NCBI RefSeq assembly: GCF_038070105.1
Contig: NZ_JBBPBZ010000002.1
Coordinates: forward strand, 3,330,501 to 3,394,500
DNA: 64,000 bases
Direction of reading: 5' to 3'
From: Methylocystis sp. IM3
GTDB lineage: Bacteria; Pseudomonadota; Alphaproteobacteria; Rhizobiales; Beijerinckiaceae
Position numbers and translations under genes: made by a program. The notes under the pieces are model-generated. The model was not told where the DNA came from and searched no databases. It worked only from the letters and a program-made list of their open reading frames with translations. Every line of letters starts with the position of its first letter. The first letter of the stretch is position 1. Of this stretch, positions 1 through 64,000 are shown one piece after another.

Positions 1-1
1 C

Positions 2-181
2 GACGACCTCACCGAAAAATATAGCGCCGTCGAGTTCGTCCGGGTCGCGAGCGCCGCGCTCGGCGGGAAGGGCGGCGGCGGACGGCCTGATCTCGCCCAG
101 GCCGGCGGCCCCGACGCGACGGCGATCGATCAGGCCCTCGCCTCGGTCGAAGACGCCTTGAGAGGCAAGGCGGCGCAGTGA
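2..181 (+). CDS. alaS: Alanine--tRNA ligase, C-terminal end (partial)
   Basis: Only the last 59 codons lie in the window; the gene enters from the left edge. The frame reads [22 protein letters not shown], then [14 protein letters not shown], and ends in an acidic/alanine helix. This is the DHHA1 domain at the C-terminus of alanyl-tRNA synthetase, and [15 protein letters not shown] is its typical glycine-rich signature. The enzyme charges tRNA-Ala in the cytoplasm. The TGA stop overlaps the GTG start of the downstream channel gene (GTGA), so the two are probably translationally coupled although their functions are unrelated. Confidence 0.93.
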
Positions 182-1422
182 CGGCGGAAAAACGAGGCTG
201 GTATTATCGCACTCGGCGCCGCACGCATCTGATTCTCGACGGGGGCGGGCACGACTGGGCGACCCGGTTCGTTCATCGGACCCTTGTGGTCCTCGTCGCC
301 TTCTCCGTCTTCGCGGTGGTCCTAGAGTCGGTCCCCGAATATGGACATAAATACGGGCCACTGTTTCATGCGATCGAATATGTTGCCGTCGTCGCTTTCA
401 CCATCGAATACCTGATGCGGCTCTGGTCCGCCCCGGACCATACGCCCTACACCGATCGCACCTCGACCGCCGCGCGGCTTGCCTTCATCGTTTCCGGCTC
501 GGCGATCATCGATCTCCTCACGATCTTGCCTTTCTACCTTTCGCTCTTCATCGCCACCGACCTGCGGGTGATGGTCCTGCTGCGGCTCCTGCGCTTTTTC
601 AAGCTCGCCCGTTATTCGGCTGGCATCAGGACCCTCGTCGCCGTCATGGAAGCCGAACGCAAGGCGCTCGTCGCGACCGGCATCCTGCTGTTTGGCGCCG
701 TTCTCTTCTCCGCGAGCGCCATCCACATCGCCGAGCAGGACGCCCAACCGGAAGCTTTCGGCACGATTCCCACCGCCATGTGGTGGGCCATCGTGACCAT
801 CACCACCGTCGGCTATGGCGACGTCACCCCTGTCACCGTCGCCGGACGCATGATCGCCTCGGTTACAATGGTTTTGGGGTATGTGATGCTGGGCTTGCCC
901 GTCGGCATCGTGGCCACCGCCTTCGCCGAGGAAATTCACCGCCGTGAATTCGTGGTCACCTGGAGCATGGTCGCGAGCGTGCCTCTGTTTCGGACGCTCG
1001 GCGCGACGGCGATCGCCGAAATCATGCGTTATCTGAGCGCCCAGTCGATTCCGGCGGGGACGCTCATCGTCCGGCGAGGCGATCTGGCGCAGTCGATGTA
1101 TTTCATCGCCGAGGGCGAGGTCGAGATCGAACTTTCCCGCGAGCCTGCACGACTTGGGCCGGGTCAGTTTTTCGGAGAGATGGCGATTCTGCACAAGACG
1201 CTGCGCACAGCGAACGTCCGGGCCGTCGAGCCAACCAAACTGCTCGTTCTCGACGCCTACGACCTGCAGTCCCTGATCGTACGCAATCCGGAAATCGGCG
1301 ACGCCATTCGTGACGTTGCCGCGAGCCGCCAGGAACTGGCGCCGGAGGCGCAGCATGGCGACATGATTGAGGCGGAATTGGCGCGGCCTGCCGATACAAC
1401 TGAGGGGCCTGCCTGCGACTGA
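178..1422 (+). CDS. Six-TM voltage-gated-type K+ channel with cyclic nucleotide-binding domain
   Basis: A 414-residue inner-membrane ion channel. Hydrophobic segments S1-S4 fall at about residues 30-165; the fourth carries spaced Arg/Lys residues ([16 protein letters not shown]) like a voltage sensor. S5, the pore loop with selectivity filter TVGYGD, and S6 follow at about 165-255. Residues 275-390 form a cyclic nucleotide-binding domain in which the phosphate-binding cassette [19 protein letters not shown] keeps the Glu and Arg that contact cAMP/cGMP. The architecture matches the rhizobial MlotiK1 channels. The GTG start overlaps the alaS stop by four bases; this start puts a short basic N-terminus before S1. 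Ligand identity cannot be read from sequence. Confidence 0.93.
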
Positions 1423-1466
1423 CCGGGCCTTTCAATGCCCCGGAAGACTCCAGCCCCCGGACGACA

Positions 1467-1498
1467 AACGCGCCCCGGCGTGGCCGCCGGAGCGCGTT
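1467..1498 (-). terminator. Hairpin after atpC, possibly bidirectional
   Basis: AACGCGC and GCGCGTT flank an inner CCGGC/GCCGG pairing, giving a roughly 13-bp stem with a small loop. It lies 25 bases beyond the atpC stop and about 45 bases after the converging channel gene. The T-run is weak on either strand (GTTTGT on the minus strand), so termination strength is uncertain. It probably ends the ATP synthase operon. Confidence 0.6.
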
Positions 1499-1522
1499 GA
1501 AAGTGGACAAGCGTCAGCGCGT

Positions 1523-1924
1523 TTACGCCGCGACGGCGGCGCGCATCTCCTCGAGCTGGGCCAGCTTCTCGCTGGCGGCGCTACGCGTCTCGTCTGACCT
1601 GGCGTCGGCGACGTCCTCGCGGGCGTTCCTGATGTCGGCGTCGAGCCTGGCCACGTCGATCTCGGCGATCGACACGGCGAGCTCGGCGAGAATGGTGAAG
1701 CCGGCCGCGTTGACATCCGCAAATCCGCCGCGCACGAAGAGCTTTTCGACCTTGCCGTCGCCGCCCGCGACGGTGACGACGCCGGATTTCAGGGTCGTCA
1801 TGACCGGCGCATGGTCCTTGAGGACCGTGAACTGGCCCTCGGCGCCCGGCGCCACGACGCTTTCGACCTCGCCCGAAAACAGGAGCTTCTCGGGAGAGAC
1901 GAGTTCGAAGTGAAATGCGGGCAT
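1523..1924 (-). CDS. atpC: F1 ATP synthase subunit epsilon
   Basis: The protein has 133 residues, the normal length for epsilon. It starts [48 protein letters not shown], the conserved beta-sandwich domain, and ends in an alanine-rich helical hairpin ([18 protein letters not shown]..). Epsilon is part of the central rotor stalk and restrains ATP hydrolysis. It is the last gene of atpHAGDC and is separated from atpD by 128 bases holding a palindrome, a larger gap than elsewhere in the operon. Confidence 0.97.
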
Positions 1925-2013
1925 GTCAGTCTCCGGGGGAGGTTCTGTAGCGGGATGGCGCCGCGTTTCGGCGCACGAGGGCCGGGATCACGCCCGGCCG
2001 CGCAGAGGAACAC

Positions 2014-2031
2014 GGCCGGAAATTTCCGGCC
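2014..2031. repeat. Perfect 18-bp palindrome between atpD and atpC
   Basis: GGCCGGAAATTTCCGGCC is perfectly self-complementary and sits in the gap between the beta and epsilon genes. In RNA it could form a stem-loop that lowers epsilon expression or protects the upstream message. No T-run follows on the minus strand, so a simple intrinsic terminator is not supported. Confidence 0.55.
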
Positions 2032-2052
2032 ATGTTCGCGATTTGAAGCGCG

Positions 2053-3498
<1,446 letters not shown>

Positions 3499-3505
3499 TT
3501 AACGA

Positions 3506-4387
3506 TCAGAGCGCTTCGGCGCCCGAGATGATTTCGATGAGTTCCTTGGTGATCATCGCCTGCCGCGACCGGTTGTAGAGGGTCGTCTGCTTGCGGATCA
3601 TGTCGCCGGCGTTGCGCGTGGCGTTGTCCATCGCGCTCATGCGCGCGCCCTGTTCGGAAGCGGCGTTCTCGAGCAGCGCGCGGAACACCTGGACCGAAAT
3701 GTTGCGCGGCAGAAGGGTCGAGAGGATCTCGTCCTGGCCGGGCTCATGTTCATAGGTCGGCTGCGGGCCTTCCTGCGCGGGCGCGTTCTCATTGGCGGCG
3801 ATCTGCGCCGGGATGAGCTGCTGCGCCGTGGGGATCTGCGCGATGACCGACTTGAACCTCGAGAAGAAGAGCGTGGCGACGTCGAATTCGCCGGCCTCGA
3901 ACATGGCGATGATCTTCTTGCCGATCTCGTCGGCGTTCTCGAAGCCGATCTGCTTCAGACCGCGCAACTCGATGAGTTCGATGATCTCCTTCTCGAATTG
4001 ACGGCGAAGCTGGTCGTAGCCCTTCTTGCCGACGCAGAGAATCTTGACCGTCTTGCCCTGACCCTGGAGGCGCTGGGCGTGGTCGCGGGCGAGGCGCACG
4101 ATCGAGGAATTGAATGCGCCGCAGAGACCACGCTCGGCGGTGGCGACGACCAGCAGATGCACATCGTTCCGGCCGTTGCCGGCCAGAAGCTGCGGGCCGC
4201 CGGTGGTGACGCCGGCGGCGAGATTGGCGAGCACCGATTCCATGCGCTCGGCATAGGGACGGGCGGCCTCGGCCGCCGTCTGCGCGCGGCGCAATTTGGC
4301 CGCCGCGACCATCTGCATGGCCTTGGTGATCTTCTGCGTCGCCTTGACGGAGGAGATGCGGTTACGAAGATCCTTCAACGAGGGCAT
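3506..4387 (-). CDS. atpG: F1 ATP synthase subunit gamma
   Basis: A 293-residue central rotor shaft. The N-terminal [36 protein letters not shown] and the C-terminal [43 protein letters not shown] are the two conserved coiled-coil helices that thread the alpha3beta3 ring. A short acidic/proline insertion ([22 protein letters not shown]) occurs near residues 205-227, as in other alphaproteobacterial gamma subunits. The gene lies between atpA and atpD; the atpA-atpG gap holds inverted repeats. Confidence 0.98.
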
Positions 4388-4412
4388 GAGCGTGCTTCTT
4401 GTCTAAAGGGTT

Positions 4413-4458
4413 CGCCTCCGGGAGGCGCTTCCCCCTCTCCCCGCGGGCGGGGAGAGGG
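4413..4458. repeat. Two palindromes in the atpA-atpG gap (REP-like)
   Basis: Two adjacent perfect inverted repeats lie here: GCCTCC-G-GGAGGC (4414-4426), then CCCTCTCCCC-GCGGGC-GGGGAGAGGG (4433-4458, a 10-bp stem). The CCCTCTCCC motif returns in an inverted repeat at 44036-44053 in the ribosomal operon, which suggests a dispersed intergenic palindromic element. In RNA it would be a strong processing or stability hairpin between the alpha and gamma cistrons. Confidence 0.65.
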
Positions 4459-4468
4459 CACGAGTGCT

Positions 4469-6000
<1,532 letters not shown>

Positions 6001-6001
<1 letters not shown>

Positions 6002-6564
6002 CAGCCGACCTCTTTCATGCGTGTGCGGATTGAGTTGAGCTTGGTGCGAACGGAAGCGTCGACCATGCGCGAACCGAGTTTCACGATGATGCCGCCGATG
6101 ACCGACGGATCCGTGCGAACGTTGAGGCTGACCGACTTGCCGCCGGTGACCGCGGCGAGCGCCTGGCGCAGCGCCGATTCATGATCGGGGCGCAGCGGGG
6201 CGGCGACGGTCACGTCGGCGCGCACGAGGCCCTTGGCCTTGTCGTGCAGCCCCTGATAGGCGGCGATCATGTCCGGAAGGACGAAGAGGCGGCGCTTGGA
6301 GGCGACCAGCCGGATGAAATTGGCGGCGATGCCGGAAATGCCGGCCTTGCCGAGAAGCGCGTCGAGCGCCTTGACCTGCTCCTGCGCCGAGAACACCGGG
6401 CTCTTCACCAGGCGCTTCAGGTCTGGGCTTTCATTCATGAGGCCCTGGAACGCGGCGAGGGCTGCGGCGACCTCGTCCGTGGCGCGCTTCTCCGACGCCA
6501 GTTCGTAAAGGGCGGAGGCGTAGCGTCCTGCGACGCCGGAAAGCGAAACTCCGTCTTGAGCCAC
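6001..6564 (-). CDS. atpH: F1 ATP synthase subunit delta
   Basis: A 187-residue peripheral stalk (OSCP-type) protein. [28 protein letters not shown] near the N-terminus and [42 protein letters not shown] at the C-terminus are the family signatures. It links the top of the alpha3beta3 head to the b-subunit stator. It is the first gene of the operon and begins with GTG; no clear ribosome binding site is visible. The Fo genes (a, b, c) are not nearby, as is usual in alphaproteobacteria. Confidence 0.97.
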
Positions 6565-7081
6565 TTGGATCGCTCGTCAAATTCCCGCCGTTCCAAACGC
6601 CGGCCACGGCGCAGAGAATGCGCGCGCGTTTTCCGCGGTCAGCCTAGAAGCGACGGATGCTGCAGGGGCAAGGAACTGAAGGCGGCAACGCCCCAGTCCC
6701 AAGGCGAGGGTCCCCTAACACAGCGGATTTTGCGGCGCAACCCTGTCGGGCTCATCGTTTTCAATCGCGCTCCCGCGCGAGCCCGTCGCGGAACGGGTGG
6801 AAAGGATGAGGGAAGCATCCGACCTGCGCCGCGTCTGGCCGGTCCGATTCCGCTGATTTCCCAGTCGCGAACCGGGTTCTTTCCGTGGCCCGCGCCCTCT
6901 GGCCTTTTCACGGCGGCCGTGGTCCTCCGCCGAGCGGCGGAACAGAGAATCAGCCTGCGGCATTTTAGCGATTCAAAATCTGTCGGGCGCCATATAACCG
7001 CATCGCCTTTGCTTCTCGCCCGCCGGCGGCTAAGTTGCGCGCTTCGGGCGTTCGCGCCTTTTCTTTCAACGGGAGAGGCGC
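6565..7081. other. 517-bp divergent intergenic region, atpH / mtnP
   Basis: This gap separates the leftward ATP synthase operon from the rightward mtnP gene, so it should carry both promoters. I could not pick out a convincing -35/-10 pair. A small hairpin CCGCC-GAGC-GGCGG lies near 6928. Reading frames here have no family-like composition or ribosome binding site, and I see no gene. Confidence 0.5.
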
Positions 7082-7963
7082 ATGACGCGCGCGGTTGTGG
7101 GCATTATCGGCGGCTCGGGCGTTTATGACCTTCCGGGGGCCGAGAATGTGCGGCGCGCGCGGGTGTCGACCCCCTGGGGCGAGCCGTCGGACGAACTGGT
7201 CTTCGGCGAGATCGGCGGCACGAAAGCGGTGTTTCTGCCGCGCCACGGACGCGGCCACCGACTGTCGCCCTCGTCGATCAACTACCGCGCCAATATCGAC
7301 GCGATGAAACGCGCGGGCGTGACCGACATCATCTCCGTCTCGGCTTGCGGCTCGTTCAAATCGCAGTTCTTTCCGGGGCTTTTCGTGCTCGTCGACCAGT
7401 TCGTGGACCGCACATTCGCCCGCCAGTCCTCCTTTTTTGGCGACGGCTGCGTGGCGCATGTGTCGATGGCGCATCCGATCGCGCCGAAGCTTTCGAAGCG
7501 CATCGCGGCGGCGGCCCGCGCAGAGGGGATCGAGATCGCGGAGGGCGGCACATACGTCTGCATGGAGGGTCCGCAGTTCTCGACCTACGCCGAATCGCTC
7601 CACTACAAGGCCGCAGGCTTCGATCTCATCGGCATGACCGCGATGCCGGAGGCGAAGCTCGCCCGCGAGGCGGAAATTTCCTATGCGACCATCGCCATGG
7701 TCACGGATTTCGACTGCTGGCACCCCGACCACGATCACGTCGACGTCGCATCGGTGATCGACATCGTGCGCAAGAACTCCGCCGCCGCCGCGCGGCTCGT
7801 GGCGCGCGTGCTGAAGGATTTCCCCGCCGAGCACGAGCCCTGCCCCATTGGCTCGGACCGGGCGCTGGATAATGCGATTCTCACGGCGCCCGAGGCGCGC
7901 GACCCGGTCTTGCTGGAGAAACTGGATGCGGTGATGGCGCGCCTCAACGCCGCGAGCAAATAG
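7082..7963 (+). CDS. mtnP: S-methyl-5'-thioadenosine phosphorylase
   Basis: A 293-residue purine-nucleoside phosphorylase superfamily enzyme that splits 5'-methylthioadenosine with phosphate into adenine and 5-methylthioribose-1-phosphate. IGGSGVYDLPGAE at the N-terminus, FLPRHGRGHRLSPSSINYRANIDAMK, CMEGPQFSTYAES and MTAMPEAKLAREAEISYATIAMVTDFDCWH match the MTA phosphorylase family; the last region forms the purine site. The ribosome binding site GGGAGAGG is well placed. The adenine product can be used by the apt product encoded about 440 bases downstream. Confidence 0.96.
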   Translation: MTRAVVGIIGGSGVYDLPGAENVRRARVSTPWGEPSDELVFGEIGGTKAVFLPRHGRGHRLSPSSINYRANIDAMKRAGVTDIISVSACGSFKSQFFPGLFVLVDQFVDRTFARQSSFFGDGCVAHVSMAHPIAPKLSKRIAAAARAEGIEIAEGGTYVCMEGPQFSTYAESLHYKAAGFDLIGMTAMPEAKLAREAEISYATIAMVTDFDCWHPDHDHVDVASVIDIVRKNSAAAARLVARVLKDFPAEHEPCPIGSDRALDNAILTAPEARDPVLLEKLDAVMARLNAASK

Positions 7964-7970
7964 GCGGGCG

Positions 7971-8288
7971 TCAGTAATACCACCAGCCGTTGCGCCACTG
8001 GCCCTGCAATCGCAGAGGCGGCGCGGGACGGCGCGCGCCGATATTCGCGCCATAGTAGCCATAGTAATCGCCCGAATAGCTGCACCCGTAACAGCCGCCA
8101 TAGCCCTGAGGACCCCAGGCCGCCGCCTGTCCGGCGCCCTGCCCCGCCCCTTGGCGGGGACCGGCGCCATAGGGCTGGCCGGGCGGAACGGCTCCCGGCA
8201 GGGCGGCGCCAGGGGACGCTTGCGGCAGGGGCTGCGCGGGCGCGGCAAGAGGGAAAAGCGCGAGACAGATGAGGAGAACGCGACGCAT
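7971..8288 (-). CDS. Small secreted Gly/Pro/Tyr-rich protein, unknown
   Basis: A 105-residue protein on the strand opposite mtnP and apt. The start MRRVLLICLALFPLAAPAQ gives a clear signal peptide with a cleavage site after APA. The mature part is rich in Pro, Gln, Gly and Tyr, includes a GGCYGCSYSGDYYGYYG stretch with two close cysteines, and ends QWRNGWWYY. A longer reading frame exists upstream, but the signal peptide fixes this start. No family recognised; probably periplasmic or surface. Confidence 0.7.
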   Translation of the reverse strand: MRRVLLICLALFPLAAPAQPLPQASPGAALPGAVPPGQPYGAGPRQGAGQGAGQAAAWGPQGYGGCYGCSYSGDYYGYYGANIGARRPAPPLRLQGQWRNGWWYY

Positions 8289-8403
8289 CTGGCGACAACC
8301 TTGGTGTTTGGCCCGGTTGCAGTGTATGCAGCTTGCCTGCGCGCGCCAGCGCGATCTCAACTTAAGGTTGAGGATGCCGTAACACGCACCCAAGGGTTCA
8401 CAG

Positions 8404-8931
8404 ATGCCGCTTCGCGCCAGCATCCGCACGATTCCGGATTACCCGAAAGAAGGCATACTCTTTCGCGACATCACGACGCTGCTCGGCGACGCGAGGGCCT
8501 TTCGCAAGGCGGTGGACGAGCTGGTTCAGCCCTGGGCCGGCGCGAAGATCGAGAAGGTCGCCGGCATGGAGGCGCGCGGCTTCATTCTGGGCGGCGCCGT
8601 CGCCCATCAGCTGTCCTCGGGGTTCATTCCGATTCGCAAAAAAGGCAAATTGCCGCATGAGACTGTGTCGATCGCCTATGAGCTGGAGTATGGGACCGAC
8701 GAGATGGAGATGCATGTCGACGCCGTCGCGCCGGGCGAGCGCGTCATCCTCGTGGACGATCTGATCGCCACGGGCGGCACGGCGACGGGCGCGATCCGGC
8801 TGTTACAGAAGATGGGGGCTGAGGTGATCGCCGCCTGTTTCGTCATCGACCTGCCAGACCTCGGCGGCGCGAGAAAGATCGAGGCGCTCGGCGTGCCGGT
8901 GCGCACCCTCGTCTCTTTCGAGGGACATTGA
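8404..8931 (+). CDS. apt: Adenine phosphoribosyltransferase
   Basis: A 175-residue cytoplasmic enzyme that makes AMP from adenine and PRPP. The PRPP-binding loop [17 protein letters not shown], the substrate segment [15 protein letters not shown] and [19 protein letters not shown] are all family signatures and the length is standard. With mtnP just upstream it completes a short route from the polyamine/AHL by-product MTA to AMP. The small gene between them runs on the other strand, so they are not one operon. Confidence 0.98.
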
Positions 8932-8985
8932 CGGGAGGGCGCCCCTGTCTCAGGCTCTGCGTCGAGAGGAACGAAACGCCCGCTC

Positions 8986-10494
8986 ATGAAGCCGCGCCTC
9001 ACGCATCTTCTCTTCGCCGCGCTCGCCGTCGCCGCTTTCGGCCTCGGCGTTGCGGCGCTGCGTTTCATGCCCGGAGCCGGCAAGGCGCGCGGTCCCGGCG
9101 CCGCCAGGGTCGTCGCCCTCGGCGCGCCCCATCCGGCCGGCGGCGCCATCGTGACAGGCCTGCGCCGCGGCCTCCCGCCCTCATCCGTCTCCACGGCCGA
9201 CGCCGCCCCGCCCGCGCCGCAAGCGCCGGCGGCTCCGCCGCTCACCGGATTGGCCCCGCAACCGGCCGCGCCGCAGGCCCTCGCCGCCGTGGCGCCCGCC
9301 GGCGCCGCGCCCCAAGCCCCGGCCGCCGGTCTCGATGGCGGGGGCGTCGAGGGCTCTGTCTCTTTCCCGCCGCCCCCGCCGGTCCGCCCAGTGGAACTGC
9401 GCAACGCGGAAACGCCCTTGGCCAATGCCTCGGGAGAAACGCCGCTGCCGCCCGTCCGCCCGCGCGACCTCGCCGCGCTGGAGGCCCCGGCCCCGGCCGA
9501 GCCGCCGGCCCCCGCTCCCCCGCCGCCGCAGCCGGCCCAGCAGCCTCCGGCCTCGTCCTGGTCTTTTCCGCAATGGCCGCAGGCGGCGCAGCCGGCGCCC
9601 GAGACCGCGCCCCCCGCCGGCGCAGCGGCGCCCGCGCCGCTTTACGCCGATGTGCCGACGCCCCCGGCCCGCCCCGCCGATCTCGGCAAGCTGGCCGCCC
9701 TCGCGCCCGCGAGCGATTCGGCCGCCCAGACGCCTGCGGGGGCCGCCGCGGCGCCGGCCGCCGCGCCGGACGGGGTTCAACTCGCCCGCCTGCAGGAGCC
9801 GGCCCTGCGGCCGGCGCCGGAGGACGCCTTCCAGCCGCCGCCGCCGAAATTCGGCATGGGCGACCCCGTCTTCGTGCGCATTTTCAAGCAGGAGGGGCAA
9901 CTGGAGCTGTGGCTGAAGAAGAACGGCCGCTATGCGCTCTACAAGACCTTCCCGATCTGCAAATGGTCGGGCCGGCTCGGCCCCAAGATCAAGGAGGCGG
10001 ACTACCAGTCGCCCGAGGGCTTCTACAGCGTCTCGGCCAAGCAGCTCAATCCGCACTCCAATTATTACCGCGCCTTCAATGTCGGCTATCCCAACGCCTT
10101 CGACCGGCAGAACGGCCGCACGGGCGGGCTCGTCATGGTGCATGGCGCCTGCAAGTCGGTCGGCTGTTTCGCCATGACCGACCGCGGGATCGAGGAAATC
10201 TACGGCTTCGTCGAAGCGGCCCTGCGCGCCGGGCAGAAGGAAATCCCGGTGCATATCTTTCCCTTTCGCATGACGGAGGCCAATCTTGCGCGCGAGACGG
10301 GGAATGGCGGCGGCTGGCTCGCCTTCGTCAGCGGCGGCGGCGGTTATGCGCAATGGGCGGGCTTCTGGCACAATCTCAAACAGGGCTACGACATGTTCGA
10401 GCAGACGGGCGAGCCGCCGGTCGCCTTCGCCTGCGGCGACCATTATGAATTCGACGGCGGCTCCTCCGCCTGCCGCCGCGTCGCCGGCTGGTGA
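8986..10494 (+). CDS. Exported L,D-transpeptidase (YafK-type) with long Pro/Ala linker
   Basis: A 502-residue protein with an N-terminal signal or anchor helix (MKPRLTHLLFAALAVAAFGLGVAAL), then about 250 residues dominated by Pro and Ala, then a YkuD-fold catalytic domain from about residue 295 (VFVRIFKQEGQLELWLKK). The catalytic motif is HGACKSVGCFAMT with His386 and Cys394, of the YafK/DpaA group. Such enzymes make or cleave bonds at meso-diaminopimelate in peptidoglycan or attach proteins to it. The linker probably spans the periplasm from the inner membrane. Whether it acts as transpeptidase or hydrolase cannot be told. Confidence 0.9.
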   Translation: MKPRLTHLLFAALAVAAFGLGVAALRFMPGAGKARGPGAARVVALGAPHPAGGAIVTGLRRGLPPSSVSTADAAPPAPQAPAAPPLTGLAPQPAAPQALAAVAPAGAAPQAPAAGLDGGGVEGSVSFPPPPPVRPVELRNAETPLANASGETPLPPVRPRDLAALEAPAPAEPPAPAPPPPQPAQQPPASSWSFPQWPQAAQPAPETAPPAGAAAPAPLYADVPTPPARPADLGKLAALAPASDSAAQTPAGAAAAPAAAPDGVQLARLQEPALRPAPEDAFQPPPPKFGMGDPVFVRIFKQEGQLELWLKKNGRYALYKTFPICKWSGRLGPKIKEADYQSPEGFYSVSAKQLNPHSNYYRAFNVGYPNAFDRQNGRTGGLVMVHGACKSVGCFAMTDRGIEEIYGFVEAALRAGQKEIPVHIFPFRMTEANLARETGNGGGWLAFVSGGGGYAQWAGFWHNLKQGYDMFEQTGEPPVAFACGDHYEFDGGSSACRRVAGW

Positions 10495-10566
10495 CGTTCA
10501 GATGTTCTTCAGACAAGGGACGTTAGACAAGCCGACGGCGCCAGCTGCGCCGCGACCGGGGACCCG

Positions 10567-10902
10567 ATGCCTGCAATCCGCACTCTCTTCTTCGCCGGCG
10601 CCATCGGCGCCCTTATCGCCGCTCAGCCTGCCAAGGCGGGCGGGCCCAATGTGGCGGTCTGCATGACCCTCGCCAACGCCTACAACACCTGCGTCGTCGA
10701 GCAGCAGAGCTACGGCGGTGGCGGATGGGGCGGCCCGAGAGGCTATGGGGGCGGGTATGGCCAGGGCTATCCCGACGATGGCGACTGGGACGACGAGGAT
10801 TACGCCTATTGGCGGGCCCAGCGCCGCGCGGCCCGCGCCAATCGCGCCCAGGCGGCCTGCATGAGCTGGCTCGTTCAGATGAAGGCCGCGAACTGCTATT
10901 GA
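10567..10902 (+). CDS. Small secreted Gly/Tyr-rich protein, unknown
   Basis: A 111-residue protein with signal peptide [24 protein letters not shown]. The mature part starts [23 protein letters not shown], passes through a Gly/Tyr/Asp/Trp-rich middle, and ends with an Arg/Ala helix and [14 protein letters not shown]. Four cysteines, two at each end, could form disulfides in the periplasm. I recognise no family. Confidence 0.68.
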
Positions 10903-10921
10903 GCCGACGCGGCCCGCGCCA

Positions 10922-10950
10922 TTGACAAGGCCGGGCCGACGCGCTAGGCG
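10922..10950 (+). promoter_or_regulatory. Candidate rplU promoter
   Basis: A perfect TTGACA (10922-10927) is followed after 17 bases by TAGGCG (10945-10950), a weak -10. The strong -35 and its position upstream of rplU suggest a sigma70-type promoter. A start near 10957 would put the terminator-like hairpin at 10965-10986 in the leader RNA. Confidence 0.4.
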
Positions 10951-10964
10951 TATTTTGCTTCGTC

Positions 10965-10986
10965 GCGGCGGTCTCGCCGCTTTTTT
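10965..10986 (+). terminator. Intrinsic terminator or attenuator upstream of rplU
   Basis: GCGGCG-GTCT-CGCCGC is a perfect 6-bp GC stem followed directly by six T residues, the textbook form of an intrinsic terminator. It can end transcription of the preceding small gene. If the TTGACA at 10922 is a promoter, it instead lies in the rplU leader and could act as an attenuator. Confidence 0.8.
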
Positions 10987-11098
10987 CATTTTGAAGCGAA
11001 GCGCAACCGGTCCAACTGCAAGAAGCCGGCCCGCCCGCACAGCGCCACCGCGCTATGCTCGAACAGGCGAGCGCCGGATCCGAACACAGGAAAAAAAG

Positions 11099-11401
11099 AT
11101 GTTCGCAGTCATCAAAACCGGCGGCAAGCAATATAGCGTGTCCGCCGGAGACATTATCACCGTCATGGCGCTCGAAGGCGCGCCGGGCGACAAGGTCACC
11201 TTCGACGAGGTGCTGATGATCGGGGGCGACTCCCCCAAGATCGGCGCTCCCACGGTCGCGGGCGCCACGGTGTCGGCGGAAATCGTCGGCCAGGCGCGCA
11301 GCGCCAAGTCGATCGCCTTCAAGAAGCGCCGCCGCCAGAACTCCAAGCGCAAGCGCGGGCATCGTCAGGACTTGACGCTCGTCAAGATTCTCGCGATCTA
11401 A
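11099..11401 (+). CDS. rplU: 50S ribosomal protein L21
   Basis: A 100-residue protein starting [22 protein letters not shown], the universal L21 N-terminus, and ending in the basic [27 protein letters not shown] that contacts 23S rRNA domain II. The start is set by homology; the reading frame stays open upstream but lacks family similarity there. A poly-A stretch (AGGAAAAAAAG) precedes the ATG with AGG as a modest ribosome binding site. It is followed by rpmA as in most bacteria. Confidence 0.98.
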
Positions 11402-11489
11402 GCAACGGATTTTCAGGCGGCGCTCGGGGCCGCCGTAGAAACGGGCGGTCGGCACGGGCCGCCGGACAAGAACGACACGGAGCAGGACA

Positions 11490-11759
11490 ATGGCTCACAA
11501 GAAAGCGGGCGGCTCGTCGCGCAACGGCCGCGACTCGGACGGCCGGCGCCTCGGCGTCAAGAAATTCGGCGGCGAGTCCGTCGTGGCCGGCAATATCATC
11601 ATTCGCCAGCGCGGGACCAAGTGGCATCCCGGCCGCAACATCGGCATGGGCAAGGATCACACGCTCTTTGCCCTCGTCGACGGCGTCGTCGAGTTTCACT
11701 CGAGCCGCGGACGCTCCAGCGTCTCGGTCGTCGTCCCGGCCGCACAGGCCGCAGAGTAA
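11490..11759 (+). CDS. rpmA: 50S ribosomal protein L27
   Basis: An 89-residue protein. [48 protein letters not shown] is the diagnostic L27 N-terminus, whose tail reaches the peptidyl transferase centre. It has no N-terminal extension of the firmicute type that needs cleavage. Cotranscription with rplU is expected; a strong hairpin follows at 11882. Confidence 0.99.
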
Positions 11760-11881
11760 GGCGGACGGATCGCAAGCGACCCGCCGCCGGCCATTTCCCC
11801 GGCGGACAGGTCGTCTCGAGACCCCGCAAGGAGCCCAGGGCTCCAGAGCGAATGTCCGGAAAAGGTCCAACTGGGCCGATA

Positions 11882-11909
11882 GGGGGGAGCGGCCGCCGCT
11901 TCCCCCTTT
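11882..11909 (+). terminator. Terminator after rplU-rpmA
   Basis: GGGGGGAGCGG pairs with CCGCTTCCCCC across a 3-base loop (with one G-T wobble), followed by CTTTG. It is a long GC-rich stem with a short T-tract, 122 bases past the rpmA stop and before the GNAT gene, so some readthrough into GNAT-obgE is possible. Confidence 0.65.
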
Positions 11910-11951
11910 GTCGCATCCGGGGCCGGTTCGGTCTTTCGCTTGGAGCCCTTT

Positions 11952-13623
<1,672 letters not shown>

Positions 13624-13644
13624 TCAATCTTTGGGCTGCTGCGC

Positions 13645-13667
13645 CATTGACCTTGACAGGGTCAATG
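13645..13667. promoter_or_regulatory. Candidate operator: 8-bp inverted repeat over a TTGACC box
   Basis: CATTGACC-TTGACAG-GGTCAATG is a perfect 8-bp inverted repeat with a 7-base spacer. It covers a TTGACC -35-like box, and TAGCTT stands 17 bases further on. The layout looks like a dyad operator for a dimeric regulator just before the gene at 13685. It could also act as a hairpin after obgE. Confidence 0.4.
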
Positions 13668-13684
13668 ACTAGCTTCCACCCGTT

Positions 13685-14077
13685 ATGATCCCGAGAAACG
13701 ACAGGAGAGGGCATTTCGGCTCGACGGCGGCGACGCTGCTCGTGGCCTATCTGCTCATCCTGCAAGGGATCGCGGCGGGCGCCGTCACCAGCGCCCGCGG
13801 CTCGGCGCTGTTTTCGGACGCCATCTGCCTCGGCAAGAGCGCCGGCCCGCTCGGCGGCGCGCCTGGAGCGCCGATCCGGCCCACGCGACATGGCGACGCC
13901 TGCTGCGTCATTCATTGCGTGTCCCTCGGCGGCGCGACGGCCCCCTCCCCCTTCGTGGGCGAGACGCCGCCGCCGCTGACTTATATCGAAGCGCGGCTTG
14001 CCTTCGAACACGCCTTGTCGGGCTCAGAGGCGGCGACGCCGCCGCTTGGCTCCCGCGCCCCTCCCGCCCTGGTCTGA
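13685..14077 (+). CDS. Small exported Cys/His-containing protein, DUF2946-like
   Basis: A 130-residue protein with an N-terminal hydrophobic segment (STAATLLVAYLLILQGIAAGAV) and a central HGDACCVIHCVS motif. The motif and the length resemble DUF2946-type proteins, which often sit near copper genes; that link is inference from family knowledge. The start is uncertain: ATG 13685 has no ribosome binding site and lies close to the candidate promoter, while AGGAGAGG occurs just inside the frame. No metal gene is adjacent. Confidence 0.55.
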   Translation: MIPRNDRRGHFGSTAATLLVAYLLILQGIAAGAVTSARGSALFSDAICLGKSAGPLGGAPGAPIRPTRHGDACCVIHCVSLGGATAPSPFVGETPPPLTYIEARLAFEHALSGSEAATPPLGSRAPPALV

Positions 14078-14105
14078 AGCCGGCCGCGCTATAGCGGCGT
14101 CGAAC

Positions 14106-14135
14106 GACCTCGCCCGCCTGCGCGGGCGAAAGGTC
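14106..14135. repeat. Intergenic palindrome
   Basis: GACCT-CGCCCGC-CTGC-GCGGGCG-AA-AGGTC forms a stem of 12 pairs with a two-base bulge, 28 bases after the preceding stop. With no T-run it is more like a dispersed palindromic element or a Rho-independent hairpin of low efficiency than a clear terminator. Confidence 0.45.
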
Positions 14136-14255
14136 TGGCGTTGGACAAAGTCTCCAGAAAGTTTGCGCTTTGATCATCGAATCCAAAGCCGGGCCGCACG
14201 GCCCGAAACGGCCAAGTTCGCGGCCGGCTGGAGCGCGTTTAGGTGACATGGGATC

Positions 14256-14702
14256 ATGGACAAGAAACCCGCGCGGGCGCGAAAGCCGGTCAAGGCCGTC
14301 GCCCGCCTCTCCTCACGCGAGCGCCGCTGCTCGCAGAATGGCAAGCTGACCGCTCCCGTCGAAGGCGCGATCCGGCTGAGCGCCTCGGCCGAGCGCCTGT
14401 ATCCCGACGCGGCGCAGAAGGACCGCGTCGAGGTGATGGAAATGTATTTCGACGCCAAGGGTCGGCCGATCAAACGCAAGGGCGTCGGCGCCGAGCGCGT
14501 CGCGCGCGCCTATGACGCCCAGGGCAATCAGGTCGAGGAGGCCTATTTCAACGCGGAAGGCAAGCCGACCGTTCGCAAGGACGTGGGCGCCGCCCGCATC
14601 GCCTGGCGCTACGACGACGCCGGCCGCCGCGTCGACGCCGCCTTCTACGGCGCCGACGGCGCCCAGATCCGTCCCGTGGGCAAGCGTCCCGCCGGGGTCT
14701 GA
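14256..14702 (+). CDS. Unknown basic protein with about 34-residue internal repeats
   Basis: A 148-residue protein with a Lys/Arg-rich N-terminus (MDKKPARARKPVKAVARLSSRERR). Two similar units follow: YFDAKGRPIKRKGVGAERVA RAYDAQGNQ VEE, then YFNAEGKPTVRKDVGAARIA WRYDDAGRRVDA, with a third partial AFYGADGAQI. The YDxxG-x repeats recall YD/RHS-like beta-strand repeats, but the protein is far smaller. There is no signal peptide. Function unknown. Confidence 0.65.
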   Translation: MDKKPARARKPVKAVARLSSRERRCSQNGKLTAPVEGAIRLSASAERLYPDAAQKDRVEVMEMYFDAKGRPIKRKGVGAERVARAYDAQGNQVEEAYFNAEGKPTVRKDVGAARIAWRYDDAGRRVDAAFYGADGAQIRPVGKRPAGV

Positions 14703-14776
14703 CGCCCGCGTCGGGACCGTGCCGGGACACTGGCCCGGAACCGCCCCCGCGAGAGCAACGCGCGGGGGGCGCTGCG

Positions 14777-15439
14777 TCATTTTACTCGGGCAATCAGAAA
14801 GCCGTCCCAGCCTTTCGCGCCGACCGTCTGAATGACTGTGGCGCTCACGCGCGGTTCGGCGGCGACGGCGTCGAAGAGCGCCCGAGCGCCAAGCGCGCCG
14901 TCCTCCCTCGTTTGCGCATCCGCGACGGCGCCCTCGCGCACGACATTGTCGACGATGATGAGCGCGCCGGGCCGGGAAAGCCGCAACGCCCACTTGAAAT
15001 AGGAAGCATTGTTCGCCTTGTCGGCGTCGATGAAGGAAAGATCGAAAGGCGCGACGCCTTCGGCTTCGAGCCCCGGCAGGACGCTGAGCGCGGCGCCGAC
15101 GCGCAGGTCGACCCTGTCGGCCACCCCCTCCCGCTGAATATTGGCGCGCGCCACCTCGGCATGGCGCGGATCGACGTCGATCGTCACGATCCTCCCGCCC
15201 GCGCCGAGCGCACGCGCGAACCAGATGGTGGAATAGCCGCCGAGGGTTCCGATCTCGAGAATGCGGCCTGCGCCCGTCGCCGCGGCGATGAGATAGAGGA
15301 ATTTTCCTTGCGGGGCCGAAACGTCGATTGCAGGAAGCCCCGCGCGTCCGTTGGCGTCGAGCGTCTCCTGAAGCCGCTCGGCAGGCGGGATGAGCCAGTC
15401 CGCGACATAATCGTCGACCACTCGCCATTTGTCCGTCAT
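14777..15439 (-). CDS. SAM-dependent O-methyltransferase, CCoAOMT-like
   Basis: A 220-residue class I methyltransferase. The SAM-binding motif ILEIGTLGGYSTIWFARAL, acidic loop IVTIDVDPRHAEVARANI, FDLSFIDADKANNASYFKWAL and ALIIVDNVVREG match the O-methyltransferase family 3 (catechol/caffeoyl-CoA OMT-like); the D-x-DK and DN residues are metal ligands in that family. ATG 15439 begins MTDKWRVVDDYVADWLIPP, the family N-terminus; the frame runs open further upstream without homology. Substrate unknown. Confidence 0.9.
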   Translation of the reverse strand: MTDKWRVVDDYVADWLIPPAERLQETLDANGRAGLPAIDVSAPQGKFLYLIAAATGAGRILEIGTLGGYSTIWFARALGAGGRIVTIDVDPRHAEVARANIQREGVADRVDLRVGAALSVLPGLEAEGVAPFDLSFIDADKANNASYFKWALRLSRPGALIIVDNVVREGAVADAQTREDGALGARALFDAVAAEPRVSATVIQTVGAKGWDGFLIARVK

Positions 15440-15649
15440 CGCGGGAAATCCTTGTCTCGTCGAAAGGCGGCTCGGCCACTTTCGAGGCAAAATCATTTGA
15501 CCTTGCATGAATCTTCGTGCCATGTGCCGCTGTTCGCGCTCGTCGCATGAGCAGAACTGGGAAGGCTGGATGGCCGCATTTCGATTTTGCCTCAGTCTCC
15601 CTGCGGCCGACTTGCCGCTCATCAGCCAAAATCTATGGGAGCGAAACAA

Positions 15650-16018
15650 ATGATCAAGCTTGCTTTGACCGCCGCCGCCGCGGTCGTCGCCATGAGCGTC
15701 CCGGCCCTCGCCGATTCCTGGAACGTGACCGAAATCGCCACCTCGGGCATCAAGCGCGCCAATGGCACCTGGACGCTCAACGTTCAGGGCGACAAGGTGG
15801 CCGGCAAGGCCGACCTCCAGCTCGATAACGGCTCGGTGCTCACCTACAAGCTCGACGGCACGGTGGCCGGCGGCGCCTACACGGTGAAGCTCGTCGACCG
15901 CACCGACGACAAGAAGGACTGCGTCTGGACCGGCAAGCCGAACGAGAACGCCCGCGTCTACAACGGCGAAGTGACCTGCGCCAACGGCAAGTTCTCGATC
16001 CGCGCCGGCGTGCAATAA
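15650..16018 (+). CDS. Small periplasmic protein, unknown
   Basis: A 122-residue protein with signal peptide MIKLALTAAAAVVAMSVPALA and cleavage before DSWNVTEIATSG. The mature part reads as a small beta-rich domain (GTWTLNVQGDKVAGKADLQLDNGSVLTYKLDGTVAGGAYTVKL) with two cysteines that could pair. GGAG six to nine bases upstream supports ATG 15650 over ATG 15635. A strong terminator follows. No named family recognised. Confidence 0.75.
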   Translation: MIKLALTAAAAVVAMSVPALADSWNVTEIATSGIKRANGTWTLNVQGDKVAGKADLQLDNGSVLTYKLDGTVAGGAYTVKLVDRTDDKKDCVWTGKPNENARVYNGEVTCANGKFSIRAGVQ

Positions 16019-16042
16019 GCCGCTATCCTGCTTCGAGCAGCC

Positions 16043-16072
16043 AAACGCCGGCCCTCGGGCCGGCGTTTTAAT
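16043..16072 (+). terminator. Intrinsic terminator
   Basis: AAACGCCGGCCC and GGGCCGGCGTTT form a perfect 12-bp stem running into TTTTAATTTTA. It lies 25 bases after the stop at 16018 and marks the small periplasmic gene as its own transcription unit. Confidence 0.9.
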
Positions 16073-16222
16073 TTTATCGCTCCGGTCGGACCGCCGCCAC
16101 GCAACGGCCTGTTCACCACATTTGCCTCTTCGACAGTTCTTTAGCTATGCTATGGCTTTACGCGCTTGCGGCGCGTGTGTTTGGTTGGTCGAGCGTCAAT
16201 GCCGAAGTCCCGAGGTATCCTC

Positions 16223-16705
16223 ATGCGCGTTTTTGACTTGCGTCCGCTGCTTCTTTTCATGACGATCGGAATGGCGGCCTGGCCGCTCGCGTCCTGCAAC
16301 TCGCCCCAGACCGCCGATCCCGGCGTCGCTCAGGGCGTTCCGGCTATTCCGTCGACCATCCCGGCGAGCTCCCTGGTCGGCCGCTGGGGCGTCGCCGCCT
16401 ATCACCGCGACAGCGACCGCCCCCGCACTGAAGCCGAGGCGCGACGCCAGTGCAACAACGCCTATACGATCAAGCCCGGCCCGGCGGGCGGCGTTATGAT
16501 GCATCTCGCCGACGAGGCGCAGGTTTCGGAGCTGGTGCTCAAGGGCAGCCCGAGCGGCGTCACCTATCTCGGCCCGCCGGGTCCGGCGGCTCTTCCGACC
16601 GACCGCGAAATTGTCACAATCAATGACAATTCCTTTACCGTAAAATGGGTGAGCCCCGACAACTCGACCCGTTACGGCACGATGGTCTACATCCGCTGCT
16701 CTTGA
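16223..16705 (+). CDS. Putative lipoprotein
   Basis: A 160-residue protein. MRVFDLRPLLLFMTIGMAAWPLASC is a lipoprotein signal with lipobox LASC, so the mature N-terminal Cys would be lipidated. The rest (SSLVGRWGVAAYHRDSDRPRTEAEARRQCNNAYTIKPG ... FTVKWVSPDNSTRYGTMVYIRCS) looks like a small beta-barrel-type domain with two more cysteines. GAGG ten bases upstream supports this ATG. Family not recognised. Confidence 0.75.
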   Translation: MRVFDLRPLLLFMTIGMAAWPLASCNSPQTADPGVAQGVPAIPSTIPASSLVGRWGVAAYHRDSDRPRTEAEARRQCNNAYTIKPGPAGGVMMHLADEAQVSELVLKGSPSGVTYLGPPGPAALPTDREIVTINDNSFTVKWVSPDNSTRYGTMVYIRCS

Positions 16706-16764
16706 GTTCCGAGGGCTCGGCGTCGCGTCCTTTCAGTCATCTCCCGTCCCGCAAGAGGTCAATG

Positions 16765-17379
16765 ATGGGAATTGCACATACGGCCCTGCGCCTGATCTTT
16801 GCGTCCTCGGCGCTGTTTCTGCTGGGCTTCGGCGCCGCCGCGACCGCCAGTCCCCAGCAGGATGAAATGCAGATCGACGATCAGCCGGGCTACGAGCCGA
16901 GCCCGGAAGAGGAGACGCTCTCCGGGCCCTACGAGCGGCAAGTCGTCTTTTTCCGCACCACGGAAGCCCCCGGCACCATCGTGGTCCATACGGCGGACCG
17001 CTATCTCTATCTCGTGCAGGGCGACAATCGCGCGATCCGCTATGGCATTGGCGTCGGCCGCGAGGGCTTCCAGTGGGCGGGCATGCACAAGATCACCCGC
17101 AAGCAGGAATGGCCCGACTGGCGCCCGCCGCCGGAGATGATCCAGCGCCAGCCCTATCTGCCGCGTTTCATGGCCGGCGGGCCCGGCAACCCGATGGGCG
17201 CGCGTGCGCTCTACATCGGCCAGACGGTCTACCGCATCCATGGCACGAACCAGCCGCAAACGATCGGCCACGCCGTTTCGTCTGGCTGTTTCCGCCTGGT
17301 CAACGGCGACGTGACGGATCTCTACAATCGCGTTCCGATCGGAACCAAGATCGTCGTCAAGCAGGCGGCGGATCTCTGA
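16765..17379 (+). CDS. L,D-transpeptidase (ErfK/YbiS type)
   Basis: A 204-residue periplasmic enzyme with signal peptide ALRLIFASSALFLLGFGAAATA and a YkuD domain. The catalytic block is HGTNQPQTIGHAVSSGCFRLVNGDV, with His159 and Cys175 of the HGT...SxGC(F/I)R motif. This group forms 3-3 peptidoglycan crosslinks or ties Braun-type lipoproteins or beta-barrels to the wall. Two ATGs stand side by side; 16765 is preferred because AGAGG is six bases upstream, against three for 16762. Many Hyphomicrobiales carry several paralogues. Confidence 0.92.
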   Translation: MGIAHTALRLIFASSALFLLGFGAAATASPQQDEMQIDDQPGYEPSPEEETLSGPYERQVVFFRTTEAPGTIVVHTADRYLYLVQGDNRAIRYGIGVGREGFQWAGMHKITRKQEWPDWRPPPEMIQRQPYLPRFMAGGPGNPMGARALYIGQTVYRIHGTNQPQTIGHAVSSGCFRLVNGDVTDLYNRVPIGTKIVVKQAADL

Positions 17380-17415
17380 AGTTTTCATCGTTTCCAACGT
17401 TCAAAAGAGGTCGTT

Positions 17416-18447
17416 ATGCGACTTTTGCACAAGCGCGTCCGCGCGTTGCTTCCCCTGGTGACGGCCTCCTTCTGCCTGCTCGCCGCCGCCGCGCAGGCTT
17501 CCACTCTCGATACGGTGAAGCAGCGCGGCGCATTGATCTGCGGCGTGAGCAATGGGATCGCCGGTTTCTCGATCGCCGACGACAAGGGCAAGTGGTCGGG
17601 CTTCGACGTTGATTTCTGCCGCGCCGTCGCGGCGGCGATCTTCGGCGACTCGTCCAAGGTGCAATTCGTGCCGGTGGGGGCGGACGAGCGCTTCGAGGCC
17701 CTGAAGTCCGGCAAGTTCGATCTGCTGTCGCGCAATTCGACCTGGGCTTTCTCCAATGAGGTCGAGCAGGGCCTCGTCTTCGCCGGCGTGACCTATTACG
17801 ACGGCCAGGGCTTCCTGATTCCCAAGAGCCGCAAGGCGACCTCCGCCCTGGAGCTCGACGGCGCCAAGGTCTGCGTGAAGGCCGGCACCACGACGGAAGC
17901 CAATGTCGAGGACTATTTCAAACAGAACCACATGAAGTTCGAGGCGGTGCGTTTCGAGCTTCTTCCCGATATTCTCAAGGCTTATGAGTCCGGCCAGTGC
18001 AATGTGATCTCGAGCGACGTCTCGCAGCTCCACGCCAACCGGCTCGAGCTGAAGAAGCCCAACGACCACATCATTCTGGCGGACATCATTTCCAAGGAGC
18101 CGCTCGGCCCGGTCGTACGCCAGGGCGACGATCAGTGGCTGAATCTGGTGAAATGGGTCAATTTCGCCATGCTGAACGCCGAGGAGCTCGGCATCAACAG
18201 CGCCAATGTCGAAGAAGCCAAAAAGTCGCAGAAGCCGCAGGTTCGTCGCTTCGTCGGGGCCGAAGGCGATATCGGCAAGCATCTCGGCCTCTCGCCCGAC
18301 TGGGCCGTCAACATCGTGAAGAGCGTCGGCAATTATGGCGAGTCGCTGGAGCGGAACGTCGGCAGGAAATCAAAGCTCGGCATCGCGCGCGGCCTCAACC
18401 AGCTGTGGACGATGGGCGGCATTCAATATGCGCCGCCCCTTCGCTGA
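17416..18447 (+). CDS. Amino acid ABC transporter substrate-binding protein, AapJ-like
   Basis: A 343-residue periplasmic binding protein. Signal peptide ALLPLVTASFCLLAAAAQA is followed by STLDTVKQRGALICGVSNGIAGFSIADDKGKWSGFDVDFCRAVAAAIFGD, the class 3 solute-binding fold, and the general L-amino-acid binding (AapJ/BztA) signature FDLLSRNSTWAFSNEVEQGLVFAGVTYYDGQGFLIPKS. AGAGG upstream supports ATG 17416. The aapQMP permease and ATPase genes are not adjacent, so this one is an orphan within the window. Confidence 0.93.
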   Translation: MRLLHKRVRALLPLVTASFCLLAAAAQASTLDTVKQRGALICGVSNGIAGFSIADDKGKWSGFDVDFCRAVAAAIFGDSSKVQFVPVGADERFEALKSGKFDLLSRNSTWAFSNEVEQGLVFAGVTYYDGQGFLIPKSRKATSALELDGAKVCVKAGTTTEANVEDYFKQNHMKFEAVRFELLPDILKAYESGQCNVISSDVSQLHANRLELKKPNDHIILADIISKEPLGPVVRQGDDQWLNLVKWVNFAMLNAEELGINSANVEEAKKSQKPQVRRFVGAEGDIGKHLGLSPDWAVNIVKSVGNYGESLERNVGRKSKLGIARGLNQLWTMGGIQYAPPLR

Positions 18448-18456
18448 TCGTCGAGG

Positions 18457-18475
18457 CGCCGCCCCTCAGGCGGCG
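18457..18475. terminator. Hairpin between convergent genes
   Basis: CGCCGCC-CCTCA-GGCGGCG is a perfect 7-bp stem ten bases after the binding-protein gene; its right arm overlaps the last codons of the converging small gene at 18466. There is no T-run, so it may serve as a weak bidirectional end signal. Confidence 0.45.
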
Positions 18476-18678
18476 TGATCGTCCCGGCGAGGAAATCCTC
18501 GCGTTGAGTCCCGCAGCTCACCTGCGGGATCTTCAGCGCAGGACTCTTGCACGGCTCTGACGACATCGAGCGCCGCGGCGATCGCCGGGGCGCCGATGTC
18601 CCGATAATGGCGCAGCAGGCGATCGCGCGCCTGACGCTCGCGTTTTTCGACACATTTCCTGTCCGCCGATTGCGGCAT
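18466..18678 (-). CDS. Small charged protein, unknown
   Basis: A 70-residue hydrophilic protein, MPQSADRKCVEKRERQARDRLLRHYRDIGAPAIAAALDVV..., mostly helical in character. GAAGGAG is well placed upstream of the ATG. It lies 33 bases downstream of the 75-residue gene at 18712 on the same strand, so the two probably form a small operon. The pattern LLRHYRDIGAPAIAAAL resembles short conserved Hyphomicrobiales proteins, but I assign no function. Confidence 0.65.
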   Translation of the reverse strand: MPQSADRKCVEKRERQARDRLLRHYRDIGAPAIAAALDVVRAVQESCAEDPAGELRDSTRGFPRRDDHAA

Positions 18679-18711
18679 GACGAAACTCCTTCGTTTTTCC
18701 TTTTGAGAAAT

Positions 18712-18939
18712 TCATTCCGCCGCAGAAAGCGGGGTGAGCGGAGTCATGCTCGCGCGCATCGCATCCGCCCGGCCATGCAACGCAACGATCGCGTCGCGGG
18801 CTTCCCTGGCCGTGCCAAAAACATCGCTTTGAAGCACGCTCAACGAGCGTCTGGTCGCATAAAAGCGGTAGCCCTCCGCTTCGCGAACGATCAGCCCCAC
18901 CGTATCCTGCTCGATCTCGATCAAATAGGCGTGCGACAT
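18712..18939 (-). CDS. Small conserved protein, unknown
   Basis: A 75-residue cytoplasmic protein starting MSHAYLIEIEQDTVGLIVREAEGYRFYATRRSLSVLQSDVFGTAREARDAIVALHG. A perfect GAGGAGG ribosome binding site precedes the ATG. The beta-strand followed by 'GYRFYA..VFGTAREA' resembles a short conserved hypothetical protein common in Hyphomicrobiales. No catalytic motif, signal or membrane segment. Confidence 0.7.
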   Translation of the reverse strand: MSHAYLIEIEQDTVGLIVREAEGYRFYATRRSLSVLQSDVFGTAREARDAIVALHGRADAMRASMTPLTPLSAAE

Positions 18940-19223
18940 GCGGCCTCCTCAGCTTCTCGCAACTGACTTCTTCGTCTTTGCAGGAACGCCCTCTTCGGCG
19001 CTTGCCGCGCTGCGGCCCTGTCGCGCGAAATTGCGCGCCGAAATCGCTTTCATTGGGACAAGGGGGGCGTAACCCAAAGCAAAGTTTGAAATGGGTAAAA
19101 ATTTAGTAATCGAACGAAGGAACGCTTAACGATCCGGCTTAGCGGCCTGTCGCCATCGAGGCCGCTCTCGAGATGGAATAGGACGCGGCGCCGGCATGCG
19201 CCCCTGCGCCTGGGACGCCCGCG
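18940..19223. other. Intergenic region without a recognised gene
   Basis: These 284 bases separate two minus-strand small genes. There is a locally A-rich stretch (about 19060-19130) that contrasts with the GC-rich surroundings and may hold the promoter for the 18939-18466 pair. I found no RNA gene or repeat. Confidence 0.4.
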
Positions 19224-19439
19224 TCAGCGATCGCCGGTTGCAACGAGGCGCCCCGTGAAAGCCGCGCCATCATCCAGTGCGACCGCATCCAATGCGACCG
19301 CATCCTTGGCCGGCGCCGCCGGCGTGACCAATCCAGCGAGAACGGCGCCTGCCGCCAGGGCGATCACCATAAAGAGAGAGATTCGGAACTGACGGCGCGC
19401 GGATTCGCGGTCTGCGAGGGAATAGAAGATGTCTGACAC
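19224..19439 (-). CDS. Small single-pass membrane protein, unknown
   Basis: A 71-residue protein starting at a GTG (19439) with GGAGG five bases upstream; a longer GTG start at 19463 has no such site. The sequence MSDIFYSLADRESARRQFRISLFMVIALAAGAVLAGLV has one membrane helix at about residues 22-38 after a basic stretch, which predicts a cytoplasmic N-terminus. The C-terminal tail contains a tandem DAVAL duplication encoded by a 15-bp repeat. Function unknown. Confidence 0.65.
   Translation of the reverse strand: MSDIFYSLADRESARRQFRISLFMVIALAAGAVLAGLVTPAAPAKDAVALDAVALDDGAAFTGRLVATGDR
19272..19301. repeat. Two tandem 15-bp units inside a small gene
   Basis: ATCCAGTGCGACCGC is followed at once by ATCCAATGCGACCGC (one mismatch) and then by a partial ATCC. 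It encodes the repeated DAVAL in the small membrane protein and keeps frame, as expected of a recent in-frame slippage duplication. Confidence 0.85.
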
Positions 19440-19549
19440 ATTCGCCTCCGTGATTGACTTCACGACCGCAAGCTAGCGTTGGGAGCCGCGCCCCGATGTG
19501 CGTGGCCGCACATCGAAACGCGCAGAGCGCGCGGGCCTGCCGCCCCGGT

Positions 19550-19849
19550 CTATTTCGCGGGGCCCCGCATGCCGGTGCTCCCCGCTCCACTGCCCACGCC
19601 GCGATCGAGGCCGGACCCGAAATTGCCGATCCTCCCGCCAGCGCCGGCGGCGGCCCCTGTTCCACCGGCGCTTCTGTCGGCGCCCGATCGGCCGGCCGCG
19701 GCGCCGCCGGCGCTTGCGTCCCCTGTGGGTCCCGCCCCCGCGGAGCCGGACGTTGGGGGCGCCGCGCCCTGCGCGACCGCAGACCCGACGCCCGTCGCAA
19801 GAGTCAGCGCGACCGCCAGGGACAACAATCGGGTGGATCGCTGCGTCAT
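19550..19849 (-). CDS. Small secreted Gly/Ala-rich protein, unknown
   Basis: A 99-residue protein with signal peptide MTQRSTRLLSLAVALTLATGVGSAVAQ. The mature part is low-complexity Gly/Ala/Ser (GSAGAGPTGDASAGGAAAGRSGADRSAGG...) and ends MRGPAK. GGAGG six bases before the ATG supports this start over an upstream in-frame ATG at 19942. Probably an envelope or secreted protein. Confidence 0.65.
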   Translation of the reverse strand: MTQRSTRLLSLAVALTLATGVGSAVAQGAAPPTSGSAGAGPTGDASAGGAAAGRSGADRSAGGTGAAAGAGGRIGNFGSGLDRGVGSGAGSTGMRGPAK

Positions 19850-19983
19850 GGTCGCCTCCGTCGCCCCCCACGGCGCCGATTTCGCGCGTTTTGCGCGCCT
19901 TTTGGCCCTCGCGGCAGATAGGCGACGGTCCGGCAGGGTCAATGCGGAGACGCGGCGCGAAAAGAGGCGCGGTGACAGTCTGG

Positions 19984-20619
19984 TCAGACTGCGATTTCGG
20001 TGTTCCGGCGGCGGACCCGCCAGGCGACGAGAGCCGCGCCCGCCAGGATCAGGCCCGCGGCCGGCAGAGCGAGCCCCGGAATGGCTGAACCAGGCGGCGG
20101 GGCCTCAATCTCCATGACGGGTTCCGCCGGCGCCGCCGGCGACGGCTCGGGCGCGCGCGGCGCGGCGGCAGACTCGACGGCGGGAATGGGAGCGACGGTC
20201 AGCGCGATGCGGCGGATGGCCGCCTCGATCTCGGAATCGGAGCGCCCGAGATCCTGGAGGCGCCGATAATCGGCGAGGCTCTCCTGCATGCGGCCCCGCA
20301 TTTCATACGCCAGGCCGCGCAAGCGCAGGGCGAGCGCATGATCCGGCGCGAGCCGGATCGCCCGGCTGAAGTCGCCAATGGCGTAGTCGAAAGCTCCGAG
20401 TTCGCCGAAGGCGGCGCCGCGACGCAGGAGAACGACCGCATTGTTCTTCAGCTTCTGGAGCGCCGCCGTGCAGGCGGACACCGCCTCGACCGCCGGGAGC
20501 GTCTCACTGAGACAATAGGCCCGCGAGTAACCGAGCCGGGCGGCGTGGACGGGGCCAGGCGACGCCATGCCGGCCTCCGCCAGGATCAAGGCGACAAGAA
20601 ACGCGCACATCCTCTGCAT
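19984..20619 (-). CDS. TPR-repeat protein, exported and C-terminally membrane anchored
   Basis: A 211-residue protein with a signal peptide (CAFLVALILAEAGMASPGPVHAA) and about two tetratricopeptide repeats (NNAVVLLRRGAAFGELGAFDYAIGDFSRAIRLAPDHALALRLRGLAYEMRGRMQESLADY) at residues 55-125. A Pro/Ala-rich linker follows, then a C-terminal membrane helix (GLALPAAGLILAGAALVAWRVRRR) with basic residues on the cytoplasmic side. TPRs bind partner proteins; the partner here is unknown. Confidence 0.78.
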   Translation of the reverse strand: MQRMCAFLVALILAEAGMASPGPVHAARLGYSRAYCLSETLPAVEAVSACTAALQKLKNNAVVLLRRGAAFGELGAFDYAIGDFSRAIRLAPDHALALRLRGLAYEMRGRMQESLADYRRLQDLGRSDSEIEAAIRRIALTVAPIPAVESAAAPRAPEPSPAAPAEPVMEIEAPPPGSAIPGLALPAAGLILAGAALVAWRVRRRNTEIAV

Positions 20620-20739
20620 GCGACGGCCTCTTGGAAAATCTCCAGCCGCGACGGGCGCGGCGCTGACCCTGCCGCCCTCGACAATGCGCCGATTTTTGCT
20701 CCCAAATCCTTACACACGGTCGAGTGCGCAATTTTTGTT

Positions 20740-20967
20740 TCAATCCCTCGGGAAAATCTTCTCCACAGCATTCCGCGCGGTTTCCAGAACAAGCAGCACC
20801 ATCGCGCCGAAGGCGCTGGAAATCCCGACGATCTGCAAAAAGGCGACGACGCCGCGCTCGGCGGTGTAGTCGCCGAGATGCAGATAGATATGGACGGCGA
20901 GGAAAACGCCGCTCAGCGCGGCGGCGGCGACGAGAAACGGGTTGGCGCTCGGTATGTACTTTGGCAT
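20740..20967 (-). CDS. Small two-helix membrane protein, unknown
   Basis: A 75-residue protein, MPKYIPSANPFLVAAAALSGVFLAVHIYLHLGDYTAERGVVAFLQIVGISSAFGAMVLLVLETARNAVEKIFPRD. Two hydrophobic segments, at about residues 10-30 and 40-62, predict two membrane passes with a short loop. The composition is clearly protein-like. Family not recognised. Confidence 0.65.
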   Translation of the reverse strand: MPKYIPSANPFLVAAAALSGVFLAVHIYLHLGDYTAERGVVAFLQIVGISSAFGAMVLLVLETARNAVEKIFPRD

Positions 20968-21281
20968 CGGGGCGGTCCAGAGTCGGGGGAAAGGCCATCT
21001 TCGATCAGTCGAGCGCTCCGTTTACCACGTTGCGGCCCAACTCCTTCCTGCTGCTGAAAGGCGCGGGAATGTCCGATTGTGCGAGTCCGAAGCTTTATCT
21101 TCGCTATTGAGAAGACGTTTCATCAGATCGCCAACCGCACTGGAGAAGACCGAGATAAAACCGCCCCTTATCCGAAGCTGGCCAGACCTTGGCCTGACGA
21201 AGGAGCGATTGCGGTTGCGAAGGACCTGTTACCTGATTACAATAGCCGTCATTATTTCCAGAAATAGGGAAGCTTCAATAT
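20968..21281. other. Upstream region of the exopolysaccharide locus
   Basis: These 314 bases lie between a leftward small gene and the rightward sugar transferase gene, so they should carry divergent promoters. The last 80 bases are richer in A/T than the rest of the window. AGGGAAG stands nine bases before the ATG at 21282. I see no confident -35/-10 pair and no gene. Confidence 0.4.
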
Positions 21282-22772
21282 ATGCGATTGGCTTCGCCTA
21301 CGTCGCGGGACAGGTATCGTCTGCGCCTTGATCCTGCGGATGTCTTTTGGGCCATCGTGGCTCCTTTCATTGCACTCGCTCTTCGAGATCCCGCCCTGCT
21401 CGCTATCGGCAGCCAGCCGGGCGTCCCGGAGACCTACAAATTCGCCGGCATCGCAATTGTTCTGTCACTGTGCAGCTTCCTGTTTTTTCGCATCAGCGAC
21501 AGCATCAGCCGTTTCTTCTCGATCAGGGAGGCCGCCAACCTCCTTGCGGCGGTCGCCTGCTCCGTGGCGTTGAGCGGGATTGTCGCTTTTACCTTCACCC
21601 GGCTGGAGGATGTGCCGCGCTCCACGCCCCTGATTTACGGCCTCGTGCTGGCGAGTGGACTGATGGCGACGCGATTGGCGGCGCGCACGATGGCCAGAGA
21701 TCAGGCGCGTCATCCCGAACCCGCGCCCCACGCTCCGGATTACCGACGGATTCTCATCATCGGCGTCGATCATTTCGCGGCTGCGGCGATCCGGCTGATC
21801 GATTGCCAGCGACCGAGGACGACGATCGTCGTGGCCGCGCTGGATTGGCGCGCCTCCACCATGGGGCGCAAGATCAGCGGCGTGAAAATCGTCGGCAACG
21901 CCGCTGACATCGAAGAAATCGTGCAGGAGTATCTCGTGCACGGCGTTGCAATCGACGAAGTCTGGCTATCCGACTCGGCGCCCCTGTCGCAAGAACTCAC
22001 GAATTATGTCGAAAGCCGTTGCGAGGCGCGGAATCTCGCCTTTCTCAAAATATCCGAGGCTCTGAACCTCCAGGCGCAGCCGGCTGTCCCGGTTTTCGAC
22101 GAGGAGGAAGCGGATGAAGTCGGAGAATATTTCGAAATCAAGCGTGTGATCGACATCGTCGGCGCCAGCGCGTTGCTCGCGGCGCTTCTCCCGATGACCG
22201 CCATTGTCGCTGCGCTGACGTATTTCGACGTCGGCGCGCCAGTGCTGTTCTGGCAGCAGCGCGTCGGCAGACACGGACGCAAGTTTCTTCTCTACAAATT
22301 TCGCACCTATCATGCGCCATTCGACGGTTCGGGTCGGCCCATTCCAGAAGAGCAGCGACTTTCGAAGATCGGCCGCCTGATCAGATCAATCCGGTTGGAT
22401 GAAATTCCTCAGCTTTATAGTGTGCTCGTTGGCGACATGTCCTTGATCGGCCCGCGCCCGCTCTTGCCGCACGACCAGCCAAAGGACCCGCGCACGCGAT
22501 TGCTGGTGCGGCCGGGCATTACCGGCTGGGCCCAGATCAACGGCGGAACGGCCATCGGTCCCGAGGAAAAAGACGCGCTCGACATATGGTACATTCGGCA
22601 CGCGTCCTTGGCCCTCGATTTACGCATCGTCTTCAGCACCCTTCTGGTCGCGCTGACGGGAGAAAAGCAAAATCAGAGCACCGTCCAAAACGCAGTGCGG
22701 TGGCGCGAAACGACCTTCTCGCCTTCCCGCGCCGACGGGCCCAAGAGCAATAGTCCGGCGAAGACGTCCTGA
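21282..22772 (+). CDS. Polyprenyl-phosphate sugar-1-phosphate transferase (exopolysaccharide initiation)
   Basis: A 496-residue inner-membrane enzyme that moves a sugar-1-phosphate from a nucleotide sugar to undecaprenyl phosphate, the first step of repeat-unit assembly. About four N-terminal membrane helices (residues 15-125) precede a Rossmann-like domain (RRILIIGVDHFAAAAIRLI). The catalytic sugar-transferase domain starts at residue 285 (KRVIDIVGASALLAALLPM) with QQRVGRHGRKFLLYKFRTY, IRLDEIPQLYSVLVGDMSLIGPRPLLPHDQP and RPGITGWAQINGG. The architecture is WbaP/ExoY-like; the sugar is not predictable. Confidence 0.95.
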   Translation: MRLASPTSRDRYRLRLDPADVFWAIVAPFIALALRDPALLAIGSQPGVPETYKFAGIAIVLSLCSFLFFRISDSISRFFSIREAANLLAAVACSVALSGIVAFTFTRLEDVPRSTPLIYGLVLASGLMATRLAARTMARDQARHPEPAPHAPDYRRILIIGVDHFAAAAIRLIDCQRPRTTIVVAALDWRASTMGRKISGVKIVGNAADIEEIVQEYLVHGVAIDEVWLSDSAPLSQELTNYVESRCEARNLAFLKISEALNLQAQPAVPVFDEEEADEVGEYFEIKRVIDIVGASALLAALLPMTAIVAALTYFDVGAPVLFWQQRVGRHGRKFLLYKFRTYHAPFDGSGRPIPEEQRLSKIGRLIRSIRLDEIPQLYSVLVGDMSLIGPRPLLPHDQPKDPRTRLLVRPGITGWAQINGGTAIGPEEKDALDIWYIRHASLALDLRIVFSTLLVALTGEKQNQSTVQNAVRWRETTFSPSRADGPKSNSPAKTS

Positions 22773-22827
22773 GGCTCCGCGAGCGCAGGCGAGAGCGGAC
22801 GAGAGCGGGCGATTTCTGCGGATTTTT

Positions 22828-23514
22828 TCAGTAGACGCAGGGGATCAATCGCGCCGTCCGGCGCGCATAGTCCCTGTAATCCGGAAACGCCTCGGCCAGA
22901 ATGCGTTCCTCGTAGCGCATGCGAGGAAGCTGGCAACCGACCGCAAATGCAAAGGCCACAAGCGGCCAAGGCTGCGCCAGTTCGGATGCCCGGCTTGCGA
23001 CAATCAGAAATTCGGCCAGATAAAGCGGGTGACGAACAAAGCGGTAGGGACCTTTGGTCACGAGCTTTCGTGCCTGCGGCAAGATACTGAATGAACGACC
23101 CAGCCAGAACAGCACGCAGATCGAAAGCGCCGCGCCGAGCAATCCCAGGGCGGACAGCGCTGTCAGAATCCCCGACGGCAGCGCCCTCTGGGGCAATAAG
23201 ACAACCACGAACGGAACGAGGCATCCAATGACGCCCGCCAGCACCGGGCCAGCGCCCTGCTGTTTTTTGACCGGCGGAATTCGAAGCGCCAGCAGGGCAA
23301 TGGCGACAAGGAGAAATGCGACGTTCGCGAGTTGGGAGCCGATCAGGAAAGGGTTGGCCTCAGCGCCGAGAAGCTCGACGACCCGTGATAGCGAGCCCGC
23401 CGCGCCGACGCCGAACCAGAGGATAACCGGGCTGGCTGCGATCAGGTCATGAAGCTTTTCCCTTGTCACAGCGCCACCCCGCCGCAAAAGCGCGAGACCA
23501 GCGTTTGCGAGCAT
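22828..23514 (-). CDS. Isoprenylcysteine methyltransferase-like membrane protein
   Basis: A 228-residue multi-pass membrane protein of the ICMT/phospholipid methyltransferase superfamily. About five hydrophobic segments come first, then the C-terminal SAM-binding signature LVTKGPYRFVRHPLYLAEFLIVASRA and MRYEERILAEAFPDYRDYARRTARLIP (the RHPxY and E-E patterns). ATG 23514 gives the best N-terminus; upstream in-frame sequence looks non-coding. It lies opposite to and between two exopolysaccharide genes. It could methylate a lipid or a polysaccharide carrier, but this is a guess. Confidence 0.82.
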   Translation of the reverse strand: MLANAGLALLRRGGAVTREKLHDLIAASPVILWFGVGAAGSLSRVVELLGAEANPFLIGSQLANVAFLLVAIALLALRIPPVKKQQGAGPVLAGVIGCLVPFVVVLLPQRALPSGILTALSALGLLGAALSICVLFWLGRSFSILPQARKLVTKGPYRFVRHPLYLAEFLIVASRASELAQPWPLVAFAFAVGCQLPRMRYEERILAEAFPDYRDYARRTARLIPCVY

Positions 23515-23617
23515 GGCTTCAGCCTTGCAAAGTAGCTGCAAATCACGGGCGCGCCTTATAAAAACCAAATTGGAAAGGTGCTTTTGCACTGGAATTTTGT
23601 CATGAGCGAGAACAGCA

Positions 23618-24511
23618 GTGATTGATTTACATTCCCATATTTTGCCGGGCATTGACGATGGCGCCGCGGATCTCGCTCTGTCGCTTGAAATGGCCAGGAT
23701 CGCCTCATCGGAAGGCGTTGTCGTCCAGGCCTGCACGCCTCACATCTTTCCCGGCGTCTATAATAACACCGGCCCTCAAATACGGGCCGCTGTGGTTGAA
23801 CTCCAACGGGAAATCGACGAAGCGGGGATCGAGCTGACGCTTGTCACAGGGGCGGACGCGCACATGGTCCCCGACATGGTGGGCGGCCTGCGCAACTCGA
23901 CTATTCTGTCTCTTGCCGACACAAGATATGTCCTTGTCGAGCCGCCGCACCATGTCGCGCCTCCGAGAATCGACGCCTTCTTCTTCGACCTGCTCGCGGC
24001 GGGTTATGTGCCCGTGCTCACTCATCCAGAAAGGCTGCGGTGGATCGAAGCGCATTACGAGACCTTTGTCCGCCTGTTCCGCGCCGGCGTCTGGATGCAG
24101 GTGACCTCGGGCTCCCTCACGGGCGCCTTCGGCGCCAGACCCAAGTATTGGGGCGAGCGCATGCTCGATGAAGGCCTTGTTCATATCCTCGCGTCCGATG
24201 CTCATGGCGTGCGTCGTCGGCGGCCCGACCTCGCCGCTGGCCGAGCGGCGGCCGAAAAATGGGTGGGCGCCGAGGAAGCCGAGCAGCTCGTTTATCTGCG
24301 TCCCTACGCCATCCTCGAAAATGTGGACCCCTCGTCTGTCCGCCCGCCCGCCGGGGCGACGCATCCGGGAAGCTATGCGGCCTCACGCGCGCATCAAGAC
24401 ATGCCAGCGCGCGCGCATGGCGGCGGTCCGTCGAAAGCGGACTCCTCCTCCGGGTTGGGCAAGGTTTTCGGCGTTGCGCGCAGCGCCCTCAGGAGAGGCA
24501 TTTTCAGCTAG
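23618..24511 (+). CDS. CpsB/CapC-type PHP-fold tyrosine phosphatase
   Basis: A 297-residue metal-dependent protein-tyrosine phosphatase. MIDLHSHILPGIDDGAADLALSLEMARIASSEGVVVQACTPHIFPG contains the HxH metal ligands and the family's DLHSHxLPGIDDG signature; LTHPERLRW and ILASDAHGV are the later metal motifs. It would dephosphorylate the Wzc-type kinase encoded downstream and so control chain length and export. GTG start. About 60 C-terminal residues (Pro/Ser-rich, basic end) extend beyond the usual domain. Confidence 0.92.
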   Translation: MIDLHSHILPGIDDGAADLALSLEMARIASSEGVVVQACTPHIFPGVYNNTGPQIRAAVVELQREIDEAGIELTLVTGADAHMVPDMVGGLRNSTILSLADTRYVLVEPPHHVAPPRIDAFFFDLLAAGYVPVLTHPERLRWIEAHYETFVRLFRAGVWMQVTSGSLTGAFGARPKYWGERMLDEGLVHILASDAHGVRRRRPDLAAGRAAAEKWVGAEEAEQLVYLRPYAILENVDPSSVRPPAGATHPGSYAASRAHQDMPARAHGGGPSKADSSSGLGKVFGVARSALRRGIFS

Positions 24512-24548
24512 GCGGAGGCGGCGGGCGCAACGAAAAGGCTGCGTCTCT

Positions 24549-25844
24549 TCAATCCGACGCAATACTCAATTTATCGAACCATATTTCGCCCGAAAGAAGC
24601 TCCTCCGACGGCGAACGCGCGGCGAGCCCCAGCCGCAGTGATTGCACCGGGCAGCCCTTTTCAGGCACAGAGAATGCGAATTCGAACTGCGCCCAATCCT
24701 CGGTCAGCCCCGTTGTGTGCCGGCTTTGACCGAGGATTTTGTTGTCGGCGCAAGACACCATCCACATGACGCCGCGCGGTCCGTCGAGATCGCTCTTGTA
24801 AGAGCCTTTGAGTTTGTAACGCCCTGGGGTCAGCATTGTAATCTGAGAAATTCCGGGGAATTCCGCTCTCCCGGAACTGAACCCGACCAGTAGTGCGCGA
24901 TCGGCGTCCTTTTCGGATTTAGCCACGAAATCCACCGTGACATTGGCGACCGGAGGAACCTGCCAGTCGAAAGGCGAGCCCGACGGCTTCTTCTCAAAGT
25001 CTCCATTGAACAGAAATCCAGCATGCTCCAGATCCTCCGGAGGCAGGAACTGAAGCCAGACATAATAGGCGAGCTCGACAAATCTCTTGTTGATCAGGAA
25101 CCATTGGTAGGCATTGAGCTCCTTGACGTTGGCGGGCGCCGCGGTCTCTCTGAGATCCATGAGAAGCTTCAATGGCACGGATGCATCCGAGAGGTTGTTG
25201 TAAATCAATCCGAAAAAGACGGGGCGCCAAGGCGGATTTTGCGCCAGAAGCTTCACAACCTCCTGTTCGCCTGCTCCCTTGCTTTCCAGCATCCTGGCGA
25301 GCGGCGGCATGACGTAATCAGGGAGGACGGTCCCCGAGCGCAGTAATACGTCGGCGTAGTAGGCGGAAGACGGAAAATTCTTGTTCTCGAGAGCCCTGGT
25401 CATCAGCCAGAACGCCGCATATCCCTCATGCAGAGAATGCCGGGCTGCCGCAACCATTGCTGAAGCGGCAAGTTTGCGAGATCCCTGCAGTTCGGCAAGC
25501 TGACCTAGCAGCCGGTAATTTTTGCCGCTCAGCGGATCGGCCAGCAACGCTAATTCAGCTTGCTTTCTCAGTTCTTCGATTTTTTTTTGCGGATGTCTCG
25601 GCGCTTGTGGAGCATCCGGTCGCGCGTCGGGATTAATTTGCGCATCGGCGATGGAATATAAGGCCGTCGCCTGCCGGGCGTCGAGCCACAGAGCCCAATC
25701 GGGCGCGACTCGCGCGAAATAAGCCGCGAAACTATGTGTGAAAATGAGCCAGCACAGGATGAGGCCGAAAGCGAAAAAACCAAGGACGAGCGCGGGCGCG
25801 CGGCGCAACCCTTGTTTTTTCAGTCGCCAGTCGCGGTCAAACAT
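24549..25844 (-). CDS. Membrane-anchored protein of the exopolysaccharide locus, unknown
   Basis: A 431-residue protein with one N-terminal membrane helix (APALVLGFFAFGLILCWLIFTHSFAAYFA). Residues 80-300 are helical with TPR-like stretches (KQAELALLADPLSGKNYRLLGQLAELQGS). The C-terminus (NGDFEKKPSGSPFDWQV ... GRYKLKGSYKSDL ... GEIWFDKLSI) reads like a carbohydrate-binding jelly-roll domain. The order TPR then carbohydrate-binding suggests a periplasmic partner of polymer assembly or export. Its stop lies 37 bases from the phosphatase gene it converges with. Confidence 0.75.
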   Translation of the reverse strand: MFDRDWRLKKQGLRRAPALVLGFFAFGLILCWLIFTHSFAAYFARVAPDWALWLDARQATALYSIADAQINPDARPDAPQAPRHPQKKIEELRKQAELALLADPLSGKNYRLLGQLAELQGSRKLAASAMVAAARHSLHEGYAAFWLMTRALENKNFPSSAYYADVLLRSGTVLPDYVMPPLARMLESKGAGEQEVVKLLAQNPPWRPVFFGLIYNNLSDASVPLKLLMDLRETAAPANVKELNAYQWFLINKRFVELAYYVWLQFLPPEDLEHAGFLFNGDFEKKPSGSPFDWQVPPVANVTVDFVAKSEKDADRALLVGFSSGRAEFPGISQITMLTPGRYKLKGSYKSDLDGPRGVMWMVSCADNKILGQSRHTTGLTEDWAQFEFAFSVPEKGCPVQSLRLGLAARSPSEELLSGEIWFDKLSIASD

Positions 25845-25853
25845 GGGAACGCG

Positions 25854-26486
25854 TCAGAATTTCACGTTGAACGCGAAGGCGAGGAGGCGCCCGATAAGGC
25901 CCGGGCGTTTATGCGATCGGGCGGGCGTGTGCCGACGTGATTGCGCGAGCGAGCCTTCGCGAAAAATCGTCTTCTCGGCTTCGGCGCTTCTCCCCCGCTT
26001 CACATCGCGCTCGCGATGATACGCCTCCTCGGCAAGGCGAGCATCCAGAGACTGATCGTACGCCGCGCGTCGCGCCGGCGTTTTGACGTTGTTCCAGGCC
26101 TGCGTGATCCTGACGAGATAGGCCGGCCCTGCAAAGCCTTCTCTTTCCTCTGAATGAGCCCATTTGCACAGATGGACGAAGTTCTGTCTCAGATGAGGCG
26201 TCGGACTTTCCCGGGTGGCCCCGAGCGCGCGATAGCTATCGACACCGGGAGCGAGCAATATTTGTTCGATGAAGAAGGAAGCGGCGTCCATGAGGTGTCC
26301 AGGGGTGCGTTGAAGGCCTTGTGACAGCGCCTCAGCGGTTTCGAAATCGACAGCCACCTTGATCAACGTGTCCACGCCATCCGGCAGCGGCGACTGGCGC
26401 ACGTGACGCCCCCGCGGCGGGGCGGAAAGCAACGACAACGCCGCCCGGATTGCTTGAAGCTCGCCCTCACGCGGCGGCGGAGCCGT
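25854..26486 (-). CDS. J-domain-like protein lacking the HPD motif
   Basis: A 210-residue protein from ATG 26486 (an in-frame ATG at 26513 also exists). Residues about 90-155 resemble a DnaJ domain: YRALGATRESPTPHLRQNFVHLCKWAHSE ... AYLVRITQAWNNVKTPARRAAYDQSL, where helices II and III and the closing AYDxxL are clear. The HPD tripeptide that triggers Hsp70 ATPase is replaced by HSE. The basic C-terminus ends in a hydrophobic stretch (LIGRLLAFAFNVKF). It overlaps the end of the kinase gene by 20 bases and is probably cotranslated with it. Confidence 0.7.
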   Translation of the reverse strand, partial: TAPPPREGELQAIRAALSLLSAPPRGRHVRQSPLPDGVDTLIKVAVDFETAEALSQGLQRTPGHLMDAASFFIEQILLAPGVDSYRALGATRESPTPHLRQNFVHLCKWAHSEEREGFAGPAYLVRITQAWNNVKTPARRAAYDQSLDARLAEEAYHRERDVKRGRSAEAEKTIFREGSLAQSRRHTPARSHKRPGLIGRLLAFAFNVKF

Positions 26487-28752
26487 CATCCGTCGAGTCC
26501 TTGCCGCGTTCATGCATCCCGGTTTCGCCCGCGCCTTCTATCTGCTCCGGTTCGGAGCCATAGCCATAGCCGTAACCATATCCGTACCCATAGCCATAGC
26601 CGTAACCGTAACCGTAACCACCTCCGAAGCCCGCCTTTTTGGGATCGTATTTGGTCACAATAATGCCGAGAGGCGTTACCCGCGCGCGCTTCAGCCTCTT
26701 GAGGGCATTGCGGATCAACCCGACGCGCCCTTGCCCTGCAGCGATGATGAAAACAGTCGCTTTTGCGATATTGCCGAGCACGAGCGCATCAGCCATTCCC
26801 ATGACCGGCGGCCCGTCGATAATCACCATGTCGAATACTTCGCCGCTGGACGAAATCAGGGAAGCAAAGCGCGCCCCATTGAGCAATTCAACCGGATTGG
26901 GCGGCGTCGGACCCGCTGACATGATATGCAGGTCGGCGGTTCCTTCGAGTTGCCTGATCGCTTCGCCAAGTTCGCAGTTATGGGTGAGATAGTTGCTCAG
27001 CCCGATATTGTTGTCGAGGTGCGCCTTCTGGTGCAAGGACGGCTTGCGCAAATCGGCGTCGATCACGAGCACGCGTAGCCCCAGGGCGCAGAATTTGTTC
27101 GCCAGGCTGAACGCGACGCTCGATTTGCCCTCGCCGGGTCCGGAACTGGTGACGACAAGCGTCTTGGGCACGCCGGCTTCGGTTGAAAACTGAAGCGAGG
27201 TGCACGTGGATCGGAACGCTTCCGAGACGGCGGAGCGAAGATCGAGGCATTCGTCTTCGAACAACTTGCCGCTCGCGGGTTTCGGAATGACGCCATGCAA
27301 CGTCAGACCGCAAACCCTTTCGGCCTCTGCCGGATCGTGGACGACGTCGTCAATATGCTCCAGCGCGAAAGCGCCTCCGACGCCAATCACGAGCCCGAGA
27401 GCCAGAGCGATCAACATCGCTTTTGGCCTGTTCGGCGAGCTCGGGCTGCTCGGAAGCAACGCCCTCTCGACTATGAAGACGTTGTTTGTCCCGATGCCGC
27501 TCGCGACGTCCACTTCCTTGTAGCGCTGCAAGAGGTTCTCGTACAGAGCGCGGGTGCTGTCCACCTCCCTTTTCAGGAGGTTGTACTGGACGCTTCTTTT
27601 TTGAAGATCGAGGGTCTCCTGCCGCAGCTTTTCGATCCTCTCCTTCATCTGATTTTCCTGATTGAGCGCGCCCTCATAGGCGGCCTTCAGGGATGATTTT
27701 ACGGTTTTGACCTCGACGCCGATCTGATGTTCGACCTCCTTGATCTTGCCGCTCAATTGCATCATTTCGGGATAGTTAGGCCGGAAGGTCTGCGACTTTT
27801 CCTGATACTCCGCGACCAGTTGCCCCCGTCGGCCCCGCAGCTCCTGAATGGCCTGGTTGGTGAGCAATTGCGGGAGGTCGATGCCGCCGGAGCTTTCCGC
27901 CTGGCGCCACAATTGTTCGTTCTTCATGCGGTCCGCGATGATCGTGCCAAGCGCAGCGTTCGCGGCGGCAAGATTGCTTTCCGCCACCGACTCCTTGTCC
28001 GTGGTGACGACGATCTGCTCCTTTTCGGCAAAGGCGATCATCGCCTTCTCCGCTTCCTCGAGACGCAACTTCAGCTGCTTGACCTGATCCTCCAGAAAGG
28101 ACTTCGCATAAGCGTTTGCCTGAAACCGCTTATCAAGGTGCGAGGCGACATAGGCGTCGCCATACGCATTGGCGGTCGTTTGCGCGCGGCTCGGATCGCC
28201 GTCGGTGTACAAAATATCCACCAGGCGCGTCCCGGCCACGGGCTTGACGGAAACGCCGCCGAGCACACTATCCGCCGCAGCCCGATCCCGGTCTGAGCGC
28301 TCTTTTGCGGAACCTGCCTGGACCCCGGCCTCCTTGCCAAGATGAAGCCGAGACGCAACCCGCTCGGCGAGACTGCGTCCCTTCAGCAGCTCCAGTTCCG
28401 TTCCCATGTAATCTTCATTGCGCTCGACGTCTTCCGCGCCATTTTTGAGGATGGTCGAGGCGTTCTTGTCGATCTGCAGCCTGATTGACGCCGTGTAGAG
28501 CGGCTTTTGCAAAAACACCCACAAACCGCCAAGCGCGAGACATGAGGCTACTGCAATCCCGATCAGTCGCTTCCGCTTCAGAAGAACGCCGATGATCTCT
28601 CGCAGATCGATCTTGGAGTCTTCCGACGGCTCGCCGAGGTAACCGCCCGCTTCGGGGTAGGCGTAGCCGCCCGGCCAGTTGGCCGGACTTTGCATCATCG
28701 AGCCTTTTCCTTGGGCGTCAATCTGAACAGGCAGCTCTCTGTCGGCCATCAA
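26467..28752 (-). CDS. Wzc-type polysaccharide copolymerase / tyrosine autokinase
   Basis: A 761-residue inner-membrane protein controlling exopolysaccharide chain length and export. A Wzz domain with two membrane helices (RLIGIAVASCLALGGLWVFL and AMLIALALGLVIGVGGAFAL) encloses a long periplasmic coiled-coil. The cytoplasmic BY-kinase domain has Walker A SSGPGEGKSSVAFSLA near residue 535, Walker A' VLVIDADLRKPSLHQ and Walker B MVIIDGPPVMG. The C-terminal tyrosine cluster that is normally autophosphorylated is here ten consecutive Gly-Tyr pairs. The CpsB-type phosphatase nearby is its expected counterpart. Confidence 0.95.
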   Translation of the reverse strand: MMADRELPVQIDAQGKGSMMQSPANWPGGYAYPEAGGYLGEPSEDSKIDLREIIGVLLKRKRLIGIAVASCLALGGLWVFLQKPLYTASIRLQIDKNASTILKNGAEDVERNEDYMGTELELLKGRSLAERVASRLHLGKEAGVQAGSAKERSDRDRAAADSVLGGVSVKPVAGTRLVDILYTDGDPSRAQTTANAYGDAYVASHLDKRFQANAYAKSFLEDQVKQLKLRLEEAEKAMIAFAEKEQIVVTTDKESVAESNLAAANAALGTIIADRMKNEQLWRQAESSGGIDLPQLLTNQAIQELRGRRGQLVAEYQEKSQTFRPNYPEMMQLSGKIKEVEHQIGVEVKTVKSSLKAAYEGALNQENQMKERIEKLRQETLDLQKRSVQYNLLKREVDSTRALYENLLQRYKEVDVASGIGTNNVFIVERALLPSSPSSPNRPKAMLIALALGLVIGVGGAFALEHIDDVVHDPAEAERVCGLTLHGVIPKPASGKLFEDECLDLRSAVSEAFRSTCTSLQFSTEAGVPKTLVVTSSGPGEGKSSVAFSLANKFCALGLRVLVIDADLRKPSLHQKAHLDNNIGLSNYLTHNCELGEAIRQLEGTADLHIMSAGPTPPNPVELLNGARFASLISSSGEVFDMVIIDGPPVMGMADALVLGNIAKATVFIIAAGQGRVGLIRNALKRLKRARVTPLGIIVTKYDPKKAGFGGGYGYGYGYGYGYGYGYGYGYGSEPEQIEGAGETGMHERGKDSTDDGSAAA
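26560..26619. repeat. Ten hexanucleotide repeats encoding (Gly-Tyr)10
   Basis: Ten in-frame units of the form GG(C/T/A/G)TA(C/T) on the minus strand encode alternating Gly and Tyr at the kinase C-terminus. Synonymous differences between units show the repeat is not brand new. Hexanucleotide slippage would change tyrosine number without shifting frame. Confidence 0.95.
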
Positions 28753-28781
28753 CTTATCCCTTGGGCGGCGTCCGCCAGCCG

Positions 28782-29552
28782 TTAAATGAATGGAACCGCG
28801 TAACCTGCGATCGGCAAAACTTTGAGGACGAGGTTCAAGCCTGTTTTCGTGGTGGAATCCTCGACGACGATGACGTCGCCGGGAACGACTGGCGGATCCT
28901 CGACCGTCCCGTTGCGAATATCGCCGAGGTCATAGCGTATCATCGTCCTCTGTCCCTCGGCGATTCTGAAGACCACTACACTATCTGAAGACGTAGAGCG
29001 CTCCACCCCGCCCGCCCTGGCGATCGCCTGTTCGAGCGTATCGCTCCCGCGCATGGGGAAGACGCCCGGATTTTTGACCGCTCCTTCGACCGTCAATCTT
29101 TGACTGTTGTATTCCTTGATTGAAACGGTGACTTGCGGCGAACGCATGTAGCCGGCGTCCAGACGCTTCTGTATGTCCCGTTCCAACGCAGACGGACTTT
29201 TGCCGCTCGCCATCGTCTGCCCAATCAAGGGCAGATTTATGGTGCCGTCATCGGCGACCGGAACGGTCCTGGAAAGATCCGGCGCCTTGAAGACAGTGAC
29301 CTCGAGCACGTCCTGCGGACCGATCAGATAGGTGGAGCTGCCAGGCGTTGTTGCGGAAACATATCTGTTTGCGACCTTCGCAGCGGCCGCTTCCGAACTC
29401 GACGGCTGCCGTTCCTGTGAAGAAAAACCACCGTCCCCCTCCGGAACCCCATTGCAGCCGCTGACGCCAATGGCGAAGCCGCTCGCGAATATGAATATTA
29501 ACAGCAATCTAATTGGCTTCAGGAAAAAATCCTCTTGCGCTTGGGAATCCAT
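28782..29552 (-). CDS. Wza-type outer-membrane polysaccharide export lipoprotein
   Basis: A 256-residue protein beginning MDSQAQEDFFLKPIRLLLIFIFASGFAIGVSGC with lipobox GVSGC. The polysaccharide export domain follows (YLIGPQDVLEVTVFKAPDLSRTVPVADDGTINLPLIGQTMASGKSPSALERDIQKRLDAGYMRSPQVTVSIKEY), then an SLBB domain (QRLTVEGAVKNPGVFPMRGSDTLEQAIARAGG). It forms the outer-membrane channel for the polymer with the adjacent kinase. It lies 29 bases upstream of the kinase gene in the same direction. ATG 29552 is picked from the signal peptide. Confidence 0.93.
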   Translation of the reverse strand: MDSQAQEDFFLKPIRLLLIFIFASGFAIGVSGCNGVPEGDGGFSSQERQPSSSEAAAAKVANRYVSATTPGSSTYLIGPQDVLEVTVFKAPDLSRTVPVADDGTINLPLIGQTMASGKSPSALERDIQKRLDAGYMRSPQVTVSIKEYNSQRLTVEGAVKNPGVFPMRGSDTLEQAIARAGGVERSTSSDSVVVFRIAEGQRTMIRYDLGDIRNGTVEDPPVVPGDVIVVEDSTTKTGLNLVLKVLPIAGYAVPFI

Positions 29553-29898
29553 GGAGCACCTTGTCAAACCGTAAGCTAAGCCATACGGGCCGCAGTTACT
29601 TACGGTTATCGCAGAAGCAAAAAAAAAGAAATCCTCGTCACGACCAGAGGCAATAGGCGCGATCACTTCAGGCGAGATTTTGATGTGGCCAGTCGATCCG
29701 AAACATTAGTATGCCATTAATCAACTTCTCTCGGGACTGTTGCCGAATCGCAACGATTCAAGGGAAAAATTGATTGAATGGTCACGGCTTTGCTTGCGGG
29801 AGCGGCCGCCCTGGGTTACCGCTGAAGATAGGGTCGGTCATTTGAATACAGCCAAAGCTGGCGGATTATCCTAGGCGATCGCCTGAAGGAGCGTATTG
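29553..29898. other. 346-bp divergent intergenic region
   Basis: It separates the leftward Wza-Wzc operon from the rightward FecR-like gene and is clearly less GC-rich than the genes around it (including a run of nine A residues near 29619-29627). It holds the inverted repeat described separately and presumably both promoters. No gene or RNA recognised. Confidence 0.45.
29567..29607. promoter_or_regulatory. Candidate operator: 9-bp inverted repeat upstream of the export gene
   Basis: AACCGTAAG (29567-29575) and CTTACGGTT (29599-29607) are perfect inverted copies whose centres are 32 bases apart, close to three helical turns. They lie 15 bases upstream of the export-protein start, where a regulator of the Wza-Wzc operon could bind. 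Confidence 0.4.
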
Positions 29899-30390
29899 AT
29901 GAAAACTCTCAAAGTTCTTATGGTTGCACTTCTTGCAAGCAGCACGGCGCATGCCGCCGCCCTGAGCGATATCAAGGGCGATGTCCTCGTCAACCACGGC
30001 GCAGGCTTCGCAAAGTTTGATAAATCGATCGACCTCGCTCCTGGCGACAAGATCAAGGTTGGCAAAAAGGCTACGGCCAAGCTCGTGTATTCTGACGGAT
30101 GCAGCGTCACCATCCCGGGCGGCGCGCTCGCGACCGTCGCGAAGCAGTCGCCCTGTTCGTTCCGGGCGCAGCTGACCGGCCGCGGCGAGAGCCCGGAGGA
30201 CGTGTGCCGGGACTCTGTCGATCCGCGTTGCTGCGGCGTTGGGGACAATGTCGCAGCCTGCGGGCTTCTCGTGGGCGGCATCGCCGGCGTCGGCGGCGGC
30301 ATCGCGGCCGCCTTGGCGACCCAGCAGCACTCCTATTCCACTTTCATCCCGCCGGCTGGCGTCACGCCGCCGGCTGGCGCCAGCCAGTAA
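29899..30390 (+). CDS. Secreted FecR-like protein of the exopolysaccharide locus
   Basis: A 163-residue protein with signal peptide MKTLKVLMVALLASSTAHA. The mature part, ALSDIKGDVLVNHGAGFAKFDKSIDLAPGDKIKVGKKATAKLVYSDGCSVTIPGGALATV, resembles a FecR-type beta domain. A Cys-rich segment (DPRCCGVGDNVAACG), a Gly-rich hydrophobic stretch (LLVGGIAGVGGGIAAAL) and a PPAGVTPPAGA tail follow. AAGGAG seven bases upstream supports ATG 29899. Its place between the export and polymerase genes suggests a role at the cell surface. Confidence 0.72.
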   Translation: MKTLKVLMVALLASSTAHAAALSDIKGDVLVNHGAGFAKFDKSIDLAPGDKIKVGKKATAKLVYSDGCSVTIPGGALATVAKQSPCSFRAQLTGRGESPEDVCRDSVDPRCCGVGDNVAACGLLVGGIAGVGGGIAAALATQQHSYSTFIPPAGVTPPAGASQ

Positions 30391-30423
30391 GGCGGAATCG
30401 CTGCAATAAATGGTCGAACCATT

Positions 30424-31923
30424 TTGCCCCTGTCGTCGCCCGGCAATTTGACTGGACGACGACAGGTGTTTTTTTACCTCACCTTCGCCTGTTTTCTCGC
30501 AAGCCTCGTCCTTGGCGGCCCGACGAAGCACGCCTCCCTTCAGGACGCGCTGCTTCAGCTTTGCGCCGTGCCGCTGCTCCTCCTGGCCGGCTGGCGGCTA
30601 TGCAATTTGCCGACAACACGGGAGATGCGTTGGTCGCTGGCGTTTTGCGCGGCCATACTCGCGCTTCCGCTCATTCAGCTCATACCGCTGCCCCCCCTCA
30701 TCTGGACACAGCTTCCAGGACGGGAGGCGCTGGTCTCCACGTATACGCTGCTTGGCCGCTCCCCCGACTGGGCCGCCATCAGCCTATCCGGCCAGGAGAC
30801 TTGGCTCTCGATGCTCTCTTTGCTTCCGCCGCTGACCCTTTTTCTCGCAGTCTTGACCCTCGACTGGAGGGAATGCCGCCTGTTGAGTCTGCTGCTGGTC
30901 GCATTTGCCGTGCTGAGCGCATTCGTCGCTCTCTTGCAGGCGGCGCAGGGCGTCGATAGTCCGTTTCGCTTCTACAACGTCGATTTGCGCGATCCGTCGC
31001 CCGTCGGATTTTTTGTCAACCGCAATCATCTTGGCGCTCTGCTTTATTGCGGAGCCGCATTCGCGACGGCCTGGCTTCTCGCGTCCTACGACGCCGTTCG
31101 ACTGGATCAAGACCGGATCGACCACCAGACCATCGTCACCATGGCCGGATCGGCGTTCGCCCTTGTCGCGCTCGTTTCCGTCGAGCTGGTCGTCAGGTCG
31201 CGCGCCGGCGTCCTGCTCCTGTTTCTCGGTTTGGGCGCGCTCCCCATCCTGGCGGCGATACGCCCCTCTCCCCACGCAGAATTCGACGGCGCCGAGTCGG
31301 AAAGCCTCGGGCGACGACACTGGCTCCCCGTCGCCGCCGCCTTCATCATGCTCGCGCTGGTCGCATTCTTCTTCGTAGGCTGGTCGTCGATCCAGGGCGT
31401 TTTCGACCGATTTGGCGCCGATCCGCTTTCCGATGAGCGGCCGGTCTTCGCCAGAGTGACCTTTTTTGCGACCAAGGCTTTCATGCCCGTCGGATCCGGC
31501 CTGGGCTCTTTTGTCTCCGCCTACCAGATGTTCGAAAAGCCGCGAGACATGTTCAGCGGCGTCTATGCGAACCACGCGCATAATGACCTGCTCGAACTGG
31601 CGCTGGAAACAGGCATGGCGGGCCTCATGCTCCTATGCGTATTTATTGTCTGGCTCGTCACGCGCGCGCGCAAGGTCTGGACGGCGATCAACCGGCCCGT
31701 TATCGACGTCTATTTGCAGGATGCGGCCATGATCGTCATTTTTCTCTTTCTCGGCCACTCGCTCATGGACTATCCGCTTCGCACGAACGCTCTGCTGTCA
31801 GTCTTTGCCTTTGCGTGCGCGCTCCTGATCAAGGCGCCCGGCGGCGGCGAAGCTCACACGCAAGGCAGGACGCGTCAGGAACGCCGGCGGCGGCGCGATG
31901 CATTGGCGCAAAACGCAGCCTGA
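30424..31923 (+). CDS. O-antigen ligase / Wzy-type polymerase family protein
   Basis: A 499-residue inner-membrane protein with about eleven hydrophobic segments. Conserved family elements are NRNHLGALLYCGAAFA in the middle and YANHAHNDLLELALETGMAGLMLL in the last third (HxHN...E.G..G of Wzy_C/WaaL). It would polymerise or ligate lipid-linked repeat units on the periplasmic side. The start is uncertain: TTG 30424 lacks a ribosome binding site and lies in a terminator-like hairpin; in-frame TTG 30445 or GTG 30466 are alternatives. Confidence 0.85.
   Translation: MPLSSPGNLTGRRQVFFYLTFACFLASLVLGGPTKHASLQDALLQLCAVPLLLLAGWRLCNLPTTREMRWSLAFCAAILALPLIQLIPLPPLIWTQLPGREALVSTYTLLGRSPDWAAISLSGQETWLSMLSLLPPLTLFLAVLTLDWRECRLLSLLLVAFAVLSAFVALLQAAQGVDSPFRFYNVDLRDPSPVGFFVNRNHLGALLYCGAAFATAWLLASYDAVRLDQDRIDHQTIVTMAGSAFALVALVSVELVVRSRAGVLLLFLGLGALPILAAIRPSPHAEFDGAESESLGRRHWLPVAAAFIMLALVAFFFVGWSSIQGVFDRFGADPLSDERPVFARVTFFATKAFMPVGSGLGSFVSAYQMFEKPRDMFSGVYANHAHNDLLELALETGMAGLMLLCVFIVWLVTRARKVWTAINRPVIDVYLQDAAMIVIFLFLGHSLMDYPLRTNALLSVFAFACALLIKAPGGGEAHTQGRTRQERRRRRDALAQNAA
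30429..30474 (+). terminator. Hairpin plus T-run at the start of the O-antigen ligase gene
   Basis: CCTGTCGTCG (30429-30438) and CGACGACAGG (30457-30466) form a perfect 10-bp stem with an 18-base loop, followed by TGTTTTTTT. It looks like an intrinsic terminator for the FecR-like gene but overlaps the first codons of the ligase frame. It may attenuate the ligase, or the true ligase start may be further in. Confidence 0.55.
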
Positions 31924-32098
31924 TACCTCGCTCTCGAACCTGAAGGCTCTTCTGCCGCCCACCAGCGGGCGTTTCGGACCACGGGATTGTCGGCCGCGTC
32001 CTTTTGAGACACCATGTCTCCTCTCGACCGCAACCGCGCGCACGTTTTCATGCCGGCGAACGAAAGTGGCTCAATCGACGATGCAAGACTTGCGCTGA

Positions 32099-33283
32099 AT
32101 GCCTGAAGCCGAAACCATCATTTGCGCCCTGTTGCGCGGCGAACGCCCGACCTGGCCGGCGGATGGAAATGACGCATTCACGAGCCTCTTTCTCGAACGG
32201 AGCGCGTATCATGGGGTTCAGGCATTACTTCACCAGCATCTGACCAATGGGACATTCCGCGAGCTGGGCTGGCCCCCATCCATTCTGGACGCATGCAGAG
32301 AGGCGGCTGTCGGCCAGGCGATGTGGGAAATGCGCCATAAGGAAATTCTGGGGAGCCTCCTGGACCGCCTCGCCGAGATCGGCGTACGCCCCATTCTTTT
32401 CAAGGGAACCGCGCTCGCTTACAGCGCCTATCCCGCGCCCTTCATGAGGAGGAGAGGCGACACGGACGCGCTCATCCCGCTTCACGCGAAAGAGCAAAGC
32501 TGCGAGGCGCTCGAATCGCTGGGTTTCCGCCGCACGGCCTGCGCGCGCGGCGATCTCGTCAGCAACGCCATAGAGTATGCGATCGAGGACGCGGGCCTTG
32601 GCGCGCATGAAATCGACCTCCATTGGCGGATCAGCAATGCCCAGGTGCTTTCCAGACTGTTTTCTTATGATGAACTGGTCCGCGCCGCCTCTCCTCTACC
32701 AGCTTTGAGCCCCCACGCAATTGGACCTGGCGATATGCACGCGCTGGCTATCGCCTGCATGCATCGAGCCGAACACAAGGAATGCCCCTATTTTGTGGAT
32801 GGGGTTGAATACTACGACGGCGATCGTCTCATATGGTTTTATGATATGAGCCTGATCTGCAAGAACTGGGAAAGCGCCGATTACGACGCCTTCTTCGATC
32901 TCGTCGAGGAAAAGCGCTTGCTCAACAATTGCCTCGAGGCGCTCGAAAAGGCGAGGGCGTATTTCGGAAGCGGGCCGTCACGCGAGATCGTGGAGCGGCG
33001 GCGGAAAACGGGCGCAAATGATGTTATCTCGACTTATCTCGCCGCTTCGCCGCTGGATCAGTATTCTGCAAATTTCGCGGCGATCCCGGGCGCAGGGGAC
33101 AAGCTACGTTTTCTGATACAAATTCTTTTTCCTCCCGTCGAATATATGCGCGAAATGTATGCCCACGTCGAACCGAACTGGCTGGCGTGGCTTTATGTGC
33201 ATCGCATCGTGAACACGGTCGCGAAGCGATTGAAGAGAACGTTTCCCGCGCTTTTTCAATTCGGGGACGCGGATCGGAGCTGA
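32099..33283 (+). CDS. Nucleotidyltransferase-family protein linked to RiPP clusters
   Basis: A 394-residue protein of the NTP_transf_5 type. The signature is IRPILFKGTALAYSAYPAPFMRRRGDTDALIPLHAKEQSCEALESLGFRR near residues 98-150 (KGxxL, then R..GDTDxLI with the metal-binding acidic pair). Further conserved parts are EIDLHWRISN and DMHALAIACMHRAEHK. In lasso-peptide loci with HPr-kinase-like and PqqD-like genes this family is a recurrent neighbour and is thought to modify the product or precursor; the reaction is unknown. Here it converges on the lasso operon. Confidence 0.82.
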   Translation: MPEAETIICALLRGERPTWPADGNDAFTSLFLERSAYHGVQALLHQHLTNGTFRELGWPPSILDACREAAVGQAMWEMRHKEILGSLLDRLAEIGVRPILFKGTALAYSAYPAPFMRRRGDTDALIPLHAKEQSCEALESLGFRRTACARGDLVSNAIEYAIEDAGLGAHEIDLHWRISNAQVLSRLFSYDELVRAASPLPALSPHAIGPGDMHALAIACMHRAEHKECPYFVDGVEYYDGDRLIWFYDMSLICKNWESADYDAFFDLVEEKRLLNNCLEALEKARAYFGSGPSREIVERRRKTGANDVISTYLAASPLDQYSANFAAIPGAGDKLRFLIQILFPPVEYMREMYAHVEPNWLAWLYVHRIVNTVAKRLKRTFPALFQFGDADRS

Positions 33284-33356
33284 AAAATAATGCTCCCGAT
33301 CTAAAGCCAAAAGATCAGGCGGGGGAACAGTCGTAGCCGCGCCCGTCCTCCCTGCG

Positions 33357-35108
33357 TCACGCCGGCGCGATCAAGCGCCCTTGTTCAAGTCGCAGGACCT
33401 GGCAGGCGGCGCCGACGCGCGCGGGGCGATGGGTCACGAGGACCATCGTCACCCGACCGACGAGCGCCTCTATCCCTTCCAGAACCATTCGCTCGTTCGC
33501 CTCGTCCAGCGAACTTGTCGGTTCATCGAGGATCAGGAGAGCGGGGCGACGGAGAAGAGCGCGCGCGAGGGCCAGTCTTTGCCTTTCGCCGCCGGAAAAC
33601 CGCGTTCCGCGATCGCCGACGATCGTCTCGAGCCCCTCGGGCAGCGCATCGACAAACCCCGCCGCTCCGGCCAGCGTCAGCGCCTCGCGCAGTTCGGACT
33701 GACTTGCATGGGGTTTGGCGATCGACAAATTCGCCCGAATGGTGGAGTGAAACAGAAAGGGATCCTGCGCGACATAAGCGATGGATTGCCGCCATAGCTG
33801 CGCCAGTTCGCCTGTCAGCTCCCGGTCGTCGATGCGGATTTTGCCCTCCGTGGGGGACAGGAGCCCGGCCAGCAAATCGAGAAGCGTGCTCTTGCCGGCT
33901 CCAGAAGAGCCGGTCAGGACAGTCAGTGCGCCTTTCGGCAGGCGCAGGGTGACGTCGCGCAACGCCTCTGGCGCGTTTGCCGCATGCGCGAAGGAGACCT
34001 TGTCGAAGCGTATCTCTCTCTCGAGGTTGAACGCCTGCTGCGGCTCGCCATGCGGCGTTTCGCGCGCCGCTGAGCAGTCCCTCAAGAGCGCCAGAATGGT
34101 CTGGGCGGCGGGCGCGACGTGCAAGAGCTCCTGCGCCGCCTGCTGTAGAGACTGCACCAGGGGCAGGAGCCGGTAGAAGATCAGAGCCAGCACCAGAACC
34201 TGCGCCACCGGCATGTGAAACGCGCCGGCGCTGACGCCGAGGAAAACCGCGACCGCACAGGCGCCGGCGATCTCTTGCATCGTCCGGGCGTTGCCCTGGC
34301 TTTTGACGAAAGACAGGAAATTTCGCCTTATCTCGTCGACGGTTGTGGCGAAGGCCGAGACATATTGCTCTTCGGCGACATAGCTTTTGGCGATCTTCAG
34401 CCCGGCGAGAAACTCGGAGACCGCATGCTGGTAGTCCTGATAGGCGGTCGTCAGCGCTTCGCCGAGGCGCAGACTTTCGCTCAGCCTGCCCCGCGCAATC
34501 CAGACAAGGGAGAAACCGACTGCGAGCGCAGCAAGGGTCAAGACGGGGGCGATCACGCAAGCTGCGGCGATATGCGCGCCGATGAGCAACATGCGGCTCG
34601 GCATTTGCAGCGCGTAATACACCGCCGTGTCGAGGCGATCGGTCTCGGCGGTGAGAGCGGCCAGCAAATCCGCAGGCCGAAGCCGGCGCAAAAAGGACCA
34701 GTTGGCGTGTGCGATCGCCGAATAAAGACGGACGCGCGTTTCGCTCAGAAAATTCAGGCGCAAGTTGGTGAGGTAAAGGTCGCTCCGGCGATTGAGCAGC
34801 GAACGGGCCGCCGCCACGGCGATGAAGATCGCCAATACGCTGGTGAGATTGAGCTGCACGCCGAGACGTTGCAGCCAATGCGGCAGCCAGGTCATCGGTC
34901 CCTGCGTCGGCCCGCCGGCGGGATCGAGCGACTGGATCAGCGGAACCAGAAAAAGCAGCGCCGCGCCTTCGCTCAGGCCCGAACTCAAAGCCAGGGCGCT
35001 GGCGATAAAGAGGCGACGCGCTCCCACTTCGGCGACGAGCAATCGCCAGAAGCGCGCAATCTGACGTAACGCGTCGAGAACAGTGGCGGCGGCGGGCGCG
35101 TCGCTCAA
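33357..35108 (-). CDS. ABC exporter (fused TMD-NBD), likely lasso-peptide exporter
   Basis: A 583-residue half-transporter. Six membrane helices span residues 25-320, and the ATPase domain has Walker A TGSSGAGKSTLLDLLAG near residue 400, signature FSGGERQRLALARALLRRP near 503, Walker B ALLILDEPTSSLDE and H-loop VLVTHRPARV. There is no N-terminal C39 peptidase, in line with a separate leader protease in the cluster. It starts at TTG 35108 with GGAG eight bases upstream. As last gene of the operon it is the probable exporter and immunity factor. Confidence 0.9.
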   Translation of the reverse strand: MSDAPAAATVLDALRQIARFWRLLVAEVGARRLFIASALALSSGLSEGAALLFLVPLIQSLDPAGGPTQGPMTWLPHWLQRLGVQLNLTSVLAIFIAVAAARSLLNRRSDLYLTNLRLNFLSETRVRLYSAIAHANWSFLRRLRPADLLAALTAETDRLDTAVYYALQMPSRMLLIGAHIAAACVIAPVLTLAALAVGFSLVWIARGRLSESLRLGEALTTAYQDYQHAVSEFLAGLKIAKSYVAEEQYVSAFATTVDEIRRNFLSFVKSQGNARTMQEIAGACAVAVFLGVSAGAFHMPVAQVLVLALIFYRLLPLVQSLQQAAQELLHVAPAAQTILALLRDCSAARETPHGEPQQAFNLEREIRFDKVSFAHAANAPEALRDVTLRLPKGALTVLTGSSGAGKSTLLDLLAGLLSPTEGKIRIDDRELTGELAQLWRQSIAYVAQDPFLFHSTIRANLSIAKPHASQSELREALTLAGAAGFVDALPEGLETIVGDRGTRFSGGERQRLALARALLRRPALLILDEPTSSLDEANERMVLEGIEALVGRVTMVLVTHRPARVGAACQVLRLEQGRLIAPA

Positions 35109-35171
35109 ATTGGAAATCTCCAGGGCCGCGAAGTTTTACGGAGACTTTGGCAGGTCGAGGAGGCGCACGGC

Positions 35172-35315
35172 CTAGCCGGAGAGCTCCGCGCGATTGTCCC
35201 CAGGCTCGGCCACGGCGCATTCATCCGACCGGCCGAACCAGCCCGCGAAGGACGCCAACGCCTCCGGGTCGTCCAAAGCCCGCCCGACCGCCGGCAGACC
35301 CCGGAGTCGGCGCAT
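35172..35315 (-). CDS. 47-residue ORF coupled to the PqqD-like gene, unknown
   Basis: ATG 35315 overlaps the stop of the PqqD-like gene by one base (TAATG). The frame reads MRRLRGLPAVGRALDDPEAL, then ASFAGWFGRSDECAVAEPGD, then NRAELSG and stop. Third-position GC is high like that of real genes nearby, and the gene fills most of the gap before the ABC exporter. It has no leader motif, so it is not a second precursor. It may be a small accessory protein or a remnant. Confidence 0.4.
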   Translation of the reverse strand: MRRLRGLPAVGRALDDPEALASFAGWFGRSDECAVAEPGDNRAELSG

Positions 35316-35593
35316 TATGCGTCCTTCATCCACAACAGACGACGGGCCAGCAGCTCTTCCACCAATTGCGCGATATCGCGGTCGAGCTCATCCGGCGCCA
35401 CCTCGAATTCGTCCAACAGGCTCTCGCGAGCCTCTTCGAGCGCCTTTCCATCCCTGATGCATCGGAACATGCAGGCGCCGACCTGGTTGAGGCCGTAATA
35501 GGTTCCATTTCTCAGATCCAGAAGGACGATTTCCTCTCCGACCTCCTGAACCAGGATATCGGGAGAAATGACCAGATTATCGACCGAGTTCAT
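35315..35593 (-). CDS. PqqD-like RRE protein (lasso B1)
   Basis: A 92-residue winged-helix peptide-binding protein: LVISPDILVQEVGEEIVLLDLRNGTYYGLNQVGACMFRCIRDGKALEEARESLLDEFEVAPDELDRDIAQLVEELLARRLL. This is the PqqD fold, which in lasso clusters binds the YxxPxL part of the precursor leader and presents it to the B2 protease. Its ATG overlaps the stop of the kinase gene (ATGA). No pqqA, B, C or E genes are present, so a PQQ role is ruled out here. Confidence 0.9.
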   Translation of the reverse strand: MNSVDNLVISPDILVQEVGEEIVLLDLRNGTYYGLNQVGACMFRCIRDGKALEEARESLLDEFEVAPDELDRDIAQLVEELLARRLLWMKDA

Positions 35594-36543
35594 GAGGTCG
35601 CTCCCTCGGATGTCGCATGCTCGACGATGGCCTTTCGCACCCGCCCGAGTTCATCGAGCCGCCGCGGATAATCGAGTTCGTAACCGACGAGCGCATCTGT
35701 CAGAGCTGCTATCCGTTTGAAGTGGCTGGCGACGATGGCGGGGTCCTCCACGTCGAGCAGGAAAGAATTCTTCGCCCAGCCCATGAGGGTTTCGGCTTTG
35801 GTGAGTTTGCGGAAGACAGTCTCTTGCGCGCCGCCGTCCCCCAGAAAATAGGCGACGCGCAAGGGCCGGGGCTGATCGCAATAGGCGAGTCCGGATCCGG
35901 CCAGAAACCGGGTCTTTGTCGTGAAATGCAATGCCGCGGCGCGCTCGACGCCGCTTTTCGACAGGATTTTTTCGCTGTCGCTCCAGAGGCGAACGGACGG
36001 ATGGCCAGGCGCCACCTGGAACCCATCGTCGCAAGGCTCGAGCATCAATCCGTCATCGACGAGGAGGCGATGCCCGCTGCTTGCGAAGCTGGCCACCAAC
36101 GTCGATTTGCCGCGCCCCGACTGGCCGAGAAACACAACCGCCGACTCCCCGATTTCGACGGCGCCGCCGTGAAACACATAGCGCCCCCGATTCCCCAGCA
36201 GGACTGGAAGAACCTGACTTTGGAACAGGTGGTGCGGGGTCGCGTCATCGACGCCCGGCGCGGGAAAACAGGAGATGCGGGAGCCCTCCTCCGCCACCTC
36301 GAAATCCGCCAGACCGGGAAAGCGCAGGAGATAGCCGGACGGCATGCGGTAAAATTGCGCGGCGCGGCTTCCGTCCGGAAAAACCCACTCATAGAAAGGC
36401 GGGTCCAATTCGCGCCCCTGTTGGCGCGGCGCCAAAATCGTGAAATCGGAAACCCCCACACCGCTCTCCGAACCCGAGTCCCGCACGCGAGCCGTCATCC
36501 ACATGCTTCGAGGGAAATCGGCAACCGAAAAAGAGCGACCCAC
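35590..36543 (-). CDS. HPr-kinase-like enzyme of the lasso cluster
   Basis: A 317-residue protein with a C-terminal HprK-type kinase fold. The P-loop VVFLGQSGRGKSTLVASF lies at residues 137-154, preceded by YVFHGGAVEIGESA and followed by RLLVDDGLMLE, in the order of the HPr kinase family. Related enzymes in lasso clusters phosphorylate a Ser of the precursor (known for paeninodin). There is no PTS gene nearby. It begins at GTG 36543; an internal ATG at 36501 is possible, as no strong ribosome binding site is seen. Confidence 0.85.
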   Translation of the reverse strand: MGRSFSVADFPRSMWMTARVRDSGSESGVGVSDFTILAPRQQGRELDPPFYEWVFPDGSRAAQFYRMPSGYLLRFPGLADFEVAEEGSRISCFPAPGVDDATPHHLFQSQVLPVLLGNRGRYVFHGGAVEIGESAVVFLGQSGRGKSTLVASFASSGHRLLVDDGLMLEPCDDGFQVAPGHPSVRLWSDSEKILSKSGVERAAALHFTTKTRFLAGSGLAYCDQPRPLRVAYFLGDGGAQETVFRKLTKAETLMGWAKNSFLLDVEDPAIVASHFKRIAALTDALVGYELDYPRRLDELGRVRKAIVEHATSEGATS

Positions 36544-36607
36544 AACGGATGTCGGATCCGCCGCGAAACCTTTCTGTTTCAGCTCCCGATCTCTGAGCAG
36601 GCGCGAC

Positions 36608-36772
36608 TCAAGGCCTAGCGCGGTTCGGGCCGGGATGCTCGTGATTCTCTCTGCGGCCCGAGCAGCCGGATTGGACCAGTTTCTTCACGGTCCCATAGAC
36701 AGTCAATTCCGGACGCGCATAGGTTTTCCGGTCAGCGTCCGCCTGCGACGGCTCAATATTTTTCTGGTCCAT
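36608..36772 (-). CDS. Lasso peptide precursor
   Basis: A 54-residue peptide between the cyclase and kinase genes, preceded by AGGAG seven bases from the ATG. The leader is MDQKNIEPSQADADRKT, then Y18-A-R-P21-E-L23-T-V-Y-G27, the YxxPxLxxxG motif bound by B1 proteins in lasso systems, then TVKKLVQ. The predicted core after Q34 is SGCSGRRENHEHPGPNRARP: Ser1 to Glu42 (core position 8) gives an eight-residue ring; cleavage after S35 would give Gly1 and a seven-residue ring. The usual Thr at -2 is Val33. It is too short to be found by ordinary gene length cut-offs. Confidence 0.85.
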   Translation of the reverse strand: MDQKNIEPSQADADRKTYARPELTVYGTVKKLVQSGCSGRRENHEHPGPNRARP

Positions 36773-36815
36773 AGGTCTCTCCTTAAGGCAGACGCGATCA
36801 GAAATGCAGGCGGGA

Positions 36816-38714
36816 TCAGCCGCCTCTGAATTCGCGCTCCGTCAACCAAACGCTCAACGCGCCGAGGCCGAACCGCTCGAGCAACTGCTCGTCGTCAACG
36901 CCCCCGGCAGACTCAACGAAACTTACCCACCTAGCCAAATTGTCCCGGCGAAGGTCACAGATTTGAGGATAAACGTCAACCATCATCTGAAACAGTGTAT
37001 GATGAAATTTCCAGCCTGGATTGCCGTTTATGCTCCTCCTCCACAGAACCTCCTCAGGAAGTATACTGTCCATGCTCCGCCGCAGGAGGCGCTTGTACCA
37101 CTCGGCGTATAGTTTTGATTCAACCGGCATTCTCACTGCAAATTCGATCATTCTGCGGTCGGAAAACGGACTGCGGGGCTCCACCCCTTTCGAGAACGCG
37201 ATTTCCCCGTAGACCTCATGCGCAAAGGACAGAAGGCCGGAAGTGAAGTATCGCGCGTGGTGCGCCTGATCGCCCCGGTTCCGCGCCTTCGCCGCAGCCT
37301 CGCGGCGCAGTGCGTATTTCGTCGCCAGCGCGCCTCTCGTGACCTCTGTATAGGAGCAAGCGGCGCCGCCCCGCAGCAGGGCGCGCTGATCTCGCGATTC
37401 CCGATAGAAGTTTCGAATAGATTCAGGGGTCAGGGCGGCCAGTCCCTGACGCGCCGCTTGCCGGAGGGCCGACACCCCGCCGACCCCATGCCGGACGTGG
37501 GCGCGAAAGATGGCCGGGAGAGACCCAAACGATCTCTCCTGAAGGACGGCGTTCAGGCTTCCCTCATAGCCGTAAAACAGCAGATCGCCCGCCATGCCGT
37601 CTAAAGCGACCCTGCAGCCCTTGGCGCTCGCCGCTCCGTAGATCAAATGCGCCACCAATCCATGAGTGAGCGCGAAGGGCTCATCCGCCGCGCAGCCGGC
37701 GGCCAGAAACGCGCGGCACGTCTCGCCTGACAGGCTGGAAGTCAGAATCTCCGCGTCTATCCAGTCGTCCCTCTCGATGACGCTTCTTATGCAGGGCCAG
37801 TCCAGACAGTTTTCCCGATCGTCGCGGATGAGGGAGAATGTTCGCAGAGGCTCGCTGAGACGCCCTCTGAATTCCTTGCTGATGAGGCAGACAATCGATG
37901 TGGAGTCGAGTCCGCCGCTCAGCGCCGCGCCGATGGGCCCTATGCTTCTCAAGCGGCATTTCACGGCCACGCGGAGCTGTTCGAGAAATGCTTCCGCGCA
38001 TTCGTCGAGCGACGCAAAGGAGACCGCCGGGAGGTTGCCGGGATCCCAGTACCGCCAGCTTACCGCGCCTTCCGCGGCGACCTTGATCGCGTGTCCGGCC
38101 GGCAGCCGCTTGATATTGCGATAGAAGGTTCCGATTTCGTCGTCCCGATCGAACTCGGGCGCGATGAAATCGACGACCCGCGAGTCATTCAGCCGGGCGT
38201 CGATGCGCCCAAGCGCCAACAGGCCCTTGATCTCCGACGCGAAAGCAAACCAGCGCGCGCCCTCATGATAATAAAAGTGCCGCGCGCCCGCCGCGTCCCG
38301 CGCGCCGAACAAATGCCTTCGCCGCGAATCCCAGACGAAAAAGACGAACTCGCCGATAATCCAGTGAGGGCATTCCTCGCCCCATGTCTCGTAAGCCCGC
38401 AATACCAGCTCTGCATCCGTATCGCCGCGCAACACGACGCCCCGCCACATGAGCTCCCGCGTCAGATCCTCACGATTATCGACACGGCCGTCCATGACCA
38501 GGACGAGGCTTTCATCTTCATTCGTCAGCGGCTGCGATTCGTGAAGAGACTCGGGCGTCGTCCGCAGCATGCAGTGCCCGAGACCAACCGATCCCTCGAC
38601 GCGCTGCGCGCATCCATCGGGCCCACGCAGGGCCATCGCAGTCGTCATCTTTTCGACCGCCGCCGCCTCGACGGGAGCGCCGTCGAATTGCACGACGCCA
38701 GCTATGGCGCTCAT
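36816..38714 (-). CDS. Lasso cyclase (asparagine synthetase B-like)
   Basis: A 632-residue two-domain protein. The N-terminal glutaminase-like domain starts MSAIAGVVQFDG, with Ser in place of the catalytic Cys2, so it cannot release ammonia from glutamine. The C-terminal synthetase domain keeps the ATP pyrophosphatase loop GAALSGGLDSTS at residues 262-273. In lasso systems this enzyme adenylates the core Asp/Glu side chain and the N-terminal amine closes the ring. ATG 38714 gives the family N-terminus; its start is 13 bases from the B2 stop. Confidence 0.93.
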   Translation of the reverse strand: MSAIAGVVQFDGAPVEAAAVEKMTTAMALRGPDGCAQRVEGSVGLGHCMLRTTPESLHESQPLTNEDESLVLVMDGRVDNREDLTRELMWRGVVLRGDTDAELVLRAYETWGEECPHWIIGEFVFFVWDSRRRHLFGARDAAGARHFYYHEGARWFAFASEIKGLLALGRIDARLNDSRVVDFIAPEFDRDDEIGTFYRNIKRLPAGHAIKVAAEGAVSWRYWDPGNLPAVSFASLDECAEAFLEQLRVAVKCRLRSIGPIGAALSGGLDSTSIVCLISKEFRGRLSEPLRTFSLIRDDRENCLDWPCIRSVIERDDWIDAEILTSSLSGETCRAFLAAGCAADEPFALTHGLVAHLIYGAASAKGCRVALDGMAGDLLFYGYEGSLNAVLQERSFGSLPAIFRAHVRHGVGGVSALRQAARQGLAALTPESIRNFYRESRDQRALLRGGAACSYTEVTRGALATKYALRREAAAKARNRGDQAHHARYFTSGLLSFAHEVYGEIAFSKGVEPRSPFSDRRMIEFAVRMPVESKLYAEWYKRLLRRSMDSILPEEVLWRRSINGNPGWKFHHTLFQMMVDVYPQICDLRRDNLARWVSFVESAGGVDDEQLLERFGLGALSVWLTEREFRGG

Positions 38715-38727
38715 TGCCGAAACGACC

Positions 38728-39162
38728 TCACGTGAAAGATTTTTCGAAAACAGCGTAATGCTTGCCGACATCCGCCGCATCGTTCACGGGGACGCCCGCG
38801 ACTTCGATCCAGGCGTGGCCCATGAGGCGGCCGGGGGCCAATCGCGTGCCGATCCGCAACTCGCACATGACGCCGAGACGGCGCAACAGCCAGGCCAGAT
38901 ACAAGGATCGGATCAGGCAATTGTCGGATCCGAAAAGGTGGAAAGCCGCCGTGTTGACGAGACGGGCGATCTTCACGACGTCGTCATGGGAAACCGGCGC
39001 CAGCCCAGGCGAAGGGGCCCCGATGAACCAGCGCATGAAGCTCTTGAATCCAAGAACCTGCAACGCCAGCCAGAAAATCGGCATCAAGACGAACGCCATC
39101 CCCAGGATCCGCCTCTCACGTCCCGAGAGAGAAAAAAATTTTGCGTATCTTGTTGCTGGCAC
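38728..39162 (-). CDS. Lasso peptide B2 leader peptidase (transglutaminase-like)
   Basis: A 144-residue cysteine protease-like protein. A hydrophobic helix (MAFVLMPIFWLALQVLGF) precedes the catalytic domain with Cys82 (SDNCLIRSLYLAWLLRRLG), His116 (MGHAWIEV) and Asp128 (VPVNDAAD), the Cys-His-Asp triad of the B2 family. It removes the precursor leader in an ATP-assisted step with B1. It is first in the operon. The start is GTG 39162 by comparison with family N-termini; the ribosome binding site is weak. Confidence 0.92.
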   Translation of the reverse strand: MPATRYAKFFSLSGRERRILGMAFVLMPIFWLALQVLGFKSFMRWFIGAPSPGLAPVSHDDVVKIARLVNTAAFHLFGSDNCLIRSLYLAWLLRRLGVMCELRIGTRLAPGRLMGHAWIEVAGVPVNDAADVGKHYAVFEKSFT

Positions 39163-39256
39163 GACAACATCCCAAGCTGAAACTGCCTGCCGCCGCGTCC
39201 GTTTTCAGCTGCGAAGAAAATAGATGCGCGGCGGAATGATCGCCTGTTTGCCAATT

Positions 39257-39285
39257 TATATGGCAGCCGCGCGGCAAAGTCTCAA
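39257..39285 (-). promoter_or_regulatory. Candidate promoter of the lasso operon
   Basis: On the minus strand TTGAGA (39285-39280), 17 bases of spacer, then CATATA (39262-39257) in a locally A/T-rich patch (TATAAATT). The predicted start near 39250 leaves a leader of almost 90 bases before the B2 gene. Confidence 0.45.
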
Positions 39286-39449
39286 CCTATGGGCGTGGAC
39301 ACTTGCCTGACGCCCCAAATACGCGCGTCACACATACGGAAAGCCCGCAGCGCCTCCGGCCGCCGCCCGCTCCCAATTTGGTCGCTTCGGCGATGACCGC
39401 GTCGCCACAATCCGCCGAGCGCAGAGGGCGCGATCGTTCGTGGAGTTCG

Positions 39450-39525
39450 TGGTGCCGCAAGAGGGATTCGAACCCCCGACCCCATCATTACGAATGATGT
39501 GCTCTACCAGCTGAGCTATTGCGGC
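39450..39525 (-). tRNA. tRNA-Thr (anticodon CGU)
   Basis: The minus strand folds as a complete cloverleaf of 76 bases with CCA encoded. The acceptor arm GCCGCAA pairs with TTGCGGC, the D arm reads GCTCAGCTGGTAGAGC, the anticodon arm CATCA-TTCGTAA-TGATG gives anticodon CGT (reads ACG), and the T arm is GGGGG-TTCGAAT-CCC type. The lasso operon promoter lies about 170 bases downstream of its 3' end; tRNA-flanked positions are common insertion points for acquired clusters, but no integrase is visible. Confidence 0.95.
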
Positions 39526-39634
39526 ATGCGCGACGTTCAGTCGCGCGGCTTTCTCTTATCGGCGCCCGCGACGTTTTTCAAGCGGCCGGGTGGCAGGATT
39601 TTCGATTTCCTTCTCGATTTCCCCACCGACCGGA

Positions 39635-39982
39635 TCAGCGCTTGCCGCCCTTCGCATTCGCATCGGCGGGCAGTTGGGCAAGGGCCTGCTGGCGGAGTTT
39701 CTCGACTTCGAGCCTCGTCTTCTTGGCTTCGGCGCGCGCCACCTTGGCGGCGCGGCGGACCGACATATGACCGAGCCACGACGTTACGCCGCCCGCGAGA
39801 ACCCCGATCGCCATGGCGGCGAGCACCACCATGAACATCGGCGCCTCGATCGAGGGCGCGGCGGCGTCGCCCCCCGCGAATGGATCGAGCCCGATCTTCA
39901 CAGGCGCGCGATTGGCCATGGAAAAAAACAGGAGGATCAACGCTAGCGGAACAAAAATGATGATGCGCAGTAAGGCCTTCAT
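39635..39982 (-). CDS. LapA-domain membrane protein (DUF1049)
   Basis: A 115-residue protein with two membrane helices, RIIIFVPLALILLFFSMANRAPVKIGLDPF and MFMVVLAAMAIGVLAGGVTSWLGHM, then a basic coiled-coil (RRAAKVARAEAKKTRLEVEKLRQQALAQL). This is the LapA/YciS pattern, an inner-membrane partner in lipopolysaccharide assembly control in enterobacteria. It is the next gene after ihfB in the same direction, an order common in alphaproteobacteria. Confidence 0.88.
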   Translation of the reverse strand: MKALLRIIIFVPLALILLFFSMANRAPVKIGLDPFAGGDAAAPSIEAPMFMVVLAAMAIGVLAGGVTSWLGHMSVRRAAKVARAEAKKTRLEVEKLRQQALAQLPADANAKGGKR

Positions 39983-40094
39983 GAGCTCTTCCCCGATGGC
40001 CGGCGAACGCGCCGGAATGTAACGACCGCGCGTTGGCCGCGAGAGCCCGGCGTCCCCTCATCCGCGCGCCCGTGCGGCGCGCGGCAAACCCGGC

Positions 40095-40385
40095 TCAGCC
40101 CTGGTAGTTTTCGTTCAGCCGCTCGCGCATTTCCTTGCCCGTCTTGAAGAAGGGCACGGATTTCTCCTGCACAGAGACCTGCGCGCCGGTGCGCGGATTG
40201 CGCCCCGTCCGGGCGTCCCGCTTCTTGACGGAAAAAGCGCCGAAACCGCGCAGCTCGACCCGATCGCCGCGCGCGAGCGCCGCCGTGATTTCATCGAGGA
40301 TTGTGCTGACAATCGTTTCGACGTCACGCTGGTAGAGATGGCTGTTGCGACGCGCGATGCGCTGTATAAGTTCCGACTTGATCAT
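40095..40385 (-). CDS. ihfB: Integration host factor subunit beta
   Basis: A 96-residue DNA-bending protein. [91 protein letters not shown] has all IHF/HU features, including the intercalating Pro in RNPRTG and the beta-type N-terminus MIKSELI. It pairs with IHF alpha to bend DNA by a very large angle at promoters and recombination sites. Confidence 0.97.
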
Positions 40386-40430
40386 CCCCGGCCCATCTAT
40401 CTAGTTGCAGCAAAACGTCTTGCGCCCGAT

Positions 40431-41402
40431 TCAACGCGCGTCGAAACCCTGCCAAATCGCCAATAGACCGTCAAGACTGCCGCGCCTTTCCGCCGTCACG
40501 GCCTGGTCGAGAGCGGCGGCAAGCGTGTCGAGCCCGAAGACCTTCGCTGCGGTCGCCGCACTCTCAACCAGGCCGAGGCGCTCCATGCTCGCCTGCTTCT
40601 TCCAGTCACGCACGGGCAGCCCCTTGGCGACGCCCTTGTTGGCCTCGAGCCAGGCGATCGCCTCGCGCTCCCCGCCCAGCACGTCGACGAGTTTCAGGGG
40701 CAGGCCTTGCCGCGCGGTGAAGACGCGGCCATCCGCGACCCTGGCGAGGCCCGCGTCGTCGAGACGCCGCCGCTCCTTCACCAAGTCCTTGAACCAGGTG
40801 TAGGAATCGGCGACGAGGCTCGCAATCGCCGCCCGAGCGACTTCGCTCGTCGGCTCGAAACCATTGGGAGAGGCCTTGAGCGGGGTGGATTTCACCTCCT
40901 CGACCTTCACGCCCACCGTATCGAGCAGCTTGTAGAAATTGGGAAACTGGAACAGCACGCCGATCGACCCGACCAGCGAATTCTCCTGCGCGACGATCGT
41001 GTCGGCCGCCATGGCGGCGATATAGGCGCCCGAGGCCGCCAGCGCGCCCACGACCGCAACGACCGGCTTTTTCTCATTGAGCCGCCGCAACTCGCCATAG
41101 AGTTTCTCTGCCCCGGTCGTCGTGCCGCCGGGGCTGTCGATCGCGACGATTACAGCCTTGGCCTGGCTCGATTCGCCGATCTTCTTGACCAGCTCGATCG
41201 TGTCCTTGTCGCCGAGAATCATCCCCTGGAGGGACAGGCGGGCGATATGGGGCGTTAGCTTGTCGGCGGAATCCGCGCCCGTAAGCCGCGAGACGAGGAC
41301 GACTAGGGCGAAACCCGCCGCGGCGATGGCGGCCATGCGCCACCAGCTGAGCTTGCGCCGCAGGCGGCGGCGGTCGATCAGATAATCCGTAGGCGCCGTC
41401 AT
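40431..41402 (-). CDS. sppA: Signal peptide peptidase SppA (short form)
   Basis: A 323-residue inner-membrane serine protease that degrades released signal peptides. An N-terminal membrane helix (WWRMAAIAAAGFALVVLVSRL) precedes the S49 domain: VIVAIDSPGGTTTGAEKLYGEL, VVAVVGALAASGAYIAAMAADTIVAQENSLVGSIGVLFQFPN, with the nucleophile Ser in AASGAY. It is the single-domain form rather than the 67-kDa E. coli form. ATG 41402 (MTAPTDYLIDRRRLRRKL) is the natural start; an upstream extension lacks similarity. Confidence 0.94.
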   Translation of the reverse strand: MTAPTDYLIDRRRLRRKLSWWRMAAIAAAGFALVVLVSRLTGADSADKLTPHIARLSLQGMILGDKDTIELVKKIGESSQAKAVIVAIDSPGGTTTGAEKLYGELRRLNEKKPVVAVVGALAASGAYIAAMAADTIVAQENSLVGSIGVLFQFPNFYKLLDTVGVKVEEVKSTPLKASPNGFEPTSEVARAAIASLVADSYTWFKDLVKERRRLDDAGLARVADGRVFTARQGLPLKLVDVLGGEREAIAWLEANKGVAKGLPVRDWKKQASMERLGLVESAATAAKVFGLDTLAAALDQAVTAERRGSLDGLLAIWQGFDAR

Positions 41403-41431
41403 TTTCCTCTCTCTGTTCCAAAAGCGGCAGC

Positions 41432-41752
41432 TCAGTCGCGCCGCGTCGATTCGTCGAGCCATCGGACATAGGCCGAATCCGCTTCAGCCACGTCCACGCG
41501 AAGGATTTCCGGCGTCTCATAGCCGTGCAGGCGGCGGACAAGCGCCGACAGCGCCGGATAATCTTCGACCCGGTGCTTCATCTGCAGCAGGAATTCCTCC
41601 CCCTCGCAGAGCTCGTCCCGCCAGCGGTAGTGGCTGGTGATGCGCGAAATCTGCACGCAGGCCGCAAGCCGCGCTTCGAGGACCGCGCGGGCGATGGCCC
41701 GCGCCTTCTCGTCGGAATCGACCGTCGTGACAAGGATCGCGACGCCACACAC
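41432..41752 (-). CDS. cutA: Divalent-cation tolerance protein CutA
   Basis: A 106-residue ferredoxin-like trimeric protein: ILVTTVDSDEKARAIARAVLEARLAACVQISRITSHYRWRDELCEGEEFLLQMKHRVEDYPALSALVRRLHGYETPEILRVDV. The E-F-LLQMK and YETPEI motifs are diagnostic. The function in metal tolerance is known only loosely. It starts with GTG directly after the protease stop, one base from it, so coupling with the Do-type protease gene is likely. Confidence 0.95.
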   Translation of the reverse strand: MCGVAILVTTVDSDEKARAIARAVLEARLAACVQISRITSHYRWRDELCEGEEFLLQMKHRVEDYPALSALVRRLHGYETPEILRVDVAEADSAYVRWLDESTRRD

Positions 41753-41753
41753 G

Positions 41754-43196
41754 TCAGCCGCCGACGACTGTCGTGAAAACCTGCCCGCCGCGGGCGATGG
41801 TGATCTTCCAGTAATAGGCGCGCGACGCCGCCGCCCGATCCAGATCGCGCGTCGTCTCGACTTTCTGGTCGTTGACGGCGAGCACTACGTCACCGCGCTG
41901 CAGGTTGAGCTGCTGCGCGGCGGAGCCGTCCTCGATTTCCGAGACGACGACGCCATTGGTCGCGCCCTGCACCGACATTTCCTCGACGACGGCCGGCGAA
42001 ATATTGACGACGGTCGCGCCGGCGAAGGGCGACGGGCCCTTGAGCTTAACGGCGTCGCGCGGGGGCGTTTCCGGCGCCGGAGCAAGGCGCATCGGCACGG
42101 CGATCTTCTTGCCGCCGCGCAGCACGCCGAGCGTCGCCTGCCCGCCCAGCGGCTTGGTGCCGAGACGATAGCCGACGGCCTCGGGATCGTCCGTCGCCTG
42201 CCCGTCGACCGAAACGATCACGTCGCCGCGCTTCAGTCCCGATTCGGCGCCCGGCCCCTTGGGATCGACGTCCGCAAGCAGCGCGCCTGTCGGCCGCTCG
42301 AGGCCGAGGCCCTCGGCAATCTCCTGCGACATGGTCTGGAGCGTGGCGCCGAGCCAGGGGCGCCGCACCAGCTTGCCGCCGCCCTTGGCCGCCGCCAGAA
42401 CGCTCTTGACCATATTGACCGGAATGGCGAAGCCGATGCCGACCGACCCGCCGGATTTGGAGAAAATCGCCGAATTGATGCCGACGAGACGCGCATTCAT
42501 GTCGACCAGCGGCCCGCCGGAATTGCCGGGATTGATGGCCGCGTCGGTCTGGATGAAGAAGCCGTAGTCGGAAATGCCGACATGGGTGCGCGCCAGCGCC
42601 GAAACGATGCCCTGCGTCACCGTCTGGCCGACGCCGAAAGGATTGCCGATCGCGAGCGTCAGATCGCCGACCTCGAGCGCGTCCGAATCGCCGAGCTCCA
42701 TGGTGGGGAAATTCGTTCCCTCGGTCAGCTTGAGCACGGCGAGGTCGGTCCGCGGATCGCGCAGCAGGATCTTGGCGGGGATTTCCCGCTTGTCGGCGAG
42801 CGCGACCTTCACGTCCGTCATGCCCTCGATCACATGGTTGTTGGTGACCACCAGGCCGGACGGGTCCACGATGACGCCGGAGCCCAGCGACTGGGCCGTG
42901 GGGGAGCGTCCCGGCATCCCGCCGCCTTCGCCGAAGAAGCGGCGGAAGATCGGGTCGTCGAGGAGCGGGTTCGCGGGCATGCGCTCGACGCGCGAGGCGA
43001 AGACGTTGACGACCGCCGGCTGGGCTTTCTTCACGACAGGCGCAAAGGAGACGGCGATCTCGGCGCGACTCTTCGGGACGGCGGGGGACTCGGAGGGAGA
43101 CGCCTGCGTCTGTTGCGCGGCGAGGGGAATAGGCGCGAGGGAGACGGCGGCGAAGGCAATGGCTACGAAGGCGCTATTCCGAGGGATCAAAGGCAT
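41754..43196 (-). CDS. Periplasmic serine endoprotease, DegP/DegQ (Do) family
   Basis: A 480-residue protein-quality-control protease. The signal peptide is SAFVAIAFAAVSLAPIPLAAQ. The trypsin-like domain has the triad His in VTNNHVIEG, Asp in PRTDLAVLKL and Ser in NPGNSGGPLVD. Two PDZ domains follow (RPWLGATLQTMSQEIAEGLGL... and a shorter C-terminal one with SEIEDGSAAQQLNLQRGDVVLAVN). GGAG six bases upstream marks ATG 43196. It degrades or holds misfolded envelope proteins. Confidence 0.95.
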   Translation of the reverse strand: MPLIPRNSAFVAIAFAAVSLAPIPLAAQQTQASPSESPAVPKSRAEIAVSFAPVVKKAQPAVVNVFASRVERMPANPLLDDPIFRRFFGEGGGMPGRSPTAQSLGSGVIVDPSGLVVTNNHVIEGMTDVKVALADKREIPAKILLRDPRTDLAVLKLTEGTNFPTMELGDSDALEVGDLTLAIGNPFGVGQTVTQGIVSALARTHVGISDYGFFIQTDAAINPGNSGGPLVDMNARLVGINSAIFSKSGGSVGIGFAIPVNMVKSVLAAAKGGGKLVRRPWLGATLQTMSQEIAEGLGLERPTGALLADVDPKGPGAESGLKRGDVIVSVDGQATDDPEAVGYRLGTKPLGGQATLGVLRGGKKIAVPMRLAPAPETPPRDAVKLKGPSPFAGATVVNISPAVVEEMSVQGATNGVVVSEIEDGSAAQQLNLQRGDVVLAVNDQKVETTRDLDRAAASRAYYWKITIARGGQVFTTVVGG

Positions 43197-43271
43197 AAGC
43201 CGCTCCAAGATGAGTCGCGTGCTGGCGAATATAGGGATGAAATCCGGGCGGCGCGAGACTGAGCCGGGGCC

Positions 43272-43553
43272 TCAGCGCAACGCCTGCCCGATCGGGGCTC
43301 CCAGCGCGCCATAGGCGAGCGCCGCCGTCGTCTTATGGGCGGCGATGCAGCCGGACGCGCCCGCCCTCGGTCCCGCGAAATGGGCGAGGAGCGAAAGACC
43401 CGGAGCAAGCAACAGGAACGCGAAGCGCACCCATCCGCCTCCAATACTGGCGTAAAAGAAAAGGGCGGCCGCCAAGCGCGCCGCCCCTTCTGATCTCAGC
43501 AAAAGCTTCGGAGCGCCGGAGACAAAGCCTGACGCCGAGCTGTCTGCTTGCAT
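43272..43553 (-). CDS. Shortened DUF4260-family membrane protein
   Basis: A 93-residue protein: LLLRSEGAARLAAALFFYASIGGGWVRFAFLLLAPGLSLLAHFAGPRAGASGCIAAHKTTAALAYGALG. The LxxEG...FFYA..GGGW..FA.LFLAPDLS...Y.AGPR core is that of DUF4260, a small membrane family. The usual C-terminal part with a GYGLKYPxxF-like motif is missing; the frame stops after APIGQALR and no continuation is found in the next 60 bases. Possibly a decaying gene. It starts seven bases from the rplQ stop. Confidence 0.7.
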   Translation of the reverse strand: MQADSSASGFVSGAPKLLLRSEGAARLAAALFFYASIGGGWVRFAFLLLAPGLSLLAHFAGPRAGASGCIAAHKTTAALAYGALGAPIGQALR

Positions 43554-43559
43554 GATTGA

Positions 43560-43976
43560 TTACGCCTCGGCTTCCTCGGCGCCGAGCACGGGGCCCGAAT
43601 CCTGGCCGCGCGCGTCGACGTCGCGATCCACGAATTCAATGACCGCGAGCGGCGCATTGTCTCCGTAACGGAAACCGGCCTTCAGCACGCGGGTGTAGCC
43701 GCCGTTGCGGTCCTTGTAGCGCGGGCCGAGCACGTCGAAGAGCTTGCCGACGAGCTTGACGTCCTTGATCTGGGCGATGGCCTGACGGCGGGCGTGGAGA
43801 TCGCCGCGCTTGCCGAGCGTCACCAGCTTCTCGACGACAGGACGCAGATCCTTGGCCTTCGGCAGGGTCGTGACGATCTGCTCGTGCTTGATCAGCGCCT
43901 GCGCCATATTGGCGAACATGGCCTTGCGATGCTCATGGGTGCGGCCGAAACGGCGCTTCTTGTGACCGTGATACAT
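43560..43976 (-). CDS. rplQ: 50S ribosomal protein L17
   Basis: A 138-residue protein with the N-terminus [58 protein letters not shown], universal for L17, and a short acidic tail ([11 protein letters not shown]) typical of alphaproteobacteria. It lies near the peptide exit tunnel on the large subunit. It is the last gene of the alpha operon, after rpoA. Confidence 0.98.
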
Positions 43977-44035
43977 ATGGCTCTCCGTTGGTTATGCGGC
44001 CGCCGTGCCAAGGAACGGCCGTCTCCTTATTTCCC

Positions 44036-44073
44036 TCTCCCGCTTGCGGGAGAAGGCGGCCCCGCAAAGCGGG
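44036..44073. repeat. Palindromes in the rpoA-rplQ gap (REP-like)
   Basis: TCTCCCGC-TT-GCGGGAGA (44036-44053) and CCCGC-AAA-GCGGG (44061-44073) are two adjacent perfect inverted repeats. The first shares its CCCTCTCCC arm with the atpA-atpG palindrome, pointing to a dispersed intergenic repeat family. It may be a processing site between rpoA and rplQ. Confidence 0.65.
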
Positions 44074-44108
44074 ATCGGTGGGGCAAGAGGCGCAGCTGAC
44101 GCCCCGCC

Positions 44109-45128
44109 TCAGTAATGCTCCTCGAATCTCTTGGCGAGATCGTCGATGTTCTCCGGCGGCCAGCCCGGAACTTCCATGCCGAGGTGCAGACCCATCTGGG
44201 CGAGCACTTCCTTGATCTCGTTCAGGGACTTGCGTCCGAAGTTCGGCGTGCGCAGCATTTCCGCTTCCGACTTCTGGATCAGATCGCCGATATAGACGAT
44301 GTTGTCGTTCTTCAGGCAGTTCGCCGAACGCACCGACAACTCCAGCTCGTCCACCTTCTTGAGCAGCGCCGGGTTGAAGGCGAGCTGCGGGATGGACGGA
44401 GCGGCCTCCTCGCGGCGAGGCTCCTCGAAGTTGACGAAGACGTTGAGCTGATCCTGTAGGATACGCGCAGAAAAGGCGAGCGCGTCCTCGGGGGTGAGCG
44501 CCCCATTGGTCTCGATGGTCATGGTGAGCTTGTCATAGTCGAGCACCTGGCCTTCGCGGGTGTTTTCGACGCGGTAGCTGACCTTCTTGACCGGCGAATA
44601 GAGGCTGTCGACGGGGATGAGACCGATCGGCGCGTCCTCCGCGCGGTTGCGATCCGCCGGGACATAGCCCTTGCCTGTCGACACGGTGAATTCGATGCGG
44701 ATCTCGGCTCCATCGTCGAGCGTGCAGATCGCGAGGTCCGGATTGAGGATCTGAACGTCGCCGGTGGCCTGGATGTCGCCAGCGGTGACAACGCCGGGTC
44801 CGGTTTTCTTGAGGGTCAGGCGCTTCACGCCTTCGCCCTGATATTTGATGGCCACGTCCTTGATGTTGAGGACGATGTCGGTCACGTCCTCGCGCACGCC
44901 CGGAATGGACGAGAACTCATGCAGGACGCCGTCAATGTGAATGGAGGTGATCGCCGCGCCCTGCAGCGACGAAAGAAGAATGCGGCGCAGGGCGTTGCCG
45001 AGCGTCACGCCGAAGCCGCGCTCCAGCGGCTCGGCGACCGCGGTCGCCATGCGGCGCGGATCGTCGCCGGGGGCCACCTCGAGCTTGTTCGGCTTGATGA
45101 GTTCCTGCCAGTTCTTCTGGATGCTCAC
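44109..45128 (-). CDS. rpoA: RNA polymerase subunit alpha
   Basis: A 339-residue subunit. The N-terminal assembly domain ([81 protein letters not shown]) is joined by an acidic linker to the C-terminal domain ([57 protein letters not shown]), which contacts UP elements and activators. It sits between rpsK and rplQ in the conserved alpha operon. Confidence 0.99.
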
Positions 45129-45228
45129 TGGGACGCCTTTCCTTGAAGCTTCTGAACGCGACCCGGCGGGGAGGTCGCCGGGTTCGCGCGCGAAATATGC
45201 TCGATGAAAGCGGGCTCCTGCCCTGGCG

Positions 45229-45618
45229 TCAGACGCGCCGGCGCTTGCGCGGGCGGCAGCCGTTGTGCGGGATCGGAGTCACGTCGCGGATCGAGGTGAC
45301 GGTGAAACCCGCCGCCTGCAGCGCCCGCAGGGCGGATTCGCGACCCGAGCCGGGACCCGAAACCTCGACCTCAAGCGTCCGGACGCCGTGTTCGCCCGCC
45401 TTGCGGGCGGCGTCCTCGGCCGCCATCTGCGCGGCGTAGGGCGTCGACTTGCGGGAGCCCTTGAAGCCCATCGAGCCAGCCGACGACCAGGACACAGTGT
45501 TGCCCTGCGCGTCGGTGATGGTGATCATGGTGTTGTTGAATGTCGAATTGACATGCGCAACGCCGGAAACAATGTTCTTGCGCTCGCGGCGACGAACGCG
45601 GGTAGTGTCCTTGGCCAT
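45229..45618 (-). CDS. rpsK: 30S ribosomal protein S11
   Basis: A 129-residue protein: [119 protein letters not shown]. The C-terminal [10 protein letters not shown] is invariant. It forms part of the 30S platform near the mRNA exit. It follows rpsM by 145 bases, a larger gap than usual. Confidence 0.99.
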
Positions 45619-45763
45619 GGTGTTCTTGTCCTTCGAACGCGCCCGTAACGCCAGGCGCTGGGGAGTTGAGGTCGTCTATTCTGTCGGCGCGGCAGGACTT
45701 ATCCCAACCACGCGACGGAGCGCGCCCCGGAACGAGTCCGGGGCGGATCGGCACAGCCGCCGA

Positions 45764-46132
45764 TTACTTCTTCTTGCCGGCGATCGGCTTGGCCTTGCCC
45801 TTGCGGGTGCGCGCATTCGTGTGCGTGCGCTGACCGCGAACCGGGAGCTGCCGACGATGGCGCAGGCCACGGTAGCAGCCGAGATCCATCAGACGCTTGA
45901 TGTTGATCGCGACCTCGCGGCGCAGATCGCCCTCCACGAGATAATCTCGATCGATCGTCTCGCGAATCTGCAGAACTTCGGCGTCCGTGAGTTGGGCGAC
46001 GCGGCGTTCGGCCGGAATGTTCACCTTCTCACAGATTTCGGCCGCCTTCTTGGCGCCGATGCCATGAATATACTGAAGCGCGATGACGACGCGCTTGTTC
46101 GTGGGGATGTTGACGCCTGCAATACGAGCCAC
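45764..46132 (-). CDS. rpsM: 30S ribosomal protein S13
   Basis: A 122-residue protein (translated [39 protein letters not shown] ... [34 protein letters not shown]) that contacts the P-site tRNA and the 50S subunit. The start is GTG 46132, with GGAG six bases upstream and the residue that matches family N-termini; an ATG four codons earlier (46144) has no ribosome binding site. First ribosomal gene after the inserted Hsp70-family gene. Confidence 0.96.
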
Positions 46133-46351
46133 GATTTTCTCCATTTGAGGCGGAGCCGAAGGCGCCGCCGGGGAACCCCGCGTCCGGTGGAGGCCGGCCC
46201 TTGCGGAGGAATGGGATCAGGGTTGCGCAGAACGCAAAAACGGAAGCCCTCCGAAGAGAACTTCCTCGAATTTTGGTCTGTAATCAGCCGATACCGAGCA
46301 TGCGCGGGCGAGTCAAGCAAAAACTCGCGGAAGGAGTCGGATTTCTTCGAC

Positions 46352-47647
46352 TCAGGCGGCGCATGCTTCGTCATCAAAGCCGAATTTGCGCGCTGCGTCC
46401 AGTCCCAGGCCGAGGCCCACGGCTCCGAACATGTCTCCTTCGACAATCCTGGCCCCCGGGGTTTCCCGCGTGACCGCGTTCCGCACCGCCGGAATGGCGG
46501 TCGAGCCGCCCGTCAGAAAAACCGCGTCGATGCGCTCTCCCCCGAGCCCCGAGGCGGCGAGCGTCTCCTTTAACGTGCGGGTGAGCGCGCCGAGTTGATC
46601 CACGATCGCCTCATGCAGCACGCTGGCGCCCGTTTCGAGCGCGAGTCCCTTCTCAACATCGCCGAGCTCGATTGTCGCCCGATCAGCGTCGGACAAGGCA
46701 ATCTTGGCGCTTTCCACCGCCAGGGCGACCGAATGCCCCCGGCGACTTTGGACGACATCTGCGAGGCGGGCGATTTTCTCCGGCGCGAGCGCGTAGCGCG
46801 CAAGTTCCTCGAGATCACGCGCAACCCTGGGCGTGTAGAGGAAATTGATGCGGTGCCAGGTCGCGAGATCCACGTAGACGCCATTTGGAACACGAATGTC
46901 CTTGTCCGCGAAAGGCAGGCGCATTTCGCTCCCCAGGCCCAGATGCGGCATGACGGACTTCAGGCTGAAAAGCCGATCGATGTCCGTGCCGCCGATATGC
47001 ACGCCCTTGTTGGCGAGAACGTCGCTGGCGCGGTCGGCCTTCGTCCTGGCCTGAGGCGACACGCGGACAATCGAAAAATCCGAGGTGCCGCCGCCAATAT
47101 CGGCGATCAGCGCATATTGCTCCTCGCGCACGCTCCTCTCATAGGCAAGCGCGGCGGCGATGGGCTCATATTGAAAGGCGATCTCGCCAAACCCCTGGGC
47201 GCGGGCGATCTCCTCGAGCGCGTCCTGGGCGCGCTGATCGGCGGCCGGATCATCGTCGATGAAATGCACGGGTCGACCCAGAACGACACGCGTGACTTCA
47301 GCGCCCGCGCGGGCGTCCGCCGCCTGCTTGAGACGCCCGAGGATCAATCCGATTATGTCTTTGAACGTATAAGTCTTCGTCTTGATACGAACCGTTTCGT
47401 CCATCAGCGCCGTGCCTAGGACGGATTTGAGGCTTCGCATCAGCCGCCCGTCGACGCCGTCGACATATGCGCTGATCGCGGCCCGCCCGAACACCGGCTT
47501 GCCGTCAGAGAAGGGGAAGAAGATCGAGCTCGGCAGGGTGCGGCTCTCACCTTCGACCGCCGCAAGCTCGACGCCTTGCGGCCCTGTCAGGGCCACGGTC
47601 GAATTGGACGTGCCGAAATCGAGGCCGCAAAATGACTTTGCTTCCAT
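46352..47647 (-). CDS. Hsp70-family protein (YegD-like), ATPase domain only
   Basis: A 431-residue protein with an actin/Hsp70 ATPase fold: phosphate 1 CGLDFGTSNSTVALTG, phosphate 2 YALIADIGGGTSDFSIVRV and adenosine motif IDAVFLTGGSTAIPAVRNAV. The substrate-binding beta-domain and lid of DnaK are absent, as in YegD-type proteins, whose clients are unknown. Its position between adk and rpsM, inside the otherwise conserved spc-alpha block and on the same strand, is unusual. Confidence 0.92.
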   Translation of the reverse strand: MEAKSFCGLDFGTSNSTVALTGPQGVELAAVEGESRTLPSSIFFPFSDGKPVFGRAAISAYVDGVDGRLMRSLKSVLGTALMDETVRIKTKTYTFKDIIGLILGRLKQAADARAGAEVTRVVLGRPVHFIDDDPAADQRAQDALEEIARAQGFGEIAFQYEPIAAALAYERSVREEQYALIADIGGGTSDFSIVRVSPQARTKADRASDVLANKGVHIGGTDIDRLFSLKSVMPHLGLGSEMRLPFADKDIRVPNGVYVDLATWHRINFLYTPRVARDLEELARYALAPEKIARLADVVQSRRGHSVALAVESAKIALSDADRATIELGDVEKGLALETGASVLHEAIVDQLGALTRTLKETLAASGLGGERIDAVFLTGGSTAIPAVRNAVTRETPGARIVEGDMFGAVGLGLGLDAARKFGFDDEACAA

Positions 47648-47707
47648 GCGGGATTCTTGCGCGAATGTGGGAGAAGAGACTGGGCCGTCGCGCCGCGCGA
47701 AACGATT

Positions 47708-48289
47708 TCAGTGGCCGATCGATTTTTCGATGGCCGCGCTGACCTCGTCGATCGTCATCATCCCATCGACTTGTTTCAGCTCGCCGCGCGCCCCGTAATG
47801 TTCGGAGACAGGCGCGGTTTGCGCACGATAGGCTTCCAGCCGCGTCTTGAAGCTTTCGGGATTGTCATCGGCGCGCACGTCCTTGCCAGCCGCCAGACTT
47901 TCGGCGACGCGCTTCCGCATCCGGTCGACCAGCGCGTTTTCGTCCACGACCAGCTCCAAGACCGCGTCAAGCCTTATGTTTTTACGAGCAAGAAGCTCGC
48001 GCAGCGCTTCGGCCTGGGCGACCGTGCGCGGAAAACCGTCGAGAATGAATCCGTTCACGCAATCCGGCGCATCGATGCGTTGATCGATGATGCCGATGAC
48101 CACTTCGTCGGGCACGAGCTGGCCCGCGTCCATCAACGCCTTCGCCTTGAGGCCGATCGGCGTTCCGGCGGCGACCGCCGCGCGGAGCATGTCGCCTGTC
48201 GAGAGCTGCGGAACGCCGAGCCGCTCGACCAGCCGCGCCGATTGTGTCCCCTTTCCGGCGCCGGGAGGGCCGAGAAGGACCAGTCTCAT
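47708..48289 (-). CDS. adk: Adenylate kinase
   Basis: A 193-residue enzyme balancing ATP + AMP and 2 ADP. P-loop [21 protein letters not shown] site [39 protein letters not shown] and [13 protein letters not shown] are present. The LID is the short type without the zinc-binding cysteines. Its ATG overlaps the secY stop by four bases (ATGA), so synthesis is coupled to secY as in most spc operons. Confidence 0.98.
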
Positions 48290-49620
48290 CGACGCCGCCC
48301 CTTCAGCTTGGTCTTGCGGATCAGCCCCTCATATTGCTGCGCCTGCATGTGGCCATGGATCTGGGCGACCGTATCCATCGTCACGCTCACCACGATGAGG
48401 AGCGAGGTGCCGCCGAAATAGAAGGGCAGGTTCGCATAAGCGATGAGTCCCTCCGGCAGCAGGCAGATGATCGCAAGATAGGCCGCGCCGAGGACGGTGA
48501 TCCGCATGAGCACGTCATCGATGAACTTGGCGGTGCGTTCGCCGGGCCTGATGCCAGGAATGAAGCCGCCATGCTTCTTCAAATTGTCAGCCGTCTCGGT
48601 CGGATTGAAGACAATCGCCGTGTAAAAGAAGGCGAAGAACACGATGAGCCCGACATAGGCCAGCATGTAAAGAGGGCGGCCATGCCCGAAATAGGCCGAG
48701 ATCGTCGCAAAGACGCTTTCCGACCCCGTCGACTGGTAGAAATTCGCGACCGTCGTCGGCAGGAGCAGCAGCGAGGAGGCGAAGATCGGCGGAATCACGC
48801 CGGCCGTGTTGAGCTTCAGGGGCAGGAAGGATGTCTGGCCTTCATACACGCGGTTGCCGTGCTGGCGCTTGGGATAGGTGATCAGCAGACGCCGCTGCGC
48901 ACGCTCCATGAAGACGATGAAGGCGACCACGAAAAAGGACATGGCGATGACGCCGACGATCACGCCCGTCGAAATCGCGCCCTGCCGGCCAAGTTCGAGG
49001 GTCGAGACAATGGCCGACGGAAACGCCGCGACAATGCCCGCAAAGATGATGAGCGAAGATCCGTTGCCGATTCCGCGTGACGTAATCTGTTCCCCGAGCC
49101 ACATCAGGAACATGGTTCCGCCGACGAGGGTCACCACTGTCGTGATGCGGAAGAACAGTCCTGGCTCGGTCACGACGCCCTGCTGGCCTTCGAGGCCGAT
49201 CGCCATGGCGTAGGCCTGGAACGTGGCGAGCGCGACAGTCAGATAACGGGTGTATTGGTTGAGGACCTTGCGGCCCTGCTCGCCTTCCTTCTTCAGCGAT
49301 TCGAGGCTCGGAAACACCGAGGTGAGAAGCTGAATGATGATCGACGCCGAGATATACGGCATGATGTTGAGAGCAAAGATCGCGCGGCGCTGGACGGCGC
49401 CGCCGGCGAACATGTTGAAGAGCTCCAGCATGCCCTTCGACTGGCCGAAGAAACTCTTCGCGAACGCCTCCGGATCGATACCGGGCAGCGGCACATAGGT
49501 GCCGAGTCGATAAACGATGAGCGCGCCGAGCGTAAACCAGATACGCCGCTTGAGTTCCTCGGACTTGCCGAAGGCGGAGAGATTGACGTTGGCCGCGAGC
49601 TGCTCGGCTGCCGATGCCAT
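48286..49620 (-). CDS. secY: Protein translocase subunit SecY
   Basis: A 444-residue core of the Sec channel with ten membrane helices. Landmarks include [28 protein letters not shown] (helix 1), [26 protein letters not shown], and [18 protein letters not shown] followed by [24 protein letters not shown]. It pairs with SecE and SecG to move preproteins through or into the inner membrane. A long hairpin lies in the 166-base gap before it. Confidence 0.99.
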
Positions 49621-49745
49621 GGAGGAACTCCCCTTTGTCGCGCCGGTTCTTCTGCGGCGCCTTCTTGTTAGTGGCAGGCGCTTCGGGGGGCTTTAGGCGG
49701 CCCGCGCCGCGCGCCCGGCGATTACGTGACGCTTCTATAAGGCAA

Positions 49746-49773
49746 AGCGGCCGCTCATGCGAGAGCGGCCGCT
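49746..49773 (-). terminator. Strong hairpin in the rplO-secY gap
   Basis: AGCGGCCGCTC-ATGCGA-GAGCGGCCGCT is a perfect 11-bp stem with a 6-base loop. On the transcribed minus strand it is followed by TTTGCCTT. It lies 14 bases after the rplO stop, and may partly terminate or pause transcription before secY and so set the ratio of ribosomal proteins to translocase. Confidence 0.6.
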
Positions 49774-49786
49774 CAAAATCATCTCG

Positions 49787-50263
49787 TCAAGCCGCGGCGA
49801 TGTCGCCCGCGAGGAGCTTAACCGAGCCTCCCGCGCCTTCGATCGCGGCAATGGCGCCCTTGGAGGCGGCCGCCACTTCGAAGGAGAGTTTTGACTTGAT
49901 CTCTCCCTGGCCGAGGATCTTCACCCCGTCCCGCGGCTTCGTCGCCAGGCCGGCGGCGATCAGCGCGTCAATCGTGACCGGCGCCGAGGCGTCGAGCTTG
50001 CCAGCGTCGACGGCCTGCTGAATGCGTCCGATGTTGATCTCGTTGTAGTCGGTCGAGAAGGGGTTAAAGAACCCGCGCTTGGGCAGGCGACGATGCAACG
50101 GCATCTGGCCGCCTTCGAAGCCCTTGATCGAGACGCCGGTCCGAGCCTTCTGGCCCTTGACGCCGCGTCCACCGGTTTTGCCCTTGCCCGAGCCGATGCC
50201 GCGGCCAACGCGCATCCGGTTCTTGCTGGAGCCCGGATTGTCGGAAAGTTCGTTGAGTTTCAT
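49787..50263 (-). CDS. rplO: 50S ribosomal protein L15
   Basis: A 158-residue protein: [67 protein letters not shown] is the glycine/lysine-rich extended arm typical of L15; the C-terminus is the globular domain with [10 protein letters not shown]. It starts ten bases after rpmD in the spc order L30-L15-SecY. Confidence 0.98.
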
Positions 50264-50273
50264 TGCCGCGTCC

Positions 50274-50465
50274 TCACTTCCCGTCGACGATTTTGACGAG
50301 ATGCGCCACTTTGGCGATCATGCCGCGCACGGCCGGGGTGTCTTCCAGCTCGCGCTTGCGGCCGATCCGGGTCAGGCCGAGGCCGAGGAGCGTTCTGCGT
50401 TGACGCTCCGGGCGGCCGATCGCGCTGCCCGTCTGCTCGACGGTGATCTGCTTGGTGTTCGCCAT
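50274..50465 (-). CDS. rpmD: 50S ribosomal protein L30
   Basis: A 63-residue protein, [61 protein letters not shown], the standard short bacterial L30 with the GRxxxQRxTLxGLGL motif. It binds 23S rRNA. It lies between rpsE and rplO. Confidence 0.98.
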
Positions 50466-50479
50466 GTCAGATCCTCCCC

Positions 50480-51052
50480 TTAAGCGTCGACGGCGTCGGC
50501 GTCGACGCCCTGGCGCCGCGCCTGCAGCGCAGAAACCTTGAGCGAGCGGCGCGCCGCGACCGAGCGCGGCGAGTCCTCGCGGCCAAGCGCGTCGAAGGTC
50601 GCACGGATCATGTTGTAGGGATTCGACGACCCCTGGCTCTTGGCGACGACGTCATGCATGCCGAGCGTCTCGAACACGGCGCGCATCGGGCCGCCCGCAA
50701 TGATGCCCGTGCCCGCAGGCGCGGCGCGCAGGATCACGCGGCCCGAGCCATGGCGGCCGTAGACGTCGTGGTGCAGGGTGCGGCCTTCGCGAAGCGGCAC
50801 GCGAATCAGCGCGCGCTTGGCGGCTTCCGTCGCCTTGCGAATCGCTTCCGGAACTTCGCGCGCCTTGCCGTGGCCGAAGCCGACGCGGCCCTTCTGGTCG
50901 CCGACGACGACCAGCGCGGCGAAGCCGAAACGGCGGCCGCCCTTCACGACTTTCGCGACGCGATTGATGTGGACCAGACGGTCTACAAATTCGCTGTCGC
51001 GCTCTTCCCTATCCCGGTCGCGACCACGACCGCCTTCAGCTTCACGCGCCAT
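50480..51052 (-). CDS. rpsE: 30S ribosomal protein S5
   Basis: A 190-residue protein from ATG 51052, with GGA eight bases upstream; a GTG five codons earlier (51067) is less likely. After an acidic/basic N-terminal tail ([22 protein letters not shown]) comes the conserved [66 protein letters not shown]5 helps keep decoding accurate and guards mRNA entry. Confidence 0.97.
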
Positions 51053-51130
51053 TTCTCTATCCGTCACTTACGCGGCGCAATCGCGCCGCTCGCTTCGTTT
51101 TTCGCTTCTTCCGCGCCGGGAGAAGCAGAT

Positions 51131-51493
51131 TTAGAATTGCAAGCCGCCCTCGCGGGCGCCTTCGGCCAGCGCCTTAACGCGGCCGTGATACATATACGCG
51201 CCGCGATCGAACACCACCTGAGTGACGCCTTTCGCAGTCGCGCGTTCCGCAAGCAGCTTCCCGACGACCTTAGCGGCTTCGACATCTGCGCCGGTCTTCA
51301 GAGATTCGCGGTTTGCCTTCTCGATCGTGGAAGCGGCGACGAGGGTCTGGCCGTTCTCGTCGTCGATGATCTGCGCATAGATCTGCTTCGATGAACGGAA
51401 GACGGACAGACGCGGGCGGCCATAGGCGCGCTCGCGGATCGCCTTGCGGACACGCGCCTTGCGGCGCTGTTCGATGCTGACATCCTTTGCCAT
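51131..51493 (-). CDS. rplR: 50S ribosomal protein L18
   Basis: A 120-residue 5S rRNA-binding protein: [49 protein letters not shown] ... [44 protein letters not shown]. The C-terminal FDRGxYxYHGRVxALAxxAREGGLxF motif is diagnostic. In spc order between L6 and S5. Confidence 0.98.
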
Positions 51494-51505
51494 GGCGGCA
51501 GGTCC

Positions 51506-52039
51506 TTACTTCTTCTTGCCTTCCTTGCGGAAGATGAATTCGTTGGCGTATTTGACGCCCTTGCCCTTGTAGGGCTCGGGGCCTCGAAGCGCGCGGATCT
51601 CGGCGGCGACCTGCCCGACCTGCTGCTTGTCTATGCCGCTGATCATGATCTCCGTCGGCTTCGGCGTCGCGATCGCGATGCCTGCAGGGATCGGATAGTT
51701 CACATCATGCGAATAACCGAGCGCAAGCTGAAGGACCTTGCCCTGAACGGCGGCGCGGTAGCCGACGCCGGTGATTTCCAGCTTCTTCTCGAAGCCGGCC
51801 GTTACGCCGATGACGAGATTGTTGACGCGGGCGCGGGACGTGCCCCAGAGCGCGCGCGCGCGCTTGGAGTCGTTGCGCGGATCGACCTTGATGGCGTTGT
51901 CCTGATGAACGACCGAGACGTCCTCGGGCACCAGGAACTCGAGCTGGCCCTTCGCGCCCTTTACGGACACGAGCTGGCCGTCGACCTTGGCGGTGACGCC
52001 GGCCGGAACGACCACAGGCTTCTTGCCGATACGAGACAT
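51506..52039 (-). CDS. rplF: 50S ribosomal protein L6
   Basis: A 177-residue protein: [35 protein letters not shown] at the N-terminus and [25 protein letters not shown] at the C-terminus are the standard L6 ends; the double-domain fold binds 23S rRNA near the factor site. Confidence 0.98.
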
Positions 52040-52077
52040 TGTTGCAATTCCTGTTCAGTCTGAAAGCGCGTGCGAGG

Positions 52078-52476
52078 TCAGAAGACCTTGCACAACACCT
52101 CGCCGCCGACGTTGTTCTCACGCGCTGCATGATCGGCCATGACGCCCTTGGGCGTAGACATGATGGTCACGCCGAGGCCGTTGGCGACACGCGGGACAGC
52201 ATCGACGGCCGCATAGACGCGACGGCCCGGGCGCGATACACGCTCGATCTGCTTGATCACCGGCTCGCCGTCGAAATATTTGAGTTCGATTTCGAACTCA
52301 GTGCGGCCGTTGCCAAAATCAGTGGTCGAGTAGCCACGGATGTAACCCTCGTCCTTGAGCACGTCGAGGACGTGCGCACGCAGTTTCGAGCCAGGCGTCG
52401 AAACCTTGCTCTTGCGGCGCATCTGCGCATTGCGGATGCGGGTGAGGAGATCTCCCAACGGATCGTTGATCGCCAT
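52078..52476 (-). CDS. rpsH: 30S ribosomal protein S8
   Basis: A 132-residue protein, [46 protein letters not shown] ... [55 protein letters not shown]. It binds the central domain of 16S rRNA and, in E. coli, represses the spc operon by binding its mRNA; whether that holds here is not shown. Confidence 0.98.
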
Positions 52477-52490
52477 CTCTCAGAGTCTCC

Positions 52491-52796
52491 TTACCAGCTC
52501 GACTTCACGAGGCCCGGGATGAGGCCACGGGAGCCGAGCTCGCGCAGCGCGATGCGCGACATCTTCAGCTTGCGATAGAAGGCGCGCGGACGGCCGGAAA
52601 TCTCGCACCGATTGCGGATGCGGATGGCCGCCGAATTACGGGGCAGCTCGGCCAGTTTGAGGCGCGCCTCGAACTGCTCCTCGATGCTCAGCGACTTGTC
52701 ATTCGCCTTCGCCTTCAGCCGCTCGCGACGGCCGGCGTAAGACTTCACCAGCCGCTCCTTCTTCTTATTGTTCTCGATCGCGCTTTTCTTCGCCAT
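52491..52796 (-). CDS. rpsN: 30S ribosomal protein S14
   Basis: A 101-residue protein of the zinc-free (long) type: [101 protein letters not shown]. Only one of the four zinc cysteines is present. It binds the 30S head. Confidence 0.98.
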
Positions 52797-52843
52797 GAGT
52801 GGTCTTGCCTTTCGGTATCCGCGTTTGAGGGCTTAAAAAGCCC

Positions 52844-53503
52844 TCACTGCCGGAACGGGAAATTGAACGCCCGGAGAAGGGCGCGCGCTTCTTCGTCGGT
52901 CTTCGCCGTGGTGCAAACGATCACGTCCATGCCGAGAATTGACTCGGCCTTGTCGTAGTCGATCTCCGGGAACACGATGTGCTCCTTGATGCCCAGGGCG
53001 TAATTGCCGCGGCCGTCGAAGGATTTCGGATTGAGCCCACGGAAATCGCGCACGCGCGGCAGCGCAACGGTGATCAGGCGATCGAGAAACTCGTACATCC
53101 TGGTCTTGCGAAGAGTCACCTTCGCGCCGATCGGCATGTTTTCACGCACCTTGAAGGTCGAAATGGCCTTGCGGGCGCGTGTGATGACCGGCTTCTGCCC
53201 CGCGATGAGGCTAAGGTCGCCAGCCGCCGACGTCACCTTCTTCGTGTCGTTGACCGCTTCGCCCACGCCCATGTTGAGGACGATCTTGTCGATGGTCGGC
53301 ACTTCGAGGGCGTTTTTGTAGCCGAACTGTTTGATCAGCTCCTCACGCACGACCTCGTCGTAATGCTTCCTCATGCGCGGCGTATATCCCGCGACGCTCG
53401 CCTTGGCGACGGCGGCGGTTTCAGCCTTCGCCGGCTTCTCCTTGGCGGCCTTCGGAGCCTTCGCGGCGGCCTTGTCCGCCTTGGGCTTCTTTTCCTCAGC
53501 CAT
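52844..53503 (-). CDS. rplE: 50S ribosomal protein L5 with Lys/Ala-rich N-terminal extension
   Basis: A 219-residue protein. The L5 fold begins at about residue 40 ([44 protein letters not shown]) and ends [20 protein letters not shown]. The first 39 residues ([20 protein letters not shown]...) are an H1-tail-like Lys/Ala/Pro segment beyond the usual ~180-residue length. The start overlaps the rplX stop by eight bases and has GGAG six bases upstream, so the extension is probably translated. L5 binds 5S rRNA. Confidence 0.97.
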
Positions 53504-53813
53504 CGATCAATTCTCCGGAACGCTTGGCGACGCGGACCTTGCGGCCGTCGTCGAGAATCTTGAAGCCAATGCGGGTCGCCTTCCCGTCCTTGGGGTCAGC
53601 GACCGCAAGGTTGGACAAGTCGATCGCGGCAGCCTTGTTCACGATGCCCGCTTCGCGGTCTTTCGTCTGGCGCTGATGGCGCTTGACCATGTTCACGCCG
53701 TCGACGATGGCGCGCCCCTCTTCAGGGATCACGCGCATAACCTCGCCGCTCTTGCCCTTGTCGCGGCCGGTGAGAACGACGACCTTGTCGCCCTTCTTGA
53801 TTTTGGCGGCCAT
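53496..53813 (-). CDS. rplX: 50S ribosomal protein L24
   Basis: A 105-residue KOW-domain protein: [104 protein letters not shown]. It starts early 50S assembly. The ATG shares one base with the rplN stop (TAATG), and the stop overlaps rplE. Confidence 0.98.
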
Positions 53814-54181
53814 TACAGCACCTCCGGCGCGAGCGAGATGATCTTCATGTGGTTCTTCGCACGCAGTTCGCGCGGGACCGGCCCAAAGATGCGGGTGCCG
53901 ATCGGCTCCTGCTGGTTGTTGATCAGCACCGCAGCGTTCGAGTCGAACCGAATCACGGAGCCGTCCGAACGCTTGATGTCCTTCGAGGTGCGAACGACGA
54001 CGGCCTTCAGGACGTCGCCCTTCTTGACGCGACCACGCGGAATAGCCTCCTTGATGGAGACGACGATAATGTCGCCCACGCCGGCATATTTCCGCTTCGA
54101 GCCGCCCAGCACCTTGATGCACATCACACGGCGGGCGCCGGAATTGTCGGCGACGTCGAGGTTTGTTTGCATCTGAATCAT
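53813..54181 (-). CDS. rplN: 50S ribosomal protein L14
   Basis: A 122-residue protein: [107 protein letters not shown], all classical L14. It forms an intersubunit bridge. It is preceded by a 205-base gap, unusual in this block, where a spc promoter could lie. Confidence 0.99.
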
Positions 54182-54386
54182 GGCTTACCCGCCTTTCACT
54201 CCGGTCTGGTTTCGGCATCGCCCGATCGCGACGGCCGACTTCGTCCGGAAAACCTGATGTTCAATTTCAGCGCGCTTCCACAGCGCATGAGCCATGCGTT
54301 GGGGAAGCGCGCCAGATTTTTCCAAGGGCTCGAGCGGTCTCTATAAGGGCATGCGACCCTTTTGTGAACCGGCTCGAGCGATGTAT

Positions 54387-54629
54387 TTACGCGTTCGAGG
54401 CGTTTTCGACAACCCGCCAGCGCTTCAACTTCGAGATCGGGGCCGTCTCCTCGATCGTGACCGCGTCTCCGACCTTGAACGCGCCGCTCTCGTCGTGTGC
54501 GTGGTAATGCTTCGTGCGGCGCACCGTCTTCTGGAACAGCGGGTGGGTAAAACGGCGCTCGACCTTCACCACCACAGTCTTGTTCTGCTTGTCGCTGACG
54601 ACGACGCCCTGGAGAATTCGCTTCGGCAT
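54387..54629 (-). CDS. rpsQ: 30S ribosomal protein S17
   Basis: An 80-residue OB-fold protein: [78 protein letters not shown]. The (T/R)KxxxAHDE and PISKxKRWxV motifs are diagnostic. Last gene of the S10 group. Confidence 0.99.
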
Positions 54630-54643
54630 GGCGGCTCTATACC

Positions 54644-54850
54644 TTACTTTCCCGCGCGCTTCTGCGCAGCGATGGTCTTGGCCCGGGCGATGTCGCGACG
54701 GATGACGCGCACGCGGGCGGTGTTCTCGAGCTGACCGGTCGCCCGCTGGAAGCGCAGGTTGAACTGCTCTTTCTTGAGCTTCAGCACTTCGTCGTTGAGC
54801 TGGTCGTCGGTCATCGCCTGGATGTCCGAGAGGCGCTGCCTGGATTTCAT
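54644..54850 (-). CDS. rpmC: 50S ribosomal protein L29
   Basis: A 68-residue two-helix protein, [63 protein letters not shown]. The [32 protein letters not shown] motif is universal. It sits by the tunnel exit near trigger factor. Located between rplP and rpsQ. Confidence 0.99.
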
Positions 54851-54861
54851 GTCGTCCTCCC

Positions 54862-55275
54862 TTATTCGGCGATGCGTTCGATGAAACGGGTCTTGATCGG
54901 AAGCTTGGCGGCGGCCAGCGTCAGCGCCTCACGGGCGAGCGGGGCAGGAACCCCGTCGACCTCGAACATGATACGGCCGGGCGCAACGCGCACAGCCCAC
55001 AATTCGGGCGACCCCTTGCCCTTACCCATGCGGACTTCGGTCGGCTTCTTGGAAACCGGAACGTCAGGGAAGATGCGAATCCAGACACGGCCAGCGCGCT
55101 TCATATGGCGCGTCATCGCGCGGCGCGCCGCCTCGATCTGACGCGCGGTGATGCGCTCGGGCTCCAGCGCCTTCAGGCCGAACTGACCAAAGTTCAGCGA
55201 GAAGCCGCCCTTCGCGGCGCCGTGGATGCGGCCCTTGAAGGCCTTGCGGAACTTGGTGCGCTTTGGTGACAGCAT
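54862..55275 (-). CDS. rplP: 50S ribosomal protein L16
   Basis: A 137-residue protein: [109 protein letters not shown]. It contacts the A-site tRNA elbow region. Standard length and order after rpsC. Confidence 0.99.
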
Positions 55276-55309
55276 GATAGGTGCTCTTTAATCTCTTGCG
55301 TGTTGCGCC

Positions 55310-56074
55310 TTAGGCCGCGTCGCCGCGAGGCTCGCGCGGCTCGCGACGACGGCGGTCGCGGTCACCGCGCTCGCGGTCACGCTCGCCGTGGTCGCCGCCG
55401 GCCGAAGCCGCTTCGGCCGCACGGCGCTCCTGCGCCATCGGATCGTGCTCGAGAATCTCGCCCTTGAAGATCCAGACCTTGATGCCGCAGGCGCCATAGG
55501 CGGTGTGAGCGGTCGCGGTACCGTAATCCACATCCGCGCGAAGCGTGTGCAGCGGCACGCGGCCCTCGCGATACCATTCGAGGCGGGCGATTTCGGCGCC
55601 GCCCAGACGGCCGGAGCAGTTGATGCGGATGCCCTGGGCGCCGAGACGAATGGCCGACTGGACCGCGCGTTTCATAGCGCGGCGGAAAGCGACGCGGCGC
55701 TCGAGTTGCTGCGCGATCGACTCCGCGACGAGAGCCGCTTCGGTCTCGGGCTTGCGCACCTCGACGATGTTGATGACGACCTCGGAGCCCGTCAGCTTGG
55801 CGACAAGCTTGCGGATCTTGTCGATGTCAGCGCCCTTCTTGCCGATCACGACGCCCGGCCGGGCGGAGTGAATGGTCACGCGACACTTCTTGTGCGGGCG
55901 CTCGATGACGATCTTGGAAACCGCCGCCTGCTTCAGCGTCTTCGACACCGCCTCGCGGATCGCCATGTCCTCGTGCAGGAGCTTCGCATACTCTCCCTTG
56001 CCCGCGAACCAGCGCGAGTCCCAGGTACGGTTGACGCCGAGGCGCAGCCCGATCGGATTAACCTTCTGACCCAT
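55310..56074 (-). CDS. rpsC: 30S ribosomal protein S3
   Basis: A 254-residue KH-domain protein beginning [43 protein letters not shown], with the GxxG loop region [17 protein letters not shown] and the C-terminal domain [44 protein letters not shown] charged Arg/Asp/Glu tail ([25 protein letters not shown]) extends it by about 20 residues, as in many alphaproteobacteria. It guards mRNA entry with S4 and S5. Confidence 0.99.
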
Positions 56075-56087
56075 GGTTTTCGATCCT

Positions 56088-56474
56088 TTAGGCGTTCGCT
56101 TGCGCTTCGACTTCGCGCACGATGATCGTCAGATTCGAGAACGGCTTCTCGATCCGGCTCGCACGACCGCGGGCGCGGGCGTGAAAGCGTTTCATGACCA
56201 GCGCCTTGCCGACGAAGGCCTGGGCCACGATCAGATCGTCGACGTCGAGGCCGTGATTGTTCTCGGCGTTGGCGATCGCGCTTTCGAGCGTCTTCTTCAC
56301 CTCATGCGCGATGCGCTTTCTGGAAAACTCCAGATCGGCGAGGGCGCGGTCCACCTTCTTGCCCCGGATGAGCTGGGCGAGAAGATTGAGCTTCTGGGGC
56401 GACACGCGGATCATGCGGGCGACGGCTCGCGCCTCGTTTTCCGCGTTCCGAGGGGGATTGGCCTGCTTGGACAT
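56088..56474 (-). CDS. rplV: 50S ribosomal protein L22
   Basis: A 128-residue protein: [107 protein letters not shown]. Its loop ([14 protein letters not shown]) lines the exit-tunnel constriction. Follows rpsS in S10 order. Confidence 0.99.
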
Positions 56475-56480
56475 CTGAGC

Positions 56481-56759
56481 TTAGCCCCTCTTCGCCTTCT
56501 TGTCCGCTGCGTGACCGTGGAAGGTGCGCGTCGGAGCAAATTCGCCGAACTTGTGCCCGATCATGTCTTCCGACACCGAAACGGGGACATGCTTCTGGCC
56601 ATTGTGCACGCCGAATGTCAACCCGACGAATTGCGGCAGGATGGTGGAGCGGCGGCTCCAGATCTTGATTACTTCGGAGCGGCCGGAGCCGCGCGAGGTT
56701 TCTGCCTTCTTCAGCAGATAGCCGTCGACGAACGGGCCTTTCCAAATCGAGCGAGCCAT
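56481..56759 (-). CDS. rpsS: 30S ribosomal protein S19
   Basis: A 92-residue protein: [20 protein letters not shown] ... [61 protein letters not shown]. The VxxxMxGHKxGEFxPTRTFxGH signature is invariant. It sits in the 30S head beside S13. Confidence 0.99.
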
Positions 56760-56762
56760 GGA

Positions 56763-57602
56763 TTAGCCCTTCTTCTTGCGATCGTGCCGCGAGGACACGA
56801 TGAAACGGTCGGTGGATTTGTTGCTGCGGGTTTTCTTGCCCTTGGTCGGCTTGCCCCATGGCGTCACCGGATGACGGCCGCCAGAGGTGCGGCCCTCGCC
56901 GCCGCCGTGCGGATGGTCGATCGGGTTCATGGTGACGCCGCGGTTGTGCGGGCGACGACCAAGCCAGCGCGAACGACCGGCCTTGCCGATCGAGGTGTTC
57001 ATGTGGTCGGGGTTGGACACCGCGCCGATCGTGGCGAAGCACTGTCCGTGAACCAGGCGCTGCTCGCCGGAGTTCAGGCGGATGATGACATAGCCCTGGT
57101 CGCGGCCAACGATCTGGGCGTAGGTCCCCGCCGACCGCGCGATAGCGCCACCCTTGCCGATCTTCATCTCGACATTGTGCACGATTGTGCCGACCGGGAT
57201 ATTGGCGATCGGCATGGCGTTGCCCGGCTTCACGTCGACCTGCTGGCCCGAGACCACTTCGTCGCCGACCGAAAGGCGCTGCGGCGCGAGAATATAAGCC
57301 AGCGTGTCGTCCGCATAACGGATCAGCGCGATGAAGGCTGTGCGGTTCGGGTCATATTCCAGACGCTCCACCTTGCCGACCACGTCGACCTTGCGACGCT
57401 TGAAATCGACGAGGCGATAGGCCTGCTTGTGGCCGCCGCCGCGGAAGCGGACGGTGATGCGCCCGAGATTGTTGCGGCCGCCCTTCGAGGTCTTGCCCTC
57501 GGTGAGGGTCTTGACCGGCTTGCCCTTGTAGAGATCGCTGCGGTCGACGATGACGAGCTGGCGAAGGCTCGGCGTGACCGGCTTGAATGTCTTCAGCGCC
57601 AT
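56763..57602 (-). CDS. rplB: 50S ribosomal protein L2
   Basis: A 279-residue protein, [69 protein letters not shown], with the C-terminal [41 protein letters not shown] that carries the conserved histidine near the peptidyl transferase centre. Required for subunit association. Confidence 0.99.
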
Positions 57603-57627
57603 TTGTTAAGTCCTCACGCCTTCTCTT

Positions 57628-57924
57628 TTACAGACCGGTCGTAACGTCGATCTTGTGACCCTCGGCGAGCGTCACGACGGCTTTCTTCACGTCGCTCTGC
57701 TGGCCGCGGACGCCGCGGAACGCCTTGACCTTGCCCTTGCGGACCAGGGTGTTCACGGACTCGACCTTCACGTCGAAGAGACCCTCGACCGCCGCCTTGA
57801 TCTGCGGCTTGGTCGCGGTCTTTGCAACCTTGAAGACCACTTTGTTGTTCTCGGAAGCGAGCGTCGCTTTTTCGGTGATGACCGGGGCGACGATCACGTC
57901 GTAATGGCGCACGTCCTTGCTCAT
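57628..57924 (-). CDS. rplW: 50S ribosomal protein L23
   Basis: A 98-residue protein: [98 protein letters not shown]. It is the main docking site for SRP and trigger factor at the tunnel exit. The ATG overlaps the rplD stop by four bases (ATGA), which fixes the start; the longer open frame upstream is the shifted rplD sequence. Confidence 0.98.
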
Positions 57925-58541
57925 TTCAGGCGCGCCTCCAGCGCGTCCACCGCGGCGCGGGTCAGAACCAGCTTCTCGCGACGAATGATGTCGTAAACAT
58001 TGACGCCCTCGACCGGCAGCACGTCGATCTGCGGGATGTTGCGGGCGGCGAGCGCGAAATTGTCCTGCAGCTCTCCGCCGACAATGATGATCGCATTCGA
58101 CAGGCCGGACTTGGCGAAGCCGCCGGCGAGGATCTTCGTCTTGGGCTCGGCGAGTTCGGCCTTCTCCCACACGATGATGCCGCCATCCTTGGCCTTGGCC
58201 GAGAGCGCGTGCTTCAGCGCCAGCTGCCGCACCTTCTTGGGAAGGTCGTGGGCGTGGCTGCGGACCTGCGGACCGAAAGCGCGGCCGCCGCCGCGGAACT
58301 GCGGCACGCGCGCGGAGCCGTGGCGAGCGCCGCCGGTGCCTTTCTGCTTGTACATTTTCTTGCCGGTCCGGGCGATTTCCGCACGGTTCTTGACCGCATG
58401 GGTGCCCGCGCGGCGCTTGGCGAGCTGCCAGCGAATCATCCGGTGGATGAGATCCGCGCGCGGCTCGAGGCCGAAAATGTCATCGGAGAGTTCGATCGAA
58501 CCGGCCGCCTGGCCGTCGAACGACGTGACGTCGATCTTCAC
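57921..58541 (-). CDS. rplD: 50S ribosomal protein L4
   Basis: A 206-residue protein with the tunnel loop [70 protein letters not shown]. In E. coli L4 represses the S10 operon through the mRNA leader; a similar leader is not evident here because rpsJ follows tuf closely. Three bases separate it from rplC. Confidence 0.99.
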
Positions 58542-58544
58542 GGC

Positions 58545-59273
58545 TCAGTCCTCCTTCTTTTCTTCTTGAGCGGGGGCCGCGTCGGCCTGGCCGGCCTCGG
58601 CGAGGCGGAACTTGCCCGGTTGCGGAGCGTCCTTGGGGAGCGCGCGCTTCACGGCGTCGCGCACGAAGATCCAGCCGCCGGCGGTGCCGGGGACGGCGCC
58701 CTCGACGAGCAGCAGCCCGCGCGCGACGTCGGTCTGCACGACGCGCAGATTCTGCGTGGTCACGCGCTCGACGCCCATGTGGCCGGCCATCTTCTTGTTC
58801 TTGAAGGTCTTGCCCGGATCCTGACGGCCGCCGGTCGAACCGTGGGAACGGTGAGAGATCGACACGCCGTGCGAAGCGCGCAGACCGCCGAAGCCCCAAC
58901 GCTTCATCGGACCGGCGAAGCCCTTGCCGGTCGAGGTCCCGGTCACGTCGACGAACTGGCCGACGACGAAATGGTCGGCGGTGATCTCGGCGCCCACGGG
59001 CAGCAGCTCGTCCTCGTTCACACGGAACTCGGCAAGCTTCAGCTTGGGCTCGACCTTCGCCGCGGCGAAGCGCGTGCGCTCGGCCTTGGACACATTCTTC
59101 ACCTTGGCGCGGCCGATGCCGAGCTGAACGGCGGTATAGCCGTTCTTCTCCTTGGTGCGCTGAGCGACGACTTGGCAGCCGTCCAGCTTCAGCACCGTGA
59201 CCGGCACATGCTCGCCCGCCTCTGTGAAGACGCGGGTCATTCCGACCTTTTGCGCGATGACGCCCGACCGCAT
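58545..59273 (-). CDS. rplC: 50S ribosomal protein L3
   Basis: A 242-residue protein beginning [103 protein letters not shown] is the tip that reaches the peptidyl transferase centre, with the Gln that is methylated in many bacteria. AAGGA nine bases upstream supports ATG 59273 rather than a TTG two codons earlier. An acidic Ala/Glu tail ends the protein. Confidence 0.98.
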
Positions 59274-59325
59274 GTTCAATATTCCTTCGCGAGGCGACTG
59301 CCGCTGGCGCCGCCCAAATCTGTTC

Positions 59326-59634
<309 letters not shown>

Positions 59635-59755
59635 TGTCTCGTCCTTTGGGACCGCGAGCTGTCGTCGCCCGCTTTCATGCGCCTCGCGCCTCCATGAAGC
59701 GCGCGGCCTTGTTCACAAGAGCGAGCCGAAACGACCCGCGGTCCAGATTCGCTTC

Positions 59756-60946
<1,191 letters not shown>

Positions 60947-60993
60947 TGCCGTGCTCCTTTAGAGAGTTCCGTTTTACCCTAGCGTTCGCGAGA

Positions 60994-63069
<2,076 letters not shown>

Positions 63070-63102
63070 AACTTATGTCCTCGTGAGAGCTTTGACGACG
63101 CC

Positions 63103-63573
63103 TTACCAGCGATAATGCGAGAAGGCGCGGTTGGCTTCCGCCATGCGATGCGTGTCTTCGCGCTTCTTCACCGCGGCGCCGCGGTTGTTGGAGGCGTCGA
63201 GCAGTTCGGCCGACAGACGGTCGACCATGGTCTTGTCGTTGCGGGCGCGGGCCGCGGTGATGATCCAGCGGATCGCCAACGCCTGACGGCGCTCTGTGCG
63301 CACTTCGACCGGCACCTGATAGGTGGCGCCGCCGACGCGACGGGAACGGACCTCGATCGCCGGCGCGACATTGTCGAGCGCCTGCTTGAAGACCGCCAGC
63401 GGATCGCTCTTGGCCTTGACCTCGACCTGGTCGAGCGCGCCGTAGACGATCGCCTCGGCGACCGATTTCTTGCCGTCGTACATGATCGAGTTCATGAACT
63501 TCGCGAGCACCACGTCGCCAAACTTGGCGTCCTCGATGACCTCGCGCTTTTCCGCCCGGTGACGTCTCGACAT
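63103..63573 (-). CDS. rpsG: 30S ribosomal protein S7
   Basis: A 156-residue protein: [111 protein letters not shown]. It nucleates assembly of the 30S head. ATG 63573 matches family N-termini; the open frame continues upstream to 63621 without similarity. Confidence 0.99.
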
Positions 63574-63691
63574 GACCTGATCTCTCTTTTTCACCGTGAC
63601 GGCCGAATCTGTGCCGGCCATCCGCTGATCTTGTTTCCCTTAGAGCCCCGAGCCGCGTCACGCGCCCGGGGCGACCCTTGCTACGCTCGGG

Positions 63692-64000
63692 TCACTTCGG
63701 ACGCTTCGCGCCATATTTCGAACGGCGCTGCTTGCGGTCCTTGACGCCCTGCGTGTCGAGCACGCCGCGCAGAATGTGGTAGCGCACGCCGGGAAGATCC
63801 TTGACGCGGCCGCCGCGGATCATGACCACCGAATGCTCCTGAAGGTTGTGACCTTCGCCCGGAATGTAGCCGATCACCTCGAAGCCGTTGGTCAGACGCA
63901 CCTTGGCGACCTTACGAAGGGCCGAGTTCGGCTTCTTCGGCGTCGTCGTATAGACGCGGGTGCACACGCCGCGCTTCTGCGGGCAGGCGCCGAGATGGCG
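63692..64000 (-). CDS. rpsL: 30S ribosomal protein S12, 5' end cut by window edge
   Basis: The last 102 residues of S12 are present; the first ~21 lie beyond position 64000. The frame reads [102 protein letters not shown]. The decoding-centre loops PKKPNSA and [12 protein letters not shown] hold the lysines (usually K43 and K88) where streptomycin resistance mutations arise; both are wild type here. Confidence 0.98.

Follow-up and report, generated by a model that had tools for sequence, protein, structure and literature searches.

The window, the whole 64,000-nucleotide stretch of Methylocystis sp. IM3 DNA analysed here, contained a full lasso peptide gene set, B2-C-A-K-B1-D-N, within 7 kb, with B2, C, A, K, B1, and D on the minus strand. 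The leader peptidase B2 (38728..39162, minus strand) scored 69.2 bits against lasso_biosyn_B2 (NF033537; cut-off 33), matched Transglut_core3, and contained Cys82 and His116, which we take to be its catalytic residues. The best NCBIfam model for C, an asparagine-synthetase-like macrolactam cyclase (36816..38780, minus strand), was that of the lasso cyclase (lass_lactam_cya, E 1e-130; 437 bits, below the cut-off of 525), while the Asn_synthase (PF00733, 141 bits vs a cut-off of 21) and GATase models were passed. C holds the motif SGGLDST and has Ser after its inner Met (MSAIAG), the position at which amidotransferases carry Cys. The leader-binding protein B1 (35315..35593, minus strand) is PqqD-like (PF05402, 55.3 bits, cut-off 23.4) and matched the lasso PqqD model at E 1.5e-16, under that model's cut-off.

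The HPr-kinase-like precursor kinase K (35590..36543, minus strand) fell below all kinase model cut-offs (HprK_rel_A, E 5e-12), yet it contains His125, the P-loop GRGKST, and Asp163-Asp164. These coordinates give the longest reading of K. Its relatives begin near residue 31-33 of that reading, and a same-species genome differs by 1 base in length near its start; the true start is probably ATG 36504/36498 or GTG 36459. Downstream lie the ABC exporter D (33357..35108, minus strand; ABC_tran and ABC_membrane) and, convergent with it, the NTP_transf_5 nucleotidyltransferase N (32099..33283, plus strand; PF14907, 93.5 bits, cut-off 31.2). N is likewise adjacent, and 99% identical, in locus L041 of the same-species genome (G301, Hyphomicrobiales bacterium AWTP1-1). 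A tRNA-Thr(CGT) gene identified by ARAGORN (39450..39525, minus strand) borders the cluster at one end. At the other, a polysaccharide locus adjoins it (21282-31923; sugar transferase, CpsB/CapC, Wzz/GNVR, Poly_export, and Wzy_C).

Between the cyclase and kinase genes lies the 54-codon precursor gene A (36608-36772, minus strand, ATG start), translated as MDQKNIEPSQADADRKTYARPELTVYGTVKKLVQSGCSGRRENHEHPGPNRARP. Its start follows the end of the C ORF at 36816 by 43 bases, and its stop precedes the K start by about 64-148 bases, depending on the K start codon chosen. The Shine-Dalgarno-like AAGGAGAG (36777..36784, minus strand) has its last base 4 bases upstream of the ATG at 36772, and the AGGAG within it ends 6 bases before the ATG. 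The leader (residues 1-34; 36671..36772, minus strand) carries the motif YxxPxLxxxG at residues 18-27 as YARPELTVYG (Y18, P21, L23, G27) and has Val at position -2. Placed in the register of its relatives, the predicted 20-residue core (residues 35-54; 36611..36670, minus strand), SGCSGRRENHEHPGPNRARP, begins with Ser1, has an acid within positions 7-9 (Glu8), carries Cys3 and Ser4, and continues into an Arg/His/Pro-rich tail ending in RARP. A sequence-only reading of this DNA had described such a gene between the cyclase and kinase, together with its AGGAG site and leader motif, and these features were recovered. Its remark that the gene was too short for gene callers did not hold, as a 54-residue protein 93% identical to A (P0003) is already a predicted database entry.

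NCBIfam precursor models matched A below their cut-offs (lasso_cyano, E 7e-4, 19.5 bits vs 33; lasso_leader_L3, 14.9 bits vs 19), and a protein search with A as query returned one candidate. Among ORFs of 30-110 residues, the leader motif occurred once in the window, compared with a mean of 0.13 in 60 random order-1 Markov sequences of the same length. When the ring residues were also demanded, the chance expectation in those sequences fell to 0.017.

To place A among its relatives, we turned to the kinase. The K sequence alone found no cluster in the genome collection, while an alignment of 27 kinases recovered 62 loci, all of which were scanned. A relaxed leader motif gave 70 matches near a kinase, and requiring Thr or Val in position -2 together with an acid at core position 8 or 9 reduced these to 53 distinct ORFs at 43 of the 62 loci. 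This set excludes the window precursor and was by design selected in a Tyr/Trp(-17) register. By eye, the 15 motif matches without Thr(-2) were chance frames, with the exception of the L041 allele. Within the limits of the Thr/Val filter, 52 of the 53 precursors have Thr at -2, and the single Val belongs to L041. The acid occupies core position 8 in 45 precursors and position 9 only in the other 8, and the first core residue is Gly (23), Ser (12), Ala (11), Asn (5), or Thr (2). Only L041 and L059 carry a Cys anywhere in core residues 1-8. Nothing passed the filter at 19 loci, although some of these do hold precursors: L055 has an S74-fused form (described below), L046 a stand-alone form farther from the kinase, and L101 (G297) two precursors with Trp for Tyr and shorter spacing. 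Two further filter-negative loci showed an S74 piece at a contig edge (L072) and an S74 match (L096).

As most relatives have their acid at core position 8, Ser1-Glu8 is the natural ring for the window precursor and Val(-2) its unusual feature. Comparison with related sequences thus lends good support to SGCSGRRENHEHPGPNRARP as the core and to a Ser1-Glu8 ring, and the glutamate that the sequence-only reading had placed at a ring-forming distance in the tail falls in the register of the 53 relatives. Its lasso precursor interpretation is likewise supported by enzymes with their motifs, by the ring register, and by a nearly unchanged leader and ring beside a variable tail, and the leader motif is kept beside related kinases as counted above. 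The description of the core as unfamiliar needs amending in that the cluster has relatives among the kinase loci; the core sequence itself is the gene's own. A looks intact and belongs to a known class of kinase-type lasso precursors, and we consider it very likely that it encodes a kinase-type lasso peptide with a Ser1-Glu8 ring. A start of the ring at Gly36, closing on Glu42 over seven residues, would use the most frequent first residue and give a Ser at core position 3, the modified residue of BsfA, but it requires Gln(-2), moves Tyr to -18, and forfeits the acid at position 8 that the window shares with 45 of 53 relatives (themselves chosen in the Tyr/Trp(-17) register), and we hold it to be very unlikely.

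Across 39 genomes of the genus, a full-length cyclase of >90% identity was present only in the window's own genome and G301. G300 has a cyclase fragment of 85 residues at 71% identity, and the other matches at E 1e-30 showed 27-36% identity. The window's genome also contains a second kinase-type cluster on contig 6 (L022:7835-12234), with K, B2, C, B1, and N matches of 28-37% identity; no precursor with the usual motif was recognised there.

Comparison with L041 revealed where A varies. The two loci differ by 119 substitutions over 10,884 aligned bases (1.1%). Of these, 1 falls in the 102 nt of the leader and 7 in the 60 nt of the core, where all lie at residue 10 or beyond, outside the ring (binomial P about 4e-6, a value valid for a stretch named beforehand). 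Six core codons changed, 3 non-synonymously and 3 synonymously. P0003 presents a third version of the tail with an identical ring; all three sequences share Val(-2) and core residues 1-9, and their leaders differ at residue 9 only. The polar tail thus differs between nearly identical genomes. Synonymous changes make up half of the altered core codons, so recombination, in place of selection on the peptide, may have shaped the variable tail; either may apply. The cyclase gene differs by 2.2% overall and contains another hot spot, 8 substitutions in 34 bases (37402-37435). This patch lies upstream of the variable core tail and might co-vary with it.

The alignment with L041 ends inside the tRNA-Thr gene (39450-39525). 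On the L041 side, an unrelated stretch with other ORFs (L041:1-4064) adjoins a short segment that matches the tRNA 3' end imperfectly. This arrangement suggests an element inserted at the tRNA-Thr beside the lasso cluster.

Of the characterised systems, BsfA/BsfK from Bradymonas sediminis is close to the window in layout, with separate B1 and B2 proteins, an HPr-like kinase, N, and a YxxPxL leader, as far as its account describes them (PMC10368454). In both precursors, position -2 is aliphatic and not Thr, core position 8 is an acid, a ring Ser is available, and the C-terminal residue is not Ser. According to the same account, BsfK phosphorylates ring Ser3 of BsfA, which has Ile(-2) (PMC10368454). 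The precursors differ in that BsfA has Gly1, Asp8, Ile(-2), and phospho-Ser3, whereas the window precursor has Ser1, Glu8, Val(-2), Cys3, Ser4, and its Arg/His/Pro-rich tail. The paeninodin, ThcoK, and SyanK kinases share with the window K the His, Lys, Asp, and Asp residues and a place in a lasso cluster, but their phosphate is reported on a conserved C-terminal Ser (PMC9266682), whereas the window core ends in Pro. Pseudomycoidin, with PsmK and PsmN, is similarly described as having a kinase and a nucleotidyltransferase beside the lasso enzymes (PMC9266682, PMC8498205). Unlike the window, it comes from a Firmicute cluster and has a C-terminal Ser, and the role of N in the window is putative. 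The phenanthrene-linked Sphingomonas lasso cluster was left aside, as it is presented as a set of three genes, A, B2, and C, with no use of the word kinase (PMC11006600).

Two counts bear on the residue modified by K. No C-terminal Ser was found in 37 stand-alone relative cores, while Ser or Thr is present at ring positions 2-7 in 36 of these 37 and in all 16 S74-fused cores. Core position 3, 4, or 5 is Ser or Thr in 48 of 53 precursors. As small residues are common in such cores, these ring counts are support and not proof. Phosphorylation of a C-terminal Ser, as in paeninodin, was rejected, since the A core ends in Pro and none of the stand-alone relatives ends in Ser; for the same reasons, a ring Ser is the likely target. 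The position modified in BsfA (core 3) is Cys in A, with Ser1 and Ser4 nearby. By analogy with BsfA and from the sequence, K probably acts on one of these two.

We infer each chemical step, the threading, and the export from the genes present. Before cleavage, K would probably phosphorylate a ring hydroxyl, for which Ser4 is the best candidate and Ser1 the other. B1 and B2 would remove leader residues 1-34, the cyclase would join the Ser1 amine to the Glu8 side chain, and the 12-residue tail would thread the ring. The masses calculated for such a product are 2195.03 Da for the core less one water and 2274.99 Da with a phosphate added. N may then load a sugar on the phosphate, as reported for PsmN, and D would export the product. 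With its Ser1, Val(-2), Cys, and very polar tail, the window precursor offers a new context in which leader recognition and phosphorylation of the ring can be put to the test.

Sequence does not reveal threading, and we see no obvious bulky plug pair in the Arg/His/Pro-rich tail. The product could therefore be a cyclised, unthreaded macrolactam or otherwise modified, and hence no lasso; as the cluster enzymes, leader, and ring size are all of the lasso type, we regard this as unlikely. Processing of A is also not assured, because an I(-2)V exchange in BsfA is reported to have nearly abolished cleavage by its own B2 (PMC10368454) and A carries Val at this site, where Thr is the residue in 52 of the 53 relatives. 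The bsf cluster is itself described as silent in the laboratory (PMC10368454). A decaying or silent cluster, in which Val(-2) keeps the leader from being removed and lasso production fails, is nevertheless quite improbable: the window, L041, and P0003 keep the same Val(-2), core residues 1-9, and (residue 9 apart) leader, the enzyme ORFs are open, and Ile or Val at -2 is reported from other kinase-type precursors (PMC10368454).

The window precursor is itself of a known type; the unexpected part of this analysis is a set of relatives with fused precursors. A profile of 22 precursors retrieved proteins annotated as 'tail fiber domain-containing' that bear a lasso leader. In 16 of the 53 precursors (at 14 loci), a Peptidase_S74 domain follows leader and core without a break. 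These 14 loci include Gamma-, Beta-, and Alphaproteobacteria and Cyanobium. Fused forms were seen at L042, L043, L044, L045, L048, L050, L051, L053, L055, L057, L058 (three), L061, L063, L074, and L076, and, in the window's genus, at L028 and L116. Within this genus they occur in G297 (two copies), whose enzymes are distant, and in G306. At E 1e-5, a profile of the fused form matched 45 of 397 family genomes, most of them in the S74 part only; matches reached into the leader in G088, G297, and G306, and more weakly in long frames of G211 and G111.

Residues at the junction resemble those of known self-cleaving domains. All 10 fused precursors tested (of 16) passed the PF13884 cut-off, and in these, position 1 of the profile is Ser (once Cys) directly after the core. 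Across the 16, the residue five before the conserved Lys, taken as the site of the cut, is Ser in 15 and Cys in 1; when 23 fused proteins were aligned, all kept the Lys and nearly all the Ser. In MYRF and endoNF, self-cleavage is ascribed to a Ser and a Lys five apart, with the MYRF cut falling immediately ahead of the Ser (PMC8326128). S74 chaperones of phage tails and MYRF resemble the fused relatives in having a Ser at the cut (presumed in the relatives), a Lys five residues on, and, ahead of both, the part to be released (PMC8326128). That part differs: the phage and MYRF domains release trimeric fibre proteins or a transcription factor, and in the relatives it would be a leader with its lasso core. 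Searched with a profile, the PDB yielded the long tail fibre of a phage (6f45, E 3e-5) as well as MYRF (7dc3, E 7e-4). Cores before the presumed cut are 16-25 residues long (median 19), and stand-alone cores 14-40 (median 19). A structure model of one fused precursor had a mean pLDDT of 72, with S74 blocks at 86-93. Compared with the PDB, it placed MYRF ICA chains first (E 0.14-0.16, TM 0.26-0.34; none at E 0.001), scores so weak that the model adds little to the sequence evidence.

Taken from sequence, these data suggest that the S74 domain is a self-removing follower of the lasso precursor. We know of no earlier self-removing follower of a lasso peptide. The chaperone would trimerise and guide or time core modification and threading, and would then cut at its own Ser, so that auto-proteolysis sets the lasso C-terminus; the window precursor would encode its finished C-terminus directly. 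The architecture is plausible, since lasso peptides engineered to carry a protein at their C-terminus reportedly work (PMC8498205).

Stand-alone and fused forms are interspersed in the kinase tree, where starred branches force at least 8 changes of S74 label, a rough count because loci labelled as precursor-less include L055 and L072, which have S74. L051 and L052, two sister loci in Mesorhizobium, each show a different form, and L074 has a complete S74-fused gene after a stand-alone one. At L067 (6436-6874), the stop of the stand-alone precursor coincides with the start of an S74 remnant (E 2e-25) that lies in a different frame and has an internal stop and the Lys replaced. This case is 1 of 37 stand-alone precursors, and the position of the remnant is as expected if the stand-alone end corresponds to the S74 cut. 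We give an even chance to the proposal that kinase-family precursors switch between a stand-alone core and a core joined to a self-cutting S74 chaperone whose cut makes the lasso C-terminus. If S74 cuts, lasso biosynthesis would include a built-in protein of the phage tail type that serves as both chaperone and C-terminal protease, and genome miners expecting short precursors may have overlooked such peptides.

The window precursor as a truncated S74 form is unsupported, with no S74 trace downstream and no fused gene found in the genome at E 1e-5. S74 domains searched against the window at E 0.01 gave no match, the 330 nt past the A stop gave a single reverse-strand match (E 0.72), and the fused profile had no match in the window's own genome at E 1e-5. 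Lasso peptides together with Peptidase_S74 or endosialidase were not found in the literature searched, and in broader searches the arrangement was absent among the matches listed. The terms 'lasso peptide' and 'tail fiber' did co-occur in three papers of that literature, each term once.

Two features of the surrounding loci complete the comparison. Five polysaccharide-side window proteins, two of them without a Pfam match, have homologues in the retrieved flanks of 7 of the 62 loci, one being that of the same-species genome, a count made with no control set. Between precursor and kinase, 22 of 39 loci examined contain an ORF of 370-401 residues (e.g. L051:5895-7025, L044:5841-6974, L058:5826-6947, and L065:5877-7043). 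Pfam classed each of the 4 such ORFs submitted to it as a methyltransferase whose C-terminal part is arginine-methyltransferase-like, and 3 of them passed the PRMT_C cut-off. One paper in the literature searched names both 'arginine methyltransferase' and 'lasso peptide'. The ORF is absent from the A-K gap of the window, whose genome gave only a weak match to part of it (30% over 133 residues).
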